Below the pieces are notes generated by a model. That model ran no database searches. It saw nothing but the letters and a program-made list of their open reading frames with translations, and was not told the DNA's origin. Shown in pieces: positions 1 to 64,000 of a stretch of 64,000 bases of DNA; the stretch's first letter is position 1; each line of letters begins with the position of its first letter. The position numbers and the translations under genes are program-made. The stretch is from Rubrivivax benzoatilyticus JA2 = ATCC BAA-35 (GTDB taxonomy: Bacteria > Pseudomonadota > Gammaproteobacteria > Burkholderiales > Burkholderiaceae_C). The stretch lies in NCBI RefSeq assembly GCF_000190375.1, contig NZ_AEWG01000061.1, positions 1-64,000 of the forward strand. Direction: 5' to 3'.

Positions 1-111
1 CTGCGCGCCGGCCACCCCGGGCCAGGCGACGGCCGCGGCGAGCGCGAGCGTGGCCAGCACCGGCGCGACGCGGCCGGCGGCGGAAACGGCAGGGATCGTT
101 CGGTCGGTCAT
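1..111 (-). CDS. N-terminus of a periplasmic DegP/DegQ (MucD)-like serine protease, partial
   Basis: The reverse strand reads from an ATG at 111 to the left edge without a stop, giving 37 residues. They form a good Sec signal peptide: a short polar N-terminus, a hydrophobic core around residues 16-30 rich in Ala, Leu and Val, and a likely cleavage site after Ala-Gly-Ala (residues 34-36). The catalytic part lies outside the window. The assignment rests on position: it follows rseB, where Burkholderiales usually carry a DegQ/MucD periplasmic protease as the last gene of the sigma-E module. The 50-base gap to rseB suggests cotranscription. The signal peptide is seen; the protease identity is inferred from context. 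Confidence 0.6.
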   Translation of the reverse strand, partial: MTDRTIPAVSAAGRVAPVLATLALAAAVAWPGVAGAQ

Positions 112-161
112 GGGACGGTTGCGAGGGTTGCCAGGAAAACGGGGGGCGCGACGGCCGGCGT

Positions 162-1148
162 TCAACGCCGGCGCTGCAGCGCCTCGGCGAAGACCTTCAG
201 CGTCGCGGCGGGCACGTCGCCCATCACGGTGATCCAGTGCAGGCCGCGACGCTGGCGCAGCGTGCCGGTGGCGCCGACGTGGCCGGACAGGTCGGCGTAG
301 TCGCGGCGGGCGTCGGACGGCTCGATGAAGACCGAGACGTGCGTCAAACCGTCGGTGTAGACGGCCTGCACGACCTCCTCGCGGCTGGAGGCATCGAGCG
401 GGCGCTTGACGACGCCGGCGAGGCGGAAGCCGGTCACCGGATGCTCCAGCGTCCAGCCCTCGGCCTCGAGCTGCGTCGGCTGCTGCTGCGTGCGCACGAC
501 GCGGTAGCCGTCGAGCTTGCGCAGCGGCTGGGTCACCGTCTCGGGCTGCGGCCGGATGCCCAGCTCGACGGCCGAGAACGCGGTCGACTCGAGCACCGTG
601 CGGTCGGGGCCGACGATGTCGGCGCGCAGCATCAGCCCGGTCGCCCGGTCGGCCCACAGCCGCTGGCCGTAGCGCCAGGCGTCGCGCGGCTGCAGCAGCA
701 GCACCTGGGCGGCACGGCCGGCGACACGTTCGACACCCTCGAGCTTGGCGTCGTAGTAGTCCAGCGCCCGCGGGTCGACGCTGCGCCGCGAACCGGGCAG
801 CCGGGTCACCGCGGGGCGCTCCTCGACGACGGCGACGCCGGCCTGCGGCCAGATCGTGTGCACCGAGTCGTTGACGCGGTAGACGCGCTGCTGGCGCCCG
901 TCCAGCGCCTCGACCCGCTCGAAGGACTGCGAGCCGACAGCGAAGTGGGCGATGCGCGAGCTCGACACCACGCCGTTGGCGCTGACGACGAGCGTGCCCT
1001 GGTAGTTGCGCTCGTAGGCCGCGGCATGGATGCGCGTCAGCCAGGCGCGCGCATCCGGCGGCGCCGCGACGGCGGAGACCAGGGCGAAGGGAGCGAAGAA
1101 CGAAGCGAGCGAGGCGATCGGCAACCAGCGCCGGACGACGGAACGCAT
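162..1148 (-). CDS. rseB: Sigma-E regulator RseB/MucB, periplasmic
   Basis: Periplasmic protein that binds the anti-sigma factor RseA and shields it from proteolysis, sensing envelope stress. The 328-residue product has the usual family length. It starts with a Sec signal (residues 1-29, cleaved near Ala-Val-Ala-Ala). The N-terminal MucB/RseB domain is recognisable from the YQGTLVV stretch near residue 49. A smaller C-terminal domain follows from about residue 215. It lies 8 bases after rseA in the order rpoE-rseA-rseB-protease, which fixes the identity well. The long ORF on the opposite strand here is a GC-rich shadow. Confidence 0.93.
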   Translation of the reverse strand: MRSVVRRWLPIASLASFFAPFALVSAVAAPPDARAWLTRIHAAAYERNYQGTLVVSANGVVSSSRIAHFAVGSQSFERVEALDGRQQRVYRVNDSVHTIWPQAGVAVVEERPAVTRLPGSRRSVDPRALDYYDAKLEGVERVAGRAAQVLLLQPRDAWRYGQRLWADRATGLMLRADIVGPDRTVLESTAFSAVELGIRPQPETVTQPLRKLDGYRVVRTQQQPTQLEAEGWTLEHPVTGFRLAGVVKRPLDASSREEVVQAVYTDGLTHVSVFIEPSDARRDYADLSGHVGATGTLRQRRGLHWITVMGDVPAATLKVFAEALQRRR

Positions 1149-1156
1149 CGGCGGGC

Positions 1157-1846
1157 TCAGCGCGAGGCTGCGGTCTCGGGTGCCATGACCTCGACGTTGC
1201 GCGGCACGCCGCCGGGCAACGCCGCCGCACCGCCGGCCATCGCGTCGCGGTGCGCGCGCAGGTAGGCGTCGAGGCGCGCGTCGCGGATCAGCCGGCCCTC
1301 GACGACCAGCGCGCGCGGCGCGGCGGCGCCGGTCGTCGCCAGGCTCAGACCCGGCGTCGCCGGAGCGTCGGCCAGCACGGCGCCGCCGGGAGGCACCGAG
1401 GACATGCGGGTGACGACGACGACACCGGCCACGGCGACAAAACCCGCGGCCACCGCCGCCGGCGCCAGCCAGCCGTGGCGCCGACGCGTGACCGCGACGG
1501 CGGGAGGCACCGCGACCGGGGGCCGCTCGATCGGCTCGGGCGCCAGCACCACCGGCTCCTCGGCCAGGCGCGCGCGCAAGCCGGCGAGGAAGGCGGCGTC
1601 GCGCGACGCGGTGCTCGCCAAGTCCTCCGAACGCATCACGTCGCCGATGAGCTGGTAGGCATGCCAGGTGCGGCGGGCTTCGGGGTCGTCACGCCAGCGC
1701 GCGCAACTCTCGTCCAGCGCATCCGGGTCGCCGTCGGCCAGGGCCGACAGCAGGGACGCTGTGGAATCCGCGGGAGGCATGGCGCTGGAGCGGTTCTGGT
1801 TCATCGGGTCAATCGGTGGTTGCTTCGCGAGGACGGCCGGGTTCAC
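1157..1846 (-). CDS. rseA: Anti-sigma-E factor RseA/MucA
   Basis: Single-pass inner-membrane protein whose cytoplasmic N-terminus holds RpoE inactive and whose periplasmic part binds RseB. The anti-sigma domain is visible at about residues 31-76 (LLSALADGD, then WHAYQLIGDVMR). One hydrophobic transmembrane segment follows at about 126-147, then a periplasmic tail rich in Ala and Pro. I chose the GTG at 1846 because it overlaps the rpoE stop as GTGA and has a GAGGG ribosome site 9 bases upstream. An in-frame ATG at 1804 is the alternative and would remove 14 residues. Confidence 0.9.
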   Translation of the reverse strand: MNPAVLAKQPPIDPMNQNRSSAMPPADSTASLLSALADGDPDALDESCARWRDDPEARRTWHAYQLIGDVMRSEDLASTASRDAAFLAGLRARLAEEPVVLAPEPIERPPVAVPPAVAVTRRRHGWLAPAAVAAGFVAVAGVVVVTRMSSVPPGGAVLADAPATPGLSLATTGAAAPRALVVEGRLIRDARLDAYLRAHRDAMAGGAAALPGGVPRNVEVMAPETAASR

Positions 1847-2451
1847 CAGCGTTCGCCCTCGCGGGTGTCGAGCAGCGGCCGCAGCCGCGTGGCGATCGCC
1901 TCACGCGCCCGGAAGATGCGCGAACGCACGGTTCCGATGGGGCAGTTCATCACGTCGGCGATCTCTTCGTAACTCAGACCTTCGATCTCGCGCAGCGTGA
2001 TGGCCTGACGGAGATCCTCCGACAAGGCCTCGATCGCCGCGTTCACGGCAGACGCGATCTCCCGGCTTGCGAGCAAGGATTCGGGGGTCGCGCCATCGCT
2101 TAGTTCGTTTTCGACACGAGAAGTTTCATCGCCGTCGTCACGAGACGCCAGCGAGCCCTCCGAGACGAGGGGGTCGCGGCGCAACTCGACCAGCGACTTC
2201 TTCGCCGTGTTGACGGCGATGCGGTAGAGCCAGGTGTAGAACGCGCTCTCGCCGCGGAACTGGGCGATCGCGCGGTAGGCGCGGATGAAGGTCTCCTGCG
2301 CGATGTCCTGCACCAGCGCGTCGTCGCGCACCATGCGCGCGATGAGGCGCTCGATGCGCCGCTGGTACTTGACGACCAGCATCTCGAAGGCACGCACGTC
2401 GCCGCGCCGGGCGCGCTCGACCAGCAGGACGTCGGCATCCGCGCCGCTCAT
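1843..2451 (-). CDS. rpoE: RNA polymerase extracytoplasmic-stress sigma factor RpoE
   Basis: ECF sigma factor directing transcription of envelope-stress genes. Region 2 is clear: DIAQETFIRAYRAIAQF followed by the TWLYRIAVNTAKK segment that recognises the -10 element. Region 4 carries the helix-turn-helix LSYEEIADVMNCPIGTVRSR. The 202-residue length from the ATG at 2451 is normal for the family. Reading further upstream adds only Arg-rich, non-homologous sequence. The start overlaps the stop of the preceding membrane-protein gene as ATGA, and the stop overlaps the rseA start as GTGA. Expression is therefore coupled to the fatty-acid operon upstream as well as to its own regulators. Confidence 0.96.
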   Translation of the reverse strand: MSGADADVLLVERARRGDVRAFEMLVVKYQRRIERLIARMVRDDALVQDIAQETFIRAYRAIAQFRGESAFYTWLYRIAVNTAKKSLVELRRDPLVSEGSLASRDDGDETSRVENELSDGATPESLLASREIASAVNAAIEALSEDLRQAITLREIEGLSYEEIADVMNCPIGTVRSRIFRAREAIATRLRPLLDTREGERW

Positions 2452-2900
2452 GGCGCGCCGCGCGCGCTCGCGCGCAGGGTGTCGGGGTCGGGAGCGGCAG
2501 ACCGGGCGTGCAGCGCGGTGCGCAGCCCGTGCCATCGGCCACCGGCGTCGCCGGCGGCGACCGCGGCCCAGCGCGCCGGGCCGCGCGCCGGACGCAGGCG
2601 CAGCAGCATCCAGCCGCCGAGGTCGATGGCGACCTCGGGGCGGCAGGGTGTGTCGGCGGCCATCCAGGCGCTGCCGTCCCAGCGCAGCGCCAGCGGCCGA
2701 GGCGACGCCCCGGCCCAGGCCGTCGCAGCGGCCAGCAGCGCCGCCGCCAGCGCGAGCGCCGGCGACGGGTGGCCGTCACCGAGATGCGCCTGCAGCCAGG
2801 CGCAGGCGCAGCCCGCGGCAGCCGCCGCGAGCAGCGCCTGGGCGGCGCGCCAGGGCACGCCACCCGAGCAGGTCACGGCGACCGGCGGCGGATGGCGCAC
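2448..2900 (-). CDS. Small membrane protein between fabF and rpoE, possibly YgfX/CptA-like
   Basis: A 150-residue protein from a GTG at 2900, 7 bases after the fabF stop. Two adjacent hydrophobic segments (about residues 18-36 and 46-64) form a likely membrane hairpin near the N-terminus. A soluble part follows with PLALRWDGSAWM and GGWMLLRLRP, alternating hydrophobic residues that look like a small beta domain. This shape, and the position between fabF and rpoE in Burkholderiales, recalls YgfX/CptA-type proteins, but I see no diagnostic motif and treat the function as unknown. Its stop overlaps the rpoE start (ATGA), so it may influence rpoE translation by coupling. Confidence 0.7.
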   Translation of the reverse strand: MRHPPPVAVTCSGGVPWRAAQALLAAAAAGCACAWLQAHLGDGHPSPALALAAALLAAATAWAGASPRPLALRWDGSAWMAADTPCRPEVAIDLGGWMLLRLRPARGPARWAAVAAGDAGGRWHGLRTALHARSAAPDPDTLRASARGAP

Positions 2901-2907
2901 GCGCTCG

Positions 2908-4152
2908 TCACACGCGGCGGAACACCAGCGTGCCGTTGGTGCCGCCGAACCCGAAGTTGTTCTTCACGGCGATGTCGATCTTCATCTCCCGCGCCTCGTT
3001 GGCGCAGTAGTCGAGATCGCAGTCCGGATCCGGGTTGACGAGGTTGATCGTCGGCGGCGAGACCTGGTGATGCAGCGCCAGCACCGAGAACAGCGACTCG
3101 ACGCCGCCGGCACCACCCAGCAGGTGGCCGGTCATCGACTTGGTCGAGTTGACGACCAGCTTGTGGGCGTGGTCGCCGAACGCGAGCTTGATCGCGTTGG
3201 TCTCGTTGGCGTCGCCCAGCGGCGTCGAGGTGCCGTGCGCGTTGAGGTACTGCACCTCGTCGGCGTTGATGCCGGCGTTGCGCAGCGCCGCCTTCATCGA
3301 GCGCTTGGGGCCGTCGACGTTCGGCGCGGTCATGTGGTACGCATCGGCACCCATGCCGAAACCGGCGAGCTCCGCGTAGATCTTGGCGCCGCGCTTCTTC
3401 GCGTGTTCGTACTCCTCGAGCACGAGCACGCCGGCACCTTCGCCCAGCACGAAACCGTCGCGGTCCTTGTCCCAGGGGCGGGACGCGGCCTGCGGGTCGT
3501 CGTTGCGGGTCGACAGCGCACGCGCGGAAGCAAAACCGCCGATACCCAGCGGCGAGACGGTCGACTCGGCACCGCCGGCGATCATCACGTCGGCATCGCC
3601 GTACTCGATCATGCGGCCGGCTTCACCGATGCAATGCAGGCCGGTCGTGCAGGCGGTGACGATCGACAGGTTCGGGCCGGTGTAGCCGAAACGGATCGAC
3701 ACGTGCCCCGAGATCATGTTGATGATCGACGACGGCACGAAGAACGGCGAGATCCGCCGCGGGCCACGGGCGCCGTACTCGGCCTGGGTCTGCTCGATCA
3801 TCGGCAGACCGCCGATGCCCGAGCCGACCATCACGCCGATGCGCTCGGCCGCGGCTTCGTCGAGCTCGCTGCCCTGCGGCAGACCCGCGTCCTGGACCGC
3901 CTGGATCGAGGCCGCCATCCCGTAGTGGATGAACGTGTCCATGTGGCGGGCTTCCTTCGCCGGGATGTAGTCCTCGACGTTGAAACCCTTCACCTCGCCG
4001 GCGATGCGGCAGGCGAACGCGGAAGCATCGAACTTCGTGATCGGTCCGATGCCGCTCCTGCCGGCGACGATGTTCGCCCAGCCTTCGGCCACCGAGTTGC
4101 CGACCGGGCTGACGAGCCCGAGGCCGGTGACGACGACTCTGCGCCTGCTCAT
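2908..4152 (-). CDS. fabF: 3-oxoacyl-[acyl-carrier-protein] synthase II
   Basis: Condensing enzyme that extends acyl-ACP with malonyl-ACP in fatty-acid elongation. The 414-residue product has the full KAS II thiolase fold. The nucleophile Cys168 sits in [11 protein letters not shown], His306 in [11 protein letters not shown], and Lys338 and His343 in [14 protein letters not shown], so the C-H-H triad and the lysine are all intact. It lies 7 bases after acpP, in the classical acpP-fabF pair, and is followed by the small membrane gene and rpoE. Cytoplasmic. Confidence 0.98.
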
Positions 4153-4159
4153 GCGCAGA

Positions 4160-4399
4160 TCAGGCCTTCTGGTGCGCGACCGCGTAGTCGATCGCGAGCT
4201 GCACCGTGGTGATCTTCTCGGCTTCCTCGTCCGGGATCTCGATGCCGAACTCGTCTTCGAGCGCCATCACGAGTTCCACCGTGTCGAGCGAGTCGGCACC
4301 CAGGTCGGCCACGAAGGCCTTCTCGTTGGTGACGTCCGACTCGGGCACGCCGAGCTGTTCGGCGATGATCTTCTTGACACGGGCTTCAATATCGCTCAT
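4160..4399 (-). CDS. acpP: Acyl carrier protein
   Basis: 79-residue acidic carrier of growing acyl chains. The phosphopantetheine attachment serine is Ser37 in the canonical [10 protein letters not shown] motif, followed by the acidic recognition helix [16 protein letters not shown]. The ATG at 4399 is preceded by a strong GGAGGA ribosome site (on the minus strand, 4 bases away), fitting the very high expression expected of ACP. It lies between fabG and fabF; the 87-base gap upstream is the longest inside this operon and may hold a separate promoter. Confidence 0.99.
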
Positions 4400-4437
4400 G
4401 ACTCCTCCAGGAGGGGTGTATCGGTAAACAGCCCACG

Positions 4438-4443
4438 ATTCTA
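4438..4443 (-). promoter_or_regulatory. Candidate -10 element for acpP
   Basis: On the minus strand TAGAAT (one mismatch from TATAAT) lies 38 bases before the acpP ATG, inside the only sizeable gap of the fab operon. No convincing -35 hexamer is present at 16-18 bases. Extra transcription of acpP relative to fabG would be sensible, but the site is only a candidate. Confidence 0.3.
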
Positions 4444-4486
4444 CCGGTGGGGCAGGGGCCGGATTTTTGACGAACGGCGGCCTTTG

Positions 4487-5218
4487 TCAGGCCATGTACA
4501 TGCCACCGTTGACGTGCAGCTCGGTGCCGGTCACGTAGGCGGCCTTCTCGCTGCACAGGAAGGCGACCGCGTGCGCGACCTCGTCGGCCGCACCCAGGCG
4601 GCCCAGCGGGATCTGCGCCAGCAGCGCGGCCTTCTGCGCCTCGGGCAGGGTTTCGGTCATGTCGGTGGCGATGAAGCCGGGCGCGACGCAGTTGACGGTG
4701 ATGTTGCGGCTGCCGAGCTCGCGAGCCAGCGCACGCGTCATGCCGGCGACACCGGCCTTGGCGGCGGCGTAGTTGGCCTGGCCGGCGTTGCCCGAGGCAC
4801 CGACGACCGAGGTGATGTTGACGATGCGGCCCCAGCGCTGCTTCATCATCGGCCGCATCACGGCGCGGCTGAGCCGGAAGACGGCCTTCAGGTTGGTGTC
4901 CAGCACCGCATCCCAGTCCTCGTCCTTCATGCGCATCGCCAGCGTGTCGCGGGTGATGCCGGCGTTGTTGACGAGCACGTGCAGCGCGCCGTGCTCCTTG
5001 ACCAGGGCGTCGATCAGCGCATCCGACGCGGCGGCGTCGGTGACGTTCAGCACCCTGCCCTGCACGCCGGGCAGCGCGGCCTCGATCGCGGCGGCGCCGG
5101 CTTCGCTGGTGGCGGTGCCGACGACCCGGAAGCCGTCGGCCGCCAGCGCGGCGGCGATGGCACGGCCGATGCCGCGCGAGGCGCCGGTGACGAGGGCGAT
5201 GCGTTGCGTGTCGCTCAT
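4487..5218 (-). CDS. fabG: 3-oxoacyl-[acyl-carrier-protein] reductase
   Basis: NADPH-dependent short-chain reductase of fatty-acid synthesis. The product from the ATG at 5218 has 243 residues. It shows the nucleotide-binding TGASRGIG (11-18), the NNAG motif (84-87), and the catalytic Ser137, Tyr150 and Lys154 (SVVGASGNAGQANYAAAK). It ends in the usual FabG C-terminus GGMYMA. A longer reading frame continues upstream to 5689 but encodes Arg-rich sequence overlapping fabD. The 4-base ATGA overlap with fabD settles the start. Confidence 0.98.
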   Translation of the reverse strand: MSDTQRIALVTGASRGIGRAIAAALAADGFRVVGTATSEAGAAAIEAALPGVQGRVLNVTDAAASDALIDALVKEHGALHVLVNNAGITRDTLAMRMKDEDWDAVLDTNLKAVFRLSRAVMRPMMKQRWGRIVNITSVVGASGNAGQANYAAAKAGVAGMTRALARELGSRNITVNCVAPGFIATDMTETLPEAQKAALLAQIPLGRLGAADEVAHAVAFLCSEKAAYVTGTELHVNGGMYMA

Positions 5219-6153
5219 TGCAGGAGTTCCTTGGCGGCAGCCAGCGATTGCGGGTCGAGGATGGTCGTCGACGCGATCTCGGCGTCGATGCGGCGCACCA
5301 GGCCCGACAGCACCTTGCCCGGGCCGCATTCGATCACGGCCGTGCAGCCGCGCGCACGCAGCGCCTGCACCACCTCGACCCAGCGCACCGGGCCGAAGGC
5401 CTGGCGGTACAGCGCGTCGCGGATGCGCTCGGGGTCGGTCTCGACGGCGACGTCGATGTTGTTGACGACGGCGATGGTCGGCGCGGCAACCGGGGTCGTC
5501 GCCAGCTTTTCCTTCAGGCGCTCGGCGGCCGGCTGCATCAGCGCCGAATGGAACGGCGCCGACACCGGCAGCGGCAGCGTGCGCTTGGCGCCGGCGGCCT
5601 TCAGCGCCTGGGCGGCCAGCTCGACGGCGGCCTTGGTGCCGGCGATGACGGTCTGCTTGGGGTCGTTGAAGTTGGCGGCGGCGACACACGCGCCGGCATC
5701 ACGCGCGGCCTGCTCGCAGCAGGCGCGCACGACGTCGCCGTCCAGGCCGAGCACGGCGACCATCGCGCCGGCGCCGACCGGCACCGCTTCCTGCATCGCC
5801 TGGGCGCGGAAGCGCACCAGCGGCACCGCGTCGGCCAGCGTCAGCGCACCGGCGGCCACCAGCGCGGCGTACTCGCCCAGCGAGTGGCCGGCGACGGCCG
5901 ACGGAGCGGCGCCGCCTTCGGCCAGCCAGGCACGGTAGTTGGCGACGCCGGCGACCAGCATCACCATCTGCGTGTTGACCGTGAGGTCCAGCGCCTCCTT
6001 CGGGCCGCCGTGGATCAGCGCGGCGACGTCCAGGCCGGCGGCGGCCGACGCCTCTTCGAGCGTCGCGCGCACGGCGGGGTGATCGCCCCAGGCGTCGAGC
6101 ATGCCGACCGATTGCGATCCCTGGCCGGGAAAGACGAATGCGAACTCAGCCAT
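5215..6153 (-). CDS. fabD: Malonyl-CoA-ACP transacylase
   Basis: Transfers malonyl from CoA to ACP, feeding FabH and FabF. The 312-residue protein opens with FVFPGQGSQSVGM, has the active serine (Ser91) in GHSLGEY and the catalytic histidine (His202) in SAPFHSALM. It overlaps fabG by 4 bases and follows fabH by 36 bases in the standard fabH-fabD-fabG order. Confidence 0.98.
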   Translation of the reverse strand: MAEFAFVFPGQGSQSVGMLDAWGDHPAVRATLEEASAAAGLDVAALIHGGPKEALDLTVNTQMVMLVAGVANYRAWLAEGGAAPSAVAGHSLGEYAALVAAGALTLADAVPLVRFRAQAMQEAVPVGAGAMVAVLGLDGDVVRACCEQAARDAGACVAAANFNDPKQTVIAGTKAAVELAAQALKAAGAKRTLPLPVSAPFHSALMQPAAERLKEKLATTPVAAPTIAVVNNIDVAVETDPERIRDALYRQAFGPVRWVEVVQALRARGCTAVIECGPGKVLSGLVRRIDAEIASTTILDPQSLAAAKELLQ

Positions 6154-6189
6154 CTTGTGTGTCTCCTGTCGTCGGACGGGTTCGGCGGC

Positions 6190-7173
6190 TCAGAAGTCGA
6201 GCAGCACCGCGCCCCAGGTGAAGCCGCCGCCGACACCCTCGAGCAGCACGGTCTCGCCGCGCTGCACGCGGCCGCTGCGCACCGCGGCGTCCAGCGCCAG
6301 CGGCACCGAGGCCGCCGACGTGTTGCCGTGCTCGTCGACGGTGACGACGAGACGCTCGGGCGCCAGCTTCAGCTTGCGCGCGGTGCCGTTCATGATGCGG
6401 ATGTTGGCCTGGTGCGGGATCAGCCAGTCGATGTCGGCTTCGCTGCGGCCGGCCTTGGCCAGCACCGCGCGGGCGGCATTCTCCAGCACGCCGACGGCGA
6501 GCTTGAAGACCGCCTGGCCGTCCATGCGCAGCAGCGGCAGGCCGGACACCTGGCCGCCGGACACCGTGCCGGGCACGCAGAGGATGCCGGCGTGGCGGCC
6601 GTCGGCGTGCAGCTCGGTGGCCAGGATGCCGGGCACGTCGCTGGCTTCCAGCACCACGGCGCCGGCGCCGTCGCCGAAGAGCACGCAGGTCGTGCGGTCG
6701 TTGAAGTCGAGCAGGCGCGAGAAGACCTCGGCGCCGACGACGAGCGCGCAGCGCGCGCTGCCGGCGCGGATCATCGCGTCGGCGACGGTCAGCGCGTAGA
6801 CGAAGCCCGAGCACACCGCCTGCACGTCGAAGGCCGGGCAGCCGTGCACGCCGAGCTTGGCTTGCAGGATGGTCGCCGTCGACGGGAACACCATGTCCGG
6901 CGTCGAGGTCGCGACGATGATCAGGTCGACGTCGGCGGCCGAGCGGCCGGCGGCCTCGAGCGCGCGGCGCGAGGCCTCCAGCGCGAGGTCGCTCGAATTG
7001 ACGCCGTCGTCGGCGAAGTGGCGGGCACGGATGCCGGTGCGCTCGACGATCCAGGCGTCGCTGGTCTCGATGCCGCGCGCGGCGAGCATGTGCACGAAGT
7101 CGTCGTTCGTGATGCGGCGCGACGGCAGGAAGCCGCCGGTGCCGGTGATGCGGGAGTACGGTACTGCGGTCAC
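6190..7173 (-). CDS. fabH: Beta-ketoacyl-ACP synthase III
   Basis: Initiates type II fatty-acid synthesis by condensing acetyl-CoA with malonyl-ACP. The 327-residue protein has the C-H-N triad: Cys121 in QAVCSGF, His254 in [10 protein letters not shown] and Asn284 in EHGNTSAAS. The N-terminal GTGGFLP signature is present. It starts 4 bases after plsX ends, the usual plsX-fabH pairing that links fatty-acid initiation to phospholipid acylation. Confidence 0.98.
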
Positions 7174-7177
7174 GCGT

Positions 7178-8287
7178 TCAGGCGGCCTGCGGGGCCGCGG
7201 TGTCGCCGGAGGGCATGGCCTGCAGGGTCTCCGCGATGCGGTCGTGCACGCGGTCGAGCAGGCGGTTGCGCGCGGCGTCGTAGGCCCGCGCCAGCGCCGT
7301 CTCGAACGCCAGCGCGTCCGAGGAACCGTGCGCCTTGAAGACGAGTCCGCGCAGGCCCAGCAGCGCGCCGCCGCTGTAGCGGCGATGGTCCACGCGGGCC
7401 TTGAAGCGGTTGAGCACCGGCATCGCGACGAGCGCGGCCAGCTTGGTCCACGCGCTGCGCGTGAACTCCTCCTTGATCATCTGCGAGAGCATGCCCGCCA
7501 GACCTTCGGAGGTCTTCAGCGCGACGTTGCCGACGAAGCCGTCGCAGACGACGAGGTCGGTCGTGCCCTTGAAGATGTCGTTGCCTTCCACGTTGCCGTG
7601 GAAGTTGATGTGGCCGCCGGCGTGCGCCGCACGCAGCAGCTCGCCGGCACGCTTGATCGTCTCGCTGCCCTTGATCGTCTCTTCGCCGATGTTGAGCAGG
7701 CCGACCTTGGGCTCGTCGATGCCGTCCAGCGCCGAGACGAGCGCACTGCCCATCACCGCGAACTGCAGCAGGTGCTCGGCCGAGCAGTCGACGTTGGCAC
7801 CCAGGTCCAGCACCTTGGTGAAGCGGCCGCGGGCGTTGGGCAGCAGCGCGGCGATCGCCGGGCGGTCGATACCGTCGAAGGTCTTCAGCAGATAGCGCGA
7901 CACCGCCATCAGCGCGCCGGTGTTGCCGGCACTGACGCAGGCGTGCGCCGCCAGCGCCGGGTCGGCGAGCTTGATCTGGCCGATGGCCACGCGCATCGAC
8001 GAGTCGCGCTTCTTGCGCAGCGCGACTTCGACGGGGTCGTCCATCGACACGACTTCGGTGGCCGTGACGCAGCGCGTGCGCGGCAGGCCGGCCGCGGCGG
8101 CCAGCGCCTCGGCGGTGCCGACGAGCACGAGCTCGGCCGCGGGATGCCGCTCCAGGAACGCGCGGCAGGCCGGCAGGGTGACCGAAGGACCGTGGTCACC
8201 GCCCATGCAGTCCACGGCGATGCGGACCAGCGACAGCGGCTCCAGGGCGGGATGCGAAGACACGGGAGAGCTAAACCCTGGACTCAC
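7178..8287 (-). CDS. plsX: Phosphate acyltransferase PlsX
   Basis: Converts acyl-ACP to acyl-phosphate, the donor for PlsY in phospholipid synthesis; peripheral membrane enzyme. Family hallmarks are [15 protein letters not shown] at the start and [15 protein letters not shown] and [13 protein letters not shown] further on. The reading frame opens with GTG at 8287, about 22 residues before the conserved region. A second in-frame GTG at 8263 is equally possible, and neither has a clear ribosome site, so the start is uncertain. It follows rpmF by 55 bases in the conserved rpmF-plsX-fabH order. Confidence 0.96.
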
Positions 8288-8342
8288 GCCGCGGACGGCG
8301 TGGACACGAGGATCAGCGGGTGCCGAGGCACCCGGCCGGACG

Positions 8343-8525
8343 TCAGGCGTCGGCCTTGGTCTTCAGGACCTTGCGGCCGCGATAGAAGCCGGTCGGGCTG
8401 ATGTGGTGACGCAGGTGCACCTCGCCGGTCGTCGGCTCGACGGCCGTGCCGGGGGCGGCGATCGCGTTGTGCGAGCGATGCATGCCGCGCTTGGACGGCG
8501 ACTTCTTGTTCTGCTGGACGGCCAT
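8343..8525 (-). CDS. rpmF: 50S ribosomal protein L32
   Basis: 60-residue basic ribosomal protein with the L32 signature [20 protein letters not shown] at its N-terminus and a C-terminus rich in Lys and Arg. This copy lacks the zinc-binding cysteines found in some L32 proteins. The ATG is preceded by AGGAG on the minus strand with suitable spacing. It heads the plsX-fab cluster and follows yceD, the classical arrangement. Confidence 0.98.
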
Positions 8526-8648
8526 GACAATCTCCTGGGATCGGCGCCGGAACTACGGTCCTCGCGAGCCGAGCGACACGCTCGATTCGGCCGGCAAAAA
8601 AGCTGTGACTGCGCCGGAAGCCATGTCGCAACCGTCGCAAAGCCCGCC

Positions 8649-8654
8649 AGTGTA
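8649..8654 (-). promoter_or_regulatory. Candidate extended -10 promoter for rpmF-plsX-fab
   Basis: In the 160-base gap between yceD and rpmF the minus strand reads TGCTACACT, an extended -10 (TG one base before TACACT), about 123 bases before the rpmF start. A -35 element is not obvious, which extended -10 promoters tolerate. It would allow rpmF and the fatty-acid genes to be transcribed without yceD. Confidence 0.35.
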
Positions 8655-8685
8655 GCACGCCGCGCAAGCTGAAATCCATGCCGGA

Positions 8686-9237
8686 TCAATCCGGACGCTG
8701 CTTGAGCGCGGCGAGCGCCGCGAACGGGTTGGCCGCCGGCTCGTCGGCCAGCGGCTCGTCGCCGGCGGACATCGGCAGCGGATCGGGGCAGACCTCGTGC
8801 CGCGGCACCAGCGGCAGCGCGAGGATCAGCTCGTCCTCGAGCAGGCCGTGCAGGTCGAAGCCGCGCGCGGCGACGAGCACGTCGTCCTCGAGCTCCTCGT
8901 CGAGCCGGGCGGCCTCTTCCTCGCTGTCGACGAAGCGGAACCAGCGATCGACGGCCAGCGGCTCGGCCACCGGCTGCAGGCAGCGCTGGCACTGCAGGCG
9001 CACGGTGGTCGTGGCGGCCAGGCGCAGCCAGGTCTCGGGCGCGCCGCCGACGACCGGGCGAAGCTCGCCGTCGGCCCGCCATTCGACCGGCGCGGGCGCA
9101 TCGGCGGCCGCCGGCATCAGCGAGGCGCCCAGGCGCTCGAACCCGGCCTGAGGCCAGGCGTCGGACAGCGTGGCGCCGGCCGCGGCAAAAGCGCGCACGT
9201 CGAGGCGTCGGGGGTCGTGATTCTTCTCGCGGGCCAT
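8686..9237 (-). CDS. yceD: YceD/DUF177 family protein, 23S rRNA accumulation factor homologue
   Basis: DUF177 protein of 183 residues from the ATG at 9237. The family signature is the CQRCLQPVAEP segment with a CxxC pair, followed by an acidic stretch (EEEAARLDEELEDD) and the LVPRHEVC region. YceD homologues are linked to 23S rRNA accumulation and sit immediately before rpmF, as here. An upstream in-frame ATG at 9351 would overlap maf on the other strand and adds non-conserved sequence. A TACACT on the minus strand at 9298-9303 is a possible -10 in the divergent gap with maf. Confidence 0.9.
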   Translation of the reverse strand: MAREKNHDPRRLDVRAFAAAGATLSDAWPQAGFERLGASLMPAAADAPAPVEWRADGELRPVVGGAPETWLRLAATTTVRLQCQRCLQPVAEPLAVDRWFRFVDSEEEAARLDEELEDDVLVAARGFDLHGLLEDELILALPLVPRHEVCPDPLPMSAGDEPLADEPAANPFAALAALKQRPD

Positions 9238-9343
9238 GTCTCGGGGGTTGCCGGGCCGCGCGCCATGTGACAGTCGCATGTCGGTCCGGGGGCGCCGAGT
9301 GTAGCCGCCGGCCGGGCCGCAGGCGGATGGGACAATCCGGGAC

Positions 9344-9994
9344 ATGGACACTCCGCCGCTGATCCTCGGCTCGACCTCGCGCTACCGGCGCGAGCTGCTC
9401 GAGCGCCTGCGCCTGCCGTTCACCGTCGTCGCGCCCCAGGTCGACGAGACCCCCGCCGCCGGCGAAGCCCCCGCCGCGCTGGCACTGCGGCTGGCACTGG
9501 CCAAGGCCCGGGCGGTGGCCGCGCTGCACCCGCAGGCCGTCGTCATCGGCTCGGACCAGGTGGCCGACCTGGACGGCGAGCCGATCGGCAAGCCCGGCAC
9601 GCACGAACGCGCCCGCGAGCAGCTGCAGCGCATGAGCGGGCGCGAGGTCGTGTTCCAGACCGCGGTGGCCGTCGCGCGCGCCGACACCGGCTTCGCCCGC
9701 GTGCTGCTGGCGCCGGTGCGCGTGCGCTTTCGCGCCCTGGGCGACGCCGAGATCGAGCGCTACCTGCAAGCCGAGCGCCCCTACGACTGCGCCGGCAGCG
9801 CCAAGAGCGAGGCGCTGGGCATCGCGCTGCTCGAGGCCATCGAGTCCGACGACCCGACGGCGCTCGTCGGCCTGCCGCTGATCCGCACCTGCACGCTGCT
9901 GCGCGAGGCCGGACTGGACCCGCTGGCCTCCACGAGCCCTCAGAACTTGTCCGGGGCTCGTTCCGGCCCGGCGGACCGACGGGAGCCCCGGTGA
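9344..9994 (+). CDS. Maf/YceF-like nucleoside triphosphate pyrophosphatase
   Basis: House-cleaning pyrophosphatase of the Maf family, which hydrolyses non-canonical or modified nucleotides. The 216-residue product shows the ordered motifs STSRYRRELLERL, GSDQVADLDGEPIGKPG and YDCAGSAKSE, with the charged active-site residues. It is divergent from yceD, 106 bases away, a pairing often seen in betaproteobacteria. About 15 C-terminal residues after the conserved domain look like an unstructured tail. Its TGA overlaps the next start as GTGA, so the methyltransferase is translationally coupled. YceF-type specificity is likely but not proven. Confidence 0.93.
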   Translation: MDTPPLILGSTSRYRRELLERLRLPFTVVAPQVDETPAAGEAPAALALRLALAKARAVAALHPQAVVIGSDQVADLDGEPIGKPGTHERAREQLQRMSGREVVFQTAVAVARADTGFARVLLAPVRVRFRALGDAEIERYLQAERPYDCAGSAKSEALGIALLEAIESDDPTALVGLPLIRTCTLLREAGLDPLASTSPQNLSGARSGPADRREPR

Positions 9995-10779
9995 GCGCCG
10001 CCGACACGAGCGCGGCGGCACCCCGCCCCGGCACGCTGCTGCTGGTGCCCAACACGCTGGACCTCGGCGCCGAGACCATCGACCTGCAGGAAGTGCTGCC
10101 GCTGGGCGTGCTGCGCCGCGCCGCGGCGCTGACGCACTGGGCCGCCGAGGACGCCCGCAGCGCGCGCGCGCTGCTCAAGCGCGTCGGCGCCGTCGTGCCG
10201 CTGGCCCGGCCGCTGCAGGAGATCACGATCACCGAGCTGCCGCGCCCGCGCAAGGGCAGCCGCGAGCCGGTGCCGGCGGCCGCCTGGCAGGCGCTGCTGG
10301 CGCCGGCGCTGGCCGGCCACGACCTGGGCCTGGTGTCCGAGGCCGGGCTGCCGGCCGTCGCCGACCCCGGCTCGGCGCTGGTGGCCGCCGCCCACCGCGC
10401 CGGCGTGCCGGTGCTGCCGCTGACCGGCCCGAGCTCGCTGATGCTGGCGCTGGCCGCCAGCGGCCTGGAAGGCCAGAACTTCGCCTTCGTCGGCTACCTG
10501 CCGCAGGACGCCGGCGCACGCGCGGCGCGCATCCGCGAGCTCGAGGCCGCGTCGCGCCGCCTGGGCCAGTCGCAGATCCTGATCGAGACGCCGTACCGCA
10601 ATGCCGCGATGCTGGCGGCGCTGACCGCGACACTGGCCCCGACGACGCGACTGGCCGTGGCCTGCGGGCTGACGCTGCCCGGCGGCTGGACACGCAGCGG
10701 GCCGGTGGCCGACTGGCGAGCCCGGCCGCAGGACATGCCCGACCGGCTGCCGGCGGTCTTCTCGCTGCTCGGCAGCTAA
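9991..10779 (+). CDS. SAM-dependent methyltransferase of the tetrapyrrole/RsmI superfamily
   Basis: 262-residue protein resembling RsmI, the 16S rRNA C1402 2'-O-methyltransferase. Characteristic segments are LGLVSEAGLPAVADPG and VPVLPLTGPSSLMLALAASG, then FAFVGYLP. It differs from true RsmI at the N-terminus, which lacks the usual start motif and begins LLVPNTLDLG, so this is probably the second RsmI-like paralogue found beside maf in Burkholderiales. The substrate is unknown. It starts at a GTG overlapping the maf stop. Its TAA overlaps the TAG of the convergent kinase gene. Confidence 0.85.
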   Translation: MSAADTSAAAPRPGTLLLVPNTLDLGAETIDLQEVLPLGVLRRAAALTHWAAEDARSARALLKRVGAVVPLARPLQEITITELPRPRKGSREPVPAAAWQALLAPALAGHDLGLVSEAGLPAVADPGSALVAAAHRAGVPVLPLTGPSSLMLALAASGLEGQNFAFVGYLPQDAGARAARIRELEAASRRLGQSQILIETPYRNAAMLAALTATLAPTTRLAVACGLTLPGGWTRSGPVADWRARPQDMPDRLPAVFSLLGS

Positions 10780-11705
10780 GCCGGCGGCAGCTCGGCGCGG
10801 CGCGGCAGGTCGGCGCCGCGGCGCGAGCAGGTCAGGGCCGCCGCGCCGAGCGCAAAACCGAGCGCCGCGCCCAGCTCCGCCGCCTCCAGCGACAGGCCGC
10901 CCGGCTGCAGCCGGTCGCGTTCGGCCAGCCAGGCCAGCAGCGCCGCCTGCACCGTGTCGCCGGCGCCGACGGTGTCGGCCAGCGCCACCGGTGGCGCCGG
11001 CCGGTGGGCCTCGGCCGTGGCCGTCCAGGCGCTGGCGCCGCGTTCGCCGCGCGTGACGACGGCGAGCTCGACACCCGCCGCCAGCCAGCCGCGCGCGACG
11101 TCGGCCGGGTCGGCCCCCGGATACAGCCAGGCCAGGTCCTCGTCGCTGGCCTTCAGCAGCCGGCAGCGCGGCGCCATCCATTCGAGCGCCTCGCGCCAGC
11201 GCGCCACGTCGGGCTCGACACCCGGGCGCACGTTGGGATCGCAGGCCACGACGAGGCGCCGGTGCTCGCGCTCGACCAGCGCGCGCAGCACCGAGGCGAC
11301 CGGCTCGACGACGAGCGCGTAGGAACCGAGCTGCAGCACCCGCGCGGCCTCGGGCAAGGCGGCCGCCGCCGACGCCGGCAGCAGCCGGTCGGCGGCGCCG
11401 GTGCCGAGGAAACGGTAGCCGGGCCGGCCGTCGGCCGCGACGTCGACCATCACCAGCGTCGTCGGCGCGTCGAGCTCGGGTGCCAGGCGCGTGTCGACGC
11501 CCTCGGCCGCGAGCGCGGCGCGCAGCCGGCGCCCGGCGGCGTCGGCCGACAGCCCGCCGAGGTAGGCCACAGGTCGGCCCAGCCGGGCCAGGCCGATCGC
11601 GACGTTGAAGGGCGACCCGCCGCAGCGGGCGTCGAGCAGCAGCCCGGCGGGCGTCTCGCCGGCGGCGAAGACGTCCATCAGGGCCTCGCCGCAGACGACG
11701 ATCAC
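10776..11705 (-). CDS. PfkB-family carbohydrate kinase, probable fructokinase
   Basis: 309-residue ribokinase/PfkB-fold sugar kinase from the GTG at 11705. The N-terminal beta strand reads IVVCGEALMDVF, the substrate region GGSPFNVAIGLARLG, and the C-terminal PfkB signature is ADTVGAGDTVQAALL, with the catalytic Asp in GAGD. The VCGEALMD start and overall length suggest a fructokinase. It lies 28 bases after the DEAD-box helicase gene on the same strand and may be cotranscribed. Its stop is shared base for base with that of the convergent methyltransferase gene. Confidence 0.9.
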   Translation of the reverse strand: MIVVCGEALMDVFAAGETPAGLLLDARCGGSPFNVAIGLARLGRPVAYLGGLSADAAGRRLRAALAAEGVDTRLAPELDAPTTLVMVDVAADGRPGYRFLGTGAADRLLPASAAAALPEAARVLQLGSYALVVEPVASVLRALVEREHRRLVVACDPNVRPGVEPDVARWREALEWMAPRCRLLKASDEDLAWLYPGADPADVARGWLAAGVELAVVTRGERGASAWTATAEAHRPAPPVALADTVGAGDTVQAALLAWLAERDRLQPGGLSLEAAELGAALGFALGAAALTCSRRGADLPRRAELPPA

Positions 11706-11733
11706 GGCGTGCGGGGACGCCGGCCGCGCAGCG

Positions 11734-13185
11734 TCAGCGGCCGCCGCCGAGCAGCGCGGCGACCTTGCGCTTGGGGCGGATGTTGGGCGAGGCCGCCGCA
11801 CGTGCCGGGGCCGCTGCCGGGGCGGCCGGCGCGGCGTCGGAGGCGGCGGGCGCCGCCGACGGCGACGGCTCGTAGGGCCGGTCGAAGATCGGGTCGGCCG
11901 GCGGCTGCGCGGCGCGGCGCGGGGCGCGCTCGACCGATTCGGCACGCGGCGCCAGCTCGCGCTCCTCGTCGAAACGGCGGCGCGGGCGGCGCGCACGGTC
12001 GTCCTCGATCTCGAAGGGCTCGATCTCGATCTTCTTCTTGATCAGCTTCTCGATGTCGCCGATGAGCCGCGTGTCGTCGCGCGTGACCAGCGTCACCGCC
12101 AGGCCCGACGCGCCGGCGCGGCCGGTGCGGCCGATGCGGTGCACGTAGTCCTCGGCATTGAACGGCACGTCGAAGTTGAAGACCGCCGGCAGGTCGGCGA
12201 TGTCCAGGCCGCGCGCGGCGACGTCGGTGGCCACGAGCAGGTCGACCTCGCCGGCCTTGAACGCGGCCAGCGCTTTCAGGCGCTCGTCCTGGCTCTTGTC
12301 GCCGTGCAGCGCCTGGGTCTTCAGACCGTCGCGCTCGAACGAGCGCGCCAGGCGCGCCGCGCCGAGCTTGCTGTTGACGAAGACGATGGCCTGCGACAGC
12401 TCGCGCTGGCGCAGGATCTGGCGCACGGTGGCGCGCTTGTCGTCGTCGCCGACGCCGTAGAAGCGCTGCTCGACGGTGGAGGCGGTGGCGTTGGGCCGCG
12501 CGACCTCGACCGTCACCGGGTCCTGCAGGTAGCTGCCGGCCAGACGCTTGATCTCGGGCGAGAAGGTGGCCGAGAACAGCAGCGTCTGCCGCGTCTTGGG
12601 CAGGAACGACAGGATGCGCTGCAGGTCGGGCAGGAAGCCGATGTCGAGCATGCGGTCGGCTTCGTCGAGCACGACGTACTCGACCTGGTTGAGCACCGCG
12701 TTGCGGGCCTCGATGTGGTCGAGCAGCCGGCCCGGCGTGGCGATCAGCACCTCGACGCCGGCCTTCAGCTCGGCGGTCTGCGGCTTCATGTCGACGCCGC
12801 CGAAGACCACCGCCGAACGCAGCCGGGTGTGCTTGGCGTAGGTCTTGACGTTGGCGGCCACCTGGTCGGCCAGCTCGCGCGTCGGCGCCAGCACCAGCGC
12901 GCGCACCGGGTGGCGCGCCGGGGACATGCTGGTGTTCTCGTGCCGCAGCATCTTCTGCAGCAGCGGGATCGTGAAGGCGGCGGTCTTGCCGGTGCCGGTC
13001 TGCGCCGCGCCCATCACGTCGCGGCCGTCCAGGACGATGGGGATCGCCTTGGCCTGGATCGGGGTCATGGCCCGGTAGCCGGCGTCGGCGACGGCGCGCA
13101 GGAGCTTGGGGTCGAGGGCGAGGGTGTCGAAGAGCGGCGCCGGGGCGCTCGTGGCAGCCGCGCTGTCCGCAGTGGAATCGGTCAT
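11734..13185 (-). CDS. DEAD-box ATP-dependent RNA helicase, RhlE-like
   Basis: 483-residue RNA helicase with all core motifs in order: Q motif near residue 43 (MTPIQ), Walker A AQTGTGKT (61-68), PTRELA, GG, TPGR, DEAD (174-177), SAT, and HRIGRTGRAG. The core ends at about residue 380. A low-complexity tail rich in Pro, Ala and Arg follows, with a basic terminus (PKRKVAALLGG), as in RhlE proteins of ribosome assembly or cold response. Its ATG overlaps the stop of the WecA-like gene (ATGA), an unusual partner. Confidence 0.95.
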   Translation of the reverse strand: MTDSTADSAAATSAPAPLFDTLALDPKLLRAVADAGYRAMTPIQAKAIPIVLDGRDVMGAAQTGTGKTAAFTIPLLQKMLRHENTSMSPARHPVRALVLAPTRELADQVAANVKTYAKHTRLRSAVVFGGVDMKPQTAELKAGVEVLIATPGRLLDHIEARNAVLNQVEYVVLDEADRMLDIGFLPDLQRILSFLPKTRQTLLFSATFSPEIKRLAGSYLQDPVTVEVARPNATASTVEQRFYGVGDDDKRATVRQILRQRELSQAIVFVNSKLGAARLARSFERDGLKTQALHGDKSQDERLKALAAFKAGEVDLLVATDVAARGLDIADLPAVFNFDVPFNAEDYVHRIGRTGRAGASGLAVTLVTRDDTRLIGDIEKLIKKKIEIEPFEIEDDRARRPRRRFDEERELAPRAESVERAPRRAAQPPADPIFDRPYEPSPSAAPAASDAAPAAPAAAPARAAASPNIRPKRKVAALLGGGR

Positions 13186-14309
13186 TTCCGCCGATTATCG
13201 CAGGCATCGGGCTTTGCGCGCCGGGGCCCGAGCATCAGCAGCAGCCGTGGCGAGCGGAATCGCACGATCCCCCAGTACAGCCCGAGGTAGAGCAGCGCGA
13301 AGACCAGCAGGAATGCCCCCAGCGTGACCGTGCTGTCCCAGAACGCCATCGCCGGCACGATCGAGCACATGCACAGTGCCCAGAGCACCGGCGAGGTACG
13401 GGAGTTGCGCTTGGTGAGCGCCTGCACGCTGCGGTCGCCGACGGCCCAGCGCATGACCCGGCGGTAGACCAGAGAGTGCAGGTGGATGCCGTCCGGCATG
13501 TGCGCCGGCTGCTGGCGCAGGAACCAGCGCCGATAGATCGAGAACAGCGTCTCGAACACCGGATAGATGCAGACCAGCAGCGGGAAGATCGGCGAAACCT
13601 CCGGATTGCGCACGAGCAGCAGGATCGAAACCTCGGCGACGAAAAACCCGAGGAAATAGGCGCCGCCATCACCCAGAAAGATGAGCCCGGACGGGAAATT
13701 CCACAGGAAGAAACCGAGCACGGCCCCGATGCCGGCCAGCGAAAGCAGCGCGATCAGCGAATCGTCGACTTGAAAGCCGACGTAGGCGATGGCCGCCAGC
13801 ATCAGCATCGCGCACATCGACGCCAGGCCGTTGAATCCGTCGATGATGTTCAGCGCATTGGCGATGCCGGCGACGGCAAAGACCGTCAGCACCAACGACC
13901 CGAACCAGAAGCCGACCAACCAGTCCAGCCCGGGTATCGCGGTGTAACGGATGGCCGCGTCCATGAAATGGAAGGCCAGCGCCGCCGACACCGCCGTCGC
14001 GACCAGCCGGCCCCGCGGCGTGACCGCCTCGGTGAGGTCCTGCACGAAGCCGGCGAGGAAGGCCGGCGCCGCGCACAGCATCAGCAGCAGGCCGAGGCGG
14101 CCGGACGGCGCGCCGTGTTCGTAGCCGATGACGAGGCAGGCGCAAATCAGCGCGAGCACGATGCTCAGGCCGCCGATTCGCGGCACTGCCACCGCGTGGA
14201 ATTTCTGCGGCTTGGAGAAGTCGCGGTCTCCCGAACGATGGGCGTGAACCTTGGCCGAGCGCACCAGCAACAAGGTGAACACCACGGACACGGCGAAAGC
14301 GACGAGCAT
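13182..14309 (-). CDS. MraY/WecA-family undecaprenyl-phosphate glycosyl-1-phosphate transferase
   Basis: Polytopic membrane enzyme that transfers a sugar-1-phosphate from a UDP-sugar onto undecaprenyl phosphate, starting polymer assembly. About ten hydrophobic segments are visible. The family motifs are FHAVAVPRIGG, NALNIIDGFNGLAS (metal-binding Asp), FLGDGGAYFLGF and the WecA-type histidine loop DGIHLHSLVYRR. From the ATG at 14309 it has 375 residues; a GTG at 14318 is an alternative. It is divergent from the Wza-type gene, so it likely primes the polymer made by the locus to the right. It overlaps the helicase gene by 4 bases. Confidence 0.9.
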   Translation of the reverse strand: MLVAFAVSVVFTLLLVRSAKVHAHRSGDRDFSKPQKFHAVAVPRIGGLSIVLALICACLVIGYEHGAPSGRLGLLLMLCAAPAFLAGFVQDLTEAVTPRGRLVATAVSAALAFHFMDAAIRYTAIPGLDWLVGFWFGSLVLTVFAVAGIANALNIIDGFNGLASMCAMLMLAAIAYVGFQVDDSLIALLSLAGIGAVLGFFLWNFPSGLIFLGDGGAYFLGFFVAEVSILLLVRNPEVSPIFPLLVCIYPVFETLFSIYRRWFLRQQPAHMPDGIHLHSLVYRRVMRWAVGDRSVQALTKRNSRTSPVLWALCMCSIVPAMAFWDSTVTLGAFLLVFALLYLGLYWGIVRFRSPRLLLMLGPRRAKPDACDNRRK

Positions 14310-14318
14310 CGGCAGCAC

Positions 14319-14427
14319 CGGAAGATTCTAGGCATGGGGCCATGACGCAATGCCGACGCCGGCGTGTATGCGAAACGTCAAGATGGCTCGGATACGATAG
14401 GGCGCCTGCACCTCCTGCACGAGAACC
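14319..14427. promoter_or_regulatory. Divergent intergenic region between the WecA-like gene and the Wza-type gene
   Basis: 109 bases with genes leaving in both directions. On the minus strand TAGAAT (14325-14330) is a possible -10 only 15 bases before the ATG at 14309. On the plus strand TACGAT (14393-14398) is a possible -10, 29 bases before the Wza-type ATG. Neither has a good -35. The region is the natural place for shared control of initiation and export. Confidence 0.35.
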
Positions 14428-15585
14428 ATGTCGGCTTCCTCGAGACCGCTCCTGCCCCTGATCCTGTCGACGGCCCTGCTCGGCGCCTGCTCGCACCAGC
14501 TGCCGACCTCCGGCCCGAGCCGCAGCGCGATCGAGAACACCACCGCCGAGGTCGCGAGCCGCGCCGTGCAGGTCGTGGACATCGACGCGAAGGTCGCCCG
14601 GCGCCTGCTCGACCAGCGCCGCCATTCGCTGTTCTCCGAGGTGCTGGGCGGCCAGCGCGTGGCCACGACGATCGGCCTGGGCGACATGCTCGAGGTCAGT
14701 GTCTGGGAGGCCCCGCCGGCGACGCTGTTCGGCGGCGGCGCGGTGGACCCGCGAAACCCCTCGACGGTGCGCGCGACGACGCTGCCCGACCAGGTGGTCG
14801 ACCGCGACGGCCAGATCAGCGTGCCCTTCGCGGGCCGGATCCCCGCCGCCGGCCTGACACCGCAGGCCGTGGAGGCCACGATCGTGTCGCGCCTGAAGGG
14901 CAAGGCCAACCAGCCCGAGGTGCTGGTGCGCGTGGTGCGCAACGTCTCGTCGACGGTGACCGTGGTCGGCGAGGTGAACACCAGCACCCGCATGCCGCTG
15001 ACGGCCGGCGGCGAGCGCGTGCTGGACGCGCTGGCGATGGCCGGCGGCGTTCGCCAGCCCGTCCACAAGATGACGCTGCAGGTGACGCGCGGCAAGACCG
15101 TGGCCGCGCTGCCGCTGGACCAGATCATCCGCGACCCGGCGCAGAACGTGCCGCTGCAGCCGGGCGACGTCGTCACGGCGATGTTCCAGCCGCTGTCGTT
15201 CACGGCGCTGGGGGCGACCGGCAAGAACGAGGAAGTCGCCTTCGAGGCCCAGGGCATCACGCTGGCGCAGGCGCTGGCGCGTGCCGGCGGCCTGGTCGAC
15301 TCGCGCGCCAACGCGCAAGGGGTCTTCGTCTTCCGCTTCGAGCGCGAGGACGCGCTCGCATGGCCGCGCCAGCCGGTCGGCACCACCCCCGACGGCTTGG
15401 TGCCGGTGGTCTACCGCCTGGACATGAGCGACCCGGCGAGCTTCTTCGTCATGCAGAGCTTCCCGGTCGCCAACAAGGACGTGGTCTTCGTCAGCAACGC
15501 ACCGGCGGCCGAGCTGCAGAAGTTCCTGAATCTCGTGTTCTCGGTGGTGTATCCGGTGTTGAACACGATCAGCGTGACGCGGTGA
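14428..15585 (+). CDS. Wza-type outer-membrane polysaccharide export lipoprotein
   Basis: Outer-membrane translocation channel subunit for surface polysaccharide. The 385-residue protein begins with a lipoprotein signal ending in the lipobox LLGAC (Cys21). The polysaccharide-export domain is recognisable at about residues 85-180 (GDMLEVSVWE, then DGQISVPFAGRI). SLBB-type repeats follow (VVGEVNTSTRMPL with LDALAMAGG; LAQALARAGGLVDSRANAQGVF). The C-terminus carries a long amphipathic helix compatible with the Wza outer-membrane barrel. It is the first gene of the plus-strand half of the locus and could serve either the KpsMTE or a Wzx-dependent system. Confidence 0.92.
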   Translation: MSASSRPLLPLILSTALLGACSHQLPTSGPSRSAIENTTAEVASRAVQVVDIDAKVARRLLDQRRHSLFSEVLGGQRVATTIGLGDMLEVSVWEAPPATLFGGGAVDPRNPSTVRATTLPDQVVDRDGQISVPFAGRIPAAGLTPQAVEATIVSRLKGKANQPEVLVRVVRNVSSTVTVVGEVNTSTRMPLTAGGERVLDALAMAGGVRQPVHKMTLQVTRGKTVAALPLDQIIRDPAQNVPLQPGDVVTAMFQPLSFTALGATGKNEEVAFEAQGITLAQALARAGGLVDSRANAQGVFVFRFEREDALAWPRQPVGTTPDGLVPVVYRLDMSDPASFFVMQSFPVANKDVVFVSNAPAAELQKFLNLVFSVVYPVLNTISVTR

Positions 15586-15603
15586 CGCTCCAGTTCGCCA
15601 ATC

Positions 15604-16563
15604 ATGCCCCCCATCGAGAGCGACTCCATGCGCCCGGCACCCGGCGGGCATCGCCGGCTCCGTCTTCGTGCTCAAGCCCTGGCGGCACGGTGGGCAGGCC
15701 GTCAGGCAGCCCCGGCCTCAGAACCTGCACCTGATACGCGTTACTCAATGGCACCGGAAAGCGTTCCGGCATCCAAAAGTATCCGCGACAGCGAGGCCGA
15801 GGCGATCGACGAACTGGAACGCAAACTGCTTTCGGCGACGCAGGCTCTGTCGGCACTCAATGCCCGCCATACATCAAAGGTCGCCCGACTTGAACTGCAA
15901 CTGCGTCGTCACATCGCCGAAATCGAGAGATTGCGGCAGCAGATCGACGACCTGCGCCAGATCGGCGCCAAAGATCGCAGCACGAGGGCGATCACCGGCA
16001 CAGTCGATCATGCCTTCGCCCTGCATCGACCTAACCCCTTGGTGGACGACTCCCTAAGCATAGCCACTAACGATTCCCTCTCGTCGGAGTTCGCCATGGA
16101 CACGCCACTGTTCGCCCGCACCAACTACCAGCCGAGTTTCAAGCCCAATACCCGTGGTGAATACGACATCACGGAGTTCCTGGCGCTGCACGACAGGGGC
16201 TTCGTGCGTGCAGCGTACTTGGCGATCTTGCGCCGCGAGCCCGACCCGGCGGGGGCGGAGAATTACGTAACCTTGCTGCGCGCCGGCGAACACAAGGCGC
16301 GTCTGCTCGGTGAGTTCCTGCGCTCCGACGAGGGCCGGCGCCACGAAACCACCATCCGTGGCCTAGACACGCACCTGCGCGTGCTGCGCCTGTGCGAGCT
16401 GCCGCTGGTGGGGCGCTGGATCGCAGCACTGCTGTTCCTGGCCAACGTCAACGGGCATCTCCGCGACTTTCGCGTGCTCGAGAACCACGTGATACGCATC
16501 GCAGAGGAAGCCCAGGCGCTGCAGGAGGCCAATCTCGAGCGGCTCCGGTCGCTCTCGCGATAG
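15604..16563 (+). CDS. DUF4214 domain protein with N-terminal coiled coil
   Basis: 319-residue protein without signal peptide or membrane span. Residues 63-120 form a strongly charged coiled coil (AIDELERKLLSATQALSAL and onward). Residues about 190-250 match the DUF4214 helical module, with its typical core FVRAAYLAILRREPDPAGAE. A second amphipathic helix occupies about 285-316. DUF4214 modules are often fused to glycosyltransferases; here the module stands alone, so a scaffold for glycosyltransferases is an inference. GC content looks lower than its neighbours (38 of 60 bases at 15961-16020). An alternative ATG lies at 15628. Confidence 0.8.
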   Translation: MPPIESDSMRPAPGGHRRLRLRAQALAARWAGRQAAPASEPAPDTRYSMAPESVPASKSIRDSEAEAIDELERKLLSATQALSALNARHTSKVARLELQLRRHIAEIERLRQQIDDLRQIGAKDRSTRAITGTVDHAFALHRPNPLVDDSLSIATNDSLSSEFAMDTPLFARTNYQPSFKPNTRGEYDITEFLALHDRGFVRAAYLAILRREPDPAGAENYVTLLRAGEHKARLLGEFLRSDEGRRHETTIRGLDTHLRVLRLCELPLVGRWIAALLFLANVNGHLRDFRVLENHVIRIAEEAQALQEANLERLRSLSR

Positions 16564-16588
16564 TCGCGAGACGACGGTGACTCGGACC

Positions 16589-17776
16589 ATGAAGATCGTC
16601 ACACTGAGTACCTACCCCGTCTCCGAGCCCCGCCACGGCGGGCAGCATCGGCTGGCCAACATCGCACGGGAGTTCCGGCGCGCCGGGCACGAGGTGCACT
16701 GCATGGGCATCGTCGGCGGCGAGGGCATGCCACCGGAGGAGGGATTCCTGCCCTTTCCGTCCCGCGCCGTGCTCGGGCAGTACATCGAGAACGCCTGGCT
16801 CATGGAGGACTGGGCCCTCGGGCGCTGGGCTGCCGACGATTTCGGCGGCTTTGCAGCGCTGTCCGCCATCGTGCCGCCGGACGTCGATGTCATCCACATC
16901 GAACAACCGTGGCTGTTTGCGTTCGCGCAGCGGCTCCGCGAGCACGCGCGGCGAAGGATTCATCTGATCTATGGCTCGGCGAACGTCGAGCACCGGCTGA
17001 AGCAGGAGATCCTGACGCCCATCCTCGGTGCAGAGCATGCCAAGCGCTGCGCCGAGCTGGTTCTGGACTGCGAAGTCAACGCGTTGCGTGCCGCCGACGC
17101 CGTCTGCGCGGTGTCGGAAGCCGACGCGGAATGGTCGCGGACATACAGCCGAGGCCCATTGATCCTGGCACCGAACGGCGTCGCCGAGCGCAGCTTCTCG
17201 TTCGAGGACGTGAAGGCGGCGAACCAGCACACGGGGCACCACAAGTACGCGCTCTACTGTGCGAGCGGGCATCCGCCCAACGTCGTCGGCTTCTACGACC
17301 TCTTCGGCGAGGGTCTCGGCTGCCTAGCGCCTACGGACCGCTTGGTCGTCGCCGGCGGGGCCGGCCCGGCCATCCTCGAGGACCCACGCACTCGGTTCAC
17401 GCCCGGCCTGCAGCGTCACCTCATCGCGGCGGGCCTCGTCAGCGAGACCGTGCTGGCCGCCCTCCTGGGGCATGCGCACGCCATCATCCTGCCCATCACG
17501 CAAGGAGGGGGCACCAACCTGAAGACTGCAGAAGCTCTCTGGAGCGGCTGCCACGTGGTGGCAACGTCGGTGGCGATGCGAGGCTTCGAGGCCTTCGCTG
17601 ACGCGCCGGGCGTGTCCGTGGAGGACGAAACCAGTCGCTTCCGCACGGCGGTACGTGAGGCCATGACCGCACCACCTCTGCAACTCGAAGCGCACGAGCA
17701 AAAGCGCCGCCGCGCCGTGCTCTGGGAAGAATGCCTGCGACCCTGGGTCCAACATGTCGGAGGGATCGGCGCATGA
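16589..17776 (+). CDS. Glycosyltransferase, GT4-like GT-B fold
   Basis: 395-residue cytoplasmic glycosyltransferase from the ATG at 16589 (a GTG at 16577 is possible). The N-terminal domain begins MKIVTLSTYPVSEPRHGGQH, with a glycine-rich acceptor loop. The C-terminal domain ends with the donor-binding region IILPITQGGGTNLKTAEALWSG, where Gly-Gly-Gly-Thr and Lys replace the classical EX7E pattern, a variant common in mycolyl- and capsule-type GT4 enzymes. Donor and acceptor cannot be told. It overlaps the next glycosyltransferase by 4 bases. Confidence 0.88.
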   Translation: MKIVTLSTYPVSEPRHGGQHRLANIAREFRRAGHEVHCMGIVGGEGMPPEEGFLPFPSRAVLGQYIENAWLMEDWALGRWAADDFGGFAALSAIVPPDVDVIHIEQPWLFAFAQRLREHARRRIHLIYGSANVEHRLKQEILTPILGAEHAKRCAELVLDCEVNALRAADAVCAVSEADAEWSRTYSRGPLILAPNGVAERSFSFEDVKAANQHTGHHKYALYCASGHPPNVVGFYDLFGEGLGCLAPTDRLVVAGGAGPAILEDPRTRFTPGLQRHLIAAGLVSETVLAALLGHAHAIILPITQGGGTNLKTAEALWSGCHVVATSVAMRGFEAFADAPGVSVEDETSRFRTAVREAMTAPPLQLEAHEQKRRRAVLWEECLRPWVQHVGGIGA

Positions 17777-19539
17777 ACGTCGGCAGCGGCAAGGCAGGAG
17801 CGCCGAAGATCTGGTTGAACGTCACGTCCAGCGTGAACTGGACCCGCCCTGCGGTTGGCATCGTCCGTGTGGAGCGTGCCCTGGCCCGGGAACTCGCGGC
17901 ACTTCTCGGGCCGGACCGGTTCAGGCTGTGCGTCTGGCGCGACGGTCGATTCGTGCAGTGGCTGGAGGAGGCAGGGACGTCGGACGCTCGCGAAGTCGAC
18001 GCCGCGGTGGATCTGTTGCTGCCCCGTGTCGCGTCGTTCGACATCGCGCGCCCGTTCGTTCTGCGCGCGCTGCGAAAGTTTGCCGTATCGAGCGGGACGG
18101 CACCGAGCCATGACGCGATCCACCTGAAGATCCCGGCGAGCGGCGGCGAGTCGCTCGAGCCGGAACGGGGAGACGTCGTCATCTCCGCAGGACTCGACTG
18201 GGACTACGAGTATTCGCAGCGATTCCACGAGATGGCGCGCGAGCGTGGGCTGCGGATCGTCAGCTGCTGCTACGACCTGATCCCGGTGCTGTTCCCGCAA
18301 TACTGCGTCGGTGAAGTCGCCAAGCGCTTCACGGAGTACTTCATCGGCCTGTGCTGGGGTTCAGAGGCCGTGCTCTGCATCTCGCAGCAGACTCAGCGCG
18401 ACTTCTCCCAGCTCTGCAGGAAGCTGGGCGCTCCGGACCGCGTCACCGCCGTGATCCCGTTGGGAGACAACGTGCCCATGGCAGGCGGCGAAACGAGCGA
18501 TGCCGTGAAGGCGGTGTGCAAGCAGCCCTTCATCCTGTTCGTCTCGACGATCGAGCGCCGCAAGAACCACGAGGTGCTGTACCGGGCCTACCATCGCCTG
18601 GCGCGACAGGGCCGCGCGGCCGACCTGCCGCAGCTGGTGTTCGTCGGCATGCCCGGCTGGGGCACCGGCGACCTGCTGAAGGACATCGAACTCGATCCGC
18701 TCACCCGGGGCAAGATCACCCAGCTTCACCACGTCACCGACAGCGAGCTGAACGAGCTATACCAACGCGCCGCGTTCTGCGTCTATCCGTCGCTGTACGA
18801 GGGCTGGGGCCTGCCGGTGGGTGAGGCGCTGGCGATGGGCAAGGCCGTGATCTCGTCCAGCGAGGGCTCCCTGCCCGAGGTGGGTGGGCCGCTGGTGAGG
18901 TATGTCGACGCCTGGGACGTCGCCGGCTGGGCCGAGGCGATCTGGCAGTGGGTGTCCGATCCCGAGCAGGTCCGCAGCGCCGAGCGCGCCGTGCGCCGCC
19001 AGTATGTCAGCCGCACCTGGGCCAAGACAGCCGAGGCCGTCGTGGCGTTGATCGACAGCCTGCCCGCGCGACCGGAACTGCAGACTCTGCGCCCCGTGCC
19101 CGGCTACGACATGAGCACGCACGCCGGCGTTCATGCGGGCGCCCGCATCGAAGCCACCGGCACCGCGGGTCTGCTGCTCTTCGGCCCGCACTGGCCGTTG
19201 CGGGCCGGCAGCTATCGCGCGCGGGTGCACGGCCGGCGCGTCCGGCCCGGGAGCGAGACCCTCCGCCTGGAGATCGCGTCCGACGCCGGGACGACACGCC
19301 ACCACCAGTGGACGCAGGCCGTGACCGCGTCCGACGTCGCGGGCGAACTGGCGCAGGCCGTGTTTCGCATCGAGCGCGATGTCGACGACATCGAACTGCG
19401 AATCGTCGTCGAAGACGGTTCCTGGCTGTGCATCGACACGGTGGAGTTCACCCCAGAGATCGATGCCGCACCGGCCGGGACGACGCCCGGACGGGCCGCG
19501 ACGCCCGGGCCCCGGCCTCAGGCCCTGAGCGCCCGCTGA
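17773..19539 (+). CDS. GT4 glycosyltransferase with C-terminal beta-rich domain
   Basis: 588-residue protein from the ATG at 17773, which overlaps the previous stop as ATGA. Residues about 1-420 are a GT-B glycosyltransferase: FVSTIERRKNHEVLYRAYHR marks the nucleotide-binding start and YPSLYEGWGLPVGEALAMG is a textbook GT4 donor-site motif with both glutamates. Residues about 435-565 form a separate segment (LLLFGPHWPLRAGSYRARVHG and following strands) resembling a carbohydrate-binding-type beta sandwich. The tail is rich in Pro and Ala. The extra domain could position a long polymer acceptor; that is inference. Related extra beta domains recur in the two giant glycosyltransferases downstream. 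Confidence 0.9.
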   Translation: MNVGSGKAGAPKIWLNVTSSVNWTRPAVGIVRVERALARELAALLGPDRFRLCVWRDGRFVQWLEEAGTSDAREVDAAVDLLLPRVASFDIARPFVLRALRKFAVSSGTAPSHDAIHLKIPASGGESLEPERGDVVISAGLDWDYEYSQRFHEMARERGLRIVSCCYDLIPVLFPQYCVGEVAKRFTEYFIGLCWGSEAVLCISQQTQRDFSQLCRKLGAPDRVTAVIPLGDNVPMAGGETSDAVKAVCKQPFILFVSTIERRKNHEVLYRAYHRLARQGRAADLPQLVFVGMPGWGTGDLLKDIELDPLTRGKITQLHHVTDSELNELYQRAAFCVYPSLYEGWGLPVGEALAMGKAVISSSEGSLPEVGGPLVRYVDAWDVAGWAEAIWQWVSDPEQVRSAERAVRRQYVSRTWAKTAEAVVALIDSLPARPELQTLRPVPGYDMSTHAGVHAGARIEATGTAGLLLFGPHWPLRAGSYRARVHGRRVRPGSETLRLEIASDAGTTRHHQWTQAVTASDVAGELAQAVFRIERDVDDIELRIVVEDGSWLCIDTVEFTPEIDAAPAGTTPGRAATPGPRPQALSAR

Positions 19540-19545
19540 CCGCCG

Positions 19546-21349
<1,804 letters not shown>

Positions 21350-21368
21350 TCGGCCAGGCGGGAACGCG

Positions 21369-22262
21369 ATGACGCGCATCCTCGTCACCGGCGCCGACGG
21401 CTTCACGGGCCGCCACCTGACCCCGGCCCTGGCGCGCCTGGGCGCCGAGGTGCACGGCCTGGCTAGCCGCGTGCCAGACCCGCCGGTCGACGGCGTGCAC
21501 CGCTGGCACCTTGGCAACCTGCTCGACCCGGAGTCGCTGCAGCGCACGGTGCAGGACGTGAGACCGGACACCGTGGTGCATCTGGCCGCGATCGCCTTCG
21601 TTGCCCATGGCGACGTCGATTCCATCTACCGGACCAACATCGTAGGGTCGCGTCACCTGCTGGCTGCGCTGGCCGACCTGCCCGTGCGCCCGCGCGCGGT
21701 CCTGATGGCCAGCAGTGCCAACGTCTACGGCACGGCCACCGAGGGCGTGATGGACGAGCGGACGCCCCCGAGCCCCGCCAACGACTACGCCGTCAGCAAG
21801 CTAGCCATGGAACACATGGCCGGGATCTGGCGCGAACGCCTGCCGATTACGCTCGTACGCCCGTTCAACTACACGGGCCGGGGCCAGTCTACTCAGTTCC
21901 TGATCCCGAAAATCGTCGATCACTTCCACCGGCGCGCGCCGGTGCTCGAGCTCGGCAACCTCGACGTGGAGCGCGACTTCTCCGACGTCCGGACGGTCGT
22001 CGACTGCTACGTCCGCCTGCTGGCCAGCCCCCAGCCCGGACAGGTCTTCAACGTCTGCTCTGGTGTCGGCCACAGCCTGCGCGAAGTACTTGAGATGGCC
22101 CGCGACCTGACGGGCCATGAGCCCGAGATACGCGTCAACCCGGCCTTCGTGCGCGCCAACGAGGTGCGGCGCTTGCTGGGTAGCAAGGCTGCGCTCGAGG
22201 CCGCCATCGGCCCGGTGCACGGCCCGGCGCTGCGCGAGACCCTGGCCTGGATGCTGCAATGA
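21369..22262 (+). CDS. GDP-4-keto-6-deoxy-D-mannose reductase-like SDR
   Basis: 297-residue extended short-chain dehydrogenase. It has the dinucleotide motif VTGADGFTGRHL, catalytic Ser115/Ser116 and YxxxK (Tyr140, Lys144 in NDYAVSKLAMEHM). Size, its position directly after gmd, and the RPFNYTGRGQ segment fit Rmd, which yields GDP-D-rhamnose. A GDP-6-deoxytalose or other 4-reductase cannot be excluded. It starts 19 bases after gmd ends. Confidence 0.82.
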   Translation: MTRILVTGADGFTGRHLTPALARLGAEVHGLASRVPDPPVDGVHRWHLGNLLDPESLQRTVQDVRPDTVVHLAAIAFVAHGDVDSIYRTNIVGSRHLLAALADLPVRPRAVLMASSANVYGTATEGVMDERTPPSPANDYAVSKLAMEHMAGIWRERLPITLVRPFNYTGRGQSTQFLIPKIVDHFHRRAPVLELGNLDVERDFSDVRTVVDCYVRLLASPQPGQVFNVCSGVGHSLREVLEMARDLTGHEPEIRVNPAFVRANEVRRLLGSKAALEAAIGPVHGPALRETLAWMLQ

Positions 22263-22281
22263 ACCGAGCACGGCACCGCCG

Positions 22282-23077
22282 ATGAGCACCGACATCGAAT
22301 GGGAGAAGTGGGGCGCCCGCGATCCCTACTTCAGCGTCCTGACCGACCCGCGTTTCCGCGTCAACGCGATGACGGCGCAGGCGCGGGAGGATTTCTTCGC
22401 GCTCGGCCGCATGCATGTCGACCATGTGCTGCACGTGATCCGCTGCCATCTGGACGGCGCCTTCGCGCCGACCCGGACGCTGGATTTCGGTTGTGGCGTG
22501 GGACGGCTGGTGATGCCGTTCGCCCGCCTGGGCGGCGAGGTCGTGGGCGTCGACATCTCGCCGTCGATGCTGGCCGAGGCGCGGCGCAACTGCGATCAGG
22601 CGGGACTGAGCAACGTCGTGCTGCTCCCATCCGACGACGCGCTGTCCGCCGTCGCCGGCGACTTCGATCTCGTGCACTCGTGCATCGTGCTTCAGCACAT
22701 CGAAATCCCGCGCGGTCTCGTCATCTTCGAGCAGCTCGTGCGCCGCGTGCGGCCGGGCGGCATGGGGGGCGATCCACATCACCTTCGGCTGGGACGCCCA
22801 TGCGGCGACGCTGGGCGTGCCGCCTGCGCTGCCGGCGCCGCAGGCGCCATCCCGCCTGGTCCGGGTACGGCGCTGGCTGCACGAGTTGGTGCATGGAAAA
22901 CGCACGAAGCTGGCAGGGGCCTCGCAGCAGGTCGATACCGACCCGGAGATGCAGATGAACTTCTACAACGCAAGCCAGCTCCTGTTCATCCTGCAGCGCG
23001 CCGGCGTCGGCGCCGTCTACAGTGAGCTGACCGACCATGGCGGCGCGCTCGGTCTGTTCCTCTACTTCCGGCGCTGA
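22282..23077 (+). pseudogene. Class I SAM-dependent methyltransferase interrupted by a +1 frameshift
   Basis: The frame from ATG 22282 encodes a clear methyltransferase: the SAM site LDFGCGVGRLVMPFARLGG at about residues 67-85 and the DLVHSCIVLQHIE strand later. After codon 161, at a run of six G (22764-22769), the frame breaks. Dropping one G restores a plausible continuation (RPGGMGAIHITFGWD) that joins the +1 frame ending at 23077 (FLYFRR), giving 264 residues, a normal size. As read, the ribosome would make 247 residues with a foreign tail ending at 23025. It may be a real mutation, slipped-strand phase variation at the G run, or a sequencing error. Confidence 0.8.
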
Positions 23078-23212
23078 CGCGCACCGCCCCTGCAAGAGCG
23101 AGAGTGGCACCAGGCCAGCACGCTGTTTTGACCTGATAATGGGCAAGTTGCCCTACGGCCCAATCCGACGCTCTGGAGCGGCACGACAAACCCGAACGAC
23201 GCAATTCGCGAC
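23078..23212. other. Intergenic segment before the IMPase gene
   Basis: 135 bases. The IMPase frame is open from 23132 onward but contains no ATG or GTG before the TTG at 23213, so the true start is poorly defined. No promoter or hairpin stands out. Confidence 0.4.
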
Positions 23213-23974
23213 TTGATCGACGACATCGCATTGGCAACCGCCGCAGCGCGCACCGGCGGCGAGTATCTGACCAGCCGGCTAGGCAAGGCTAATTTGACGC
23301 GCTGGGTCGAACGGGACGTCAAGCTCGCCGAGGATGCGCAGGCTGAGGCCCTGATCGTCGGGCACCTGACCCGGCACTCCCGCCATCCCATCCTGACCGA
23401 GGAGGCTGGCTGGATCGGCGAGCCAGCGCGGGGCGACGCGGCGTATTGGGTCGTCGACCCCCTGGACGGAAGCTTCAACTTCCTACACGGCATCCCGCTG
23501 TGTGCGGTATCGGTCGCGCTATGCCGCGGGCTGCAGCCGGTGCTGGGCTGCGTGCACGATTTCATCCACGGGGAGACCTGCGCCGGCGGGCCGGGCCTGG
23601 GCCTGCGCGTCAACGGCCAGGCGGCCGCTGCAGACGCGCACCGGGGCGGCATTCTGGGAACGGGCATCCCGGCTGCGGCCGGTGACCGCCCCCCCTCGCT
23701 CGCCCAGGCCCTGGCGCACTGGCGCAAGGTCCGCATGCTCGGCACGGCGGCACTATCGCTGGCCTGGGTGGCGCAGGGCCGACTGGGTGGGTACGAGGAG
23801 TCGGGCATCCGCTGGTGGGACGTGGCAGGGGGTCTGGCCCTGGTGGCCGGCGCAGGCGGCCGCTTCGAGGTCGGGCCGGCTGCCGGCCGTGACGCCAGCG
23901 ACGGGCTCGACCCGGTTGATCCGCTGCACGTCCGGGCGTGGTCGGCACCCGCTACGGGCATCTCTTCTTTTTAA
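23213..23974 (+). CDS. Inositol-monophosphatase-family sugar phosphatase
   Basis: 253-residue Mg-dependent phosphatase of the IMPase/FBPase/CysQ superfamily. The metal ligands are visible: Glu63-Glu64 (ILTEEAG), Asp82 and Asp85 in DPLDGSFNF, and Asp203 in WWDVAGG. The start is a TTG, and the open frame extends 27 codons further with no usual start codon. It is followed 7 bases later by a Gfo/Idh oxidoreductase and then a SIS isomerase. In this setting a sugar-1-phosphate or heptose-bisphosphate phosphatase role in nucleotide-sugar synthesis is more likely than inositol metabolism. That reading is inference. Confidence 0.87.
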   Translation: MIDDIALATAAARTGGEYLTSRLGKANLTRWVERDVKLAEDAQAEALIVGHLTRHSRHPILTEEAGWIGEPARGDAAYWVVDPLDGSFNFLHGIPLCAVSVALCRGLQPVLGCVHDFIHGETCAGGPGLGLRVNGQAAAADAHRGGILGTGIPAAAGDRPPSLAQALAHWRKVRMLGTAALSLAWVAQGRLGGYEESGIRWWDVAGGLALVAGAGGRFEVGPAAGRDASDGLDPVDPLHVRAWSAPATGISSF

Positions 23975-23981
23975 GGTTGGC

Positions 23982-25025
23982 ATGACATTGCGCATTGGCA
24001 TCTGCGGCTTCGGGAAGATGGGCCAGATCCGCGCCGAGGCCCTGGCCCGGCACCCGGACCGCTGCCGTGTCACCCGGGTCTTCGACACCCAGGCATCCCT
24101 GACCGTGGGTCGGCCGACGGCCGCCTCGGTGGACGGGATCGTGAACGACCCCGACATCGATGCAGTGTTCGTCTGCCTGCCCAACTTCCTCAACATGCCG
24201 ACGACCATCGCGGCCCTGCGCGCCGGCAAGCACGTCTTCTGCGAAAAGCCGCCGGCCTTCAACGCCGAACAAATGCGCGAGATCCGCGCCGTGGAGGCCG
24301 AGACCGGCAAGGTGCTGATGTATGGCTTCAACCACCGGCAGCATGCCGCGATCGTGACGATGCACGATTTGGTCCGCAGCGGGCAGTACGGTCGGGTGCT
24401 GTGGATGAGGGGGCGCTACGGCAAGAGCGTCGATGCTGGCTACCTGACCGGCTGGCGCGCGTCGCCCGAGCTAGCGGGTGGCGGGATCCTGCTGGACCAG
24501 GGCATCCACATGCTCGACCTGATGCTGCACATTGGCGCCCAGCCCTTCGACGAGGTCAATGCCATGGTGTCCAACCTGTACTGGAAGACCCCGGGCATCG
24601 AGGACAACGTCTTCGCGATCATGCGCAACCGGGAGAGCGGCCTGTGCGCCTCGCTGCACTCCACGATGACGCAGTGGCGCCATCTGTTCTCTCTCGAGGT
24701 CTTCCTCGAGCGCGGCTACATGGTCGTCAACGGCCTGAAGACTTCATCCGGCACCTATGGCGAAGAGGTGCTGAGCATCGCGAAGAACCGATCCACGGCG
24801 CCCGCGGCGACCTGGGACGACGAGGAACGTATGCACTTCCAGGTCGACGTCTCCTGGGAGCGAGAGGTCAACCAGTTTCTCGACTGCGTCGAACGCGGGG
24901 CGCCGGTCGTCGACGGCTCGTCGCTGCAGGCCCTGGAGGTCATGGAACTGATCGATCGCATCTATGCCAGTGAACGCCACGAAGCGCCCGAACTGTTCGA
25001 AGACATCCGGACCGTCGGCACCTGA
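23982..25025 (+). CDS. Gfo/Idh/MocA-family NAD(P)-dependent oxidoreductase
   Basis: 347-residue sugar oxidoreductase from the ATG at 23982, with AAGG 7 bases upstream. The Rossmann motif is IGICGFGKMGQIRAEAL. The family motif with the conserved lysine is GKHVFCEKPPAFN (about residue 87). The C-terminal domain carries GGGILLDQGIHMLDLMLHI, where the histidine is the usual catalytic candidate. It probably oxidises or reduces a ring carbon of a sugar or sugar nucleotide. It sits between IMPase and SIS genes, suggesting one pathway. Confidence 0.92.
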   Translation: MTLRIGICGFGKMGQIRAEALARHPDRCRVTRVFDTQASLTVGRPTAASVDGIVNDPDIDAVFVCLPNFLNMPTTIAALRAGKHVFCEKPPAFNAEQMREIRAVEAETGKVLMYGFNHRQHAAIVTMHDLVRSGQYGRVLWMRGRYGKSVDAGYLTGWRASPELAGGGILLDQGIHMLDLMLHIGAQPFDEVNAMVSNLYWKTPGIEDNVFAIMRNRESGLCASLHSTMTQWRHLFSLEVFLERGYMVVNGLKTSSGTYGEEVLSIAKNRSTAPAATWDDEERMHFQVDVSWEREVNQFLDCVERGAPVVDGSSLQALEVMELIDRIYASERHEAPELFEDIRTVGT

Positions 25026-25041
25026 ACGCCCGGCCCTGCCC

Positions 25042-25611
25042 ATGACGCATCCCGATTGGAACCTCTGGCTGGACGACTACTTCGCCCGTTTCAGGCCGGC
25101 CTTCGACCCCGCCGTGTATGCCACGCTGGTCCGCTTCCGGGACCTGGCCGTGGAGGTGCGTTCTCGCGGCGGCAAGCTGATCTTCGCGGGGAACGGCGCC
25201 AGCGCCTCGATCTCATCGCATGGCGCGGTCGACTTCACCAAGCAGGCCAAGGTGCGGGCGGTCGACTTCAACGAGCCCAACCTCATCACGGCCTTCGCCA
25301 ACGACTACGGCTACGAACACTGGGTGGCACGCGCGCTGGACTGCTACGCCGATCCGGGCGACGTCGTGGTGCTGATCTCGGTCAGTGGCGCTTCGCCAAA
25401 CATCGTGCGAGCCGCCCGGCACGCGCGCGAACTCGGGCTGAAGGTCGTCACCTTCTCCGGCAAGCATGCCGACAACCCGCTGCGGGCGCTGGGCGACGTC
25501 AACTTCTGGATCGGGTCGGCCGCGTACAACGTCGTCGAGGCCGTCCACATGCTGTGGCTGACGACCGTGATCGACATGGTGGTGGGGCGCGCCGAGTATT
25601 CGGTGAACTGA
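25042..25611 (+). CDS. SIS-domain phosphosugar isomerase, GmhA-like
   Basis: 189-residue single SIS domain. The strand GGKLIFAGNGASASISSH, the segment LITAFANDYGYEHW and the ISVSGASPNIVRAA loop closely follow sedoheptulose-7-phosphate isomerase GmhA. His60 matches a GmhA metal ligand. By my alignment the C-terminal ligand pair of GmhA (Gln and His) appears as Glu and Thr, so the substrate or mechanism may differ. I chose the ATG at 25042 because the upstream extension is not conserved. It is probably an aldose/ketose phosphate isomerase feeding a nucleotide sugar. Confidence 0.85.
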   Translation: MTHPDWNLWLDDYFARFRPAFDPAVYATLVRFRDLAVEVRSRGGKLIFAGNGASASISSHGAVDFTKQAKVRAVDFNEPNLITAFANDYGYEHWVARALDCYADPGDVVVLISVSGASPNIVRAARHARELGLKVVTFSGKHADNPLRALGDVNFWIGSAAYNVVEAVHMLWLTTVIDMVVGRAEYSVN

Positions 25612-25708
25612 CTCGACGGCCGCCCACGCGACGACGTGATGCCCCCTCCCGACCCGACGCGGCGACCCTGTGCGCGGCGCGGACCCTGACCCGCCACTAG
25701 ATCGGTGC

Positions 25709-28297
25709 ATGACCCGGTTCTGTTACTTCACCACCAATACCCCCCTGCCGGCCGACCGCGGAGGGCGGGTCCGGACACACCACCTCTGGCGGGCGCTGTG
25801 CGCGAAGGGCGAGGTCAGGATGTTCGTGCTGGGCGACAAGCCCTCCCGGCAGGACCGCGAGCTGCTCTTCGCCGGCGGCGCGCGGCTGCTGCCGCGCCGG
25901 CTGATGAAGACCGCGCGCTTCGGGCGCGCCGGCGAGTTCCTGGAAGGCATCGACCCGCCCGGTCTCTGGGAATCGGCCCACATGCTGCAGGCCTGGGGCG
26001 GGAGCGACCGGTTCTGGCATGGGCTGACCCGCCCCGATGCCTTCCATCGGCACCACCTCAACGAGCGCCGCATCGCGCGCATCGTCGACGAGGTGCGGCG
26101 CTTCGGAGCCGATGCCGCCGTGATCGACGACACCGGCCTCTCGCCGCTGGTGCCCGCGCTGAAGGCGCTGGGCATCCCCGTGATCGTCAGCACGCACAAC
26201 CTCGACTCCCAGCTCTGGCTGGACATCGCAGCCAACGCGAGCGACCCGCACTTCGGCCGCTGGGCCGGCCTCGTGGCGCGCGGCTTCGAGTTCATGGAGC
26301 GCACCTACCTGCCGCTGGCCGACCAGGTCTGGGCCTGCTCCGGCATCGATGCCGAGCGATTCCGCCGGGCCTTCACGCTGCGCGACGTGCGCGTCGTGCC
26401 CAATGCGATCGACGTGCTGCCGCCCCCGCCACCGTCCGGCACGCGAGACCTGGTCTACGTGGCGCAGATGGGCTACCGGCCGAACGAGGATGCGGCGCTG
26501 CGCCTGATCGACCTGTCGCGCCGCTTCGATGCCCGCCGGGTAACCCACACGCTGCACCTGGTGGGTCGGCCGACGGAGGCGATCAAGCGCGCGGCCGAGG
26601 GCCTGCCCAACGTGCGCGTGCACGGCGTCGTGCCCAGCACCGCACCCTTCCTGGCGATGGCGGCGGTGGTGCCGGTCACGCTGCGGGTCGGCGGCGGCAC
26701 GCGCATCAAGATCGTGGAGGCCATGGCCGCCGCCCGCCCGGTGGTCAGCACGGCGATCGGCATCGAGGGCATCGAGGCCCGGTCGGGCGAGGACTGCCTC
26801 ATCGTCGACGACGATGCCGCGCTCGAATCGGCCGTCGAGCGCCTGCTCGACGACCCGCAGGAGGCGCAGCGCATCGGCCTCAACGGGCACGCGCTGGCCC
26901 AGGCCCGCTACTCCCACGTGGCCGTCACGCGGCAGGTGGCGGAGCACCTGTCGGCGCTGGGACTGGCGCTGGAGGCCGGCGATGCCCGCCGCCCACCGCC
27001 GCAGGCCAGCGCCGTCGCACAGGGAGGCCGGTTCGACCCGACGACGCGGATGCTGCAATGGCGCGTGCAGGTGCGCGCCGCCCATCCGCTGGAAGACGCC
27101 GAGGTGGAACTGGCCACCGGCGAGGACCGGGCCCTGTACAACTCCTCGGTCTCGGTCGGGTGGTGCAACGGGCCCGGGCGCCCGCTGCAGTTCGTCGACA
27201 TCGTGGCCGTGCTGCCCTCTTCGGTGGCCATCGAGGATCTGGTCATCCGCGCCTTCGCCTACGGCGAGCAGGTGCTCGAGGTCCGGGGCGACGGCCGCTC
27301 GGTGACCGAAGCCACGACGGGCCTGCTGGCCGCCGACTGGCAGGACGACGGCCGTCTGGCCGGCCTGGTCTGGACCCGTGCCGATCGCGCCCCGGAGATC
27401 GTCTTCGAGCGGCAGGCCCAGGCCGCGGTCGGCGTGGCCAGGCCGCTGCCGGCGCGCCCCGGCGTGGCGGTCGCGCCCTTCGTGCTGGACGCCGCCGACC
27501 GCGGCGACCCCAAGGTCCGGCGCCTGGACGTGCGCAGCGCCGGTGCGGCACCGGAGACCGGCCAGACCTTCTGGCTGATCGACGCGTTCAAGGGCCGGCA
27601 CGAAACCACCTCGGCACGCCTGGCCGCGCTGCGCGGCGCACACGCCGGGCAGACCGCCTGGATCATCGGCAACGGCCCCAGCGTGCGGACCGAGGACCTC
27701 GACCGGCTCCAGGGCCGGCTGTGTTTTGCCTTCAACCGCTTCTACCTCGCCCACGACCAGACCCGCCTGCGGCCCACGTACACGGTCTCCGGCGACCGCC
27801 AGATGATCGAGGACTTCGGGCAGGAGATCGCCGACCGTTCCGGCGGCACCGTGTTCCTGGCCGACGACCGCTGCCCTGCCGTCGTCGGGGACTACGTCTG
27901 GCTGCGCCAGCTGGCCCTGTGGCCGCCGCTGTTCTCGATGCGGCCGGACCGCTGGGTCAGCCCGGGCGGATCGTCGCTGTACATCGCGCTGCAGTTGGCC
28001 TGGTTCATGGGCATCCGCCGCTTCTACGTCTACGGCGCCGACTTCAAATTCGTCTACCGGCGCGAACGGCACGCCGACCCGTTCCGGGTCGCGTCGGGCG
28101 ACGGCAACCACTTCATCAAGAACTACCGCAACAACCAGCCCTGGTGCCCGCCGAGCTTCATCAACATCTGCCCGGCGTTCCACACCGCGCGCACGATGGT
28201 GGAGAGCGAAGGCGGATGGATCCGCAACGTCACGCGCGGCGGCCTGCTCGAGATGTTCGAACGTGGCGACTTCGAGCAAGCCCTCGCCGACGGCTGA
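25709..28297 (+). CDS. Bifunctional glycosyltransferase: GT4 domain plus C-terminal DUF115/MptE-like domain
   Basis: 862-residue protein from the ATG at 25709. Residues about 1-415 are a GT4 glycosyltransferase: a start FTTNTPLPADRGGRVRTHH, a VYVAQMGYRPNEDAALRLI linker and the donor region RVGGGTRIKIVEAMAAARP. Residues about 435-640 are a beta-rich linker domain. From about residue 648, IIGNGPSVRTEDLDRL, then LCFAFNRFYL and RRFYVYGADFKF, matches the DUF115/MptE-like fold, which also resembles GT42 sialyltransferases (GNGPS and FxxNxFY). Two transferase steps in one chain are likely. It follows the SIS gene after 97 bases. Confidence 0.85.
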   Translation: MTRFCYFTTNTPLPADRGGRVRTHHLWRALCAKGEVRMFVLGDKPSRQDRELLFAGGARLLPRRLMKTARFGRAGEFLEGIDPPGLWESAHMLQAWGGSDRFWHGLTRPDAFHRHHLNERRIARIVDEVRRFGADAAVIDDTGLSPLVPALKALGIPVIVSTHNLDSQLWLDIAANASDPHFGRWAGLVARGFEFMERTYLPLADQVWACSGIDAERFRRAFTLRDVRVVPNAIDVLPPPPPSGTRDLVYVAQMGYRPNEDAALRLIDLSRRFDARRVTHTLHLVGRPTEAIKRAAEGLPNVRVHGVVPSTAPFLAMAAVVPVTLRVGGGTRIKIVEAMAAARPVVSTAIGIEGIEARSGEDCLIVDDDAALESAVERLLDDPQEAQRIGLNGHALAQARYSHVAVTRQVAEHLSALGLALEAGDARRPPPQASAVAQGGRFDPTTRMLQWRVQVRAAHPLEDAEVELATGEDRALYNSSVSVGWCNGPGRPLQFVDIVAVLPSSVAIEDLVIRAFAYGEQVLEVRGDGRSVTEATTGLLAADWQDDGRLAGLVWTRADRAPEIVFERQAQAAVGVARPLPARPGVAVAPFVLDAADRGDPKVRRLDVRSAGAAPETGQTFWLIDAFKGRHETTSARLAALRGAHAGQTAWIIGNGPSVRTEDLDRLQGRLCFAFNRFYLAHDQTRLRPTYTVSGDRQMIEDFGQEIADRSGGTVFLADDRCPAVVGDYVWLRQLALWPPLFSMRPDRWVSPGGSSLYIALQLAWFMGIRRFYVYGADFKFVYRRERHADPFRVASGDGNHFIKNYRNNQPWCPPSFINICPAFHTARTMVESEGGWIRNVTRGGLLEMFERGDFEQALADG

Positions 28298-28337
28298 GTC
28301 GACCCGCAGCTCCCGGCCCCCTTCCGATGCCCCGCCC

Positions 28338-31300
28338 ATGACCACCCACGACGCTCCGCTGTCCGTCGCCATCTTCGCCACCAACGACCCCAGAAACTAC
28401 TCCGGCGGGCGCTACCTATCGCTCGTGATGGCCTATGCACTGGCGTCGGTCGGCTGCCGGGTGACGGTGTACACCGACCACCTGCCGTCCTTCGACGCCG
28501 ATCTCGCGCCGCTGGCGCCTGGCCAGGTGAGGTTCGTGATCACGCCCGACTTCCGCGCCGGCGTGGAGGCCGCGCCGCTGGACTGGGTCGTGCTGGTCCC
28601 CACCGGCATCTTCCTGCCGGACTTTTATGACGCGGTGACCGACCACGCGGCCGCCTGCGGCGCGCGTCTGGCGCTGGTGAACTTCGAGTCGGCCAACTGG
28701 TACAACGCGGTGTCGCCTCACCCGCGCGACGCGCGGCTGTGGGACGCCTGGCGCCGCAGCGCGCTGGACGGCGCCCTGGTGCTGTCGATCGCGCGCGAGG
28801 GTGACCTCCACGCCCGCGACTTCTACATCCCCACGCAGGCCGCTATCCGGCTCGACGTCTGGCAGCCGCCGATCAACTCGCCGCTGGCGGAGCGCTTCGA
28901 CGGCCGTCCACGGCGCCCGCTGGTCGTCAGCTTCGTGCGCCCCAGCGACCCGCACAAGGGGGGGCTGGACCTGCTGGCCCTGCCGCCGGCGCTGCTGGCC
29001 GGCCACGAGCTGGCCCTGGTGGCGGGGCGCGACATCGACCCGGCCTTCCTGGCGTCGGTGCAGAAGCACTTCGCGGCCGCCGCGGGCTGCCGCATCACCG
29101 TGCACACCCGGATCAGCGATGAGGCCAAGCTGCAGCTGCTGTCCGAGGCCCGGCTGCTGGTCTTCCCGTCCTACTTCGAGGGCTACGGCTACCCTCCGAT
29201 CGAGGCACTGTACTGCGGCACACCCGCGGTCTGCTACGACCTCCCGGTGCTGCGCGAGACCGTCGGCGGCGTCGCCCGCCTGGTGCCGGTGGGCGACAAC
29301 GCGGCGCTGGCCGAGGCCGTGGCTGCGGTACTGGCACGGCCGGCCGACCCCGCCGCCCTGCGTGAAGGGGTGCGGCGGCTGGCGCACTTCGGCACCCGCG
29401 CCCTCGCGCTGCACGACCTGCTGCTGCGCCACCGGGACGGCGTTCCCGTCCGGCGGCCTCGCGCCTTCGCCGCCACCATCGGCCCCTTTGCCGGCACGCG
29501 CCCGCGGGCCGCGGAAACGCAGGACCGGCCGCCGCTGCCGCCCCTCCCGTTCCACCTGATCGACGCGCGCGAGCAGTCCGGCGGTGGCCTGCTGGTCACG
29601 GCGCGGGGCTCGGCCCTGCAGATGCCTGACCGCGTGCAGGTCCAGGCCGGCGACCGGTGCTGGGCCGCGGCCGTGGTGGCGGAAGAACTGCCCGTGCCCC
29701 ACGGCGCGGCCTACCGGGTGCATCTGGCGGTGCCGGCGGACATCGCCGCCGACGCCGAGCTCACCATCACGTCGTGGCAGGGTGTGCAGCAGGTGGCCGA
29801 GGCGTGGTTCCGGCTACGTCCCCCCTTGCCGCCGGCCGGCCAACCAGCGCCCGCGGGCGGTCTGATCGCCGAGCAGCAAGTGGGCGGCCAGGTCTACTTG
29901 CATGCCTGGTGCCTGGCATCGGAGCCGGTGGAGCAGGTCGTGGCGATCCACGGAGGCAGCGTGCTGGCCTCCGCCACGGTGTCGGAACAGCGCCCGGAGC
30001 TAGCCGAGGCCCGTCCCGAATCGGCCGGTCGCGCCACCGGGTTCGCGATGGCGCTGCCGCTGGCCGAGCTCCCCCGTGGTGGGATCGACCTGCTGCTGCT
30101 GGGCCAAGGCCGAACGCTGGGCGTGCTGGCGGCCTGGCCGCACGGCACCCCCGCTGGCGGCAGGCGGGGCACGTTCCGCAGCGCGCCCTCGGCGGAACCG
30201 GTGGCCGTCTGGCAGCCGGAAGACCTGAGCAACGCGCACTGGCGGCGCGGCATCTCGCTGTTCGGCGATCCGCGTGAACCATCGGTGCTGACCACGGCCG
30301 CCCCGGCGGCGGGCGAACTTTCGGTCGGCACGCCGCTGCGGTTCGCCAGCGGCACGGTGGCGCGGGTGGTCCGCGTCCAGAAGAAGGGTCACCTCTGGAA
30401 CGTGGACGTCGACACCCTGCTGCAGCCCGACGCCGATGGGTTCCCCGCGATGGTCGAGGCCCTCCCCAGGGCCGCCGTGCCCGACGACGCCGCACTCGCG
30501 TTCGCGGCGGACGAGGACGCCGACGGCGCGTGGCTGAACGGCGTGGGCGCGGCGCCCGGCGACGGCAGCCGCACGAGGGTCCGGCTGGCTTCCGTTGGGG
30601 CCGCGGCCGCAGCCCTGGTGCCGGGCGCCGTGCTGCACTTCGCCGACGCCGGACCGTGCACGGCGCTCGAGGTGCAGGAGACGGACGGCGCGCTCGTGGT
30701 GTGGCTGGATGCGACGGTCGGCCCGGTCCGGGACGGGGCGCCGAACCCGGTGCGCCTGATCCGCCTGCCGCAACCCGGGGACCGCTGCCTGCGCATCGTG
30801 CCGGCAGCCGGCGCCGAGGGCGGCATCGTCGGCACGGCGCCGCGGCGGGCCCAGGTGCTGCTCGAGCCCAGCGAGGCCCTGGTGCCGGGCGCAGTGCTGC
30901 AGTTCGCGGCGGCCGGGAGGCTGCCGGTGCTGGCCGTCGAGCCCGCAGGCGCAGCGTTGAACGTTACGGTGGGCGGGACGCTGGACCCCGCACTCGACGG
31001 TGCGCCGCGTCGCGTGCACCTGCTCGGGCCCACGCACGACCTGCGGGCCGTGCGCCGGCAGCCGGCCATCCCGGTGCCGGACTTCAAGGCGCCCGACCCC
31101 TACCACCGGGCCCTGGCCGCACGCTGCGATCCGGGCCGCGTGACCGAGGCGCCGCCCACGGCAGCGGCGCCGCCGCGGCGCCCACGCGTGCTCTTCCTGA
31201 CGCTCGTGCCGCCGGCGCCCGCCAACCAGGGCAATCGAGTCGTCACGCGGAACCTCATCCGGCATCTGGTAGACCTCGGCTACGACGTCGACGTGGTGAT

Positions 31301-33383
31301 GCAGGGCTGGATCGACGTGCCGGCCTTTGTCGACGAGTTCGGTGACCGCGCACGGCTGTACCACTGCGCGTCGCCGCAGTGGGAGGCGACCGACGAGGTC
31401 CGTGCTCGGCAACGGGCGCGCCAGGACCTCGTCCCGGCCCTGACCGACCTGCACGCCCGGCTCGCCGAGTCGGTCGACGAGTTCCACCCCTTCTTCATCG
31501 TGCGCGACGAGACGGTGGATCTCGCGCGTGCGCTGCTGGCCAGCGCCCGCTACGACTCGATCGTGTGCAACTACCTGCACATGGCACGGGTGGTGAAGGA
31601 GCTGGAGGACGAGTTCGACCTGCCCAAGGTCTGCGTCGTGACCCACGATGCGTTGTCGAACCTCACGCGGCGCCTCGGCCACACGGCGCTGGACACGACT
31701 TACCGAGCCTGTTCGCCCGCCGTCGAGCGCGAGGCGCTCAATGCGGTGCCGGGCGGCGTAGCGGTGGCCATCTCCGCCGAGGAACAAGCCTACTTCCGCG
31801 ACATCGGCGTGCACCTGCCGGTGCTGCTGTGCGAGTACGACGCGGCGGGCGAGTTCGAGCACGGCACGGTCGACGACACCGCCTTCGAGGCCCGCACGCT
31901 GATCTACTCAGCCAGCGCAAACCCCCTCAATCGGGCCGCCCTGGGCTGGTTCCTGGACGAGTGCTGGGCCGACATCCTCGAGCGCGTGCCCGAGGCCCGC
32001 CTGGTCGTGACCGGCCCGATCTGCGACGTGCTGCCGGCACACCTCCCGGGGGTCACGCTAGCCGGCAACGTCGAGCGCGACGCGCTGCTGGGCCTGATGC
32101 GCCGCTCCAGCATCGCCATCAACCCCTGCGTGGCGGGTACCGGCCTGAAGATCAAGACCGTCGAGGCGGCCTGCCTCGGCCTGCCGGGCGTGTGCCTGCC
32201 GGCGGCCGTGGACGGGCTGGCGGACGTGGCGCCGCACTTCGCCGTGACGGCCACCGACGCGGCCGGCTTCGTCACCGGCTGCGTGGCGCTGCTCACCGAT
32301 GCCCGCCGGTGGCAGGCCCTGCACCAGGGTGGCCTCTCGATGGCCCGCGAACGCTTCTCCCATGAACGCGTGTACCGCGAGGTCGACGCGGCCATGGGCT
32401 GGCGGCGCCAGCCCGACGTCGGCGGCATCGACGAGACGCCACTGGACGGCGTGCCGGCCGGATCGGCGCAGGCCAGGCTGATGGCCGACCCGGGCTCCCT
32501 GTTCGCGCTGCGCCGCGACCGCCCGGAAGACGCGGACGTCCGGATGGCGCTCGCGCGCCAGTTGGCCGCGGCCGGCGAACCGCAGCTGGCCCACGCGCTC
32601 ACGGCCGGCGTGGCCGCGGCATCGCCGCGCTCGCCAGAGCGTGTGGCGTTCGCGGCGCGCACGGCCATCGACGCCGGCCAGGCCTGGCCGGCCTTGGTGC
32701 ACGCCGCACATCTGGTGGCCGGTCCCAACGGCGTGCGCGCCGACGGCTATGCGCTGATGGCCGAGGCGCTGCTGGCCCTGGACCGCCTGCCGCACGCGCG
32801 GGATGCCGCGCTGCAGGCCCTGGCCATCGCCCCCGCCCGCCCGTCCCTCCACGGGCTGCTGCAGCGCATCGCCGAACGGCTGGCCGACCCCACGCTCGAG
32901 GCCTGGGCGCTGCGCTGCGCCGCGCCGCCTCTGCGGCTGGGAGAAGCGGTGTCGGTGGGCCAGGGCAGCCCCGGACGTTGCCGCCTCGGGACCGGCTGGT
33001 CGGCCCCCGAGGCCTGGGGCGCCTGGACCGAGGGCGCCACGGCCGCGCTGGTGCTCGAGCTGGAGACGCCGGTAACAGGCGACCTCTGGATCACGCTGCA
33101 GGCCCACGCCTTCACGCCTATGGTCAGGCCCCGGTGTCGCGTGATGGCCAGCGTGCTGGGCCATCTGCTCGCCGAGATCGAGTTCGAGCCCTCGATGACG
33201 GACCACGCCTGGTCGTTCCGGTGCCCGCGCGCCCTGGCTGCGGCCGGCCGCGTGCTGAAGATCCACCTCGACCTACCGGACGCGATGAGCCCCTCCGAGT
33301 TGGGCCTGAGCCCCGACCCACGCCTGCTGGGGCTGGCCCTGCACAGCCTGCGGGTGGACACGGCCCAGGAGGCGGCGCCGTGA
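28338..33383 (+). CDS. Giant multidomain protein with two GT4 glycosyltransferase domains, beta-repeats and a TPR-like region
   Basis: 1681 residues from the ATG at 28338. Domain 1 (about 1-375) is a GT4 enzyme ending in the donor motif FPSYFEGYGYPPIEALYCG. A beta-rich stretch (about 400-620) follows. Then come three internal repeats starting near residues 661, 760 and 848, each opening with a GxxLxFA core (VGTPLRFAS, PGAVLHFAD, PGAVLQFAA). Domain 2 (about 948-1360) is a second GT4 enzyme with PANQGNRVVTRNLIRHL and NPCVAGTGLKIKTVEAACLG. An alanine-rich helical, TPR-like part (1380-1530) and a final beta domain close the protein. It likely adds two sugars processively. Its stop overlaps the next gene as GTGA. 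Confidence 0.88.
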   Translation: MTTHDAPLSVAIFATNDPRNYSGGRYLSLVMAYALASVGCRVTVYTDHLPSFDADLAPLAPGQVRFVITPDFRAGVEAAPLDWVVLVPTGIFLPDFYDAVTDHAAACGARLALVNFESANWYNAVSPHPRDARLWDAWRRSALDGALVLSIAREGDLHARDFYIPTQAAIRLDVWQPPINSPLAERFDGRPRRPLVVSFVRPSDPHKGGLDLLALPPALLAGHELALVAGRDIDPAFLASVQKHFAAAAGCRITVHTRISDEAKLQLLSEARLLVFPSYFEGYGYPPIEALYCGTPAVCYDLPVLRETVGGVARLVPVGDNAALAEAVAAVLARPADPAALREGVRRLAHFGTRALALHDLLLRHRDGVPVRRPRAFAATIGPFAGTRPRAAETQDRPPLPPLPFHLIDAREQSGGGLLVTARGSALQMPDRVQVQAGDRCWAAAVVAEELPVPHGAAYRVHLAVPADIAADAELTITSWQGVQQVAEAWFRLRPPLPPAGQPAPAGGLIAEQQVGGQVYLHAWCLASEPVEQVVAIHGGSVLASATVSEQRPELAEARPESAGRATGFAMALPLAELPRGGIDLLLLGQGRTLGVLAAWPHGTPAGGRRGTFRSAPSAEPVAVWQPEDLSNAHWRRGISLFGDPREPSVLTTAAPAAGELSVGTPLRFASGTVARVVRVQKKGHLWNVDVDTLLQPDADGFPAMVEALPRAAVPDDAALAFAADEDADGAWLNGVGAAPGDGSRTRVRLASVGAAAAALVPGAVLHFADAGPCTALEVQETDGALVVWLDATVGPVRDGAPNPVRLIRLPQPGDRCLRIVPAAGAEGGIVGTAPRRAQVLLEPSEALVPGAVLQFAAAGRLPVLAVEPAGAALNVTVGGTLDPALDGAPRRVHLLGPTHDLRAVRRQPAIPVPDFKAPDPYHRALAARCDPGRVTEAPPTAAAPPRRPRVLFLTLVPPAPANQGNRVVTRNLIRHLVDLGYDVDVVMQGWIDVPAFVDEFGDRARLYHCASPQWEATDEVRARQRARQDLVPALTDLHARLAESVDEFHPFFIVRDETVDLARALLASARYDSIVCNYLHMARVVKELEDEFDLPKVCVVTHDALSNLTRRLGHTALDTTYRACSPAVEREALNAVPGGVAVAISAEEQAYFRDIGVHLPVLLCEYDAAGEFEHGTVDDTAFEARTLIYSASANPLNRAALGWFLDECWADILERVPEARLVVTGPICDVLPAHLPGVTLAGNVERDALLGLMRRSSIAINPCVAGTGLKIKTVEAACLGLPGVCLPAAVDGLADVAPHFAVTATDAAGFVTGCVALLTDARRWQALHQGGLSMARERFSHERVYREVDAAMGWRRQPDVGGIDETPLDGVPAGSAQARLMADPGSLFALRRDRPEDADVRMALARQLAAAGEPQLAHALTAGVAAASPRSPERVAFAARTAIDAGQAWPALVHAAHLVAGPNGVRADGYALMAEALLALDRLPHARDAALQALAIAPARPSLHGLLQRIAERLADPTLEAWALRCAAPPLRLGEAVSVGQGSPGRCRLGTGWSAPEAWGAWTEGATAALVLELETPVTGDLWITLQAHAFTPMVRPRCRVMASVLGHLLAEIEFEPSMTDHAWSFRCPRALAAAGRVLKIHLDLPDAMSPSELGLSPDPRLLGLALHSLRVDTAQEAAP

Positions 33384-34177
33384 GGCCGGCACTGCAGGAC
33401 CTGGCCGCGCGACTCGCCCGCGCCGAGGTCGAAGGCACGCAGGTGCCGGCCGAGCTGCCGGGCGCGGGCCAACTCACCGGGCTGGCCGACGCGGAGCAGG
33501 TGCAGGACGCGGTGCTGGGCGCCCTCGGCATGGTGGCCGCGTCGTTCAAGCTGGGCGCCAGCACCTATGGCGCGCAGCGTGCCCTGGGCCTGCCCCGCGC
33601 CTTCCTCGCGCCGCTGCCGGCATACCGCAGCCTGCAGGGGCCCTCCAAGCTGCCCTGGTCGGCGCTGCGCCAGCACGGAGTCGAGTGCGAACTGGCGGCC
33701 GCACTGCGCCCGCCGACGCCGGCGGAACGCGCGCTGCTGCGCGAGGCCCCCTCGCCCGCCAGCCTCCGGCTGGCCGAGAGCCTGGTGCAGTCCTGCCACT
33801 CGGCCATCGAGATCCCGCAGACCCGATTCCGTGCGCTGGGCGCCGCCGGCCCGCTGGCGCTGGTGGCGGACAACGGCGCCGCGGGCTGGACCATCGTCGG
33901 CGCCGCCGGCGACCCGGGCCTGCTCCAGAAGCCGTGCATCGGGCGGCTTCACGTGGACGGCACCCTGGTGGCCGAGGGCGACGACCGTGCCTTCGCGATG
34001 GACCCGCTGCGCCTGCTCCAGCAGTTCCTGCACCAGGCCGAGGCGCGTGGCCTGCTGCCGGAGCACGCCACCACGGTGCTGCTGGGCAGCGTGACCCCGT
34101 ACCATGCCCTGCCGGGACCGTGCCGGGTGCAGGCCCGGTTCGAAGGTCTGCCCGGCGTCGAACTGGATTTCTGCTGA
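33380..34177 (+). CDS. 2-keto-4-pentenoate hydratase/FAH-fold enzyme (MhpD-like) inside the polysaccharide locus
   Basis: 265-residue protein from a GTG overlapping the previous stop. Line by line it follows the MhpD/HpcG hydratase-decarboxylase family: Lys57 in SFKLGASTYGAQRALGL, the metal-binding ExE pair Glu102/Glu104 in HGVECELAAAL, Glu144 in SAIEIPQTRF, VADNGAAGWTIVG, and the C-terminal TTVLLGS and PGPCRVQARFEGL region. The family normally hydrates 2-keto-4-enoic acids in aromatic catabolism; nothing catabolic is nearby. Conserved ligands suggest an active enzyme on a 2-keto acid, here between a giant glycosyltransferase and a 2-hydroxyacid dehydrogenase. The role is unknown. Confidence 0.8.
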   Translation: MRPALQDLAARLARAEVEGTQVPAELPGAGQLTGLADAEQVQDAVLGALGMVAASFKLGASTYGAQRALGLPRAFLAPLPAYRSLQGPSKLPWSALRQHGVECELAAALRPPTPAERALLREAPSPASLRLAESLVQSCHSAIEIPQTRFRALGAAGPLALVADNGAAGWTIVGAAGDPGLLQKPCIGRLHVDGTLVAEGDDRAFAMDPLRLLQQFLHQAEARGLLPEHATTVLLGSVTPYHALPGPCRVQARFEGLPGVELDFC

Positions 34178-34209
34178 ACCGCCACCACCGCCTTCCGCCC
34201 CTGATCACC

Positions 34210-35181
34210 ATGCCGCCTCGTCACGTCGCCGTCCTGTCGCGCTCTTTCTCGGCCCACCCCCAGCTGCGCAGCGAACTGCTGGCCCGATGCCCCGGGGCAC
34301 GCTTCAACGACAGTGGCCGCACCCTGGCCGGCGACGATCTGGTGCGGTTCCTGGCCGGAGCCGACGCGGCCGTGGTGGCGCTGGAGAAGCTGGACGCGCC
34401 GACCCTAGCGCGCCTGCCCGACCTGCAAACCATCGGCAAGTACGGCGTCGGCCTGGACAACGTGGACCTGGCCGCCTGCCAGCGGCAAGGCATCCGGGTC
34501 GGCTGGACCGGTGGTGTCAACCGGCGCTCGGTGGCAGAGCTGACGATCGCGTTCATGATCGACGCGCTGCGCCACGTGGTGCGGAGCAACCGCGAGATCC
34601 TGGCCGGTCAGTTCCGGCAGATCCAGGGCCGGCAGCTCTCGGGGCGCACCGTCGGCGTGGTCGGCTGCGGCCACGTCGGCAAGGAGGTCGTGCGCCTGCT
34701 GCGCGCCTTCGATTGCCGCGTGCTCGTGCACGACCTGGCGCCCGATCCGGCCTTCTGCGCTGAGACCGGCGCCGAGCCCAGCGCGCTCGATCCACTGCTG
34801 GCCGCGAGCGACGTCGTCACCCTGCACCTGCCGCTGACCCCCGCCACGCGGCTGCTGTTCGACGGCACGCGCCTGGCCCGCATGCGGCCCGGCGCGGTGC
34901 TGGTCAACACAGCGCGCGGTGGCATCGTCGACGAGCCGGCGCTGGCGGTGGCGCTGGCCGAAGGCCGGCTGGGCGCTGCCGCGTTCGACGTCTTCCTGCC
35001 CGAGCCGCCGGTGGACCGCAGCCTGGTCGACCTGCCCAACTTCATCGCCACCGGCCACATCGGCGGCAGCTCGGCCGAGGCGGTGCTGGCGATGGGAAGG
35101 GCGGCGATCGAGGGGCTGTTCAACGCCGTGGATGCGCTGGATCACCTGCCGCCCTACCTGCGGGACGAACAAGCGACCTGA
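34210..35181 (+). CDS. D-isomer-specific 2-hydroxyacid dehydrogenase (phosphoglycerate dehydrogenase-like)
   Basis: 323-residue NAD-dependent dehydrogenase from the ATG at 34210. Asp/Gly nucleotide-binding site GVVGCGHVGKEVVRLL (about 149-164), catalytic Arg236 in VNTARGGIVDE, Glu265 in VFLPEPP and His283 in TGHIGGSS are all present, and KYGVGLDNVD marks the substrate side. It lacks the regulatory domain of long SerA proteins, so serine synthesis is not implied. It lies between a 2-keto-acid hydratase-like gene and methyltransferase/cytidylyltransferase genes, suggesting reduction or oxidation of a keto/hydroxy acid for the polysaccharide. Confidence 0.9.
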   Translation: MPPRHVAVLSRSFSAHPQLRSELLARCPGARFNDSGRTLAGDDLVRFLAGADAAVVALEKLDAPTLARLPDLQTIGKYGVGLDNVDLAACQRQGIRVGWTGGVNRRSVAELTIAFMIDALRHVVRSNREILAGQFRQIQGRQLSGRTVGVVGCGHVGKEVVRLLRAFDCRVLVHDLAPDPAFCAETGAEPSALDPLLAASDVVTLHLPLTPATRLLFDGTRLARMRPGAVLVNTARGGIVDEPALAVALAEGRLGAAAFDVFLPEPPVDRSLVDLPNFIATGHIGGSSAEAVLAMGRAAIEGLFNAVDALDHLPPYLRDEQAT

Positions 35182-35207
35182 CGCCACGCCTCAACGGAGA
35201 GATCCAC

Positions 35208-36044
35208 ATGCAACTGGACCGTACCGACACCAACCCCGCCCGCTCTCGCGCCTATGCCGAGTTGCTGGCCACGCTCGGCGTTTCTGGTGCCGCCGAGATG
35301 TACGAGGTCCTGACGGAGCGGCTGTACGCGGCGTGGCTGCGCCCCGGCGATGTCGCGATCGATGCGGGTGCCAATGTCGGGCGGCACGCGATTGGCATGG
35401 CGCAGGCGGTCGGTCAGGGCGGCACGGTACACGCGTTCGAGCCGTCGCCAACCGTGCTGCCGATGCTCTACGCGCGGCTGCAGAAGGCTGGCGTCAATGA
35501 TCGCGTCACGGTGCATGAACTCGCGCTCGGGCGGGCACCGGGCTCGGCGCGGTTTCATGTCCTCCATGGCGCACTGGGCATGAGTGGCCTTCAGTTGCGC
35601 GAACTCGCGCCCGATCTCCAGGCACGGGTGAACATCGAAGAGGTGGAGGTCCACGTGGAGACCCTGGACAGCCTGTTCGGACACGGACTCCCTGCCCGCT
35701 TCGTAAAGCTCGACCTGGAAGGCGGTGAACTGGACGCGATGCGCGGTGGCACGGACCTGCTGCGCGCCAACAGGCCCCTGGTGGTGTTCGAAAACGGACG
35801 CGGCCACAGCGCCAAGGACTACGGTTACGACATGGACGACTTCTTCGGGTTCTTCGAGTCGATTTCCTATCGCGTGCTCGATGGAGTGGGTTTCCCGTTC
35901 ACGGCCGCGCAATGGAGTCTGGGCAGCGTACCCTGGCAGTTCGTCGCGCTGCCGGATGGCGACGCCAACATGCTGGACTGCGCCACGGCCGTCATCGCCG
36001 AGGTGCTCGCGCAACATGGACTCCGAACCTCGGACCAGACCTGA
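35208..36044 (+). CDS. FkbM-family methyltransferase
   Basis: 278-residue SAM-dependent O-methyltransferase of the FkbM type. Motif I is AIDAGANVGRHAIGMA, followed by VHAFEPSP, which binds the SAM ribose. The C-terminal family motif is RFVKLDLEGGELDAMRGG. A GGAGAG ribosome site precedes the ATG. It is a paralogue of the gene at 38425 and of the decayed copy at 39248; they share the VGRHAI and LLR segments. It probably methylates a sugar hydroxyl of the polymer. Confidence 0.9.
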   Translation: MQLDRTDTNPARSRAYAELLATLGVSGAAEMYEVLTERLYAAWLRPGDVAIDAGANVGRHAIGMAQAVGQGGTVHAFEPSPTVLPMLYARLQKAGVNDRVTVHELALGRAPGSARFHVLHGALGMSGLQLRELAPDLQARVNIEEVEVHVETLDSLFGHGLPARFVKLDLEGGELDAMRGGTDLLRANRPLVVFENGRGHSAKDYGYDMDDFFGFFESISYRVLDGVGFPFTAAQWSLGSVPWQFVALPDGDANMLDCATAVIAEVLAQHGLRTSDQT

Positions 36045-36135
36045 ACTGAGCGCGGGCTGATTTGGGAACGTCAGCCAACTCGACCCCCTGTCAGCCGAGG
36101 GGATGCGTCATCCACCGCCATTGCCGGAGCCGTCC

Positions 36136-36819
36136 ATGAGCCACATTGCGATGATCCCCGCCCGCATGGGCAGCCAGCGCCTGCCGAAGAAGAACCTGGC
36201 CCTGCTCGACGGTGTGCCGCTGATCGTGCACGCCATCCGCAAGTGCCACGCGGCCGGGCTGTTCGACGAGGTCTGGGTCAATTCCGAGCACCCCGACTTC
36301 GGCCCGATCGCCGAGGCAGAGGGCGCCCGCTTCCACCGCCGCCCGGAGCATCTGGGCGACAACAACGCCACCTCCGAGCAGTTCGTGGCCGAGTTCCTCG
36401 AGACCCACCCCTGCGAGGTGGTGTACCAGGTGCACTCGATCGCCCCGTTGCTGACGGCCGACGAGCTGCGCGGCTTCGTCGCCGAGATGCGCAGCGGGCG
36501 CCACGACGCGCTGATGAGCGTGGTGGAGGAGAACCTGGAGTGCGTCTTCCGGGGCGAACCCGTCAACTTCACCTTCTCCGAGAAGACCAACAGCCAGGAC
36601 CTGACGCCAGTGCAACGCATCGTCTGGGCCGTGACCGCCTGGCGGCGCGACCGCTACCTGGAAGCGGTGCGCACCGGCGCCTGCGCCACCTACGCCGGCC
36701 GCATCGGCTACTACCCGGTGGGGCGGATGGCCGGGCACGTGATCAAGACGCAGGAGGATCTCGACCTCGCCGCCGCGGTGCAGGCGGCGCGGCGCAGCCG
36801 CGGCGGGGCCTCGTCATGA
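36136..36819 (+). CDS. CMP-sugar cytidylyltransferase (NeuA/KdsB-like)
   Basis: 227-residue nucleotidyltransferase from the ATG at 36136. The CTP-binding loop IPARMGSQRLPKKNLALLDG is the acylneuraminate-type cytidylyltransferase signature. VNSEHPDFGPIAEAEGARFHRRP and VYQVHSIAPLLTADEL continue the fold. No NeuB-type synthase and no KDO genes lie nearby, so the sugar activated is not evident. An Arg-rich tail ends the protein. Its TGA overlaps the start of the secreted beta-helix gene (ATGA). Confidence 0.88.
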   Translation: MSHIAMIPARMGSQRLPKKNLALLDGVPLIVHAIRKCHAAGLFDEVWVNSEHPDFGPIAEAEGARFHRRPEHLGDNNATSEQFVAEFLETHPCEVVYQVHSIAPLLTADELRGFVAEMRSGRHDALMSVVEENLECVFRGEPVNFTFSEKTNSQDLTPVQRIVWAVTAWRRDRYLEAVRTGACATYAGRIGYYPVGRMAGHVIKTQEDLDLAAAVQAARRSRGGASS

Positions 36820-38393
36820 AGGCCCGCTGGCGCGCGGCGATCGCTGCGCTGTGCGCCAGCCTGTGCACGACGCCCAGCCTGGCGCTGGCCCCCCCGCAGC
36901 CGGACCTGCCGCCCTCGCAGGTGTTGACGGGCGAGGTGCTGTCCACCGACTTCGGCATCGGCACCGACAAGGCCGACAACACCGAGGCGATCAACCGCTG
37001 GCTGGCCCACTGCCATGCGACGGGTGCCACCTGCCGGCTGGCGCCGGCGGCCAAAGGCGCGCTGCTGGCCTGCGGCATCGTGGTCCCGGGCCAGAACCTG
37101 GTGCTGCAGGGGCCGGGCATGGGTGGCGTGAAGCTGACGGCCACCAGGGGCTGCAACCGACACTTCATCACCGTCGCGGTGGCACCCGCCACCGGCATGC
37201 GGCCGATGCTGCGCGACCTGTCCATCAACTGCGCCAACTACGCCAACGAGCGCGGCCACTGCATCCATCTGCCGGCCGACACGAGGAACGGCTACGGCAC
37301 GGGCGTGGACCTGGTGAACGTCTACGTCGACCGGGCCGCGGAGGACGCGGTGCACGTGGAGCGCAACCGCGGGGCCGGCCTGCTGCAGAACACCTACCTG
37401 TACCACTACAAGGGCACGGGGCTGCACCTGGAGAGCTCGGACTGGAACTGCCAGGCCAGCAACTTCTCCGGCAACTACGCGCCTGGGGCCTTCGCCGACT
37501 ATGGCGTGCGCATCGTGGCCGGCGCCAACAACACCTTCGTGCACTGCCGCGCGTACTACAACCGGGTGGGCGTGGCCACCGAGTACGCATCGCTTTCCAC
37601 GCCGCTGACCTGGATCGGCGGCGACCTGTCGAACAATGCCGAGAACGGCCTGCGCGTCGACAGCGGCGGCCTGCTGCAGTCGGTGGTGGTCAGCGGCACG
37701 CGGTTCACGATGAACAGCATGCAGGGCGACAACCTGCACGCCGACATCCTGCTGTCGCGCAATGCCGGAACCATCATCACCGGCAACGTCTTCCAGCGCG
37801 GGGCCGCCTCGGTGCCGAAATACCTGATCGAGATCCGCTCGCCGGCGGGTCCGGCGATCGTCGCCAACAACGCCTGGTCGGTCGCGGGCCCCCGAACGCA
37901 ATCGTTCGCCACGGCGGTGTCGAACGACCCGGCCATCACGATGTTCGGCGGCGGCCTCGGCTCGGCAGGCGACGCCGGCGCCAATACGCTGGAGCTGCTG
38001 GTGGCGCAGACCCGCGACGGGCGCACCCCCGTGCGCATGACCGCTGGCAGCGGCACAGCGCGGCCGGACGAGGCCCTCACCCCGACACGCGACTTCCGCA
38101 AGCTGGTGCTGCGCGACGTTGCGATCACGGCCTCGAACCCCGCAACTGCCGAAGTGGCCACGTGGTCGCTACCCACCGTGGTGCTCGTGCGCGGCGAAGG
38201 CCCCGGGTCGGTGACGCTCGTCGGTGCTGCAGCTCGGCCGGTTGCCGTCGCCAGTACACCCGGACTCGCCGGCCTGCCCCCGCCGGCGCTGAGTGTCGAC
38301 CGGGCGCTCGGCGCCTTGCAGGTGACCGTGACGGGACTCGATGGCGTCGAGTTGCGCTGGCAGTTCACCGCACGAATCCAGGAGTTGCAATGA
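36816..38393 (+). CDS. Secreted right-handed beta-helix (pectate-lyase-fold) protein
   Basis: 525 residues with a Sec signal (residues 1-25, cleaved after LALA). The mature part begins with VLSTDFGIGTDKADNTEAIN, the usual entry to a phage-tailspike or pectate-lyase-like beta helix. Repeated strands rich in Asn, Gly and Val follow (GLHLESSDWNCQASNFSG, TWIGGDLSNNAENGLRVDSG, GTIITGNVFQ). The last about 110 residues form a different beta domain. Enzymes of this fold cleave or epimerise polysaccharides. A depolymerase, epimerase or trimming enzyme in the periplasm or outside is likely. It overlaps the cytidylyltransferase stop by 4 bases. Confidence 0.85.
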   Translation: MKARWRAAIAALCASLCTTPSLALAPPQPDLPPSQVLTGEVLSTDFGIGTDKADNTEAINRWLAHCHATGATCRLAPAAKGALLACGIVVPGQNLVLQGPGMGGVKLTATRGCNRHFITVAVAPATGMRPMLRDLSINCANYANERGHCIHLPADTRNGYGTGVDLVNVYVDRAAEDAVHVERNRGAGLLQNTYLYHYKGTGLHLESSDWNCQASNFSGNYAPGAFADYGVRIVAGANNTFVHCRAYYNRVGVATEYASLSTPLTWIGGDLSNNAENGLRVDSGGLLQSVVVSGTRFTMNSMQGDNLHADILLSRNAGTIITGNVFQRGAASVPKYLIEIRSPAGPAIVANNAWSVAGPRTQSFATAVSNDPAITMFGGGLGSAGDAGANTLELLVAQTRDGRTPVRMTAGSGTARPDEALTPTRDFRKLVLRDVAITASNPATAEVATWSLPTVVLVRGEGPGSVTLVGAAARPVAVASTPGLAGLPPPALSVDRALGALQVTVTGLDGVELRWQFTARIQELQ

Positions 38394-38424
38394 CACATCC
38401 GCCCGGCCGCGAAGGAGAGACGAC

Positions 38425-39222
38425 ATGCTCGAACTGAAACTACAGGTGAGCCTATGGTCCGCTGCGATTGCCCGCCCCGCCGAGTGGGGACGGCTGTCAG
38501 AGGCCATCATCGAAACGTTCTACCGCGCGCACCTGCGGCCCGGGGACCTAGCGCTGGACGTGGGCGGAAACGTCGGCCGCCACGCGATCCCGATGGCCGA
38601 GGCAGTCGGGCCCGAAGGCCACGTGCACGTCGTGGAACCGATACCGTACATCGCCGATCGCATGCAAGCCAACCTGGAAAAGGCAGGTGTCGCCGGCCGG
38701 GTATCCGTACTGCGGGCGGCCGCGTCGCACGCGCCAGGGCAGGCGCGCTTCCATGTCGTTGCTGGGGCCGAGGCCCTGTCGTCACTCAGCCGCGACATGG
38801 CTGCCGCTCGCGACCAGGGCGAACTCCACGAGATAGATGTCGAGGTTGTCACGATCGATCAGCGTTTCGGCGCGCTGCCGCTGCGCTTCGTAAAGCTCGA
38901 CGTCGAAGGCGCAGAGTTCGATGCGATGAAGGGGGCGGCAGGTCTGCTGCGTACCGCAAGACCGGTGCTTGCCTTCGAGGACGGGCGAGCCAATGCGGCG
39001 CAACATTTCCAGTATGCGCTCGAGACCTACTACCGCTTCTTCGACGCGATGGACTATGTAGTGCTCGACCTCTTCGGACTCCCGGTGGGCATCGAGCACG
39101 GCCGGCATGCCGGTCCTTGGAACTTCTTCGCCGCGCCGCGTGAGGCAGTCGCTGACGTTCGCGACCTAGTCCAGTACGCGAGCTTTGCGGTACTGCTAGA
39201 ACGGCTGAGATCAGGCACCTGA
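38425..39222 (+). CDS. FkbM-family methyltransferase
   Basis: 265-residue FkbM O-methyltransferase from the ATG at 38425, with GGAGAG upstream. Motif I is ALDVGGNVGRHAIPMA, then VHVVEPIPYIADRMQAN, and the family C-terminal motif RFVKLDVEGAEFDAMKG. It resembles the gene at 35208 along its length and is the apparent parent of the pseudogene that begins 25 bases downstream. It probably methylates the glycan. Confidence 0.9.
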   Translation: MLELKLQVSLWSAAIARPAEWGRLSEAIIETFYRAHLRPGDLALDVGGNVGRHAIPMAEAVGPEGHVHVVEPIPYIADRMQANLEKAGVAGRVSVLRAAASHAPGQARFHVVAGAEALSSLSRDMAAARDQGELHEIDVEVVTIDQRFGALPLRFVKLDVEGAEFDAMKGAAGLLRTARPVLAFEDGRANAAQHFQYALETYYRFFDAMDYVVLDLFGLPVGIEHGRHAGPWNFFAAPREAVADVRDLVQYASFAVLLERLRSGT

Positions 39223-39247
39223 GACCCAGAACCCGAAAGTAGGCCCG

Positions 39248-39637
39248 ATGGATCTCGAAAAAAAGCGGCAGGTCTTCTACGAGCGGCTGGACCTCGCAGG
39301 CCCGAAGGTGATCGACATCGGCGCGCATGTCGATCGTCACGTGCCCCCGTTCGCCGCGATCGTCAGTCACTAGGAGCATGTGCAGGTGGAGGAGCGCATC
39401 CAGTACATCGCTGACCGCATGCAGGCGAACTGCGACAGGGCGGAGTGTCAGGCCATGTCTCGGTACTCAGGGCGGTGGTGTCGTCCGCACCCGGGGCGAG
39501 CGCGCCTCCACGCCGTTTCCTGGGCCGAGGCCCTGTCGTCCCGCAGCCGTGATCTCGCGGCCGTGCGCGACCAGGGCGCAGTGCTCGACCAGCGGTTCGG
39601 GCCGCAGGCGGCGGGTCGGGATCCGCCCCGCGCATGA
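39248..39637 (+). pseudogene. Decayed FkbM methyltransferase paralogue
   Basis: A frame starting at ATG 39248 keeps short matches to the preceding FkbM gene: FYERLDLAGPKVIDIGAHVDRH near the N-terminus (against the PGDLALDVGGNVGRHA region), IQYIADRMQAN, then AEALSSRSRDLAAVRDQG and DQRFG. It has an in-frame TAG at 39371-39373, loses about 8 residues before DQRFG, and stops at 39637 without the conserved LDVEG half. No intact product is possible. It looks like a tandem duplicate that degenerated at the meeting point of the two half-loci. Confidence 0.8.
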
Positions 39638-39694
39638 CGCGGTCGCCTCGCGCGAGGTTCGATCCGAGACGATTGGCCGCGGAAGGGGCAGGCG

Positions 39695-40456
39695 CTACTT
39701 TGGGCGCCAGATGAGATCGTTGACGCAGCCATGGACCATGTGCTGGTACATGAACGTCCCCAGGCTGCCGCGATCGGACACCTTCATCCCGCCCCTCGAG
39801 TCCACCTCGAACTGCCCTGCGATATCGAGAACCATCTCAGCCAGAAGTCTCGGGCTCTCGTTGGTGTGCATCGAGATGGCGTAGGCATTGAACTCCATCA
39901 CCACGGTCGGGCGGAAGGTCCGAAGTGTCTCCCGTGCACCGCGCAGGACTTCCGATTCATAGCCCTCAACATCGATCTTCAGAAGATCGAGGCGATCTAT
40001 GCCTGCTTCGGCAACGATGCTGTCGATCGTGCGAACGGGAACGACGAGCGCACCCGAAGGTTCGACATGGTTACCGGCGCCGTAAGCGACCTCGCTGAAG
40101 TAGACCTCACCCACGGCAGAACCGGCTGCGCAGCGAAACAACTGAGCCGACACGGCGTTGGCACGCATGTTCAGTTCGAAGAGGTCTGCATTCCTGGGTG
40201 ACGCCTCGATCGCCAGAATCCGCGCACCCGCCGCTGCGGCCAGTAGCGTCGTTCCTCCGATGTTCGCCCCGACATCGACGAACACCGATCCGGAGGGCAG
40301 ACCGCAGATCTCCGTGATCAGGCCCTGGTTGTTGGCAATGTGAGAGTCGATGTCGCCAAAAAACCCGTCGGATTCATACCCGTAGACAGTTCTGTCCACC
40401 CCCATCACCTGGACGCGCTTGGATACGGGCTGTTCTCTCGTGTTGAGCATGGGCAT
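39695..40456 (-). CDS. FkbM-family methyltransferase, lower GC than neighbours
   Basis: 253 residues from the ATG at 40456, chosen over a GTG at 40483 because an AGG site lies about 9 bases upstream. SAM motif VFVDVGANIGGTTLLAAAAG, then ILAIEASPRN, and the family motif DLLKIDVEGYESEVLRGA. It is a different FkbM lineage from the plus-strand copies. Base composition is clearly lower: 32 of 60 G or C at 39961-40020, against 49 of 60 at 41041-41100 in the adjacent gene. Recent transfer is plausible. It is the last gene of the minus-strand half. Confidence 0.9.
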   Translation of the reverse strand: MPMLNTREQPVSKRVQVMGVDRTVYGYESDGFFGDIDSHIANNQGLITEICGLPSGSVFVDVGANIGGTTLLAAAAGARILAIEASPRNADLFELNMRANAVSAQLFRCAAGSAVGEVYFSEVAYGAGNHVEPSGALVVPVRTIDSIVAEAGIDRLDLLKIDVEGYESEVLRGARETLRTFRPTVVMEFNAYAISMHTNESPRLLAEMVLDIAGQFEVDSRGGMKVSDRGSLGTFMYQHMVHGCVNDLIWRPK

Positions 40457-40650
40457 ACGGCGCCTGTGAAGTGGTCTGGTCACCGCCGCCCGGGCGGGCG
40501 TTCGGACTGATCGGTTTGCCGAGCCGGGGGCGCCGGCATTCCGGAGCAGCGCCGGATTCTAGGGTTGACGGGCTGGCGGCTGAATGTTCGGAGGAGGTCT
40601 GTGCGAAGGCACTCCCGGCGCGTCTTGGCGTGAAAGCATCGCGGGAAGCC
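40457..40650 (-). promoter_or_regulatory. Intergenic gap with a candidate promoter for the low-GC FkbM gene
   Basis: 194 bases between two minus-strand genes. On that strand TAGAAT (40556-40561) is preceded, after 17 bases, by TTCAGC (40579-40584), a weak -35. The start codon is about 100 bases downstream. An independent promoter would fit the foreign look of the FkbM gene. No other structure was noted. Confidence 0.3.
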
Positions 40651-42408
40651 CTAGAGACGGTCTGCCCCCACGCGCGAGTCGCGCCCGGGCGGCACGAAGA
40701 CCAGGTTGTCGTGCTCCGGCGCCGAGGCGGCGTCCGGCACGCGCACCAGGCGACCGCCCGTGGACTTGCTGCCCGACAGGCGCCAGGCGGTCCAGCCCCG
40801 GCGGGCAAACTGCGCGAACAGGTCGTCCGGCGTGCCGCCGGCCGTGTGCACCAGCCGCGAGAACTCGAGCGCGACGACGGGCGGCACGCCGAAGGCCCCG
40901 TCCAGCAGCCCCTGGGCACCGCGGACGGCGTTGAGCTCGTGGCCCTCGATGTCGAGCTTGAGCAGGGCCACGTCCCGCAGCGCGTGCTGCCGGCACAGCG
41001 CATCGAGCGTCGTGACCTCGACCTCCGAGATGCGAACCCGGGTCCGCCGCTCGCCCGGGGGCACCGGCTGGCCCCGGGTGTCTCGCGCGAGCGAGACGAC
41101 GGTCAGGCGGTCGAGGTCGGTCGCCACGTCGGCGGCGGCCTCCCCTGCCTCAAGCAGGCGGCTGCCGCCTGCGTTGCTGAGCGACACGTCGGCGAAGGCG
41201 CGGCGCTCGGCGTGGCAGCCGATGGCCACGGGCGCGACCGTCACGCGGCGCCCGTGCGGGTTCCGTGCCAGTGTGCGAGTCAGGTGTTCCCGCGTCGCCG
41301 GGTTGGCCTCGATGGCCAGCACCCGGCCCTGCGGGCCGACGGCGCGCGCCGCCGCGAGGCTGAAGCTGCCGAAGGCGGCACCGCCGTCGATGACGGTCTC
41401 GCCAGGGCCCAGCAGGCCGGCCACCCATTGAAGGAATCCGCCCTCGTAGTGGCCGTCGAGCAGGAAGCGGCGCGAGATCACGGCATCGGTGCCCGGGGCC
41501 GACAGCACCAGATCGCCGGAGGACAGGCGCAGCCACATCGGCTCGCCGAGGCCGTTGCGGTCGATCAGGCTGTTCACCACCGCCCGGCGCAGCAATGCGG
41601 CCAGGCCGTCGGGGTGGGCGTGCCAGCGCCGCCAGAAGGCCTGCGACGCCAGCAGCGCACGGTGCCAGGCTAGCGGTGATCTGCGCAGCGCCACAGGCAC
41701 CAGTCGCCACAGGCCATGTTCGATGGGAATGCGGACCCTGTTCCAGCGCCCGCGGTCGTTGTGCACGCGGAAGCGTTCATGGCCCGGCGCCAGATCGATG
41801 CCGGTCACGCCCTGGCTGCTGCAGACGCTGAACGAGACCGCGCCGCTGAGCAGTTGGTCGCACTGCCCGCTCAGCGTCCAGCCCAGATCAAGGTCGGCGG
41901 TCCAGGGAAAGCGCTCGGCCACGTCGCCGCGCCGGTAGCGGCGCGCGGTGTGCGCCACCAGCCGGTGATTGATCAGCAGGGCCAGCGCGCCCGGCGCCGG
42001 AAACCCCCAGCCGTGCACCTCGTAGCGGCCACTGACGCGGCATACGATCGCAGCGCTGATGTTGGTCTGCATCGGCGTGGCGTCGCGCAGGCCGGCCAGG
42101 GGAATCGCACATTGGCCGGCGCGTCCAGGGCCGCCATCCCATTGCAGGCGCAGCGCGGTTTCGCCCGACGCGGGCGGACCGAGCTCCAGGACCATCCCCC
42201 ACGGGATCGGTCCGGCCGAGGAGGTCGGCACCGTCGCCAGGGTCTCATGCTCGCCGTACGCCAGCCGCAGCTGCAGGGCCGGCCCGACGGATGGCCCGAT
42301 CCCGCGGGCGATCACGCGCCCCTTCATGCGGTCGATCTCCAGGTCGACCAGGCCGGGCCCCGGCTCGACGTGCATCAGGTCGGCCGCGTCAGGCCCGCTC
42401 GAAGACAT
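40651..42408 (-). CDS. FkbM methyltransferase fused to an N-terminal beta-rich domain
   Basis: 585 residues from the ATG at 42408 (ATG 42375 is an alternative). The first about 300 residues hold alternating-strand sequence with YEVHGWGFPAPGALALLINH, resembling the beta domains attached to the glycosyltransferases in this locus. The FkbM part occupies about 330-560: GETVIDGGAAFGSFSLAAARAVG, then VLAIEANP, and ALLKLDIEGHELNAVRGAQG. In motif I an Ala replaces the usual Asn (GAAFG instead of GANxG), which is unusual but keeps the glycine loop. The start overlaps the upstream methyltransferase by 20 bases. Confidence 0.82.
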   Translation of the reverse strand: MSSSGPDAADLMHVEPGPGLVDLEIDRMKGRVIARGIGPSVGPALQLRLAYGEHETLATVPTSSAGPIPWGMVLELGPPASGETALRLQWDGGPGRAGQCAIPLAGLRDATPMQTNISAAIVCRVSGRYEVHGWGFPAPGALALLINHRLVAHTARRYRRGDVAERFPWTADLDLGWTLSGQCDQLLSGAVSFSVCSSQGVTGIDLAPGHERFRVHNDRGRWNRVRIPIEHGLWRLVPVALRRSPLAWHRALLASQAFWRRWHAHPDGLAALLRRAVVNSLIDRNGLGEPMWLRLSSGDLVLSAPGTDAVISRRFLLDGHYEGGFLQWVAGLLGPGETVIDGGAAFGSFSLAAARAVGPQGRVLAIEANPATREHLTRTLARNPHGRRVTVAPVAIGCHAERRAFADVSLSNAGGSRLLEAGEAAADVATDLDRLTVVSLARDTRGQPVPPGERRTRVRISEVEVTTLDALCRQHALRDVALLKLDIEGHELNAVRGAQGLLDGAFGVPPVVALEFSRLVHTAGGTPDDLFAQFARRGWTAWRLSGSKSTGGRLVRVPDAASAPEHDNLVFVPPGRDSRVGADRL

Positions 42409-43345
42409 ACAGCCGCCCGAAGAGCGAGGGCTCGCACTCGATCCGCCACCCGGCGAAACCGGCACGGCGGAAGAGCTCGTACAGGAAAGCCTCGGAGAAG
42501 CCGAGCTCGAACCAGCGGGTCTGCCGCATCACCACGGCCACCTCGCTGTGCAGGCGCACGCCCCAGGGGTAGGGCACCGCGGCGTATTCGCGTTCCACGA
42601 TGGGTTCGCCTCCGAGAATGATGCGTCCGCCCGGCTCCAGCAGTTCGTTCAGACGGGGCACGACGCGCCGGAAATCGACGCAGTGGTGAAAGCTCTCGTA
42701 GAACCAAATCAGCTTGTAGCGCTGCCCTTCGCGCGGCGCATGGCCGAATTGGCCGTGGAAGCCCTGCAGCGGCACCTGGAAATGCTCGGCCTGGCGGTTG
42801 ACGAACTCGCACAGCCGGGCTGAGACGTCCACGGTGTCGACGTGCACGCCCAGGCGGGCCAGCGCCAGGGCCGACTGCGCGAAGCCTGCGCCGTACTCCA
42901 GCGCCCAGTCGCCCGGCCGCAGGCCCGAGTGCTTCAGCAGCATGCCGGTGGCGAGGACATGGTCGCCCGCGCTCGAGACCGCGGCGGCGTCCCGCCGCAT
43001 GTAGAACCCGGGGTGGCGGATCGGGTCCGCGCCGTCCCACCCGAGGTCCGCCTCGTCGACGCTGGCGTCGTAGGCCCGGTCGGCCACCCCGGCGATCTCG
43101 GCCCACAGGCGATGCTGCTGTGCGGCGTAGGCCTCGGACCAGGGATCCAGGCCCGGGACGAACCACGAGGGCAGGCGCATGTGGGCATGCGCATACGGCA
43201 CCCAGGCGGCGCCCAGCACGCCTTCGGGGTTCTCGTAGGCGCGCTTGACCTCGTCGATGTCCGCCAGCTCGAACCAGGCGGGTGAATCGTGCCCGGGCGT
43301 CGGGCACCGTCCCACCCGGCGCCAGATCTTGCGCAGCGCGGTCAC
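42389..43345 (-). CDS. Class I SAM-dependent methyltransferase
   Basis: 318 residues from the GTG at 43345, which overlaps the glycosyltransferase stop as GTGA. The SAM site is ALEYGAGFAQSALALARLG with the acidic VDTVDVS strand after it; LEPGGRIILGGEPI is the usual post-motif strand. A tryptophan-rich N-terminus (WFVPGLDPWSEAY) precedes the fold. It is not of the FkbM type. It probably methylates the polysaccharide or its terminus. A second, Arg-rich frame over the same bases is a shadow. Confidence 0.85.
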   Translation of the reverse strand: MTALRKIWRRVGRCPTPGHDSPAWFELADIDEVKRAYENPEGVLGAAWVPYAHAHMRLPSWFVPGLDPWSEAYAAQQHRLWAEIAGVADRAYDASVDEADLGWDGADPIRHPGFYMRRDAAAVSSAGDHVLATGMLLKHSGLRPGDWALEYGAGFAQSALALARLGVHVDTVDVSARLCEFVNRQAEHFQVPLQGFHGQFGHAPREGQRYKLIWFYESFHHCVDFRRVVPRLNELLEPGGRIILGGEPIVEREYAAVPYPWGVRLHSEVAVVMRQTRWFELGFSEAFLYELFRRAGFAGWRIECEPSLFGRLYVFERA

Positions 43346-44829
43346 GAGACCACCCGCCTCAGGAACTCGCCCCACTGGGGCATCACCCGCTCGGGCAGGT
43401 AGCGTGCAGCAACCTCGTCACCAGAGCGCCGCAGGGCTTCGATGCGCGGACGGCCCTCATCCGCCATCAGTTCACGCAGCAATTGGGCCAGCTCCTGGGG
43501 CGCATAGGGGCTGAAGTAGGCGGCGGCATCGGCATAGACGTCGCGGTGCACGCGGATGTCGGACGCAGCGACCACCCCGCGGCTGCGCATCGCCTCGACG
43601 CCTGCGAAGTCGAAGCCCTCGCCGAAGCTCGGCGCCACCGTGACGCTCGCGTGGCGGTACAGCAGCCGCAGGTCGTCGGCCGGCACGCCCTCGAGCAGAT
43701 GCAGCCCTCCTCGCTCGAGCCAGGGCGAGAAGCGGCGCAGGATGGCATCGTTGTCCCATCCGATTCCGCCGACGAGCACGAGGTTGAGGTGCGGATGGTC
43801 CTGCGTGCGCAGGTGTTCCCAGGCATCCAGCAGCGCCAGGTGGTTCTTGCGCGGCTCGATGGTCGACACCATCAGCAGGTAGTGCAGCCGGCCATTGACG
43901 ATGTCCTGCGGTGCCACCGGCGCCCCTCCGCCATGCGGTGCGCGGCGGTTCTTGCGGGACCAAATGACCTCGGGCACGCGGGCGGCCGATTCAGTCTCGG
44001 GCACGAAGTGGTGCGAAACCATGTTCGGGATCGTGACCGACCGTTTCTCCACCTCGGGCAGCACCGACAGCAAGTCGCTGCGAGTGGCGTCGGAAACGCA
44101 GGCGAACCAGGCCCCGTCGGCAGCGTTGCGGCGCAGCGCCTGCAAGTGCATGCTGCGGTGGTACCCGCGGTCTTTGACGGTGTGCGGCATCGTCAGCGGG
44201 ATCGCATCGTGGTAACGGACCACGAGCCGCGTGCCCCGGCGCACGCGGCCGGGATAAGGGGTCTCGGCGATCATCACGTCCATGCCCGCCGTGTCCAGGC
44301 GCGGGTACATCGCACGGCCGAACCAGCTCGACGCCACGCCCAGCGCATTCAGCGCGGACCAGGGCCAGCGCATGATCCTGAACTGGCCCGCGGTCACGGC
44401 CTCGAAGTCCTCGGCGGGCAGCGACTTGGCGAACAGGCCCCGCCAGACGAAGTCCTTGAAGTGGGTCGGGTCGAAGGCCGTCAGCGGTTCGTGCCGCCCG
44501 ACGAGCGAAGCCGCGATCGCCGCCATCGGCCCCCCGAGCTGCAGCAAGCGCCGCCTCAGGTGCTCAAAGCGGTGCGATGCCGGCCCCTGCTGCAGCGAGA
44601 CGACCACGGCGGACAGCCTGTCGATGTCGCGACTGGCATCGCGCGCGGGGTCCGGGGCGCCGCGGCGCGTCGGCAGGCCAGACTCGATCACCAGGTTGCC
44701 GCTCTGCAGCAGGCCCACCACCTCCACCCCCGGCAGGCCAGCCAGGCCGCGATAGAGCAGCCGCGTCTCCTGCGGGATCCCGCTGTGCCCGTCCAGCGCC
44801 GGCCGCATCTCGAGCAGCACCTTCATCAT
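43342..44829 (-). CDS. GT4-like glycosyltransferase
   Basis: 495 residues from the ATG at 44829 (or 44826). A first domain begins KVLLEMRPALDGHSGIPQET, a GT4 acceptor-side loop. The second shows LLMVSTIEPRKNHLALLDAW and VAPSFGEGFDFAGVEAMRSRG, where both glutamates of the EX7E donor motif are present. A helical region between them makes it longer than usual. It follows the ABC-transporter ATPase gene by about 13 bases and is presumably one of the chain-building enzymes of the exported polymer. Confidence 0.88.
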   Translation of the reverse strand: MMKVLLEMRPALDGHSGIPQETRLLYRGLAGLPGVEVVGLLQSGNLVIESGLPTRRGAPDPARDASRDIDRLSAVVVSLQQGPASHRFEHLRRRLLQLGGPMAAIAASLVGRHEPLTAFDPTHFKDFVWRGLFAKSLPAEDFEAVTAGQFRIMRWPWSALNALGVASSWFGRAMYPRLDTAGMDVMIAETPYPGRVRRGTRLVVRYHDAIPLTMPHTVKDRGYHRSMHLQALRRNAADGAWFACVSDATRSDLLSVLPEVEKRSVTIPNMVSHHFVPETESAARVPEVIWSRKNRRAPHGGGAPVAPQDIVNGRLHYLLMVSTIEPRKNHLALLDAWEHLRTQDHPHLNLVLVGGIGWDNDAILRRFSPWLERGGLHLLEGVPADDLRLLYRHASVTVAPSFGEGFDFAGVEAMRSRGVVAASDIRVHRDVYADAAAYFSPYAPQELAQLLRELMADEGRPRIEALRRSGDEVAARYLPERVMPQWGEFLRRVVS

Positions 44830-44842
44830 TGTCCGCACCGCC

Positions 44843-45520
44843 TCAATCGAATCGGGGGCCGGGAGGCGGCACCACGGCCTGTTCGTAGAACTCGTAGGCC
44901 TGATCGACATGGTCGAACTCGTAGAGTCGGCCCAGGTGCAGCACGGCCGCGCGTTCGCAGTAGGAGCGGATGATGTTCGGATCGTGGGACACCAGGATGA
45001 AGGCGCGGTCGCGGCGCTTGACGAAGAGTTCGTGGTGGCAGCGGTCGCCGAAGCGCGAATCGCCCACGGCCATGCCCTCGTCGATCAGGAAGCAGTCGAA
45101 CTCGATGGCCATGGACAGCGCGAACGCGAGGCGCATCGACATGCCGGCCGAATAGTGCAGCACCGGCTCGTTCAGATAGATGCCGAGTTCGGTGAACTCC
45201 TCGACGAATGGCACCAGGGGCCGCCAGTCAACGCCATAGACCCGGCAGACGAACTTGAGGTTGTCCAGCCCCGTCAGGTGCGCCTGGAAGGCGCCCGTGA
45301 AGGCCAGCGGCCAGCTCACGCTCATGCGGCGGTCGATGCGCCCCGAGGTCGGGTTCTCGGCGCCGCTGAGCAGGCGCACCAGCGTGCTCTTGCCGGCACC
45401 GTTGCGCCCCAGGATGCCGATATGCCGTCCACGGGCCAGTTCGAAGCTCACGTGGTCCAGCACCAGCCTCCGGCCGCCGCGGGTGCCGTAGTACTTGCAC
45501 ACATTCTCGAGCCGGATCAT
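44843..45520 (-). CDS. kpsT: Capsular polysaccharide ABC transporter ATP-binding protein, KpsT-like
   Basis: 225-residue ATPase energising export of the polymer across the inner membrane. Walker A is GRNGAGKST, the signature loop reads [12 protein letters not shown], Walker B is CFLIDE followed by GMAVGD, and the switch histidine lies in LVSHD. It lacks the C-terminal sugar-binding extension of Wzt proteins, so it is of the KpsT type. Its ATG overlaps the permease stop (ATGA). Longer upstream readings in this frame are not coding. Confidence 0.93.
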
Positions 45521-46350
45521 CGCTGTCCCACGCGCTGTGCGGCGTCCCGCAGCAGCGCCAGGCTGACGGCGGTCAGCACCAGGTTGCAGCCGGCCATGTA
45601 GGCCACGTCGTAGTGGGTGCGGACCACCTGGCCGAAATAGCCCTCGCGAATGATCTCGACGCCGTGGACCATGGGCAGCAGCAGCACCACTTCGGCCATG
45701 TTGCTGGGCAGCCAGTCGACCATGAAGGCGGCGCCGGAGAGGGGGAACAGCAGGTAGGACACCGGGTGCCATAGCCGGTCGACGATCTCGCTGTAGGCCG
45801 TCGCAGCACCGATCAGCATCGACAGACCTGCGCCGAACCAGGCCAGCATGACCCAGCCGCCAAGAACCGTCAGCGGGTCGTGCGGCAACTGAATCCATTC
45901 GCCCCAGGTGAAGATACAGGCCAGCACGATGAACGAGGCCGTCGCCCCACCCATCTCTAGGATGATGCGGGTGATCATCACGTCGATGATGCAGACATTG
46001 CGGTGGTAGAGCAGCGTCAGGTTCTGGGCGATACCGCTGGCGCAGCGGGTCACGGTGTTGCGCCACATCAGTACCGACGAGTACCCGGTGATGGCGAAGG
46101 CGACGATGGGCATGCTGGAACCATGGTTCATGCCCGCGGCCGACCACAGCGTCGCCACGCCCAGCGTGAACAGCATGGGCTCTCCGACCAGCCACAGCAC
46201 GCCGATGTTCTCGCGCCCATAGCGCGTGATCACCTCGCGCATCAGTAGCGCCCAGATCACCCTTCTCTGGATCTGCAGGGACTGCAGAAGCGTCGTGCGC
46301 ACCGGCGGCGGCTCGGCCACGCCGGCGAGTTCCTCAGTTCTGGTGTTCAC
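45517..46350 (-). CDS. kpsM: Capsular polysaccharide ABC transporter permease, KpsM-like
   Basis: 277 residues with about six transmembrane segments and an N-terminal cytoplasmic stretch before the [15 protein letters not shown] motif that opens ABC-2 polysaccharide permeases. [19 protein letters not shown] is typical of KpsM/RfbA-like permeases. Start GTG at 46350 overlaps kpsE by 17 bases; the stop overlaps kpsT. With KpsT and KpsE it forms an ABC-transporter-dependent capsule exporter. Confidence 0.93.
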
Positions 46351-47449
46351 GGATGCTCGCCACCACCATGCTCACGATGCCCCACAGCAGAAGGCCGACG
46401 AAGAACACCGTCAGCACACTGCGCATCCGCCGCGGCTCCACCGCCCGGTCCGGCTCGTTCGGCTGCACCAGCCGCTCAAGGTAGAGCTGCTTGCGCGCCG
46501 CCTCGTTGCGCGCCGTGTCCAGCGCGGTGAGCGACGCGGCGAGCTGGCGGTCGGCAAAGGTCTTCTCCAGCAGCAGGCGGTCGTACTGCGGCGACTTGGC
46601 GCTCAGGCCGCCGCTGCGGCCCAGCACGCGCGAGTTCTCCTCGGCGACGGCCTTGCGCAGCGAGTCCACCCGCGCCTGCAGCACCGAGACCTGCGGGTTG
46701 CGCGGCGACACGCGCCGCACCTGGTCGAGCTGGGTCTCGGCCGCCAGAAGTTCCTCGCGGACCTTGGCCACGCCCTGCAGCTGCAGCGCGCTCTGGCGGT
46801 CCGGGTCGAAGACGCCGCGGTCGCTGCGGAACGACGACAGCGCCGCCGCCGCCTCCTTGGAACGCTCCTCGGCCAGCCGCACCTCGCTCTCGGCCACCTG
46901 GATCAGGTCCTGCCGGCTGCGGATGTTCATCGTGTTGACCAGGCGCTCGCCCATCTCGAGCAATTGCTCGTTGATGCGCTTGGCGTCGGCAGCGGTGTAG
47001 GCACGGACCTTCAGCACGCTGATCGACGACACCGTGTCGTACTCGATCGCGACGTGCTTCAGGTAGTGGCGGTGCAGCGCCTCGAAGCTGTCGTCCCAGG
47101 GTTCGGTGGGGAAGCGGTTGACGCGGTCGATGGCCGGCGCCGAGAACGCCTGGCGCAGCTGCAGCCGCTCGTCGAGCTCGCGCAGCGCGTCGCGGCTCTG
47201 GATGAAGTCGTGCACGGAGTAGGTGTCGTCCTGGCTGCGCGAGAAGCCGGTGCCCTGCAGCAAGGCGCCGAGCCCGGTCTGGTTGGACCGCTGCGGGCTG
47301 CGCACGACGAAGCGCGACTCGGAGACGTAGACGTCGGAGGCGACGACGCCGTAATAGACGACCGCCAAGGCGGTGGGGATCAGCACCGTGACGATGAAGA
47401 GGGCATCGAAACGGCGCCGAAGGCGCTGCAGGCGGGAGGAAATCGTCAT
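46334..47449 (-). CDS. kpsE: Capsule export inner-membrane protein, KpsE/Wzz-like
   Basis: 371-residue periplasmic-spanning protein of the polysaccharide copolymerase family linking the ABC transporter to the outer-membrane channel. One transmembrane segment near residues 17-35 and one near the C-terminus (SVLTVFFVGLLLWGIVSMVV) enclose a long periplasmic region with YVSESRFVVRSPQ, the KpsE signature, and extended coiled coils. The ATG at 47449 overlaps the upstream glycosyltransferase stop as ATGA. The Arg-rich frame upstream is not used. Confidence 0.92.
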   Translation of the reverse strand: MTISSRLQRLRRRFDALFIVTVLIPTALAVVYYGVVASDVYVSESRFVVRSPQRSNQTGLGALLQGTGFSRSQDDTYSVHDFIQSRDALRELDERLQLRQAFSAPAIDRVNRFPTEPWDDSFEALHRHYLKHVAIEYDTVSSISVLKVRAYTAADAKRINEQLLEMGERLVNTMNIRSRQDLIQVAESEVRLAEERSKEAAAALSSFRSDRGVFDPDRQSALQLQGVAKVREELLAAETQLDQVRRVSPRNPQVSVLQARVDSLRKAVAEENSRVLGRSGGLSAKSPQYDRLLLEKTFADRQLAASLTALDTARNEAARKQLYLERLVQPNEPDRAVEPRRMRSVLTVFFVGLLLWGIVSMVVASIREHQN

Positions 47450-48579
47450 GCGTTCAATGGCGGCGCGAGCCGCTGGTACAGATGCAACATGCGCGTGCTC
47501 ATCAGCGCGCCGCCGAACTCTTGCTCGTAGCGGCGCCGTGCCGCGGCGCCGCAGCGTGCGCGCAGCGCGTCGTCCGTCAGGAGGCGGGCCAGCGCCCCGG
47601 CGAGCGCCGCACGGTCTCCGGCCGGGACGTTGTAGCCGGTCTCGCCGTCGCGGTTGACCCACGGAACGCCGGAGCCCGGGAGATCGGTGGCGACGATGGG
47701 CTTGCCCATGACCATCGCCTCGAGCATCGCGACGCCGTAGGCCTCCGCGCGCACGGTGGAGGACATGCAGAAGACGTCGCAGGCCTCGAAGTGGCTGGCC
47801 AGCTCGTGGTCGGGGATGTGCCCCAGCAGGTGCACCTTTCCCGCCAGGCCGAGGTGGTTGACCATCGACCTGAAGCGTTCCAACAGTTCACCGTCGCCCC
47901 CGATCAGGACTGCGCAATCGTCGGGGAGCGCGGCGGCCGCTTCGATCAGCACGTCGAACCCCTTGTAGTAGGTCATCCGGCCGAGGGCGAAGACCAGCCG
48001 TCGGTCGCGGAAGCGGCGGCGCAGCGCCGCAGCCTGCAGGCTGCAGGCCTCGCCGCGATTGTCGCTGATGCCGATCGGCACGACCTCGACCTTGTCGCGC
48101 CAGCGGGCCAGCGGGCGCGAGGCCTGCGCGTAGGGGGGGCTCGTCGCCACCACGGCGTCGGCGCGGCCGAGCAGCCAGTCCTGCAGCGGCTCGTAGGCCC
48201 AGAGGGCACGGCGCTGGCGGATCACGTCGCTGTGCCAGTGCACGACCAGGCGGCACGCCGGCCGCGCCAGCCAGAACGCCGCCGCGGCCATCGGGTCGGG
48301 CATGTGCAGGTGCACGATGTCGCTGTGCCGGGCCATGCGGGCCAGGTGCCAGGGCATCGACGGCGCGATCGAGGTCGACATCACGGTGCCCAGCTTGCCG
48401 GCCCTGCGGATCTCGCCGCCGCCGGGCAAATGTTCCGCGACCCCCGGGTAGCGCGAGTGCGAGCACAGCACGTCGACCGCCACGCCGTGGCGGCGCAGGC
48501 CCTCGGTGAGCTCCCACGCGACGGACTCGATGCCGCCGGCCACCGGCGGATAGAACTTGCTGAGCTGCAGCACCCGCAT
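47446..48579 (-). CDS. GT4 glycosyltransferase
   Basis: 377 residues of classical GT4 type. The N-terminus is MRVLQLSKFYPPVAGGIESV with the acceptor glycine loop. VFALGRMTYYKGFDVLIEAA starts the donor domain, and RAEAYGVAMLEAMVMGKPIVA holds both glutamates of EX7E. MPDPMAAAAFW and VVHWHSD suggest a mannosyl- or rhamnosyltransferase-like enzyme. It lies between manC and kpsE, so use of GDP-mannose or GDP-D-rhamnose is plausible. Confidence 0.92.
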   Translation of the reverse strand: MRVLQLSKFYPPVAGGIESVAWELTEGLRRHGVAVDVLCSHSRYPGVAEHLPGGGEIRRAGKLGTVMSTSIAPSMPWHLARMARHSDIVHLHMPDPMAAAAFWLARPACRLVVHWHSDVIRQRRALWAYEPLQDWLLGRADAVVATSPPYAQASRPLARWRDKVEVVPIGISDNRGEACSLQAAALRRRFRDRRLVFALGRMTYYKGFDVLIEAAAALPDDCAVLIGGDGELLERFRSMVNHLGLAGKVHLLGHIPDHELASHFEACDVFCMSSTVRAEAYGVAMLEAMVMGKPIVATDLPGSGVPWVNRDGETGYNVPAGDRAALAGALARLLTDDALRARCGAAARRRYEQEFGGALMSTRMLHLYQRLAPPLNA

Positions 48580-48589
48580 CGAGCCTGCC

Positions 48590-50014
48590 TCAGACGCGGC
48601 CGTAGCTGTCTTCGACCCTGACGATGTCGTCCTCGCCGAGATAGCTGCCGGACTGCACCTCGATGATCTCCAGCGGCACCTTGCCCGGATTGGACAGGCG
48701 ATGGAGCTCGCCGACGGGGATGTGGGTGCCCTGGTTCTCGGCGAGCAGGCTCACCCGGCCGCCGATCGTGACCTCGGCCGTGCCGCTGACGACGATCCAG
48801 TGCTCGGCGCGGTGGTGGTGCATCTGCAGGCTCAGGCTCGCGCCCGGCTTGACCATGATGCGCTTGACCTGGAAACGCTCGCCGAAGTCGACGCTGTCGT
48901 ACCAGCCCCAGGGGCGGTGGACCTTGCGGTGCAGCGTGTGCTCGCCGCGCTGCTCGCGGCCGAGCCGGGTGACGATCCGCTTGACGTCCTGGCTGCGCCC
49001 CAGGTCCGACACCAGCACGGCATCGGGCGTCTCGACGACCACGACGTTCTCGAGCCCGACGGCCGCCACCAGGCGGTCGCTGGCGTGCACCAGCGTGTTG
49101 CGGCAGTCCTCGACGACGGCGTCGCCGACGGTGGCGTTGCCGGCCGCGTCGCGCGGCAGCGTCTGCCACACGGCATCCCAGGCCCCCAGGTCGTTCCAGC
49201 CGGCGTCCAGGATCTCCATGCCGATCGGCAGCACGCCGGGGCAGCGCTCGAGCACGGCGTAGTCGACCGATTCGGCGGGTACGGCGCTGAACTCGTCGCG
49301 GCCCGGCCGCACGAACAGCGCGTCGGCACGGCGCGCGCCCCAGGCGACGTGCACGGCCTGGGCGATGTCGCCGCGAAAACGCTGCAGCGCCTGCAGCCAC
49401 ACCGACGCCCGCAACACGAAGATGCCGGCGTTCCAGAAGTAGCCGCCTTCGAGCAGATAGCGCTGCGCCGTGGCCGCGTCGGGCTTCTCGACGAAGCGTG
49501 TCACGCGCGGGCCGTCGGCGCGGATGTAGCCGTACCCGGTCTCGGGCCGGTCGGGGCGGATGCCGAGGATCACGATCTCGCCGTCGCCGGCTCGCCGCAC
49601 GGCCTGCTGCAGCGCCGCGCGATAGGCCGTCTCGTCGGCGATCGACGCATCGGCGGGCGTGACCACGAGCACCGGGTCGCCGCCCTGCTCCAGCGCCCGC
49701 AGCGCCGCCAGCGTGACGGCCGGCGCGGTGTTGCGCCCGGCGGGCTCCAGCAGCACGGTCCCGGGCTCGAGGCCGGCTTCGCGCAGCTGGTCCAGGATCA
49801 GGAAACGGTGCTCCTCGTTGCCGACGACCAGCGCCGGCGCGACCCCGAGGCCTGGCCCGGCCAGCGCCGCCAGCCTCCGGGCGGTCTGCTGCAACAGGCT
49901 GTCGTGGCCGCCGAGCACCAGGAACTGCTTCGGGAATCCGGCCCGCGACAGCGGCCAGAGCCGTGTTCCCGAGCCACCGGCCATGATCACCGGTTGCACA
50001 ACGCCTCCCCGCAT
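48590..50014 (-). CDS. manC: Mannose-1-phosphate guanylyltransferase / mannose-6-phosphate isomerase
   Basis: 474-residue bifunctional enzyme making GDP-mannose. The guanylyltransferase part opens with [20 protein letters not shown] and carries FVEKPD and NAGIFVLRA. The C-terminal cupin is the type II phosphomannose isomerase: GASLSLQMHHHRAEHWIVV and HIPVGELHRLSNPG. The ATG at 50014 has AGGGAG upstream, deciding the start. It supplies GDP-mannose for the gmd/rmd pair on the other strand, linking both halves of the locus. The phosphomannomutase is not in the window. Confidence 0.96.
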   Translation of the reverse strand: MRGGVVQPVIMAGGSGTRLWPLSRAGFPKQFLVLGGHDSLLQQTARRLAALAGPGLGVAPALVVGNEEHRFLILDQLREAGLEPGTVLLEPAGRNTAPAVTLAALRALEQGGDPVLVVTPADASIADETAYRAALQQAVRRAGDGEIVILGIRPDRPETGYGYIRADGPRVTRFVEKPDAATAQRYLLEGGYFWNAGIFVLRASVWLQALQRFRGDIAQAVHVAWGARRADALFVRPGRDEFSAVPAESVDYAVLERCPGVLPIGMEILDAGWNDLGAWDAVWQTLPRDAAGNATVGDAVVEDCRNTLVHASDRLVAAVGLENVVVVETPDAVLVSDLGRSQDVKRIVTRLGREQRGEHTLHRKVHRPWGWYDSVDFGERFQVKRIMVKPGASLSLQMHHHRAEHWIVVSGTAEVTIGGRVSLLAENQGTHIPVGELHRLSNPGKVPLEIIEVQSGSYLGEDDIVRVEDSYGRV

Positions 50015-50060
50015 TGAACTCCCTGAGAGATGGATCAAACCGGGCATTGTGCCCCGCCGT

Positions 50061-51173
50061 TCATGACAGCTCCGGAACGGCGCCCGTGACCAGGAGGACG
50101 TCCAGCAACTCGCCCGCGGCGGCATCCCAGCGGCGCGTGGCGGCGTGCTCGCGGCCCTGCTGCGCCAGCACCCGGCGGCGCGCGGGATCGTCCAGCAGCG
50201 TGCGCAGGCCGCGGGCGATCGCCTGCGGATCGGTGCCGTCGAAACAGGCCGCCGCGCTGCCGCAGGTCTCCAGCAGCGCCGGGATCGGCGCCACGATCAC
50301 CGGGCAGCCGTGCTGCATCGCCTCCAGCGGCGGCAGGCCGAAACCTTCGTACAGCGACGGGAAGGCCATCAGGGTGGCTGCGCGGTAGAGCGCGACGAGC
50401 TCGGCGTCGTTCATCGGCCCGGCCAGCACGAGGCCCGGGGTGTCGGGCCAGTGCACGTCGCCGAAGACCCGGTCGCGCCGGCCGCCGGCCACGACCAGCG
50501 GCGGCGCGTCCGGGCCCAGCAGCGCATGGGCCCGGGCCAGGGCCGGGAGGTTCTTCGACGGATTGCTGCTGCCGACCGCCAGCACGAAGGGGCGGCCGGC
50601 GACGCCGAGCCGCGCGAGCACCGAGGCGTCGGGCACGACATCCTGCAGATGGTCGGCGCCGTTGCGCACGACGAAGATCGGCGCTGCCGGCTGCAGCACC
50701 GCCTGCAGCCGCTGGCGCGAGAACTCCGACACCGTCAGCAGCGCCACCGCCCGGCGGCCGAGGCGGCGGAACAGCCAGCGGTACCAGCGCACGAACGCGG
50801 GGCGGTAGGCCCAGGGGCAGTCGAAGACCGCGGCGTCGTGCAGCATCGCGAGGTGTCGGCGCGCGAACGCCGGCGCGGCGCCGGCCAGGCTGAGCAGCCA
50901 GCCGTCGCGCGCCGCCCAGGGCAGCACGGCCTGCTCCCACAGGTGCAGCGCCAGCCCGCGTGGCCCGACGCGGCGCACGGCGATGTTGTGCAGCACGGGC
51001 GCGTCACCGCCGGGAGGACACAGCAGCACGAAGCGCCCCGCCGGCACGCGGGTGTCGAGCGCCTGCAGCAGCGCCGTCGCCACGCGCTGCACGCCAGTCG
51101 TGCGCTGGGCGACGAACTTGCCGTTGACGTAGACGACGCGCGCTTCCCTGTCCGCGCCGGGCTCAGACACCAC
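50061..51173 (-). CDS. GT4 glycosyltransferase
   Basis: 370 residues from a GTG at 51173, 11 bases inside rfbC. The sequence RTTGVQRVATALL is the acceptor-side motif of GT4 rhamnosyl/mannosyltransferases. FVLAVGSSNPSKNLPALARA begins the donor domain and FPSLYEGFGLPPLEAMQHGCP holds the EX7E residues. Next to rfbBDAC it may use dTDP-L-rhamnose; that is inference from position. Confidence 0.9.
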   Translation of the reverse strand: MVSEPGADREARVVYVNGKFVAQRTTGVQRVATALLQALDTRVPAGRFVLLCPPGGDAPVLHNIAVRRVGPRGLALHLWEQAVLPWAARDGWLLSLAGAAPAFARRHLAMLHDAAVFDCPWAYRPAFVRWYRWLFRRLGRRAVALLTVSEFSRQRLQAVLQPAAPIFVVRNGADHLQDVVPDASVLARLGVAGRPFVLAVGSSNPSKNLPALARAHALLGPDAPPLVVAGGRRDRVFGDVHWPDTPGLVLAGPMNDAELVALYRAATLMAFPSLYEGFGLPPLEAMQHGCPVIVAPIPALLETCGSAAACFDGTDPQAIARGLRTLLDDPARRRVLAQQGREHAATRRWDAAAGELLDVLLVTGAVPELS

Positions 51174-51738
51174 TGCCGACGGCGTCCTTCAGCGCGGCGG
51201 CCCGCGCGTCACGCTCGCTCAGGCGCGGCGGTGCGCCGTTGGGCAGCGAGGGCCAGCGGATGGCGAGATCGGGGTCGTCCCAGCGGATGCCGCCTTCGCA
51301 GGGCGCGGCATAGACGTCGGTCGTCTTGTAGAGCACCTGGGTGTCGTCCTCCAGCGCCAGGAACCCGTGCGCGAAGCCCTCGGGGATCCAGATCTGCCGC
51401 CGGTTCACGGCGTCCAGCTCGACCCCGAACCACTGGCCGAAGTGCGCCGACCCGCGCCGGATGTCGACCGCGACGTCGAACGCCCGGCCCTTGACCACCC
51501 GCACCAGCTTGCCCTGGGCGTGCGGCGGCAGCTGGTAGTGCAGCCCGCGCAGCACGCCGGCATGGCTGCACGAATGGTTGTCCTGCACGAAGGGCCGCGG
51601 CTGGGGCTCGCCCAGCTCGTCGAGCGCACGGCGCCAGCGCGGCTCGTTGAAGGTCTCCATGAACCAGCCGCGCTCGTCGCCGTACACGGCGGGCTCGACG
51701 ATCAGCACGCCCGGCAGCGGGGTCTTCACGAGCTTCAT
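51163..51738 (-). CDS. rfbC: dTDP-4-dehydrorhamnose 3,5-epimerase
   Basis: 191-residue cupin epimerase, third step of dTDP-L-rhamnose synthesis. The substrate pocket residues are in FVQDNHSCSHAGVLRGLHYQ and the catalytic region is VDIRRGSAHFGQW. IPEGFAHGFLALEDDTQVLYK is the family signature, with the active tyrosine in the last segment. It follows rfbA by 2 bases. Longer readings of the frame upstream belong to other genes. Confidence 0.97.
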   Translation of the reverse strand: MKLVKTPLPGVLIVEPAVYGDERGWFMETFNEPRWRRALDELGEPQPRPFVQDNHSCSHAGVLRGLHYQLPPHAQGKLVRVVKGRAFDVAVDIRRGSAHFGQWFGVELDAVNRRQIWIPEGFAHGFLALEDDTQVLYKTTDVYAAPCEGGIRWDDPDLAIRWPSLPNGAPPRLSERDARAAALKDAVGSGV

Positions 51739-51740
51739 CG

Positions 51741-52622
51741 TCAGAACGCCTTCTGGTCCAGCAACTGCATCAGGTAGCGCCCGTAGCCGTTCTTCAGCAT
51801 CGGCTGCGCCAGCTGCTCGAGCTGCGCGGCGTCGATCCAGCCGGCGCGGTAGGCGATCTCCTCGGGGCAGGCCACCTTCAGCCCCTGGCGCTTCTCCAGC
51901 GTGGCGATGAACTGGCCGGCCTCGAGCAGGCTGTCGTGGGTGCCGGTGTCCAGCCAGGCGTAGCCGCGGCCCATGATCTCGACCTCCAGCTCGCCTTGCT
52001 GCAGGTAGCGCGCGTTGACGTCGGTGATCTCCAGCTCGCCGCGCGCGCTGGGGCGGATGCTGGCGGCGATGTCGCAGACCTGCTCGTCGTAGAAGTACAG
52101 CCCGGTGACGGCGTAGTTGCTCTTCGGCGCCTTGGGCTTCTCCTCGATCGACAGCGCGTGCCGGTTGTCGTCGAACTCGACGACGCCGTAACGCTCCGGG
52201 TCCTGCACGTGGTAGGCGAAGACGGTGGCGCCGTGCTCGCGCTCGTCGGCACGCTTGAGCAGCGCGTTGAAGTCGTGGCCGTAGAAGATGTTGTCGCCCA
52301 GCACCAGCGCGCTCGGCCGGCCGCCGATGAAGTCGCGCCCGAGGATGAAGGCCTGCGCCAGGCCGTCGGGGCTGGGCTGCACGCAGTACGAGAACGACAC
52401 GCCCCAGCGGCTGCCGTCGCCCAGCAGCGCCTCGAAGCGCGGCAGGTCCTGCGGGGTGCTGATGACGAGGATCTCGCGGATGCCGGCCAGCATCAGCGCC
52501 GTCAGCGGGTAGTACACCATCGGCTTGTCGTACACCGGCAGCAGCTGCTTGCTGACCGCCAGCGTGGCCGGGTGCAGCCGGGTGCCGGAGCCCCCGGCGA
52601 GGATGATGCCGCGTCGGGCCAT
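51741..52622 (-). CDS. rfbA: Glucose-1-phosphate thymidylyltransferase
   Basis: 293-residue enzyme making dTDP-glucose. The nucleotide loop is [20 protein letters not shown], followed by [13 protein letters not shown], both diagnostic for RfbA/RmlA. The C-terminus [10 protein letters not shown] is also typical. The ATG immediately abuts the rfbD stop codon. It is part of the rfbB-D-A-C order. Confidence 0.98.
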
Positions 52623-53522
52623 TTATCGGTCTCCAGCGGGAGTCAGGATCTCGTCGAGCATGCGCCGCACGCCGTCCTGCCAGGGCGGCAGGTGCAGGCC
52701 GAAACGCTCGCGCAGCGCGCTGGTGTCCAGCCGCGAGTTCAGCGGCCGGCGGGCCGGCGTCGGGTAGTCGCTCGTCGGCACCGGCTCGATCGCGTCGGGC
52801 GTGATGCGCAGCGTGTGCCCGGCGGCACGCGCGTGCTCGACGACGAGACGGGCATAACCGTGCCAGCTCGTTTCGCCGCCGGCCACGCAGTGGTAGGTGC
52901 CGGCCAGCGACGGCGTGGCCATCGCCTGGCGCAGCGCGTGCGCGCTGACGTCGGCCAGCAGGTCGGCGCCGGTCGGGGCGCCGATCTGGTCGGCCACCAC
53001 ACGCAGCTTCTCGCGCTCGGCAGCGAGCTTCAGCATCGTCTTGGCGAAGTTGGCACCGCGTGCCGCGTAGACCCAGCTGGTGCGCAGGATCAGGTGGCGG
53101 CAGCCGCTGGCACGCACCTGCTCCTCGCCTTCGAGCTTGGTGCGGCCGTAGACCGACAGCGGGCCGGTGGGTGCGTCCTCGGCGCGGGCATGCGTGCCAC
53201 TGCCGTCGAAGACGTAGTCGGTCGAGTAGTGCACGAGCCAGGCGCCACGCGCCGCGGCCTCGCGCGCCAGCAGGCCCGGGGCCTCGGCGTTGATCGTGCG
53301 CGCCAGCTCGGGCTCGCTCTCGGCGCGGTCGACGGCGGTGTGCGCGGCGGCGTTGACGATGACGTCGGGGCGGTGCGTGTCGAGCAGCGCCGGCAGCGTC
53401 TCGGGGCGCGAGAAGTCGGCGCCGGTGTCGCGGTCCAGGGCCACCAGCGTGCCCAGCGGCGCCAGCGCACGCTGCAGCTCCCAGCCGAGTTGGCCGCCGC
53501 AGCCCAGCAGCATCAGCTTCAT
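52623..53522 (-). CDS. rfbD: dTDP-4-dehydrorhamnose reductase
   Basis: 299-residue reductase giving dTDP-L-rhamnose. The nucleotide site is [26 protein letters not shown], the YGRTKLEGE active site (Tyr and Lys) and the [13 protein letters not shown] segment are RfbD hallmarks. Its ATG overlaps the rfbB stop (ATGA). Confidence 0.97.
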
Positions 53523-54583
53523 GCCGTCTCCCCGTAGTGGCGCTGCAGCCAGTCGCGGTAGGCGCCGCTCTGCACGCGCGCGACCCAGTCCGCATGGTCC
53601 AGGTACCAGGCCACCGTCTTGCGGATGCCGGTCTCGAAGGTCTCGGCCGGGCGCCAGCCGAGTTCACGCTCGATCTTGCGCGCGTCGATCGCGTAGCGGC
53701 GGTCGTGGCCGGGGCGGTCCTTCACGTGCGTGATCAGGCGCGCGTGGGGGCCGGCCGGGTCGGGCCGCAGTTCGTCGAGCAGCGCGCAGACGGTGTGCAC
53801 GATCTCGATGTTGGGCTTCTCGTTCCAGCCGCCGACGTTGTAGGTCTCGCCCGGCCGGCCGCGCTCGAGCACGGTGCGGATGGCGCTGCAGTGGTCGCCG
53901 ACGTAGAGCCAGTCGCGCACCTGGCGGCCGTCGCCGTAGACCGGCAGCGGCTTGCCGGCGAGCGCGTTGACGATCAGCAGCGGGATCAGCTTCTCGGGGA
54001 AGTGGAAGGGCCCGTAGTTGTTGCTGCAGTTGGTCGTCAGCACCGGCAGGCCGTAGGTGTGGTGCCAGGCCCGCACGAGGTGGTCGCTGGCGGCCTTGCT
54101 GGCGCTGTACGGGCTGTTGGGCTCGAACGGGTGGGTCTCGGTGAAGGCCGGCGCGTCGGGCGCCAGGCTGCCGTAGACCTCGTCGGTGCTGACGTGGTGG
54201 AAGCGGAACTGCGCCCGTACGGCCTCGGGCAGCGTGCTCCAGAAGCCGCGTGCGGCCTCCAGCAGCGTGTACGTGCCGTTGACGTTGGTGCGGATGAACT
54301 CGCCAGGGCCGTGGATCGAGCGGTCGACGTGGCTCTCGGCGGCGAAGTGCACGACGGCACGCGGGCGATGCTCGGCCAGCAGCGTGTCGACCAGCGCCCG
54401 GTCGCCGATGTCGCCGCGCACGAAGACGTGGCGCGCGTCGCCGTCCAGGCTGGCCAGGTTCTCCAGGTTGCCGGCGTAGGTGAGCGCGTCGAGGTTGACG
54501 ACGGGCTCGTCGCTGCCACGCAGCCAGTCGAGCACGAAGTTGCTGCCGATGAAGCCGGCGCCGCCAGTCACGAGGATCGTCAT
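53519..54583 (-). CDS. rfbB: dTDP-glucose 4,6-dehydratase
   Basis: 354-residue SDR dehydratase. [17 protein letters not shown] binds [15 protein letters not shown] and [11 protein letters not shown] carry the catalytic Asp and Glu of RmlB, and [16 protein letters not shown] has Tyr and Lys. I chose the ATG at 54583; the frame extends 10 codons upstream to 54613 without conservation. It is the first gene of the rhamnose block, 34 bases after the WbpM-like gene. Confidence 0.98.
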
Positions 54584-54617
54584 GTTCGGTCGCTGGTTGG
54601 GGCCAGCGGCCATTCTT

Positions 54618-56549
54618 TCACGCCGCGGGCCGGTACTCGGACACCACCTGGCGCAGAGTCTCCCTCACTTCGACGTCCCGTGCCTGCCCGGTTGCCGCCC
54701 AGCGCAGCAGCGCGCCGATCTCGCCCGGCCCCTCGGCCAGCCGCGCGATGCGCAGCCGCGGCACCGCCGTCGGCAGCGTGTCGTCGGCGTCGGCCAGCAG
54801 TTCCTCGTAGAGCTTCTCGCCAGGGCGCAGGCCGCTGAAGACGATCGGGATCTCCTGCGGCGTGTGGCCGGCCAGGCGGATCAGGTCGCGCGCCAGGTCG
54901 ACGATGCGCACCGGCTCGCCCATGTCCAGCACCAGCACCTGGCCGCTCTCGCCCACCGCCGCGGCCTGCAGCACCAGGCGCGCGGCCTCGGGGATGGTCA
55001 TGAAGTAGCGGATGATGTCCGGGTGCGTCACCGTCACCGGGCCGCCGCGCGCGATCTGCTCCTTGAACTTCGGGATCACGCTGCCGCTGGAGCCGAGCAC
55101 GTTGCCGAAACGCACGGCCATGAAGCGCGTGCCCGGGTGCGACGCCGCCATCATGCTGACCACCATCTCGGCGGCGCGTTTGGTGGCGCCCATCACGTTG
55201 GTCGGGTTGACGGCCTTGTCGGTGCTGATCAGCACGAAACGCGCGCAGCCGGCCTCGGCCGCGGCCAGCGCCGCGTGGTAGGTGCCCAGCGTGTTGTTGC
55301 GCAGCGCGGCCAGCGCGTTGTGCTCCTCCTCCATCAGCGGCACGTGCTTGAACGCGGCGGCGTGGAAGACGACGTCGGGCCGCCAGGCGGCGCAGGCCGC
55401 CCGCAGGTGCGCGAGGTCCTTGACGTCGCCGATCAGGCGCACCAGCACGACGTTCGGGAAGGCCTGCGACAGCTCCTGCTCGATGGTGTAGAGGTTGAAC
55501 TCGCTGAGCTCGTACAGCACCACGCGCGCCGGCGCGAAACGCGCCACCTGGCGGCACAGCTCGCTGCCGATGCTGCCGCCGGCGCCGGTGATCAGCACCG
55601 TGCGCCCGGCGATCACCGCGGCCACGCCGCTGTCGTCCAGCCGCACCGGCTCGCGGCCCAGCAGGTCCTCGGGCTCGATCTCGCGCAGCCGCTCGATGCG
55701 GCTCTGGCCGGTGCGCAGCTCGTCGACGCTGGGCACCGTGACCACCGGCAGCCCGGTGCCGGCGGCCAGGTCCAGCGCCCGCCGGCGCTGGGCCCGTGTG
55801 GCCGACGGCAGCGCGACGACGACGTGGGTGGCCGCGCCGCGCACCGCCTTGTCGGCGATGGCGTCCAGCGGCCCGAGCACCGGCACGCCGCCGATGCGTG
55901 CGCCGTGTTTGGCCGGATCGTCGTCGAGCAGGCCCAGCACGATCCAGCCCTGCTCGCGGATGCCGGCCAGCAGCAGCCGCGCCGCGGCCCCGGCGCCCAT
56001 CACGACGGCGCGGCGGATCTCGCGATCGCTGCCGGTGATGCGCTGGCGCGCGTGTTCGTAGAGCATGCGGTAGGCCACGCGCACGACGCACACGCCCATC
56101 AGCGCGACGAAGGGATGCAGCGCCAGCACCGCACGCGGCACCTTGGCCAGCCCCAGGCCCATGACGACGGCCGCCGAGACGCTGCCGGCCAGCACGCAGG
56201 CCAGCGTCAGCCGCTGGACCTCGCCGAAGCCGGAGAAGCGCCACATCGCCTGCGGCACACGCAGCGCCGCGAAGGCCACCAGGTAGGCGCAGACGACGCC
56301 CAGCATCACCCAGGGGTCGTAACTCGGCCGGGCCTCGATCCAGCGCTCGAAGCCGAGGCGGAACAGGTAGGTGACGTTCCAGCAGAACGCGATGACCAGC
56401 GCGTCCACCAGCAGCGACAGCGGCTCGCGGTGCGGGCGGATGCGCGCCAGCGCGAGGTCCAGGCGGTGCCAGAGGGTGGGCGGAGTGCCGGCGGGGCTCA
56501 CGCGCGCGTCGGAGGAGCGATCGGGGTTCGACACGAGCGGCACGCGCAA
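54618..56549 (-). CDS. WbpM/CapD-like membrane nucleoside-diphosphate-sugar 4,6-dehydratase
   Basis: 643 residues by the longest reading, which opens with TTG; GTG codons at 56543 and 56534 are alternatives. Four N-terminal transmembrane segments (about 45-170) precede a cofactor-like fold ([13 protein letters not shown]). The dehydratase domain starts near residue 320 with [19 protein letters not shown]. The catalytic region is [17 protein letters not shown], with Met in place of Tyr, as known for WbpM-type UDP-GlcNAc 4,6-dehydratases. It provides a 4-keto-6-deoxy sugar for the aminotransferases in this half of the locus. Confidence 0.93.
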
Positions 56550-56576
56550 GGCCAGGCAGAAAGCAAGCCGGTCATT

Positions 56577-57170
56577 TTATGAGCGCCCCAGCAGCACGCC
56601 GACGCTGCGCAGCAGCACGCCCAGGTCGGTCCACAGCGTCGCACGCTCGGCGTAGGCGGCGGCGGCCTGCAGCTTGCGCGGCAGCAGCACCTCGACGTAT
56701 TCACGCTCGGGGTCGGCGGCGCGCGCCAGCCGCTCGCTCTCGTCGGCGTAGGCCAGCGACACCGGGTCGGTGATGCCCGGGCGCACCGACAGCACACGCT
56801 CGCGCAGTTCGGGCGGGTAGAACGCCACGTAGCGCGGCACCTCGGGGCGCGGGCCGACGAGGCTCATCGTGCCCTGCAGCACGTCGATGAACTGCGGCAG
56901 CTCGTCGATGCGCGTGCGCCGCAGCCAGCGGCCGACACGCGTGATGCGCGGGTCGTCGCCGACGGTGATCTGCAGCCCCGGCGCGCCCTCGCGCATCGTG
57001 CGGAACTTGTGGATGCGAAACGGCACCCCGCCGCGGCCCACACGCTGCTGGCGGAAGAACACCGGCCCCGGCGAATCGAGCTTGACGGCCAGCGCCGCAG
57101 CCAGCAGCAGCGGCGACAGCAGCAGCAGCGCGACGGCGGCGCCGACGAGATCGAACAGGCGTTTGCTCAA
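56577..57170 (-). CDS. PglC/WcaJ-type initiating sugar-phosphate transferase, short form
   Basis: 197 residues from the TTG at 57170, which overlaps the Uma2-family stop as TTGA. Longer readings upstream are Arg-rich and run into that gene. The single N-terminal membrane helix KRLFDLVGAAVALLLLSPLL, then FFRQQRVGRGG, FRTMREGA, RIDELPQFIDVLQGTMSLVG and PRPEVPRYV, define the monotopic phosphoglycosyl transferase core with the catalytic Asp-Glu pair. It transfers a sugar-1-phosphate to undecaprenyl phosphate. The locus therefore has two initiating enzymes of different families. Confidence 0.92.
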   Translation of the reverse strand: MSKRLFDLVGAAVALLLLSPLLLAAALAVKLDSPGPVFFRQQRVGRGGVPFRIHKFRTMREGAPGLQITVGDDPRITRVGRWLRRTRIDELPQFIDVLQGTMSLVGPRPEVPRYVAFYPPELRERVLSVRPGITDPVSLAYADESERLARAADPEREYVEVLLPRKLQAAAAYAERATLWTDLGVLLRSVGVLLGRS

Positions 57171-57742
57171 CGGATCTCGGCAGGCGGCGCGTCGACGCCG
57201 TCGAAGAGCTCGCTCATCGGGATGCGGCCGTCCAGGCAGGCGACTTCCAGCGTGTCGGACTCGCTCATGTCGTGGATGAACCACTGGCCGGCGGCGTCGC
57301 GGCGGAAGGCTTCGACACGGCGCGAGTCCGGGTCGACGACGAGGTACTCGCGCAGCGACGGGATGCGGCGGTAGAGCGCGAACTTCAGCCCGCGGTCGTA
57401 GGCGACGGTCGACGGCGACAACACCTCGACGACGAGCAGCGGAGAGCGGAAGACGATGTCGGTGGCCAGGTCGGCCTGGTCGCAGGTGACGAAGACGTCG
57501 GGATACAGGACGGTGTCGTCGCCGATCTGGAGCTTGGCGGACTCGCCGAAGACGCGGCAGCCCGAGCCCTTGACGTGCTGCCGCAGCCCGGCTCGCAGGT
57601 TGTCGACGACGACGGCATGCACACGCCGCGCCCCGACCATCGCAAACACCTCGCCGCGGTGGAACTCGTGGCGCTCGGGCTGTTCGTTCTCCCAGGCGAG
57701 AAAGGCTTCCAGACCGAGGACAGGCTTGGCGAGCACGTTCAT
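57167..57742 (-). CDS. Uma2-family (DUF820) PD-(D/E)XK-like protein
   Basis: 191 residues from the ATG at 57742, chosen because GGAGG lies 8 bases before it; the GTG at 57751 sits too close to that site. The family core is FHRGEVFAMVGA, LYPDVFVTCD, then LLVVEVLSPSTVAYDRGLKFALYRR and YLVVDPDSRRVEAFRR, the Uma2 nuclease-like fold with Asp and Glu/Lys at the expected places. The cellular role of such proteins is mostly unknown. Its placement in the middle of a polysaccharide operon, overlapping the initiating transferase, looks like an insertion. Confidence 0.88.
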   Translation of the reverse strand: MNVLAKPVLGLEAFLAWENEQPERHEFHRGEVFAMVGARRVHAVVVDNLRAGLRQHVKGSGCRVFGESAKLQIGDDTVLYPDVFVTCDQADLATDIVFRSPLLVVEVLSPSTVAYDRGLKFALYRRIPSLREYLVVDPDSRRVEAFRRDAAGQWFIHDMSESDTLEVACLDGRIPMSELFDGVDAPPAEIR

Positions 57743-57766
57743 CGCAGGCACCTCCGTGGCGCCATC

Positions 57767-58927
57767 CTAGCGCCCCAGCGCCACGCGCACCGCCGCCGCG
57801 ACACGCTCGACATCGGCGTCGTCCATGCGGGTGTAGATCGGCAGGCTGGCGATGCGTTCGTAGGTGTGCTGGGCGCGCGGGAACTGCGCCGGGTCCAGGC
57901 CGTAGCGCTCGCGCCAGTACGGGTGCAGGTGCAGCGGGATGTAGTGCACGCTGCAGCCGATGCCCTGCTCGAACATGCGCTCGATGAAACGATCGCGGGT
58001 GACGCCGGCCTCGTCGGTCAGCCGCACCGGGTACAGGTGCCAGGCGTGCAGGTCGCCGGCGGCAGGCTGGGGCGGCAGCAGCAGCGGCAGGCCGGCCAGC
58101 AGTTCGTCGTAACGCGCCGCGATCGCCGCGCGGCGCTGCTGGAAGGCGTGGGCGCGCTTGAGCTGGTGGATGCCCAGCGCCGCGGCGATGTCGGTCAGGT
58201 TGTACTTGAAGCCGGGCGCGACGATCTCGTAGTACCAGCTCGGCACCTTGGCGGTGAAGCGGTCGAAGGCGTCGCGGCTCATGCCGTGCAGGCGCATCAC
58301 CCGGGCGCGTTTGGCCAGTTCGGCGTCGCGCGTGACCAGCATGCCGCCTTCGCCGGTGGTGATGGTCTTGTTGGCGTAGAAGCTGAACACCGTGGCGTCG
58401 CTGGCCAGCGTGCCGACCAGCGCGCCGCCGCAGGTGGTGGGCAGCGCATGCGCCGCGTCCTCGACGACCTTCAGGCCGTGGCGGCGCGCGATGTCCAGGA
58501 TCGCCGGCATGTCGGCCGCCAGGCCGCCGTAGTGCACCGGCAGGATGGCCTTGGTGCGCGGGCCGATCGCCGCCTCGATGGCGGCGGGGTCGATGTTCAG
58601 CGTCGCCGGATCGTGGTCGACGAGCTTCACGTCGGCGCCCAGGTAGCGCACGACCTCGGCGGTGGCGGTGAAGGTCCAGGTCGTCGTGACGACCTCGTCG
58701 CCGGGGCCGACGCCGGCGGCTTCCAGCGCCAGGTGCAGGCCGGCGGTGGCCGAGTTGACGGCGATGCAGTGGTACTGCTCGCCGCCCAGGAAAGCGGCGA
58801 AGTCCTGCTCGAAGCAGCGTGCCTTGGGGCCGGTGGTCACCCAGCCGGAACGCAGCGTGTCGACGACTTCGGCGATCTCGTCCTCGCCGATTTCCGGCAG
58901 GGCAAAGGGGAGGAAAGGCTGGGTCAC
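57767..58927 (-). CDS. DegT/DnrJ/EryC1-family PLP aminotransferase
   Basis: 386-residue sugar aminotransferase from the GTG at 58927. [22 protein letters not shown] starts the fold. [14 protein letters not shown] follows, and the PLP-binding lysine is Lys187 in [16 protein letters not shown]. It most resembles PglE/ArnB-like enzymes aminating a 4-keto sugar. With the WbpM-like dehydratase and an acetyltransferase it could make a 4-amino- or diamino-6-deoxy sugar (inference). It follows a repeat-rich gap. Confidence 0.93.
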
Positions 58928-58975
58928 GCGGCGGTTCCGTGGGGAGCGAAGACGGGATTGTCGCAAGGGCGGCTG

Positions 58976-59059
58976 GGAAGGCTGGGGTCAGGTCCCTGGA
59001 AGGCTGGGGTCAGGTCCCGTGAGGACCTGACCCCACCGCCGCTTGACCCCACCGCCGCT
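58976..59059. repeat. REP-like direct and inverted repeats in an intergenic gap
   Basis: Two identical 21-base direct repeats (58976-58996 and 58998-59018) each contain GGGGTCAGGTCC. The second pairs with an inverted copy to give a perfect 13-base stem (59005-59017 with 59023-59035) around a 5-base loop CGTGA. An exact tandem 16-base repeat (59028-59043 and 59044-59059, containing TGACCCCACC) overlaps it. No U-run follows, so a simple terminator is unlikely. I recall GGGGTCAGG-type palindromes as repeated extragenic elements, but no transposase is here. Confidence 0.8.
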
Positions 59060-59073
59060 GCCCCCTCCGCCGC

Positions 59074-60300
59074 TCACCGCACCGCGGCCGGCCCCACCGC
59101 GTCGAGAAAGCGCCGCGCCAGCACCGGGTAGGTGTGATGCGCGAGCACGAAGGCGCGGCCGCGTTCGCCCATCGCGCGGCGTTCGTCGGCCGGCAGCGCG
59201 GCCAGCCGGCGCAGGCCGTCGGCGACGGCCGCCGGGTCCTGCGGCGCGACGGTCAGGCCGCAGCCGGCCTCGGCCACCGGGTCGTTGCCGGCATCGACCG
59301 AATGCAGCACGGCGCGGCGCGCCATCATGTAGTCCATCAGCTTGTTCGGCGCGATGCCAAAGCGGTAGATCGGCACGCGCTGCCAGCCGATGTAGGCGAT
59401 GTCGCAGCGCGCCAGAAAGGCCGGCACCTGGGCCTTCGGGATCGGCGGCAGCATCGTCACGTTGGCCAGGCCTTCGTCGGCCACGCGCCGCGCCAGCCGC
59501 GCCTGCTCGTGGCCGCTGCCGACGAGCACGAAACGCAGCGGCTCGTGCCGCACGAGCTTCGCCGCGTCGAGCAGCGTGTCCAGCGCGTTCGGCAGCCCCA
59601 TCGAGCCGGCATAGCCGACCACGGTGCCGGCGGCGGCCGCGGCGTCCAGCGCGGCGGCGACGTCCTCGCGCAGCGGCGGCGGCTCGGCCTCCCATTCGTC
59701 GAGCGTGATGCCGTTGGGCACGACGTGCAGCCGGGTCAGGTCCAGCCCGCGCGAAGCCATGTAGCCGTGCACCTTGGGCAGCATCGAGATCACGTGGTCG
59801 GCATGGCGGTAGGCATGGTCCTCGGCGGCCTGGCACAGCATGATGAACGGGTGCCGGCGCGACATGCCCGACAGCTCGATCGGGCTCAGCGGCCAGAGGT
59901 CGTGCACCTCGTAGACGAGCTTCGCGCCGGCACGGCGCGCCAGCCGCTGCGCCACCCAGATGTCCATCGGGTAGGTGCTGGACGCGACGACGACGTCGGG
60001 GCGGAACTCGCGCACCAGGCGCGGCGTGTCGGCCCAGACGGCACGCAGATAGGCCCCGATGTTCTTCACCCGCCCCAGGCCGTTGCCCTGGTACGGCGGC
60101 GTCTTGTAGAAGCGGTAGCCGATGCCATCGACACGCTGGTCCCCGGCGGGCGGCTGGTGGGTGCGCACGTGCGAGAAGTCGGCCCCGAGCAGCAGCACTT
60201 CGTGCCCGGCACGCACCCATTCGCGCGCCAGGTAATACGGCCGGTACTCCATGCCCAGTGCCGGCGAGCCGACGTAGTGGTTCAGCACCAGCAGCTTCAT
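59074..60300 (-). CDS. GT4 glycosyltransferase, WbuB-like
   Basis: 408 residues from the ATG at 60300, which overlaps the next upstream stop as ATGA. The N-terminus KLLVLNHYVGSPALGMEYRPY and KLVYEVHDLWPLSPIELSGM resemble WbuB-type transferases, which add an N-acetyl-6-deoxyhexosamine onto the lipid-linked first sugar. VVGYAGSMGLPNALDTLLDAA begins the donor domain and IYRFGIAPNKLMDYMMARRAV replaces the classic EX7E with a family variant. It fits the amino-sugar genes around it. Confidence 0.9.
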   Translation of the reverse strand: MKLLVLNHYVGSPALGMEYRPYYLAREWVRAGHEVLLLGADFSHVRTHQPPAGDQRVDGIGYRFYKTPPYQGNGLGRVKNIGAYLRAVWADTPRLVREFRPDVVVASSTYPMDIWVAQRLARRAGAKLVYEVHDLWPLSPIELSGMSRRHPFIMLCQAAEDHAYRHADHVISMLPKVHGYMASRGLDLTRLHVVPNGITLDEWEAEPPPLREDVAAALDAAAAAGTVVGYAGSMGLPNALDTLLDAAKLVRHEPLRFVLVGSGHEQARLARRVADEGLANVTMLPPIPKAQVPAFLARCDIAYIGWQRVPIYRFGIAPNKLMDYMMARRAVLHSVDAGNDPVAEAGCGLTVAPQDPAAVADGLRRLAALPADERRAMGERGRAFVLAHHTYPVLARRFLDAVGPAAVR

Positions 60301-61361
60301 CGCGGCTCCAGCGCCAGCAGGCGGTCGACGAAGGCGCGCACGCGCGGCGCGAACAAGGCCTCGCGTTCGACCCACGCGCGGTTGGCGGCGGCGATGGCCT
60401 CGGCACGGGCGGCCAGCGGCGCCAGGCGGTCGGGTGTCAGGCGCTCGCCGGCGGCGAGCACGATGCCGTTGTCGCCGTCGCGCACCAGCTCGCGGTTGGC
60501 CGGCAGGTCCGAGACGATGGGGATGCAGCCGTGGGCCATCGCCTCCAGCACCGAGACCGAGACCGAGTCGCTGGTCGGCAGGCTCAGGTACCAGAGCGCG
60601 CGGGCATACCAGCCGGCCTGGGTGTCGGCGTCGAGCCGGCCGACGAAGGTGGTGCGTGCATCCGCCATCGCCTGCAGCTCGGCGCGCAGCGAGCCGTCGT
60701 TGGCGACGACCAGGCGCAGCTCGTCACCCGGCAGCGCGGCGAAGGCCTGCAGCACACGCTCGGGGGCGTAGATCGGCTCCAGCCCGCGGTTGGCGAAGAA
60801 CAGCGTGCTGTCCTTGGCCGGCGGCGCCGGCGGCATGGTCTCCAGCCCGAACGGGAAGACCATGATGTCGAAGGCGCCGAGCGCCCGCATCTTCTCGGCC
60901 ATCGCCTGCGAGTCGCTGGTCGTCAGCACGCAGGCGCGCAGCACGCGGCGTGTCAGCGCGCGCAGCGCCGTGCTCTTCTGCGGCGCGACGAGGATGTCGC
61001 TGCCCCAGGCCGAGCCGACGAGCCGGCCGCGCACGCCGTACAGCCGCTGCGCCAGCCAGGCCAGCGTGCCGTGCGAGGTGAGGTAGTGCGCGTGCAGCCA
61101 CTCGGGGTGCACGCGGTGCAGCCAGCGCGCCAGCCGTGGCAGTTGCTTCAGCAGGCCGATGTTGCCGCCGCCGGCGTCGGGCCGCGTGGCCAGCGCCAGC
61201 CGCCGCGCGGGCGGCACGATGGTGTCGAAACCGGAGAGGAAACCACGGCTGGACGCGACCCAGAGCTCCAGCTCGGGCAGCGCCGCCAGCGCACGCGCCC
61301 ACTTCAGCAGGTGCGGGCTCTCGGCGTCGCCGATCAGCGCGTAACGGATGGGAGATGTCAT
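60297..61361 (-). CDS. GT4 glycosyltransferase
   Basis: 354 residues from the ATG at 61361. The acceptor side has GDAESPHLLKWARALAALP and the HAHYLTSHGTLAWLAQRLYG segment. The donor side has FFANRGLEPIYAPERVLQAF and YLSLPTSDSVSVSVLEAMAHG, a motif common in GT4 enzymes of amino-sugar polymers. It overlaps the WbuB-like gene by 4 bases. Confidence 0.9.
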   Translation of the reverse strand: MTSPIRYALIGDAESPHLLKWARALAALPELELWVASSRGFLSGFDTIVPPARRLALATRPDAGGGNIGLLKQLPRLARWLHRVHPEWLHAHYLTSHGTLAWLAQRLYGVRGRLVGSAWGSDILVAPQKSTALRALTRRVLRACVLTTSDSQAMAEKMRALGAFDIMVFPFGLETMPPAPPAKDSTLFFANRGLEPIYAPERVLQAFAALPGDELRLVVANDGSLRAELQAMADARTTFVGRLDADTQAGWYARALWYLSLPTSDSVSVSVLEAMAHGCIPIVSDLPANRELVRDGDNGIVLAAGERLTPDRLAPLAARAEAIAAANRAWVEREALFAPRVRAFVDRLLALEPR

Positions 61362-61405
61362 CGAAGATTGAACGCTCGGGCGCGCGTCAGGACGACCGCG
61401 CGCCC

Positions 61406-61987
61406 TCAGGAGCCGCCCGCGCCGGTGCGCCGCACCCACTCGTCGTAGTCGGCCCGGGCGTCGGGGTGCGCCGCGAACCAGGCTTCGTCGGCTTCGCGCG
61501 TGTCGCCGATCACGCGCGCCGGCTGGCCGGCGACGATCGCGAAGTCGGGCACCTCGCCGCTGACATAACTGAAGGCGCGCACCAGCACGCCGCGGCCGAT
61601 GCGGCTGCCCGGCGCGACGACGCTGTGCGCGCCGATGAAGCTGTAGGCGCCGATCACCGTCGGCGCACGCCGGTAGCCGGGCGGGTCGGCTTCGCCCCAG
61701 TAGCGGCGCCCGGCCAGGCGCACGGCCTGGTGGCTGGAATGGCTGAGCACGACGCAGTGGGTGGAGATCTGGCAGCCCTCGCCGATCGTCAGCCCGCCCG
61801 AGGCGTCGATGAAGTTGAACGGGCCGATGTAGACGTGGTCCTCGATCTGCAGCCGCTCGGGCGCCTCCAGCCGCGACGCGCCGCTGATGCGCGTGTGGGC
61901 CAGCCAGACGCCGTCGCCGCGCCGCCAGCCGTAGAACATGCGCGGGCCGAACAGCGTGCGCCACCAGCGCTGCAGCGTCTCCTTCAT
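61406..61987 (-). CDS. Left-handed beta-helix (hexapeptide) O- or N-acetyltransferase
   Basis: 193 residues from the ATG at 61987. Hexapeptide repeats are visible from about residue 45 (LQIEDHVYIGPFNFIDASGG, LTIGEGCQI) and again after an insertion (PTVIGAYSFIGAHSVVAPG). The histidine-rich loop HCVVLSHSSHQAV probably carries the catalytic His. VAGQPARVIG is the usual C-terminal turn. It could acetylate the amino sugar or the polymer. It overlaps the flippase gene by 4 bases. Confidence 0.88.
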   Translation of the reverse strand: MKETLQRWWRTLFGPRMFYGWRRGDGVWLAHTRISGASRLEAPERLQIEDHVYIGPFNFIDASGGLTIGEGCQISTHCVVLSHSSHQAVRLAGRRYWGEADPPGYRRAPTVIGAYSFIGAHSVVAPGSRIGRGVLVRAFSYVSGEVPDFAIVAGQPARVIGDTREADEAWFAAHPDARADYDEWVRRTGAGGS

Positions 61988-63270
61988 CGCCCTGGACCTC
62001 CGGTGCGGGATGCTAGCGCCCGCAGGCCGTCGGCCCAGTGACGGCCAGGGCGCAGCACCGTCGCCAGCGGCCAGCCTGCGGCGGTGGCGAAACGCCGCGC
62101 CAGCAGCAGCACCGACACGCCGTAGGCGAGCGAGGCCGCCAGCGCCGCCCCCGCCGCGCCCCAGTGCGGCACCAGCAGCACGGACAGCGCCGCGTTCGCC
62201 GCGAGCGAGCCGGCGGCGATGCGCGCCGGCACCTGCGGCTGGCCGGCGTGGTTGGTGAAGAAGGCCGACATCGCCGACGCGCCGCCGAAGGCCAGCACGC
62301 CGGGCAGCAGCAGCGCCAGCGGCAGCAGGCTCGCGGCATAGGCCGGCCCCAGCGCCCGCGGCAGGATCAGCGCCGCCGCCCCCCAGAGCAGCGGCGCCGC
62401 CGCCAGCAGCGCCAGCCAGCTGAGGTGCAGCGCACGCAGCGTCGTCTGGGCCGCGCGCTCGCGGTCGGGCGTGCCGATGCGGCCGTAGACGGCCTGCGTC
62501 AGCGAGCCCGAGACGAACCACAGCAGCTCGGCGACCATCACCGCGATCGAATAGACGCCGGTCGCCGACAGCCCCAGCACACGTTCGACGACGAACAGGC
62601 CGACGCGGTAGTTGGCCAGCGAGACGAGGTTCGTCAGCGCGATCGTCGCGACGAAAGGCAGCTCGGCGCGCAAGGCGCCGAGGTCGGGCGAGGCCAGCCG
62701 GCCGCCGCGCGCCAGCAGCACCAGCAGCACGAGGCCGACCGTCACCTTGGCCGCCACCCAGCAGGCCAGCAGCGCCGGCAGCGCCAGCGCCTGGGCCAGC
62801 GCGACGGCGCCCAGCGCGGCCAGAGCCAGCGCCGGTGGCGCCACCGAGACCAGCGCCATCGGCGCCATGCGCCCTTGCCCCAGCCAGAGCCCGGCGACGT
62901 TGGGCGCCAGAAGCAGCAGCGGCGCGGCCAGCGCCAGCATCCACAGCGAGGCGTAGGCCGGCGGGCCGACACGCGAAAACAGCCACAGCCCGAGCCCGGC
63001 CACGGCGCCAGCGGCGACGCAGGCCAGGACCACCGCGCCCAGCAGCGCCGGCGAAGATTCGCCGTGGTGCGACACACGCCGCGCCAGCGCGACGCCGAAG
63101 CCCGACATCAGCGCCAGCAGCAGCCCTTCGACGCTGGTGAACAGCGCGAAAACGCCCTGCTGCTCGGTGCCCAGGCGTGCGGCCACCGTCGTCAGCGCCA
63201 GCACCAGGCCGACGGCGGCCAGCCGGGCCGCGAGGTTGATCGCGGTGCCGCGGGCGACGGCGCGGCTCAT
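61984..63270 (-). CDS. Wzx-like polysaccharide flippase (MATE/MOP superfamily)
   Basis: 428-residue membrane protein with about 12 hydrophobic segments, beginning INLAARLAAVGLVLALTTV, then GVFALFTSVEGLLLALMSG, the oligosaccharide-flippase pattern. It would flip lipid-linked repeat units to the periplasm. Its presence beside an ABC-type exporter in one locus is unusual. No Wzy polymerase is in the window; it may lie past the right edge. Confidence 0.85.
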   Translation of the reverse strand: MSRAVARGTAINLAARLAAVGLVLALTTVAARLGTEQQGVFALFTSVEGLLLALMSGFGVALARRVSHHGESSPALLGAVVLACVAAGAVAGLGLWLFSRVGPPAYASLWMLALAAPLLLLAPNVAGLWLGQGRMAPMALVSVAPPALALAALGAVALAQALALPALLACWVAAKVTVGLVLLVLLARGGRLASPDLGALRAELPFVATIALTNLVSLANYRVGLFVVERVLGLSATGVYSIAVMVAELLWFVSGSLTQAVYGRIGTPDRERAAQTTLRALHLSWLALLAAAPLLWGAAALILPRALGPAYAASLLPLALLLPGVLAFGGASAMSAFFTNHAGQPQVPARIAAGSLAANAALSVLLVPHWGAAGAALAASLAYGVSVLLLARRFATAAGWPLATVLRPGRHWADGLRALASRTGGPGR

Positions 63271-63286
63271 CGCGGCCGGCGCGCCC

Positions 63287-64000
63287 TCAGGCCAGCGCGC
63301 GGCGCAGCGCCGCGGCGACGGTGTCCTGGTCGGCCTCGGACAGGTCGGCGCTCATCGGCAGGCTCAGCACACGCTGCGCCAGGCGCGCGGCCACCGGGCA
63401 GGCGTCGGGCGTGGCGTAGGCGGCGTAGGCCGGCTGGTGGTGCAGCGGCACCGGGTAGTGCACGGCGGTCGGCACGCCGGCGGCCTTCAGCGCGGCCTGC
63501 ACGGCCTCGCGTCCGTCGACCATCACCGTGTACTGGGCGTAGACCGAGTTGCGGTCGGGCCGCACCGTGACCTGCTCGACGCCGGCCAGCAGCTCGCGGT
63601 AACGCGCGCCGATCGCCGCGCGGCGCTGCAGCTCCCAGTCGAAACGTTCGAGCTTGGCGAGCACGACGGCGCACTGCAGCGTGTCCATGCGGCCGCCGAC
63701 GCCCAGCCGGGTGTGGCGGTAGCGCGCGCTCTGGCCGTGCACGCGGATCTCGCGTGCCGCCTGCGCCAGGCGGTCGTCGCTGGTGAACAGCGCACCGCCG
63801 TCGCCGTAGCAGCCCAGCGGCTTGCTCGGGAAGAAGCTGGTGGCGCCGAAGGTCGACAGCGCGCACGAGCGCCGGCCGCGGTAGACGGCGCCGAAGCTCT
63901 GCGCCGCGTCCTCGATGACCGCCAGGCCGTGGCGCGCGGCGATGGTGTTGATCTCGTCGAGGTCGGCGACCTGGCCGTAGAGGCTGACCGGCACGATGGC
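63287..64000 (-). CDS. DegT/DnrJ/EryC1-family aminotransferase, C-terminal part (cut by the right edge)
   Basis: 237 residues in frame to the edge, lacking the N-terminal part. AIVPVSLYGQVADLDEI, VIEDAAQSFGAVYRG and the PLP-lysine segment SFFPSKPLGCYGDGGALFT are typical of WbpE-like sugar 3-aminotransferases. GVGGRMDTLQCAVVLAKLERF and YPVPLHHQPAY complete the fold. It is the second aminotransferase of the minus-strand half and follows the same amino-sugar theme. The stop lies 16 bases before the flippase start. Confidence 0.92.
   Translation of the reverse strand, partial: AIVPVSLYGQVADLDEINTIAARHGLAVIEDAAQSFGAVYRGRRSCALSTFGATSFFPSKPLGCYGDGGALFTSDDRLAQAAREIRVHGQSARYRHTRLGVGGRMDTLQCAVVLAKLERFDWELQRRAAIGARYRELLAGVEQVTVRPDRNSVYAQYTVMVDGREAVQAALKAAGVPTAVHYPVPLHHQPAYAAYATPDACPVAARLAQRVLSLPMSADLSEADQDTVAAALRRALA

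Follow-up and report, generated by a model that had tools for sequence, protein, structure and literature searches.

The window, a 64,000-nucleotide stretch of the Rubrivivax benzoatilyticus JA2 genome, codes for six small-molecule enzymes that belong to a gene set widely shared among bacteria. Our preferred reading, to which we assign a probability of roughly 0.6, is that this cassette represents a conserved oxidative, aldolase-free route to a CMP-activated 2-ulosonic acid (2-keto sugar acid), which would dispense with aldol condensation with phosphoenolpyruvate.

All six enzyme genes are open, intact and located on the forward strand (Table 1). They are interleaved with giant glycosyltransferases, just as the original prediction described: the glycosyltransferase fusion, the 1706-residue protein and a gene for an FkbM-family methyltransferase lie between them.

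Table 1. Genes and domains of the cassette region in the window
Feature	Position	Strand	Supporting data and remarks
IMPase: inositol-monophosphatase-family phosphatase, proposed sugar-acid phosphatase	23213-23974	+	TTG start; Pfam Inositol_P 1.7e-37
Gfo/Idh/MocA oxidoreductase, proposed C1 oxidation of aldose(-phosphate) to lactone	23982-25025	+	Pfam 5.2e-23 (longer ORF)
SIS isomerase, GmhA-like, proposed conversion of ketose phosphate to aldose phosphate	25042-25611	+	SIS_2 6.4e-11 (longer ORF); gmhA model 6.3e-21
Glycosyltransferase fusion: GT4-type N-terminal part and GT42/Maf-like C-terminal domain	25709-28297	+	Pfam Glyco_trans_1_4 1.3e-19
GT42/Maf-like C-terminal domain of the 25709-28297 protein, proposed transferase of CMP-activated sugar acid	27608-28297	+	
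1706-aa protein: glycosyltransferase group 1 stretches, DUF7024-like C-terminus	28263-33383	+	Polymer assembly, outside the core cassette
Optional member of the cassette: hydratase-like protein (FAH/MhpD family), proposed to tailor a 2-keto acid	33380-34177	+	Alignment with relatives matches MhpD
D-2-hydroxyacid dehydrogenase, proposed aldonate C2 oxidation to 2-ulosonate	34210-35181	+	Pfam 2-Hacid_dh_C 4.3e-53
FkbM-family methyltransferase, within the cassette span	35208-36044	+	TIGR01444 2.4e-27
CTPT: CMP-transferase, distinct NeuA/KdsB-like subfamily, proposed ulosonate activation	36136-36819	+	CTP_transf_3 1.1e-20 from 36103 start

Loci of the family were found via the CTPT alone. Membership was defined by a CTPT relative scoring above 250 bits, a threshold chosen after viewing the spread of scores, and the resulting 83 loci comprise the best 80 among 197 candidates found on genome contigs, together with 3 plasmid loci. 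Within this set (the best 80 of 197 candidates plus the 3 from plasmids), 67 loci have IMPase, 65 the 2-hydroxyacid dehydrogenase, 61 Gfo/Idh, 56 the GmhA-like SIS protein and 42 the FAH/MhpD-like protein. We refer to SIS, Gfo/Idh, the dehydrogenase and IMPase as the four core partners; together with the CTPT they make up five core genes. All five occur in 32 of the 50 CTPT loci at least 18 kb long, and in 42 of the 83 loci of any length. When the Nonomuraea locus, whose weak CTPT match (166 bits) falls below the membership threshold, is counted as well (n = 51), four core partners are found in 32 loci, three in 10, two in 2, one in 5 and none in 2. Gene order varies between lineages; the gene set is retained. 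The co-occurrence in other genomes that the original prediction had proposed as a check is thus found for the core genes. Its more specific form, linkage of the MhpD-like, dehydrogenase and CTPT genes, stands for the dehydrogenase and only in part for the MhpD-like protein. Likewise, the idea of a joint pathway of all six enzymes is retained for the five core genes, while the FAH-like protein is optional rather than core because just about half of the family loci carry it. KpsC-like proteins (PF05159) are also encoded in some loci, their similarity being too mixed for counting.

Twenty regions around other CTP transferases served as controls. Of these, 19 contain no core partner and one contains a single partner; SIS, FAH or two core partners together were found in none of the 20. 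At a looser limit (E = 1e-5) the controls yielded Gfo/Idh in two regions, the dehydrogenase in one, IMPase in one and SIS in none, the four hits falling in four different regions. Since 32 of the 51 long loci hold four partners and 19 of the 20 controls hold none, the association of the cassette genes is far beyond chance, in a comparison biased towards cassette loci by partner profiles derived from those same loci and including one control region (L094) only 11.3 kb long. Where SIS is missing from the flank (27 loci), 10 loci were examined, and in all 10 genomes a SIS relative is encoded elsewhere. Pairwise identities of the partners are also correlated (SIS and Gfo/Idh, r = 0.90; dehydrogenase and IMPase, 0.84; IMPase and FAH, 0.92; none of 200 shuffles as high), as they are for IMPase and SIS (0.80) and, among the loosest pairs, for CTPT and Gfo/Idh (0.60), with species kinship contributing to all these values. 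The cassette family is rare among the relatives of R. benzoatilyticus, because among 300 genomes from its order, searched at E = 1e-25, its own was the sole match. The breadth of the cassette across bacteria emerged from the scan of genome contigs, not from this same-order search.

Active-site motifs are retained in several of the enzymes. The SIS protein scores 75 bits against the gmhA equivalog, below its cut-off of 209.45; its closest solved relatives are nevertheless GmhA structures, which its profile matches at 7.6e-38, much better than arabinose 5-phosphate isomerase (9.2e-7). In Gfo/Idh, Glu88-Lys89-Pro90, Asp172 and His176 are invariant among 26 aligned rows, and its profile matches include glucose-fructose oxidoreductase as well as inositol dehydrogenases, the latter among its closest solved relatives. 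IMPase, whose closest solved relatives include inositol monophosphatases, has Glu63-Glu64, Asp82-Pro-x-Asp85-Gly and Trp202-Asp203 invariant in 26 rows; we take these to be metal-binding residues. The dehydrogenase can be classed as a D-2-hydroxyacid dehydrogenase: both Pfam domains are over the cut-off, and Arg236, Glu265 and His283, presumably the triad of these enzymes, are invariant in 23 rows. It resembles phosphoglycerate dehydrogenase.

The FAH-like protein is harder to place. Searched alone, it has no match in Pfam or NCBIfam, and its single-sequence similarity to a solved member is only 8e-4. The alignment with 26 relatives, however, matches 2-keto-4-pentenoate hydratase MhpD (2wqt) at 3.6e-38, and Lys57, Glu102, Glu104, Glu144 and Asp164 are invariant in all 27 rows. 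The profile match and the retained Lys and three Glu residues, presumably the functional positions of MhpD-type hydratases, assign it to that type, with an activity predicted from sequence. It differs from the MhpD/4-oxalocrotonate decarboxylase family in its setting within a sugar pathway. The protein probably alters the 2-keto acid, either by epimerisation at C3/C4 or by loss and re-addition of water; this is the weakest part of our proposal.

Additional genes recur in the cassette loci. A GT42/Maf-like domain is a recurrent neighbour, which in the window is fused to a glycosyltransferase. Its profile matches CstII/CstI, and the fold is shared with Maf/CstII/ST6Gal1 over the whole domain. 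It therefore resembles transferases of the CMP-sialic-acid and Maf types, and we propose a CMP-ulosonate as its putative donor. The gluconolactonase family is found in 20 of the 83 loci (best 80 of 197 candidates plus 3 plasmid loci). A further five carry the 6-phosphogluconolactonase family (all three tested exceed the pgl cut-off) and none of these five has gluconolactonase. Three of the 83 loci encode an IlvD/EDD sugar-acid dehydratase, and the dehydrogenase is missing from the analysed stretches of all three. The CTPT differs in exactly these loci: in the 82-locus alignment (threshold 300, which leaves out L085 with its partial CTPT of 261 bits) they have Leu/Met/Ala-Thr-Gln, whereas all 79 others have Asn-Ser-Gln. 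The DUF386 (YhcH) family occurs in 11 of the 83 loci (again the best 80 of 197 and 3 from plasmids). YhcH is an N-acetylneuraminate anomerase (PMC8141875), and we count the recurrence of its family as a possible sign of a 2-ulosonate product.

From the observed gene content, conserved linkage, retained active-site motifs, transferase-domain fold and swap pattern we infer the reactions, their order, the substrate, the product and the role of the FAH-like protein. The GmhA-like isomerase would convert a ketose phosphate, perhaps sedoheptulose 7-phosphate, to an aldose phosphate, which Gfo/Idh would oxidise at C1 to an aldonolactone phosphate. The lactone may open spontaneously or through gluconolactonase or phosphogluconolactonase. 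Oxidation of the aldonate at C2 by the D-2-hydroxyacid dehydrogenase would yield the 2-keto acid, IMPase would remove the phosphate, and the CTPT would join CMP to the ring form. Finally, the GT42/Maf-like domain would move the CMP-activated sugar acid to the polymer. In the three IlvD/EDD loci the dehydratase would take the place of the C2 oxidation and lead to a 3-deoxy-2-ulosonate. With somewhat less confidence, though still slightly favouring it, we extend this to a general aldolase-free CMP-ulosonate route across distant phyla, in which C1 oxidation would be followed either by C2 oxidation (C3 hydroxyl kept) or by dehydration (3-deoxy product), with CTPT specificity switched to match and with dedicated GT42/Maf-like transferases.

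The proposed route shares parts with several established systems. The Kdo pathway consists of the SIS isomerase KdsD, the aldolase KdsA, the HAD phosphatase KdsC and KdsB. The cassette has likewise a SIS isomerase, a phosphatase, a CTP transferase of the same superfamily and, as proposed here, a CMP-ulosonate product, but it has two dehydrogenases instead of KdsA and IMPase instead of KdsC, its SIS protein is nearer to GmhA than to arabinose 5-phosphate isomerase, and its CTPT is far below the kdsB cut-off. Nonulosonic acids are made by NeuB/NeuA, PseI/PseF and LegI/LegF; common features are a CMP-sialic acid synthetase (1qwj) as the closest solved relative of the CTPT and the GT42/Maf-like domain, whereas the R. 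benzoatilyticus genome has no NeuB and the six cassette enzymes include no amino-sugar enzymes. GmhA-type heptose activation (the GDP/ADP-heptose pathways) also pairs a GmhA-like isomerase with a phosphatase and a nucleotidyltransferase; the cassette differs in its ulosonate-type CTP transferase, its two extra oxidising enzymes and its lack of any ADP/GDP-heptose enzyme. Entner-Doudoroff-like catabolism of sugar acids proceeds through a sugar dehydrogenase, a lactonase and an IlvD/EDD dehydratase, counterparts of which are the cassette dehydrogenase, the lactonases of some loci and the dehydratase of three; yet the cassette finishes with CMP activation and a glycosyltransferase in polysaccharide loci, not with an aldolase and central metabolism.

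We considered three other explanations. The CTPT might be an ordinary KdsB, NeuA or PseF whose substrate, Kdo or a nonulosonic acid, comes from outside the locus and whose neighbours are unrelated polymer genes, an outcome that would have undermined the original prediction. It does belong to the same superfamily, and PseF is its best curated match. KdsA is encoded in the same genome and NeuB in 10 of 40 cassette genomes. However, the CTPT stays below the cut-offs of both PseF (70.7 bits against 205.7) and kdsB (32.5 against 155.2), and a separate KdsB, passing the latter cut-off with 287 bits, is encoded on another contig (C82). As originally noted, KdsA is absent from the locus, the sole match of the genome lying on a different contig (C60), and NeuB has no match in the whole 4.13 Mb genome (the positive control matches 9 of 14 known genomes) and was not found in 30 of the 40 cassette genomes. 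Among Bacillota cassette genomes, G338, G339 and G343 have no KdsA match, G342 is below the cut-off and G341 above it. Since the CTPT is under both cut-offs, KdsB is separate and NeuB absent, the plain KdsB/NeuA reading was rejected; with the linkage to the other cassette enzymes added, supply from elsewhere seems highly improbable. The window CTPT also has Val-Ile-Lys in place of the C-terminal Asp-x-Asp, presumably the metal site, of PseF/NeuA; among 82 aligned family members both Asp residues are missing in 74 and kept in 8.

The product could instead be a CMP-activated compound other than a 2-ulosonate, such as a keto-cyclitol or a hydroxy-acid substituent, in which case Gfo/Idh and IMPase would play the parts they have in inositol metabolism, while a small hydroxy acid would be made or used by the dehydrogenase. 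The inositol enzymes among the solved relatives of Gfo/Idh and IMPase, and the resemblance of the dehydrogenase to phosphoglycerate dehydrogenase, fit this idea. We consider it unlikely: SIS is related to phosphoheptose isomerases, lactonases recur, three loci have a sugar-acid dehydratase, the transferase domain resembles CMP-nonulosonate transferases, and the CTPT resembles enzymes (CMP-sialic acid synthetase and KdsB) that act on 2-ulosonates. A little less likely still are two pathways in one locus, SIS, Gfo/Idh and IMPase producing a modified sugar and the dehydrogenase, FAH-like protein and CTPT another CMP-linked acid. The tightest co-variation, for SIS with Gfo/Idh and for IMPase with FAH, the loose coupling of CTPT to Gfo/Idh and the presence of only part of the set in some loci are consistent with such a division. 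It is countered by IMPase, which co-varies with both halves, and by the joint occurrence of the five core genes in most of the long family loci, in many orders. On balance, the single oxidative route to a CMP-activated 2-ulosonic acid is our preferred reading; the originally predicted CMP-linked product is thus supported by the linkage and by the CTPT scores, its chemical nature being proposed here.

In all bacterial CMP-ulosonate routes that we know of (Kdo, sialic, pseudaminic and legionaminic acids), the keto acid is made by an aldolase with phosphoenolpyruvate. We found no description of the gene set in titles and abstract beginnings of open-licence PubMed Central papers, which is weak evidence of novelty. 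Leisingera aquaemixtae and Sinorhizobium fredii SMH12 are among the other carriers of the cassette; for a known polymer of S. fredii SMH12, the literature search yielded no more than one title in a reference list, that of an O-antigen paper from 2008. If correct, the proposed route would be a second way to acidic ulosonic sugars, outside the NeuB/KdsA aldolase family. It would also point to a donor for those MptE/DUF115-like glycosyltransferases that are still unassigned, and marine, soil and gut polysaccharides would be predicted to contain a sugar that has so far not been sought in them.

The six enzyme genes lie on contig C104 (~70% G+C) of a 4.13 Mb genome, within a large polysaccharide locus that also encodes a Wza-type export protein, glycosyltransferases, GDP-sugar enzymes and an ABC exporter. 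The original prediction had described them as interleaved with glycosyltransferases, and this reading is confirmed. All six are intact and on the + strand, in the order IMPase, Gfo/Idh, SIS, two glycosyltransferases, FAH-like protein, 2-hydroxyacid dehydrogenase, FkbM methyltransferase and CMP-transferase (CTPT). The multiple FkbM-type methyltransferases suggest a heavily methylated glycan, and the beta-helix protein could act on the polymer.

Features of the window and HAD-hydrolase-like domains near CTPT genes of other cassette loci
Feature	Sequence	Coordinates	Strand	Remark
SIS	Window	25042-25611	+	Thr replaces family-consensus second His, five residues past His169
Glycosyltransferase fusion	Window	25709-28297		C-terminal GT42/Maf-like domain
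1706-aa protein	Window	28263-33383		Glycosyltransferase stretches; DUF7024-like C-terminus
FkbM-type methyltransferases	Window	35208-42465		Four within ~7 kb, one inside a 604-aa protein
CTPT	Window	36136-36819	+	NeuA/KdsB-like
Beta-helix protein	Window	36816-38393		Directly after CTPT; right-handed beta-helix region and N-terminal signal-like stretch (by eye)
HAD-like domain	L003	14351-16198
HAD-like domain	L005	18850-22137
HAD-like domain	L080	9672-11393
HAD-like domain	L082	226-915

To explore conservation, loci were chosen by CTPT alone, with partner genes playing no part in the selection. Plasmid tblastn identified relatives in Sinorhizobium fredii SMH12 (62% identity), Leisingera aquaemixtae (54%) and Paenibacillus cellulosilyticus (39%), all three with other cassette enzymes nearby. 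A profile from an alignment of four CTPTs was then run against 84,980 species genomes, and the best 80 of 197 candidates were taken. We examined 84 loci using one profile per partner; in 83 of them (the best 80 plus three plasmid loci) CTPT scored >250 bits. These 83 loci contain IMPase (67), dehydrogenase (65), Gfo/Idh (61), SIS (56) and FAH-like (42) genes. All five core genes (FAH-like being optional) occur in 42 of the 83, and in 32 of the 50 loci of at least 18 kb. Twenty regions surrounding other CTP_transf_3 genes, in the window's own genome and in cassette genomes, served as controls: 19 have none of the four core partners and one has a single partner, a comparison in which the partner profiles derive from the cassette loci themselves. 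The predicted co-occurrence is thus conserved. Gene order is widely shuffled between loci while content is kept. Moreover, partner identities co-vary, most strongly for IMPase-FAH (0.92) and SIS-Gfo/Idh (0.90), values reached in none of 200 shuffles. For ten of the 27 loci without SIS in the examined flank we checked the rest of the genome, and every one has a SIS relative outside that flank, scoring at least 237 bits in nine genomes and 171 bits in one.

By NCBI rank, the 83 loci belong to Pseudomonadota (48), Verrucomicrobiota (7), Hydrogenedentota (6), Bacillota (5), Planctomycetota (3), Thermodesulfobacteriota (2), and Omnitrophota, Bacteroidota and Bdellovibrionota (1 each); nine, including the plasmid loci, are unranked. 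The 42 five-core-gene loci comprise Pseudomonadota (28), Planctomycetota (3), Verrucomicrobiota (3), Bacillota (2) and six unranked (the three plasmids and contigs titled Aminicenantes, SAR324 and 'bacterium'). The CTPT tree requires 12 phylum changes against a minimum of 8. The distribution is patchy: when 300 genomes from the window's order were searched, the sole match at E 1e-25 was the window's own genome. Together with the window's nearest CTPTs in this set, which come from Alphaproteobacteria and a Methylococcaceae bin, this suggests transfer. Loci L038 and L042 (contigs titled Colwellia and Oceanospirillaceae) share layout and coordinates, with nearly zero-length CTPT branches, reflecting either recent transfer or a binning error.

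It might be argued that CTPT is an ordinary KdsB, NeuA or PseF. Its nearest solved relative is indeed CMP-sialic acid synthetase (1qwj). However, it scores 32.5 bits against a kdsB cut-off of 155.2, and 70.7 bits against a PseF cut-off of 205.7. The genome has a separate KdsB above the equivalog cut-off (contig C82) and a KdsA (C60); lipopolysaccharide Kdo is thus provided for separately. NeuB gave no match genome-wide; among 40 cassette genomes searched from the best 80 loci, it is absent in 30 and present in 10. The KdsA model, run on nine genomes, exceeded its cut-off in four (the window's own, G304, G330 and Paenibacillaceae bin G341), fell below it in G342 and had no match in four, including three Bacillota (G338, G339, G343). 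We therefore rejected this assignment.

The other enzymes retain residues with catalytic roles in their families: Arg236, Glu265 and His283 in the dehydrogenase; Glu88-Lys89-Pro90, Asp172 and His176 in Gfo/Idh; Glu63-Glu64, Asp82, Asp85 and Asp203 in IMPase; and His60, Asp64 and Glu166 in SIS, with His169 nearly invariant. By eye, the family-consensus second His of SIS aligns with a conserved GmhA His. Nearest solved relatives are phosphoheptose isomerases (SIS), inositol dehydrogenase and other Gfo/Idh enzymes including glucose-fructose oxidoreductase (Gfo/Idh), phosphoglycerate dehydrogenase and glyoxylate reductase (dehydrogenase), and inositol monophosphatases (IMPase). No Pfam or NCBIfam model recognizes the FAH-like protein on its own; a profile built from 27 aligned sequences, headed by this protein, matches MhpD 2-keto-4-pentenoate hydratase (3.6e-38), with Lys57, Glu102, Glu104, Glu144 and Asp164 invariant. 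Most aligned CTPTs (74 of 82) carry, in place of the C-terminal Asp-x-Asp, a hydrophobic pair followed by Lys at the second Asp position; eight (six Bacillota, one Desulfovibrio bin, one Bdellovibrionales bin) retain the NeuA-type motif. Judging from this alignment, the metal site may have changed within a single family. Bacillota loci L005, L084 and L086 combine the canonical motif with a SAM methyltransferase family and KpsC-like similarity; their examined stretches contain no GT42-like domain.

Clustering of neighbour ORFs and Pfam searches revealed further families in the 83 loci: an MptE/DUF115-like domain (44, versus 2 of 20 controls), the SAM methyltransferase family (29), SMP-30/gluconolactonase (20) and DUF386 (11). 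PMC8141875 assigns ring opening of the 2-ulosonate N-acetylneuraminate to YhcH, a DUF386 protein. A 6-phosphogluconolactonase-family protein occurs in five loci (L053, L066, L071, L008, L026), none with gluconolactonase; all three tested pass the pgl cut-off. The L026 gene, ~8 kb from CTPT, may be unrelated to the cassette. That two unrelated lactonase families occur in one locus type suggests a sugar lactone as intermediate, and recurrence of the 6-phosphogluconolactonase family points to its being phosphorylated. The tabulated HAD-like domains (Bacillota and a few Pseudomonadota, some within large proteins) are a possible alternative phosphatase.

Three of the 83 loci (L075, L076, L077) have an IlvD/EDD sugar-acid dehydratase, with neither dehydrogenase nor FAH-like gene seen; no dehydrogenase-bearing locus has IlvD/EDD, and fifteen further loci have neither of these two enzymes within the examined stretch. 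Both enzymes can turn an aldonic acid into a 2-keto acid, the dehydrogenase keeping and the dehydratase removing the C3 hydroxyl. In exactly these three loci, CTPT has Leu/Met/Ala-Thr-Gln at the position of the motif Asn152-Ser153-Gln; all 64 aligned CTPTs from dehydrogenase loci and all 15 others retain Asn-Ser-Gln. The three CTPTs form one clade, so swap and motif change represent one evolutionary event. Such a change alongside the swap is what the proposed chemistry predicts.

In this chemistry, SIS would convert a ketose phosphate into an aldose phosphate, which Gfo/Idh, optionally with a lactonase, would oxidize via the lactone to an aldonate phosphate. The dehydrogenase would yield a 2-ulosonate phosphate, or IlvD/EDD a 3-deoxy-2-ulosonate. 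IMPase would remove the phosphate before or after the second oxidation, CTPT would activate the ulosonate with CMP, and the GT42/Maf-like domain would transfer it. We prefer this chain as the simplest that uses every core enzyme, finds a role for the lactonases and for the dehydratase swap, and yields the kind of substrate on which NeuA/KdsB and GT42/Maf proteins act. Given the kinship of SIS to GmhA, a seven-carbon sugar is a reasonable starting assumption; a six-carbon sugar may be the alternative. The FAH-like protein, present in about half of the loci and absent from the IlvD ones, would fit a 2-keto-acid tailoring step. Overall, the proposal that the six enzymes jointly make a CMP-linked sugar or acid holds up well, and we consider a CMP-ulosonate, made by an aldolase-free logic, the probable product class (roughly 0.6).
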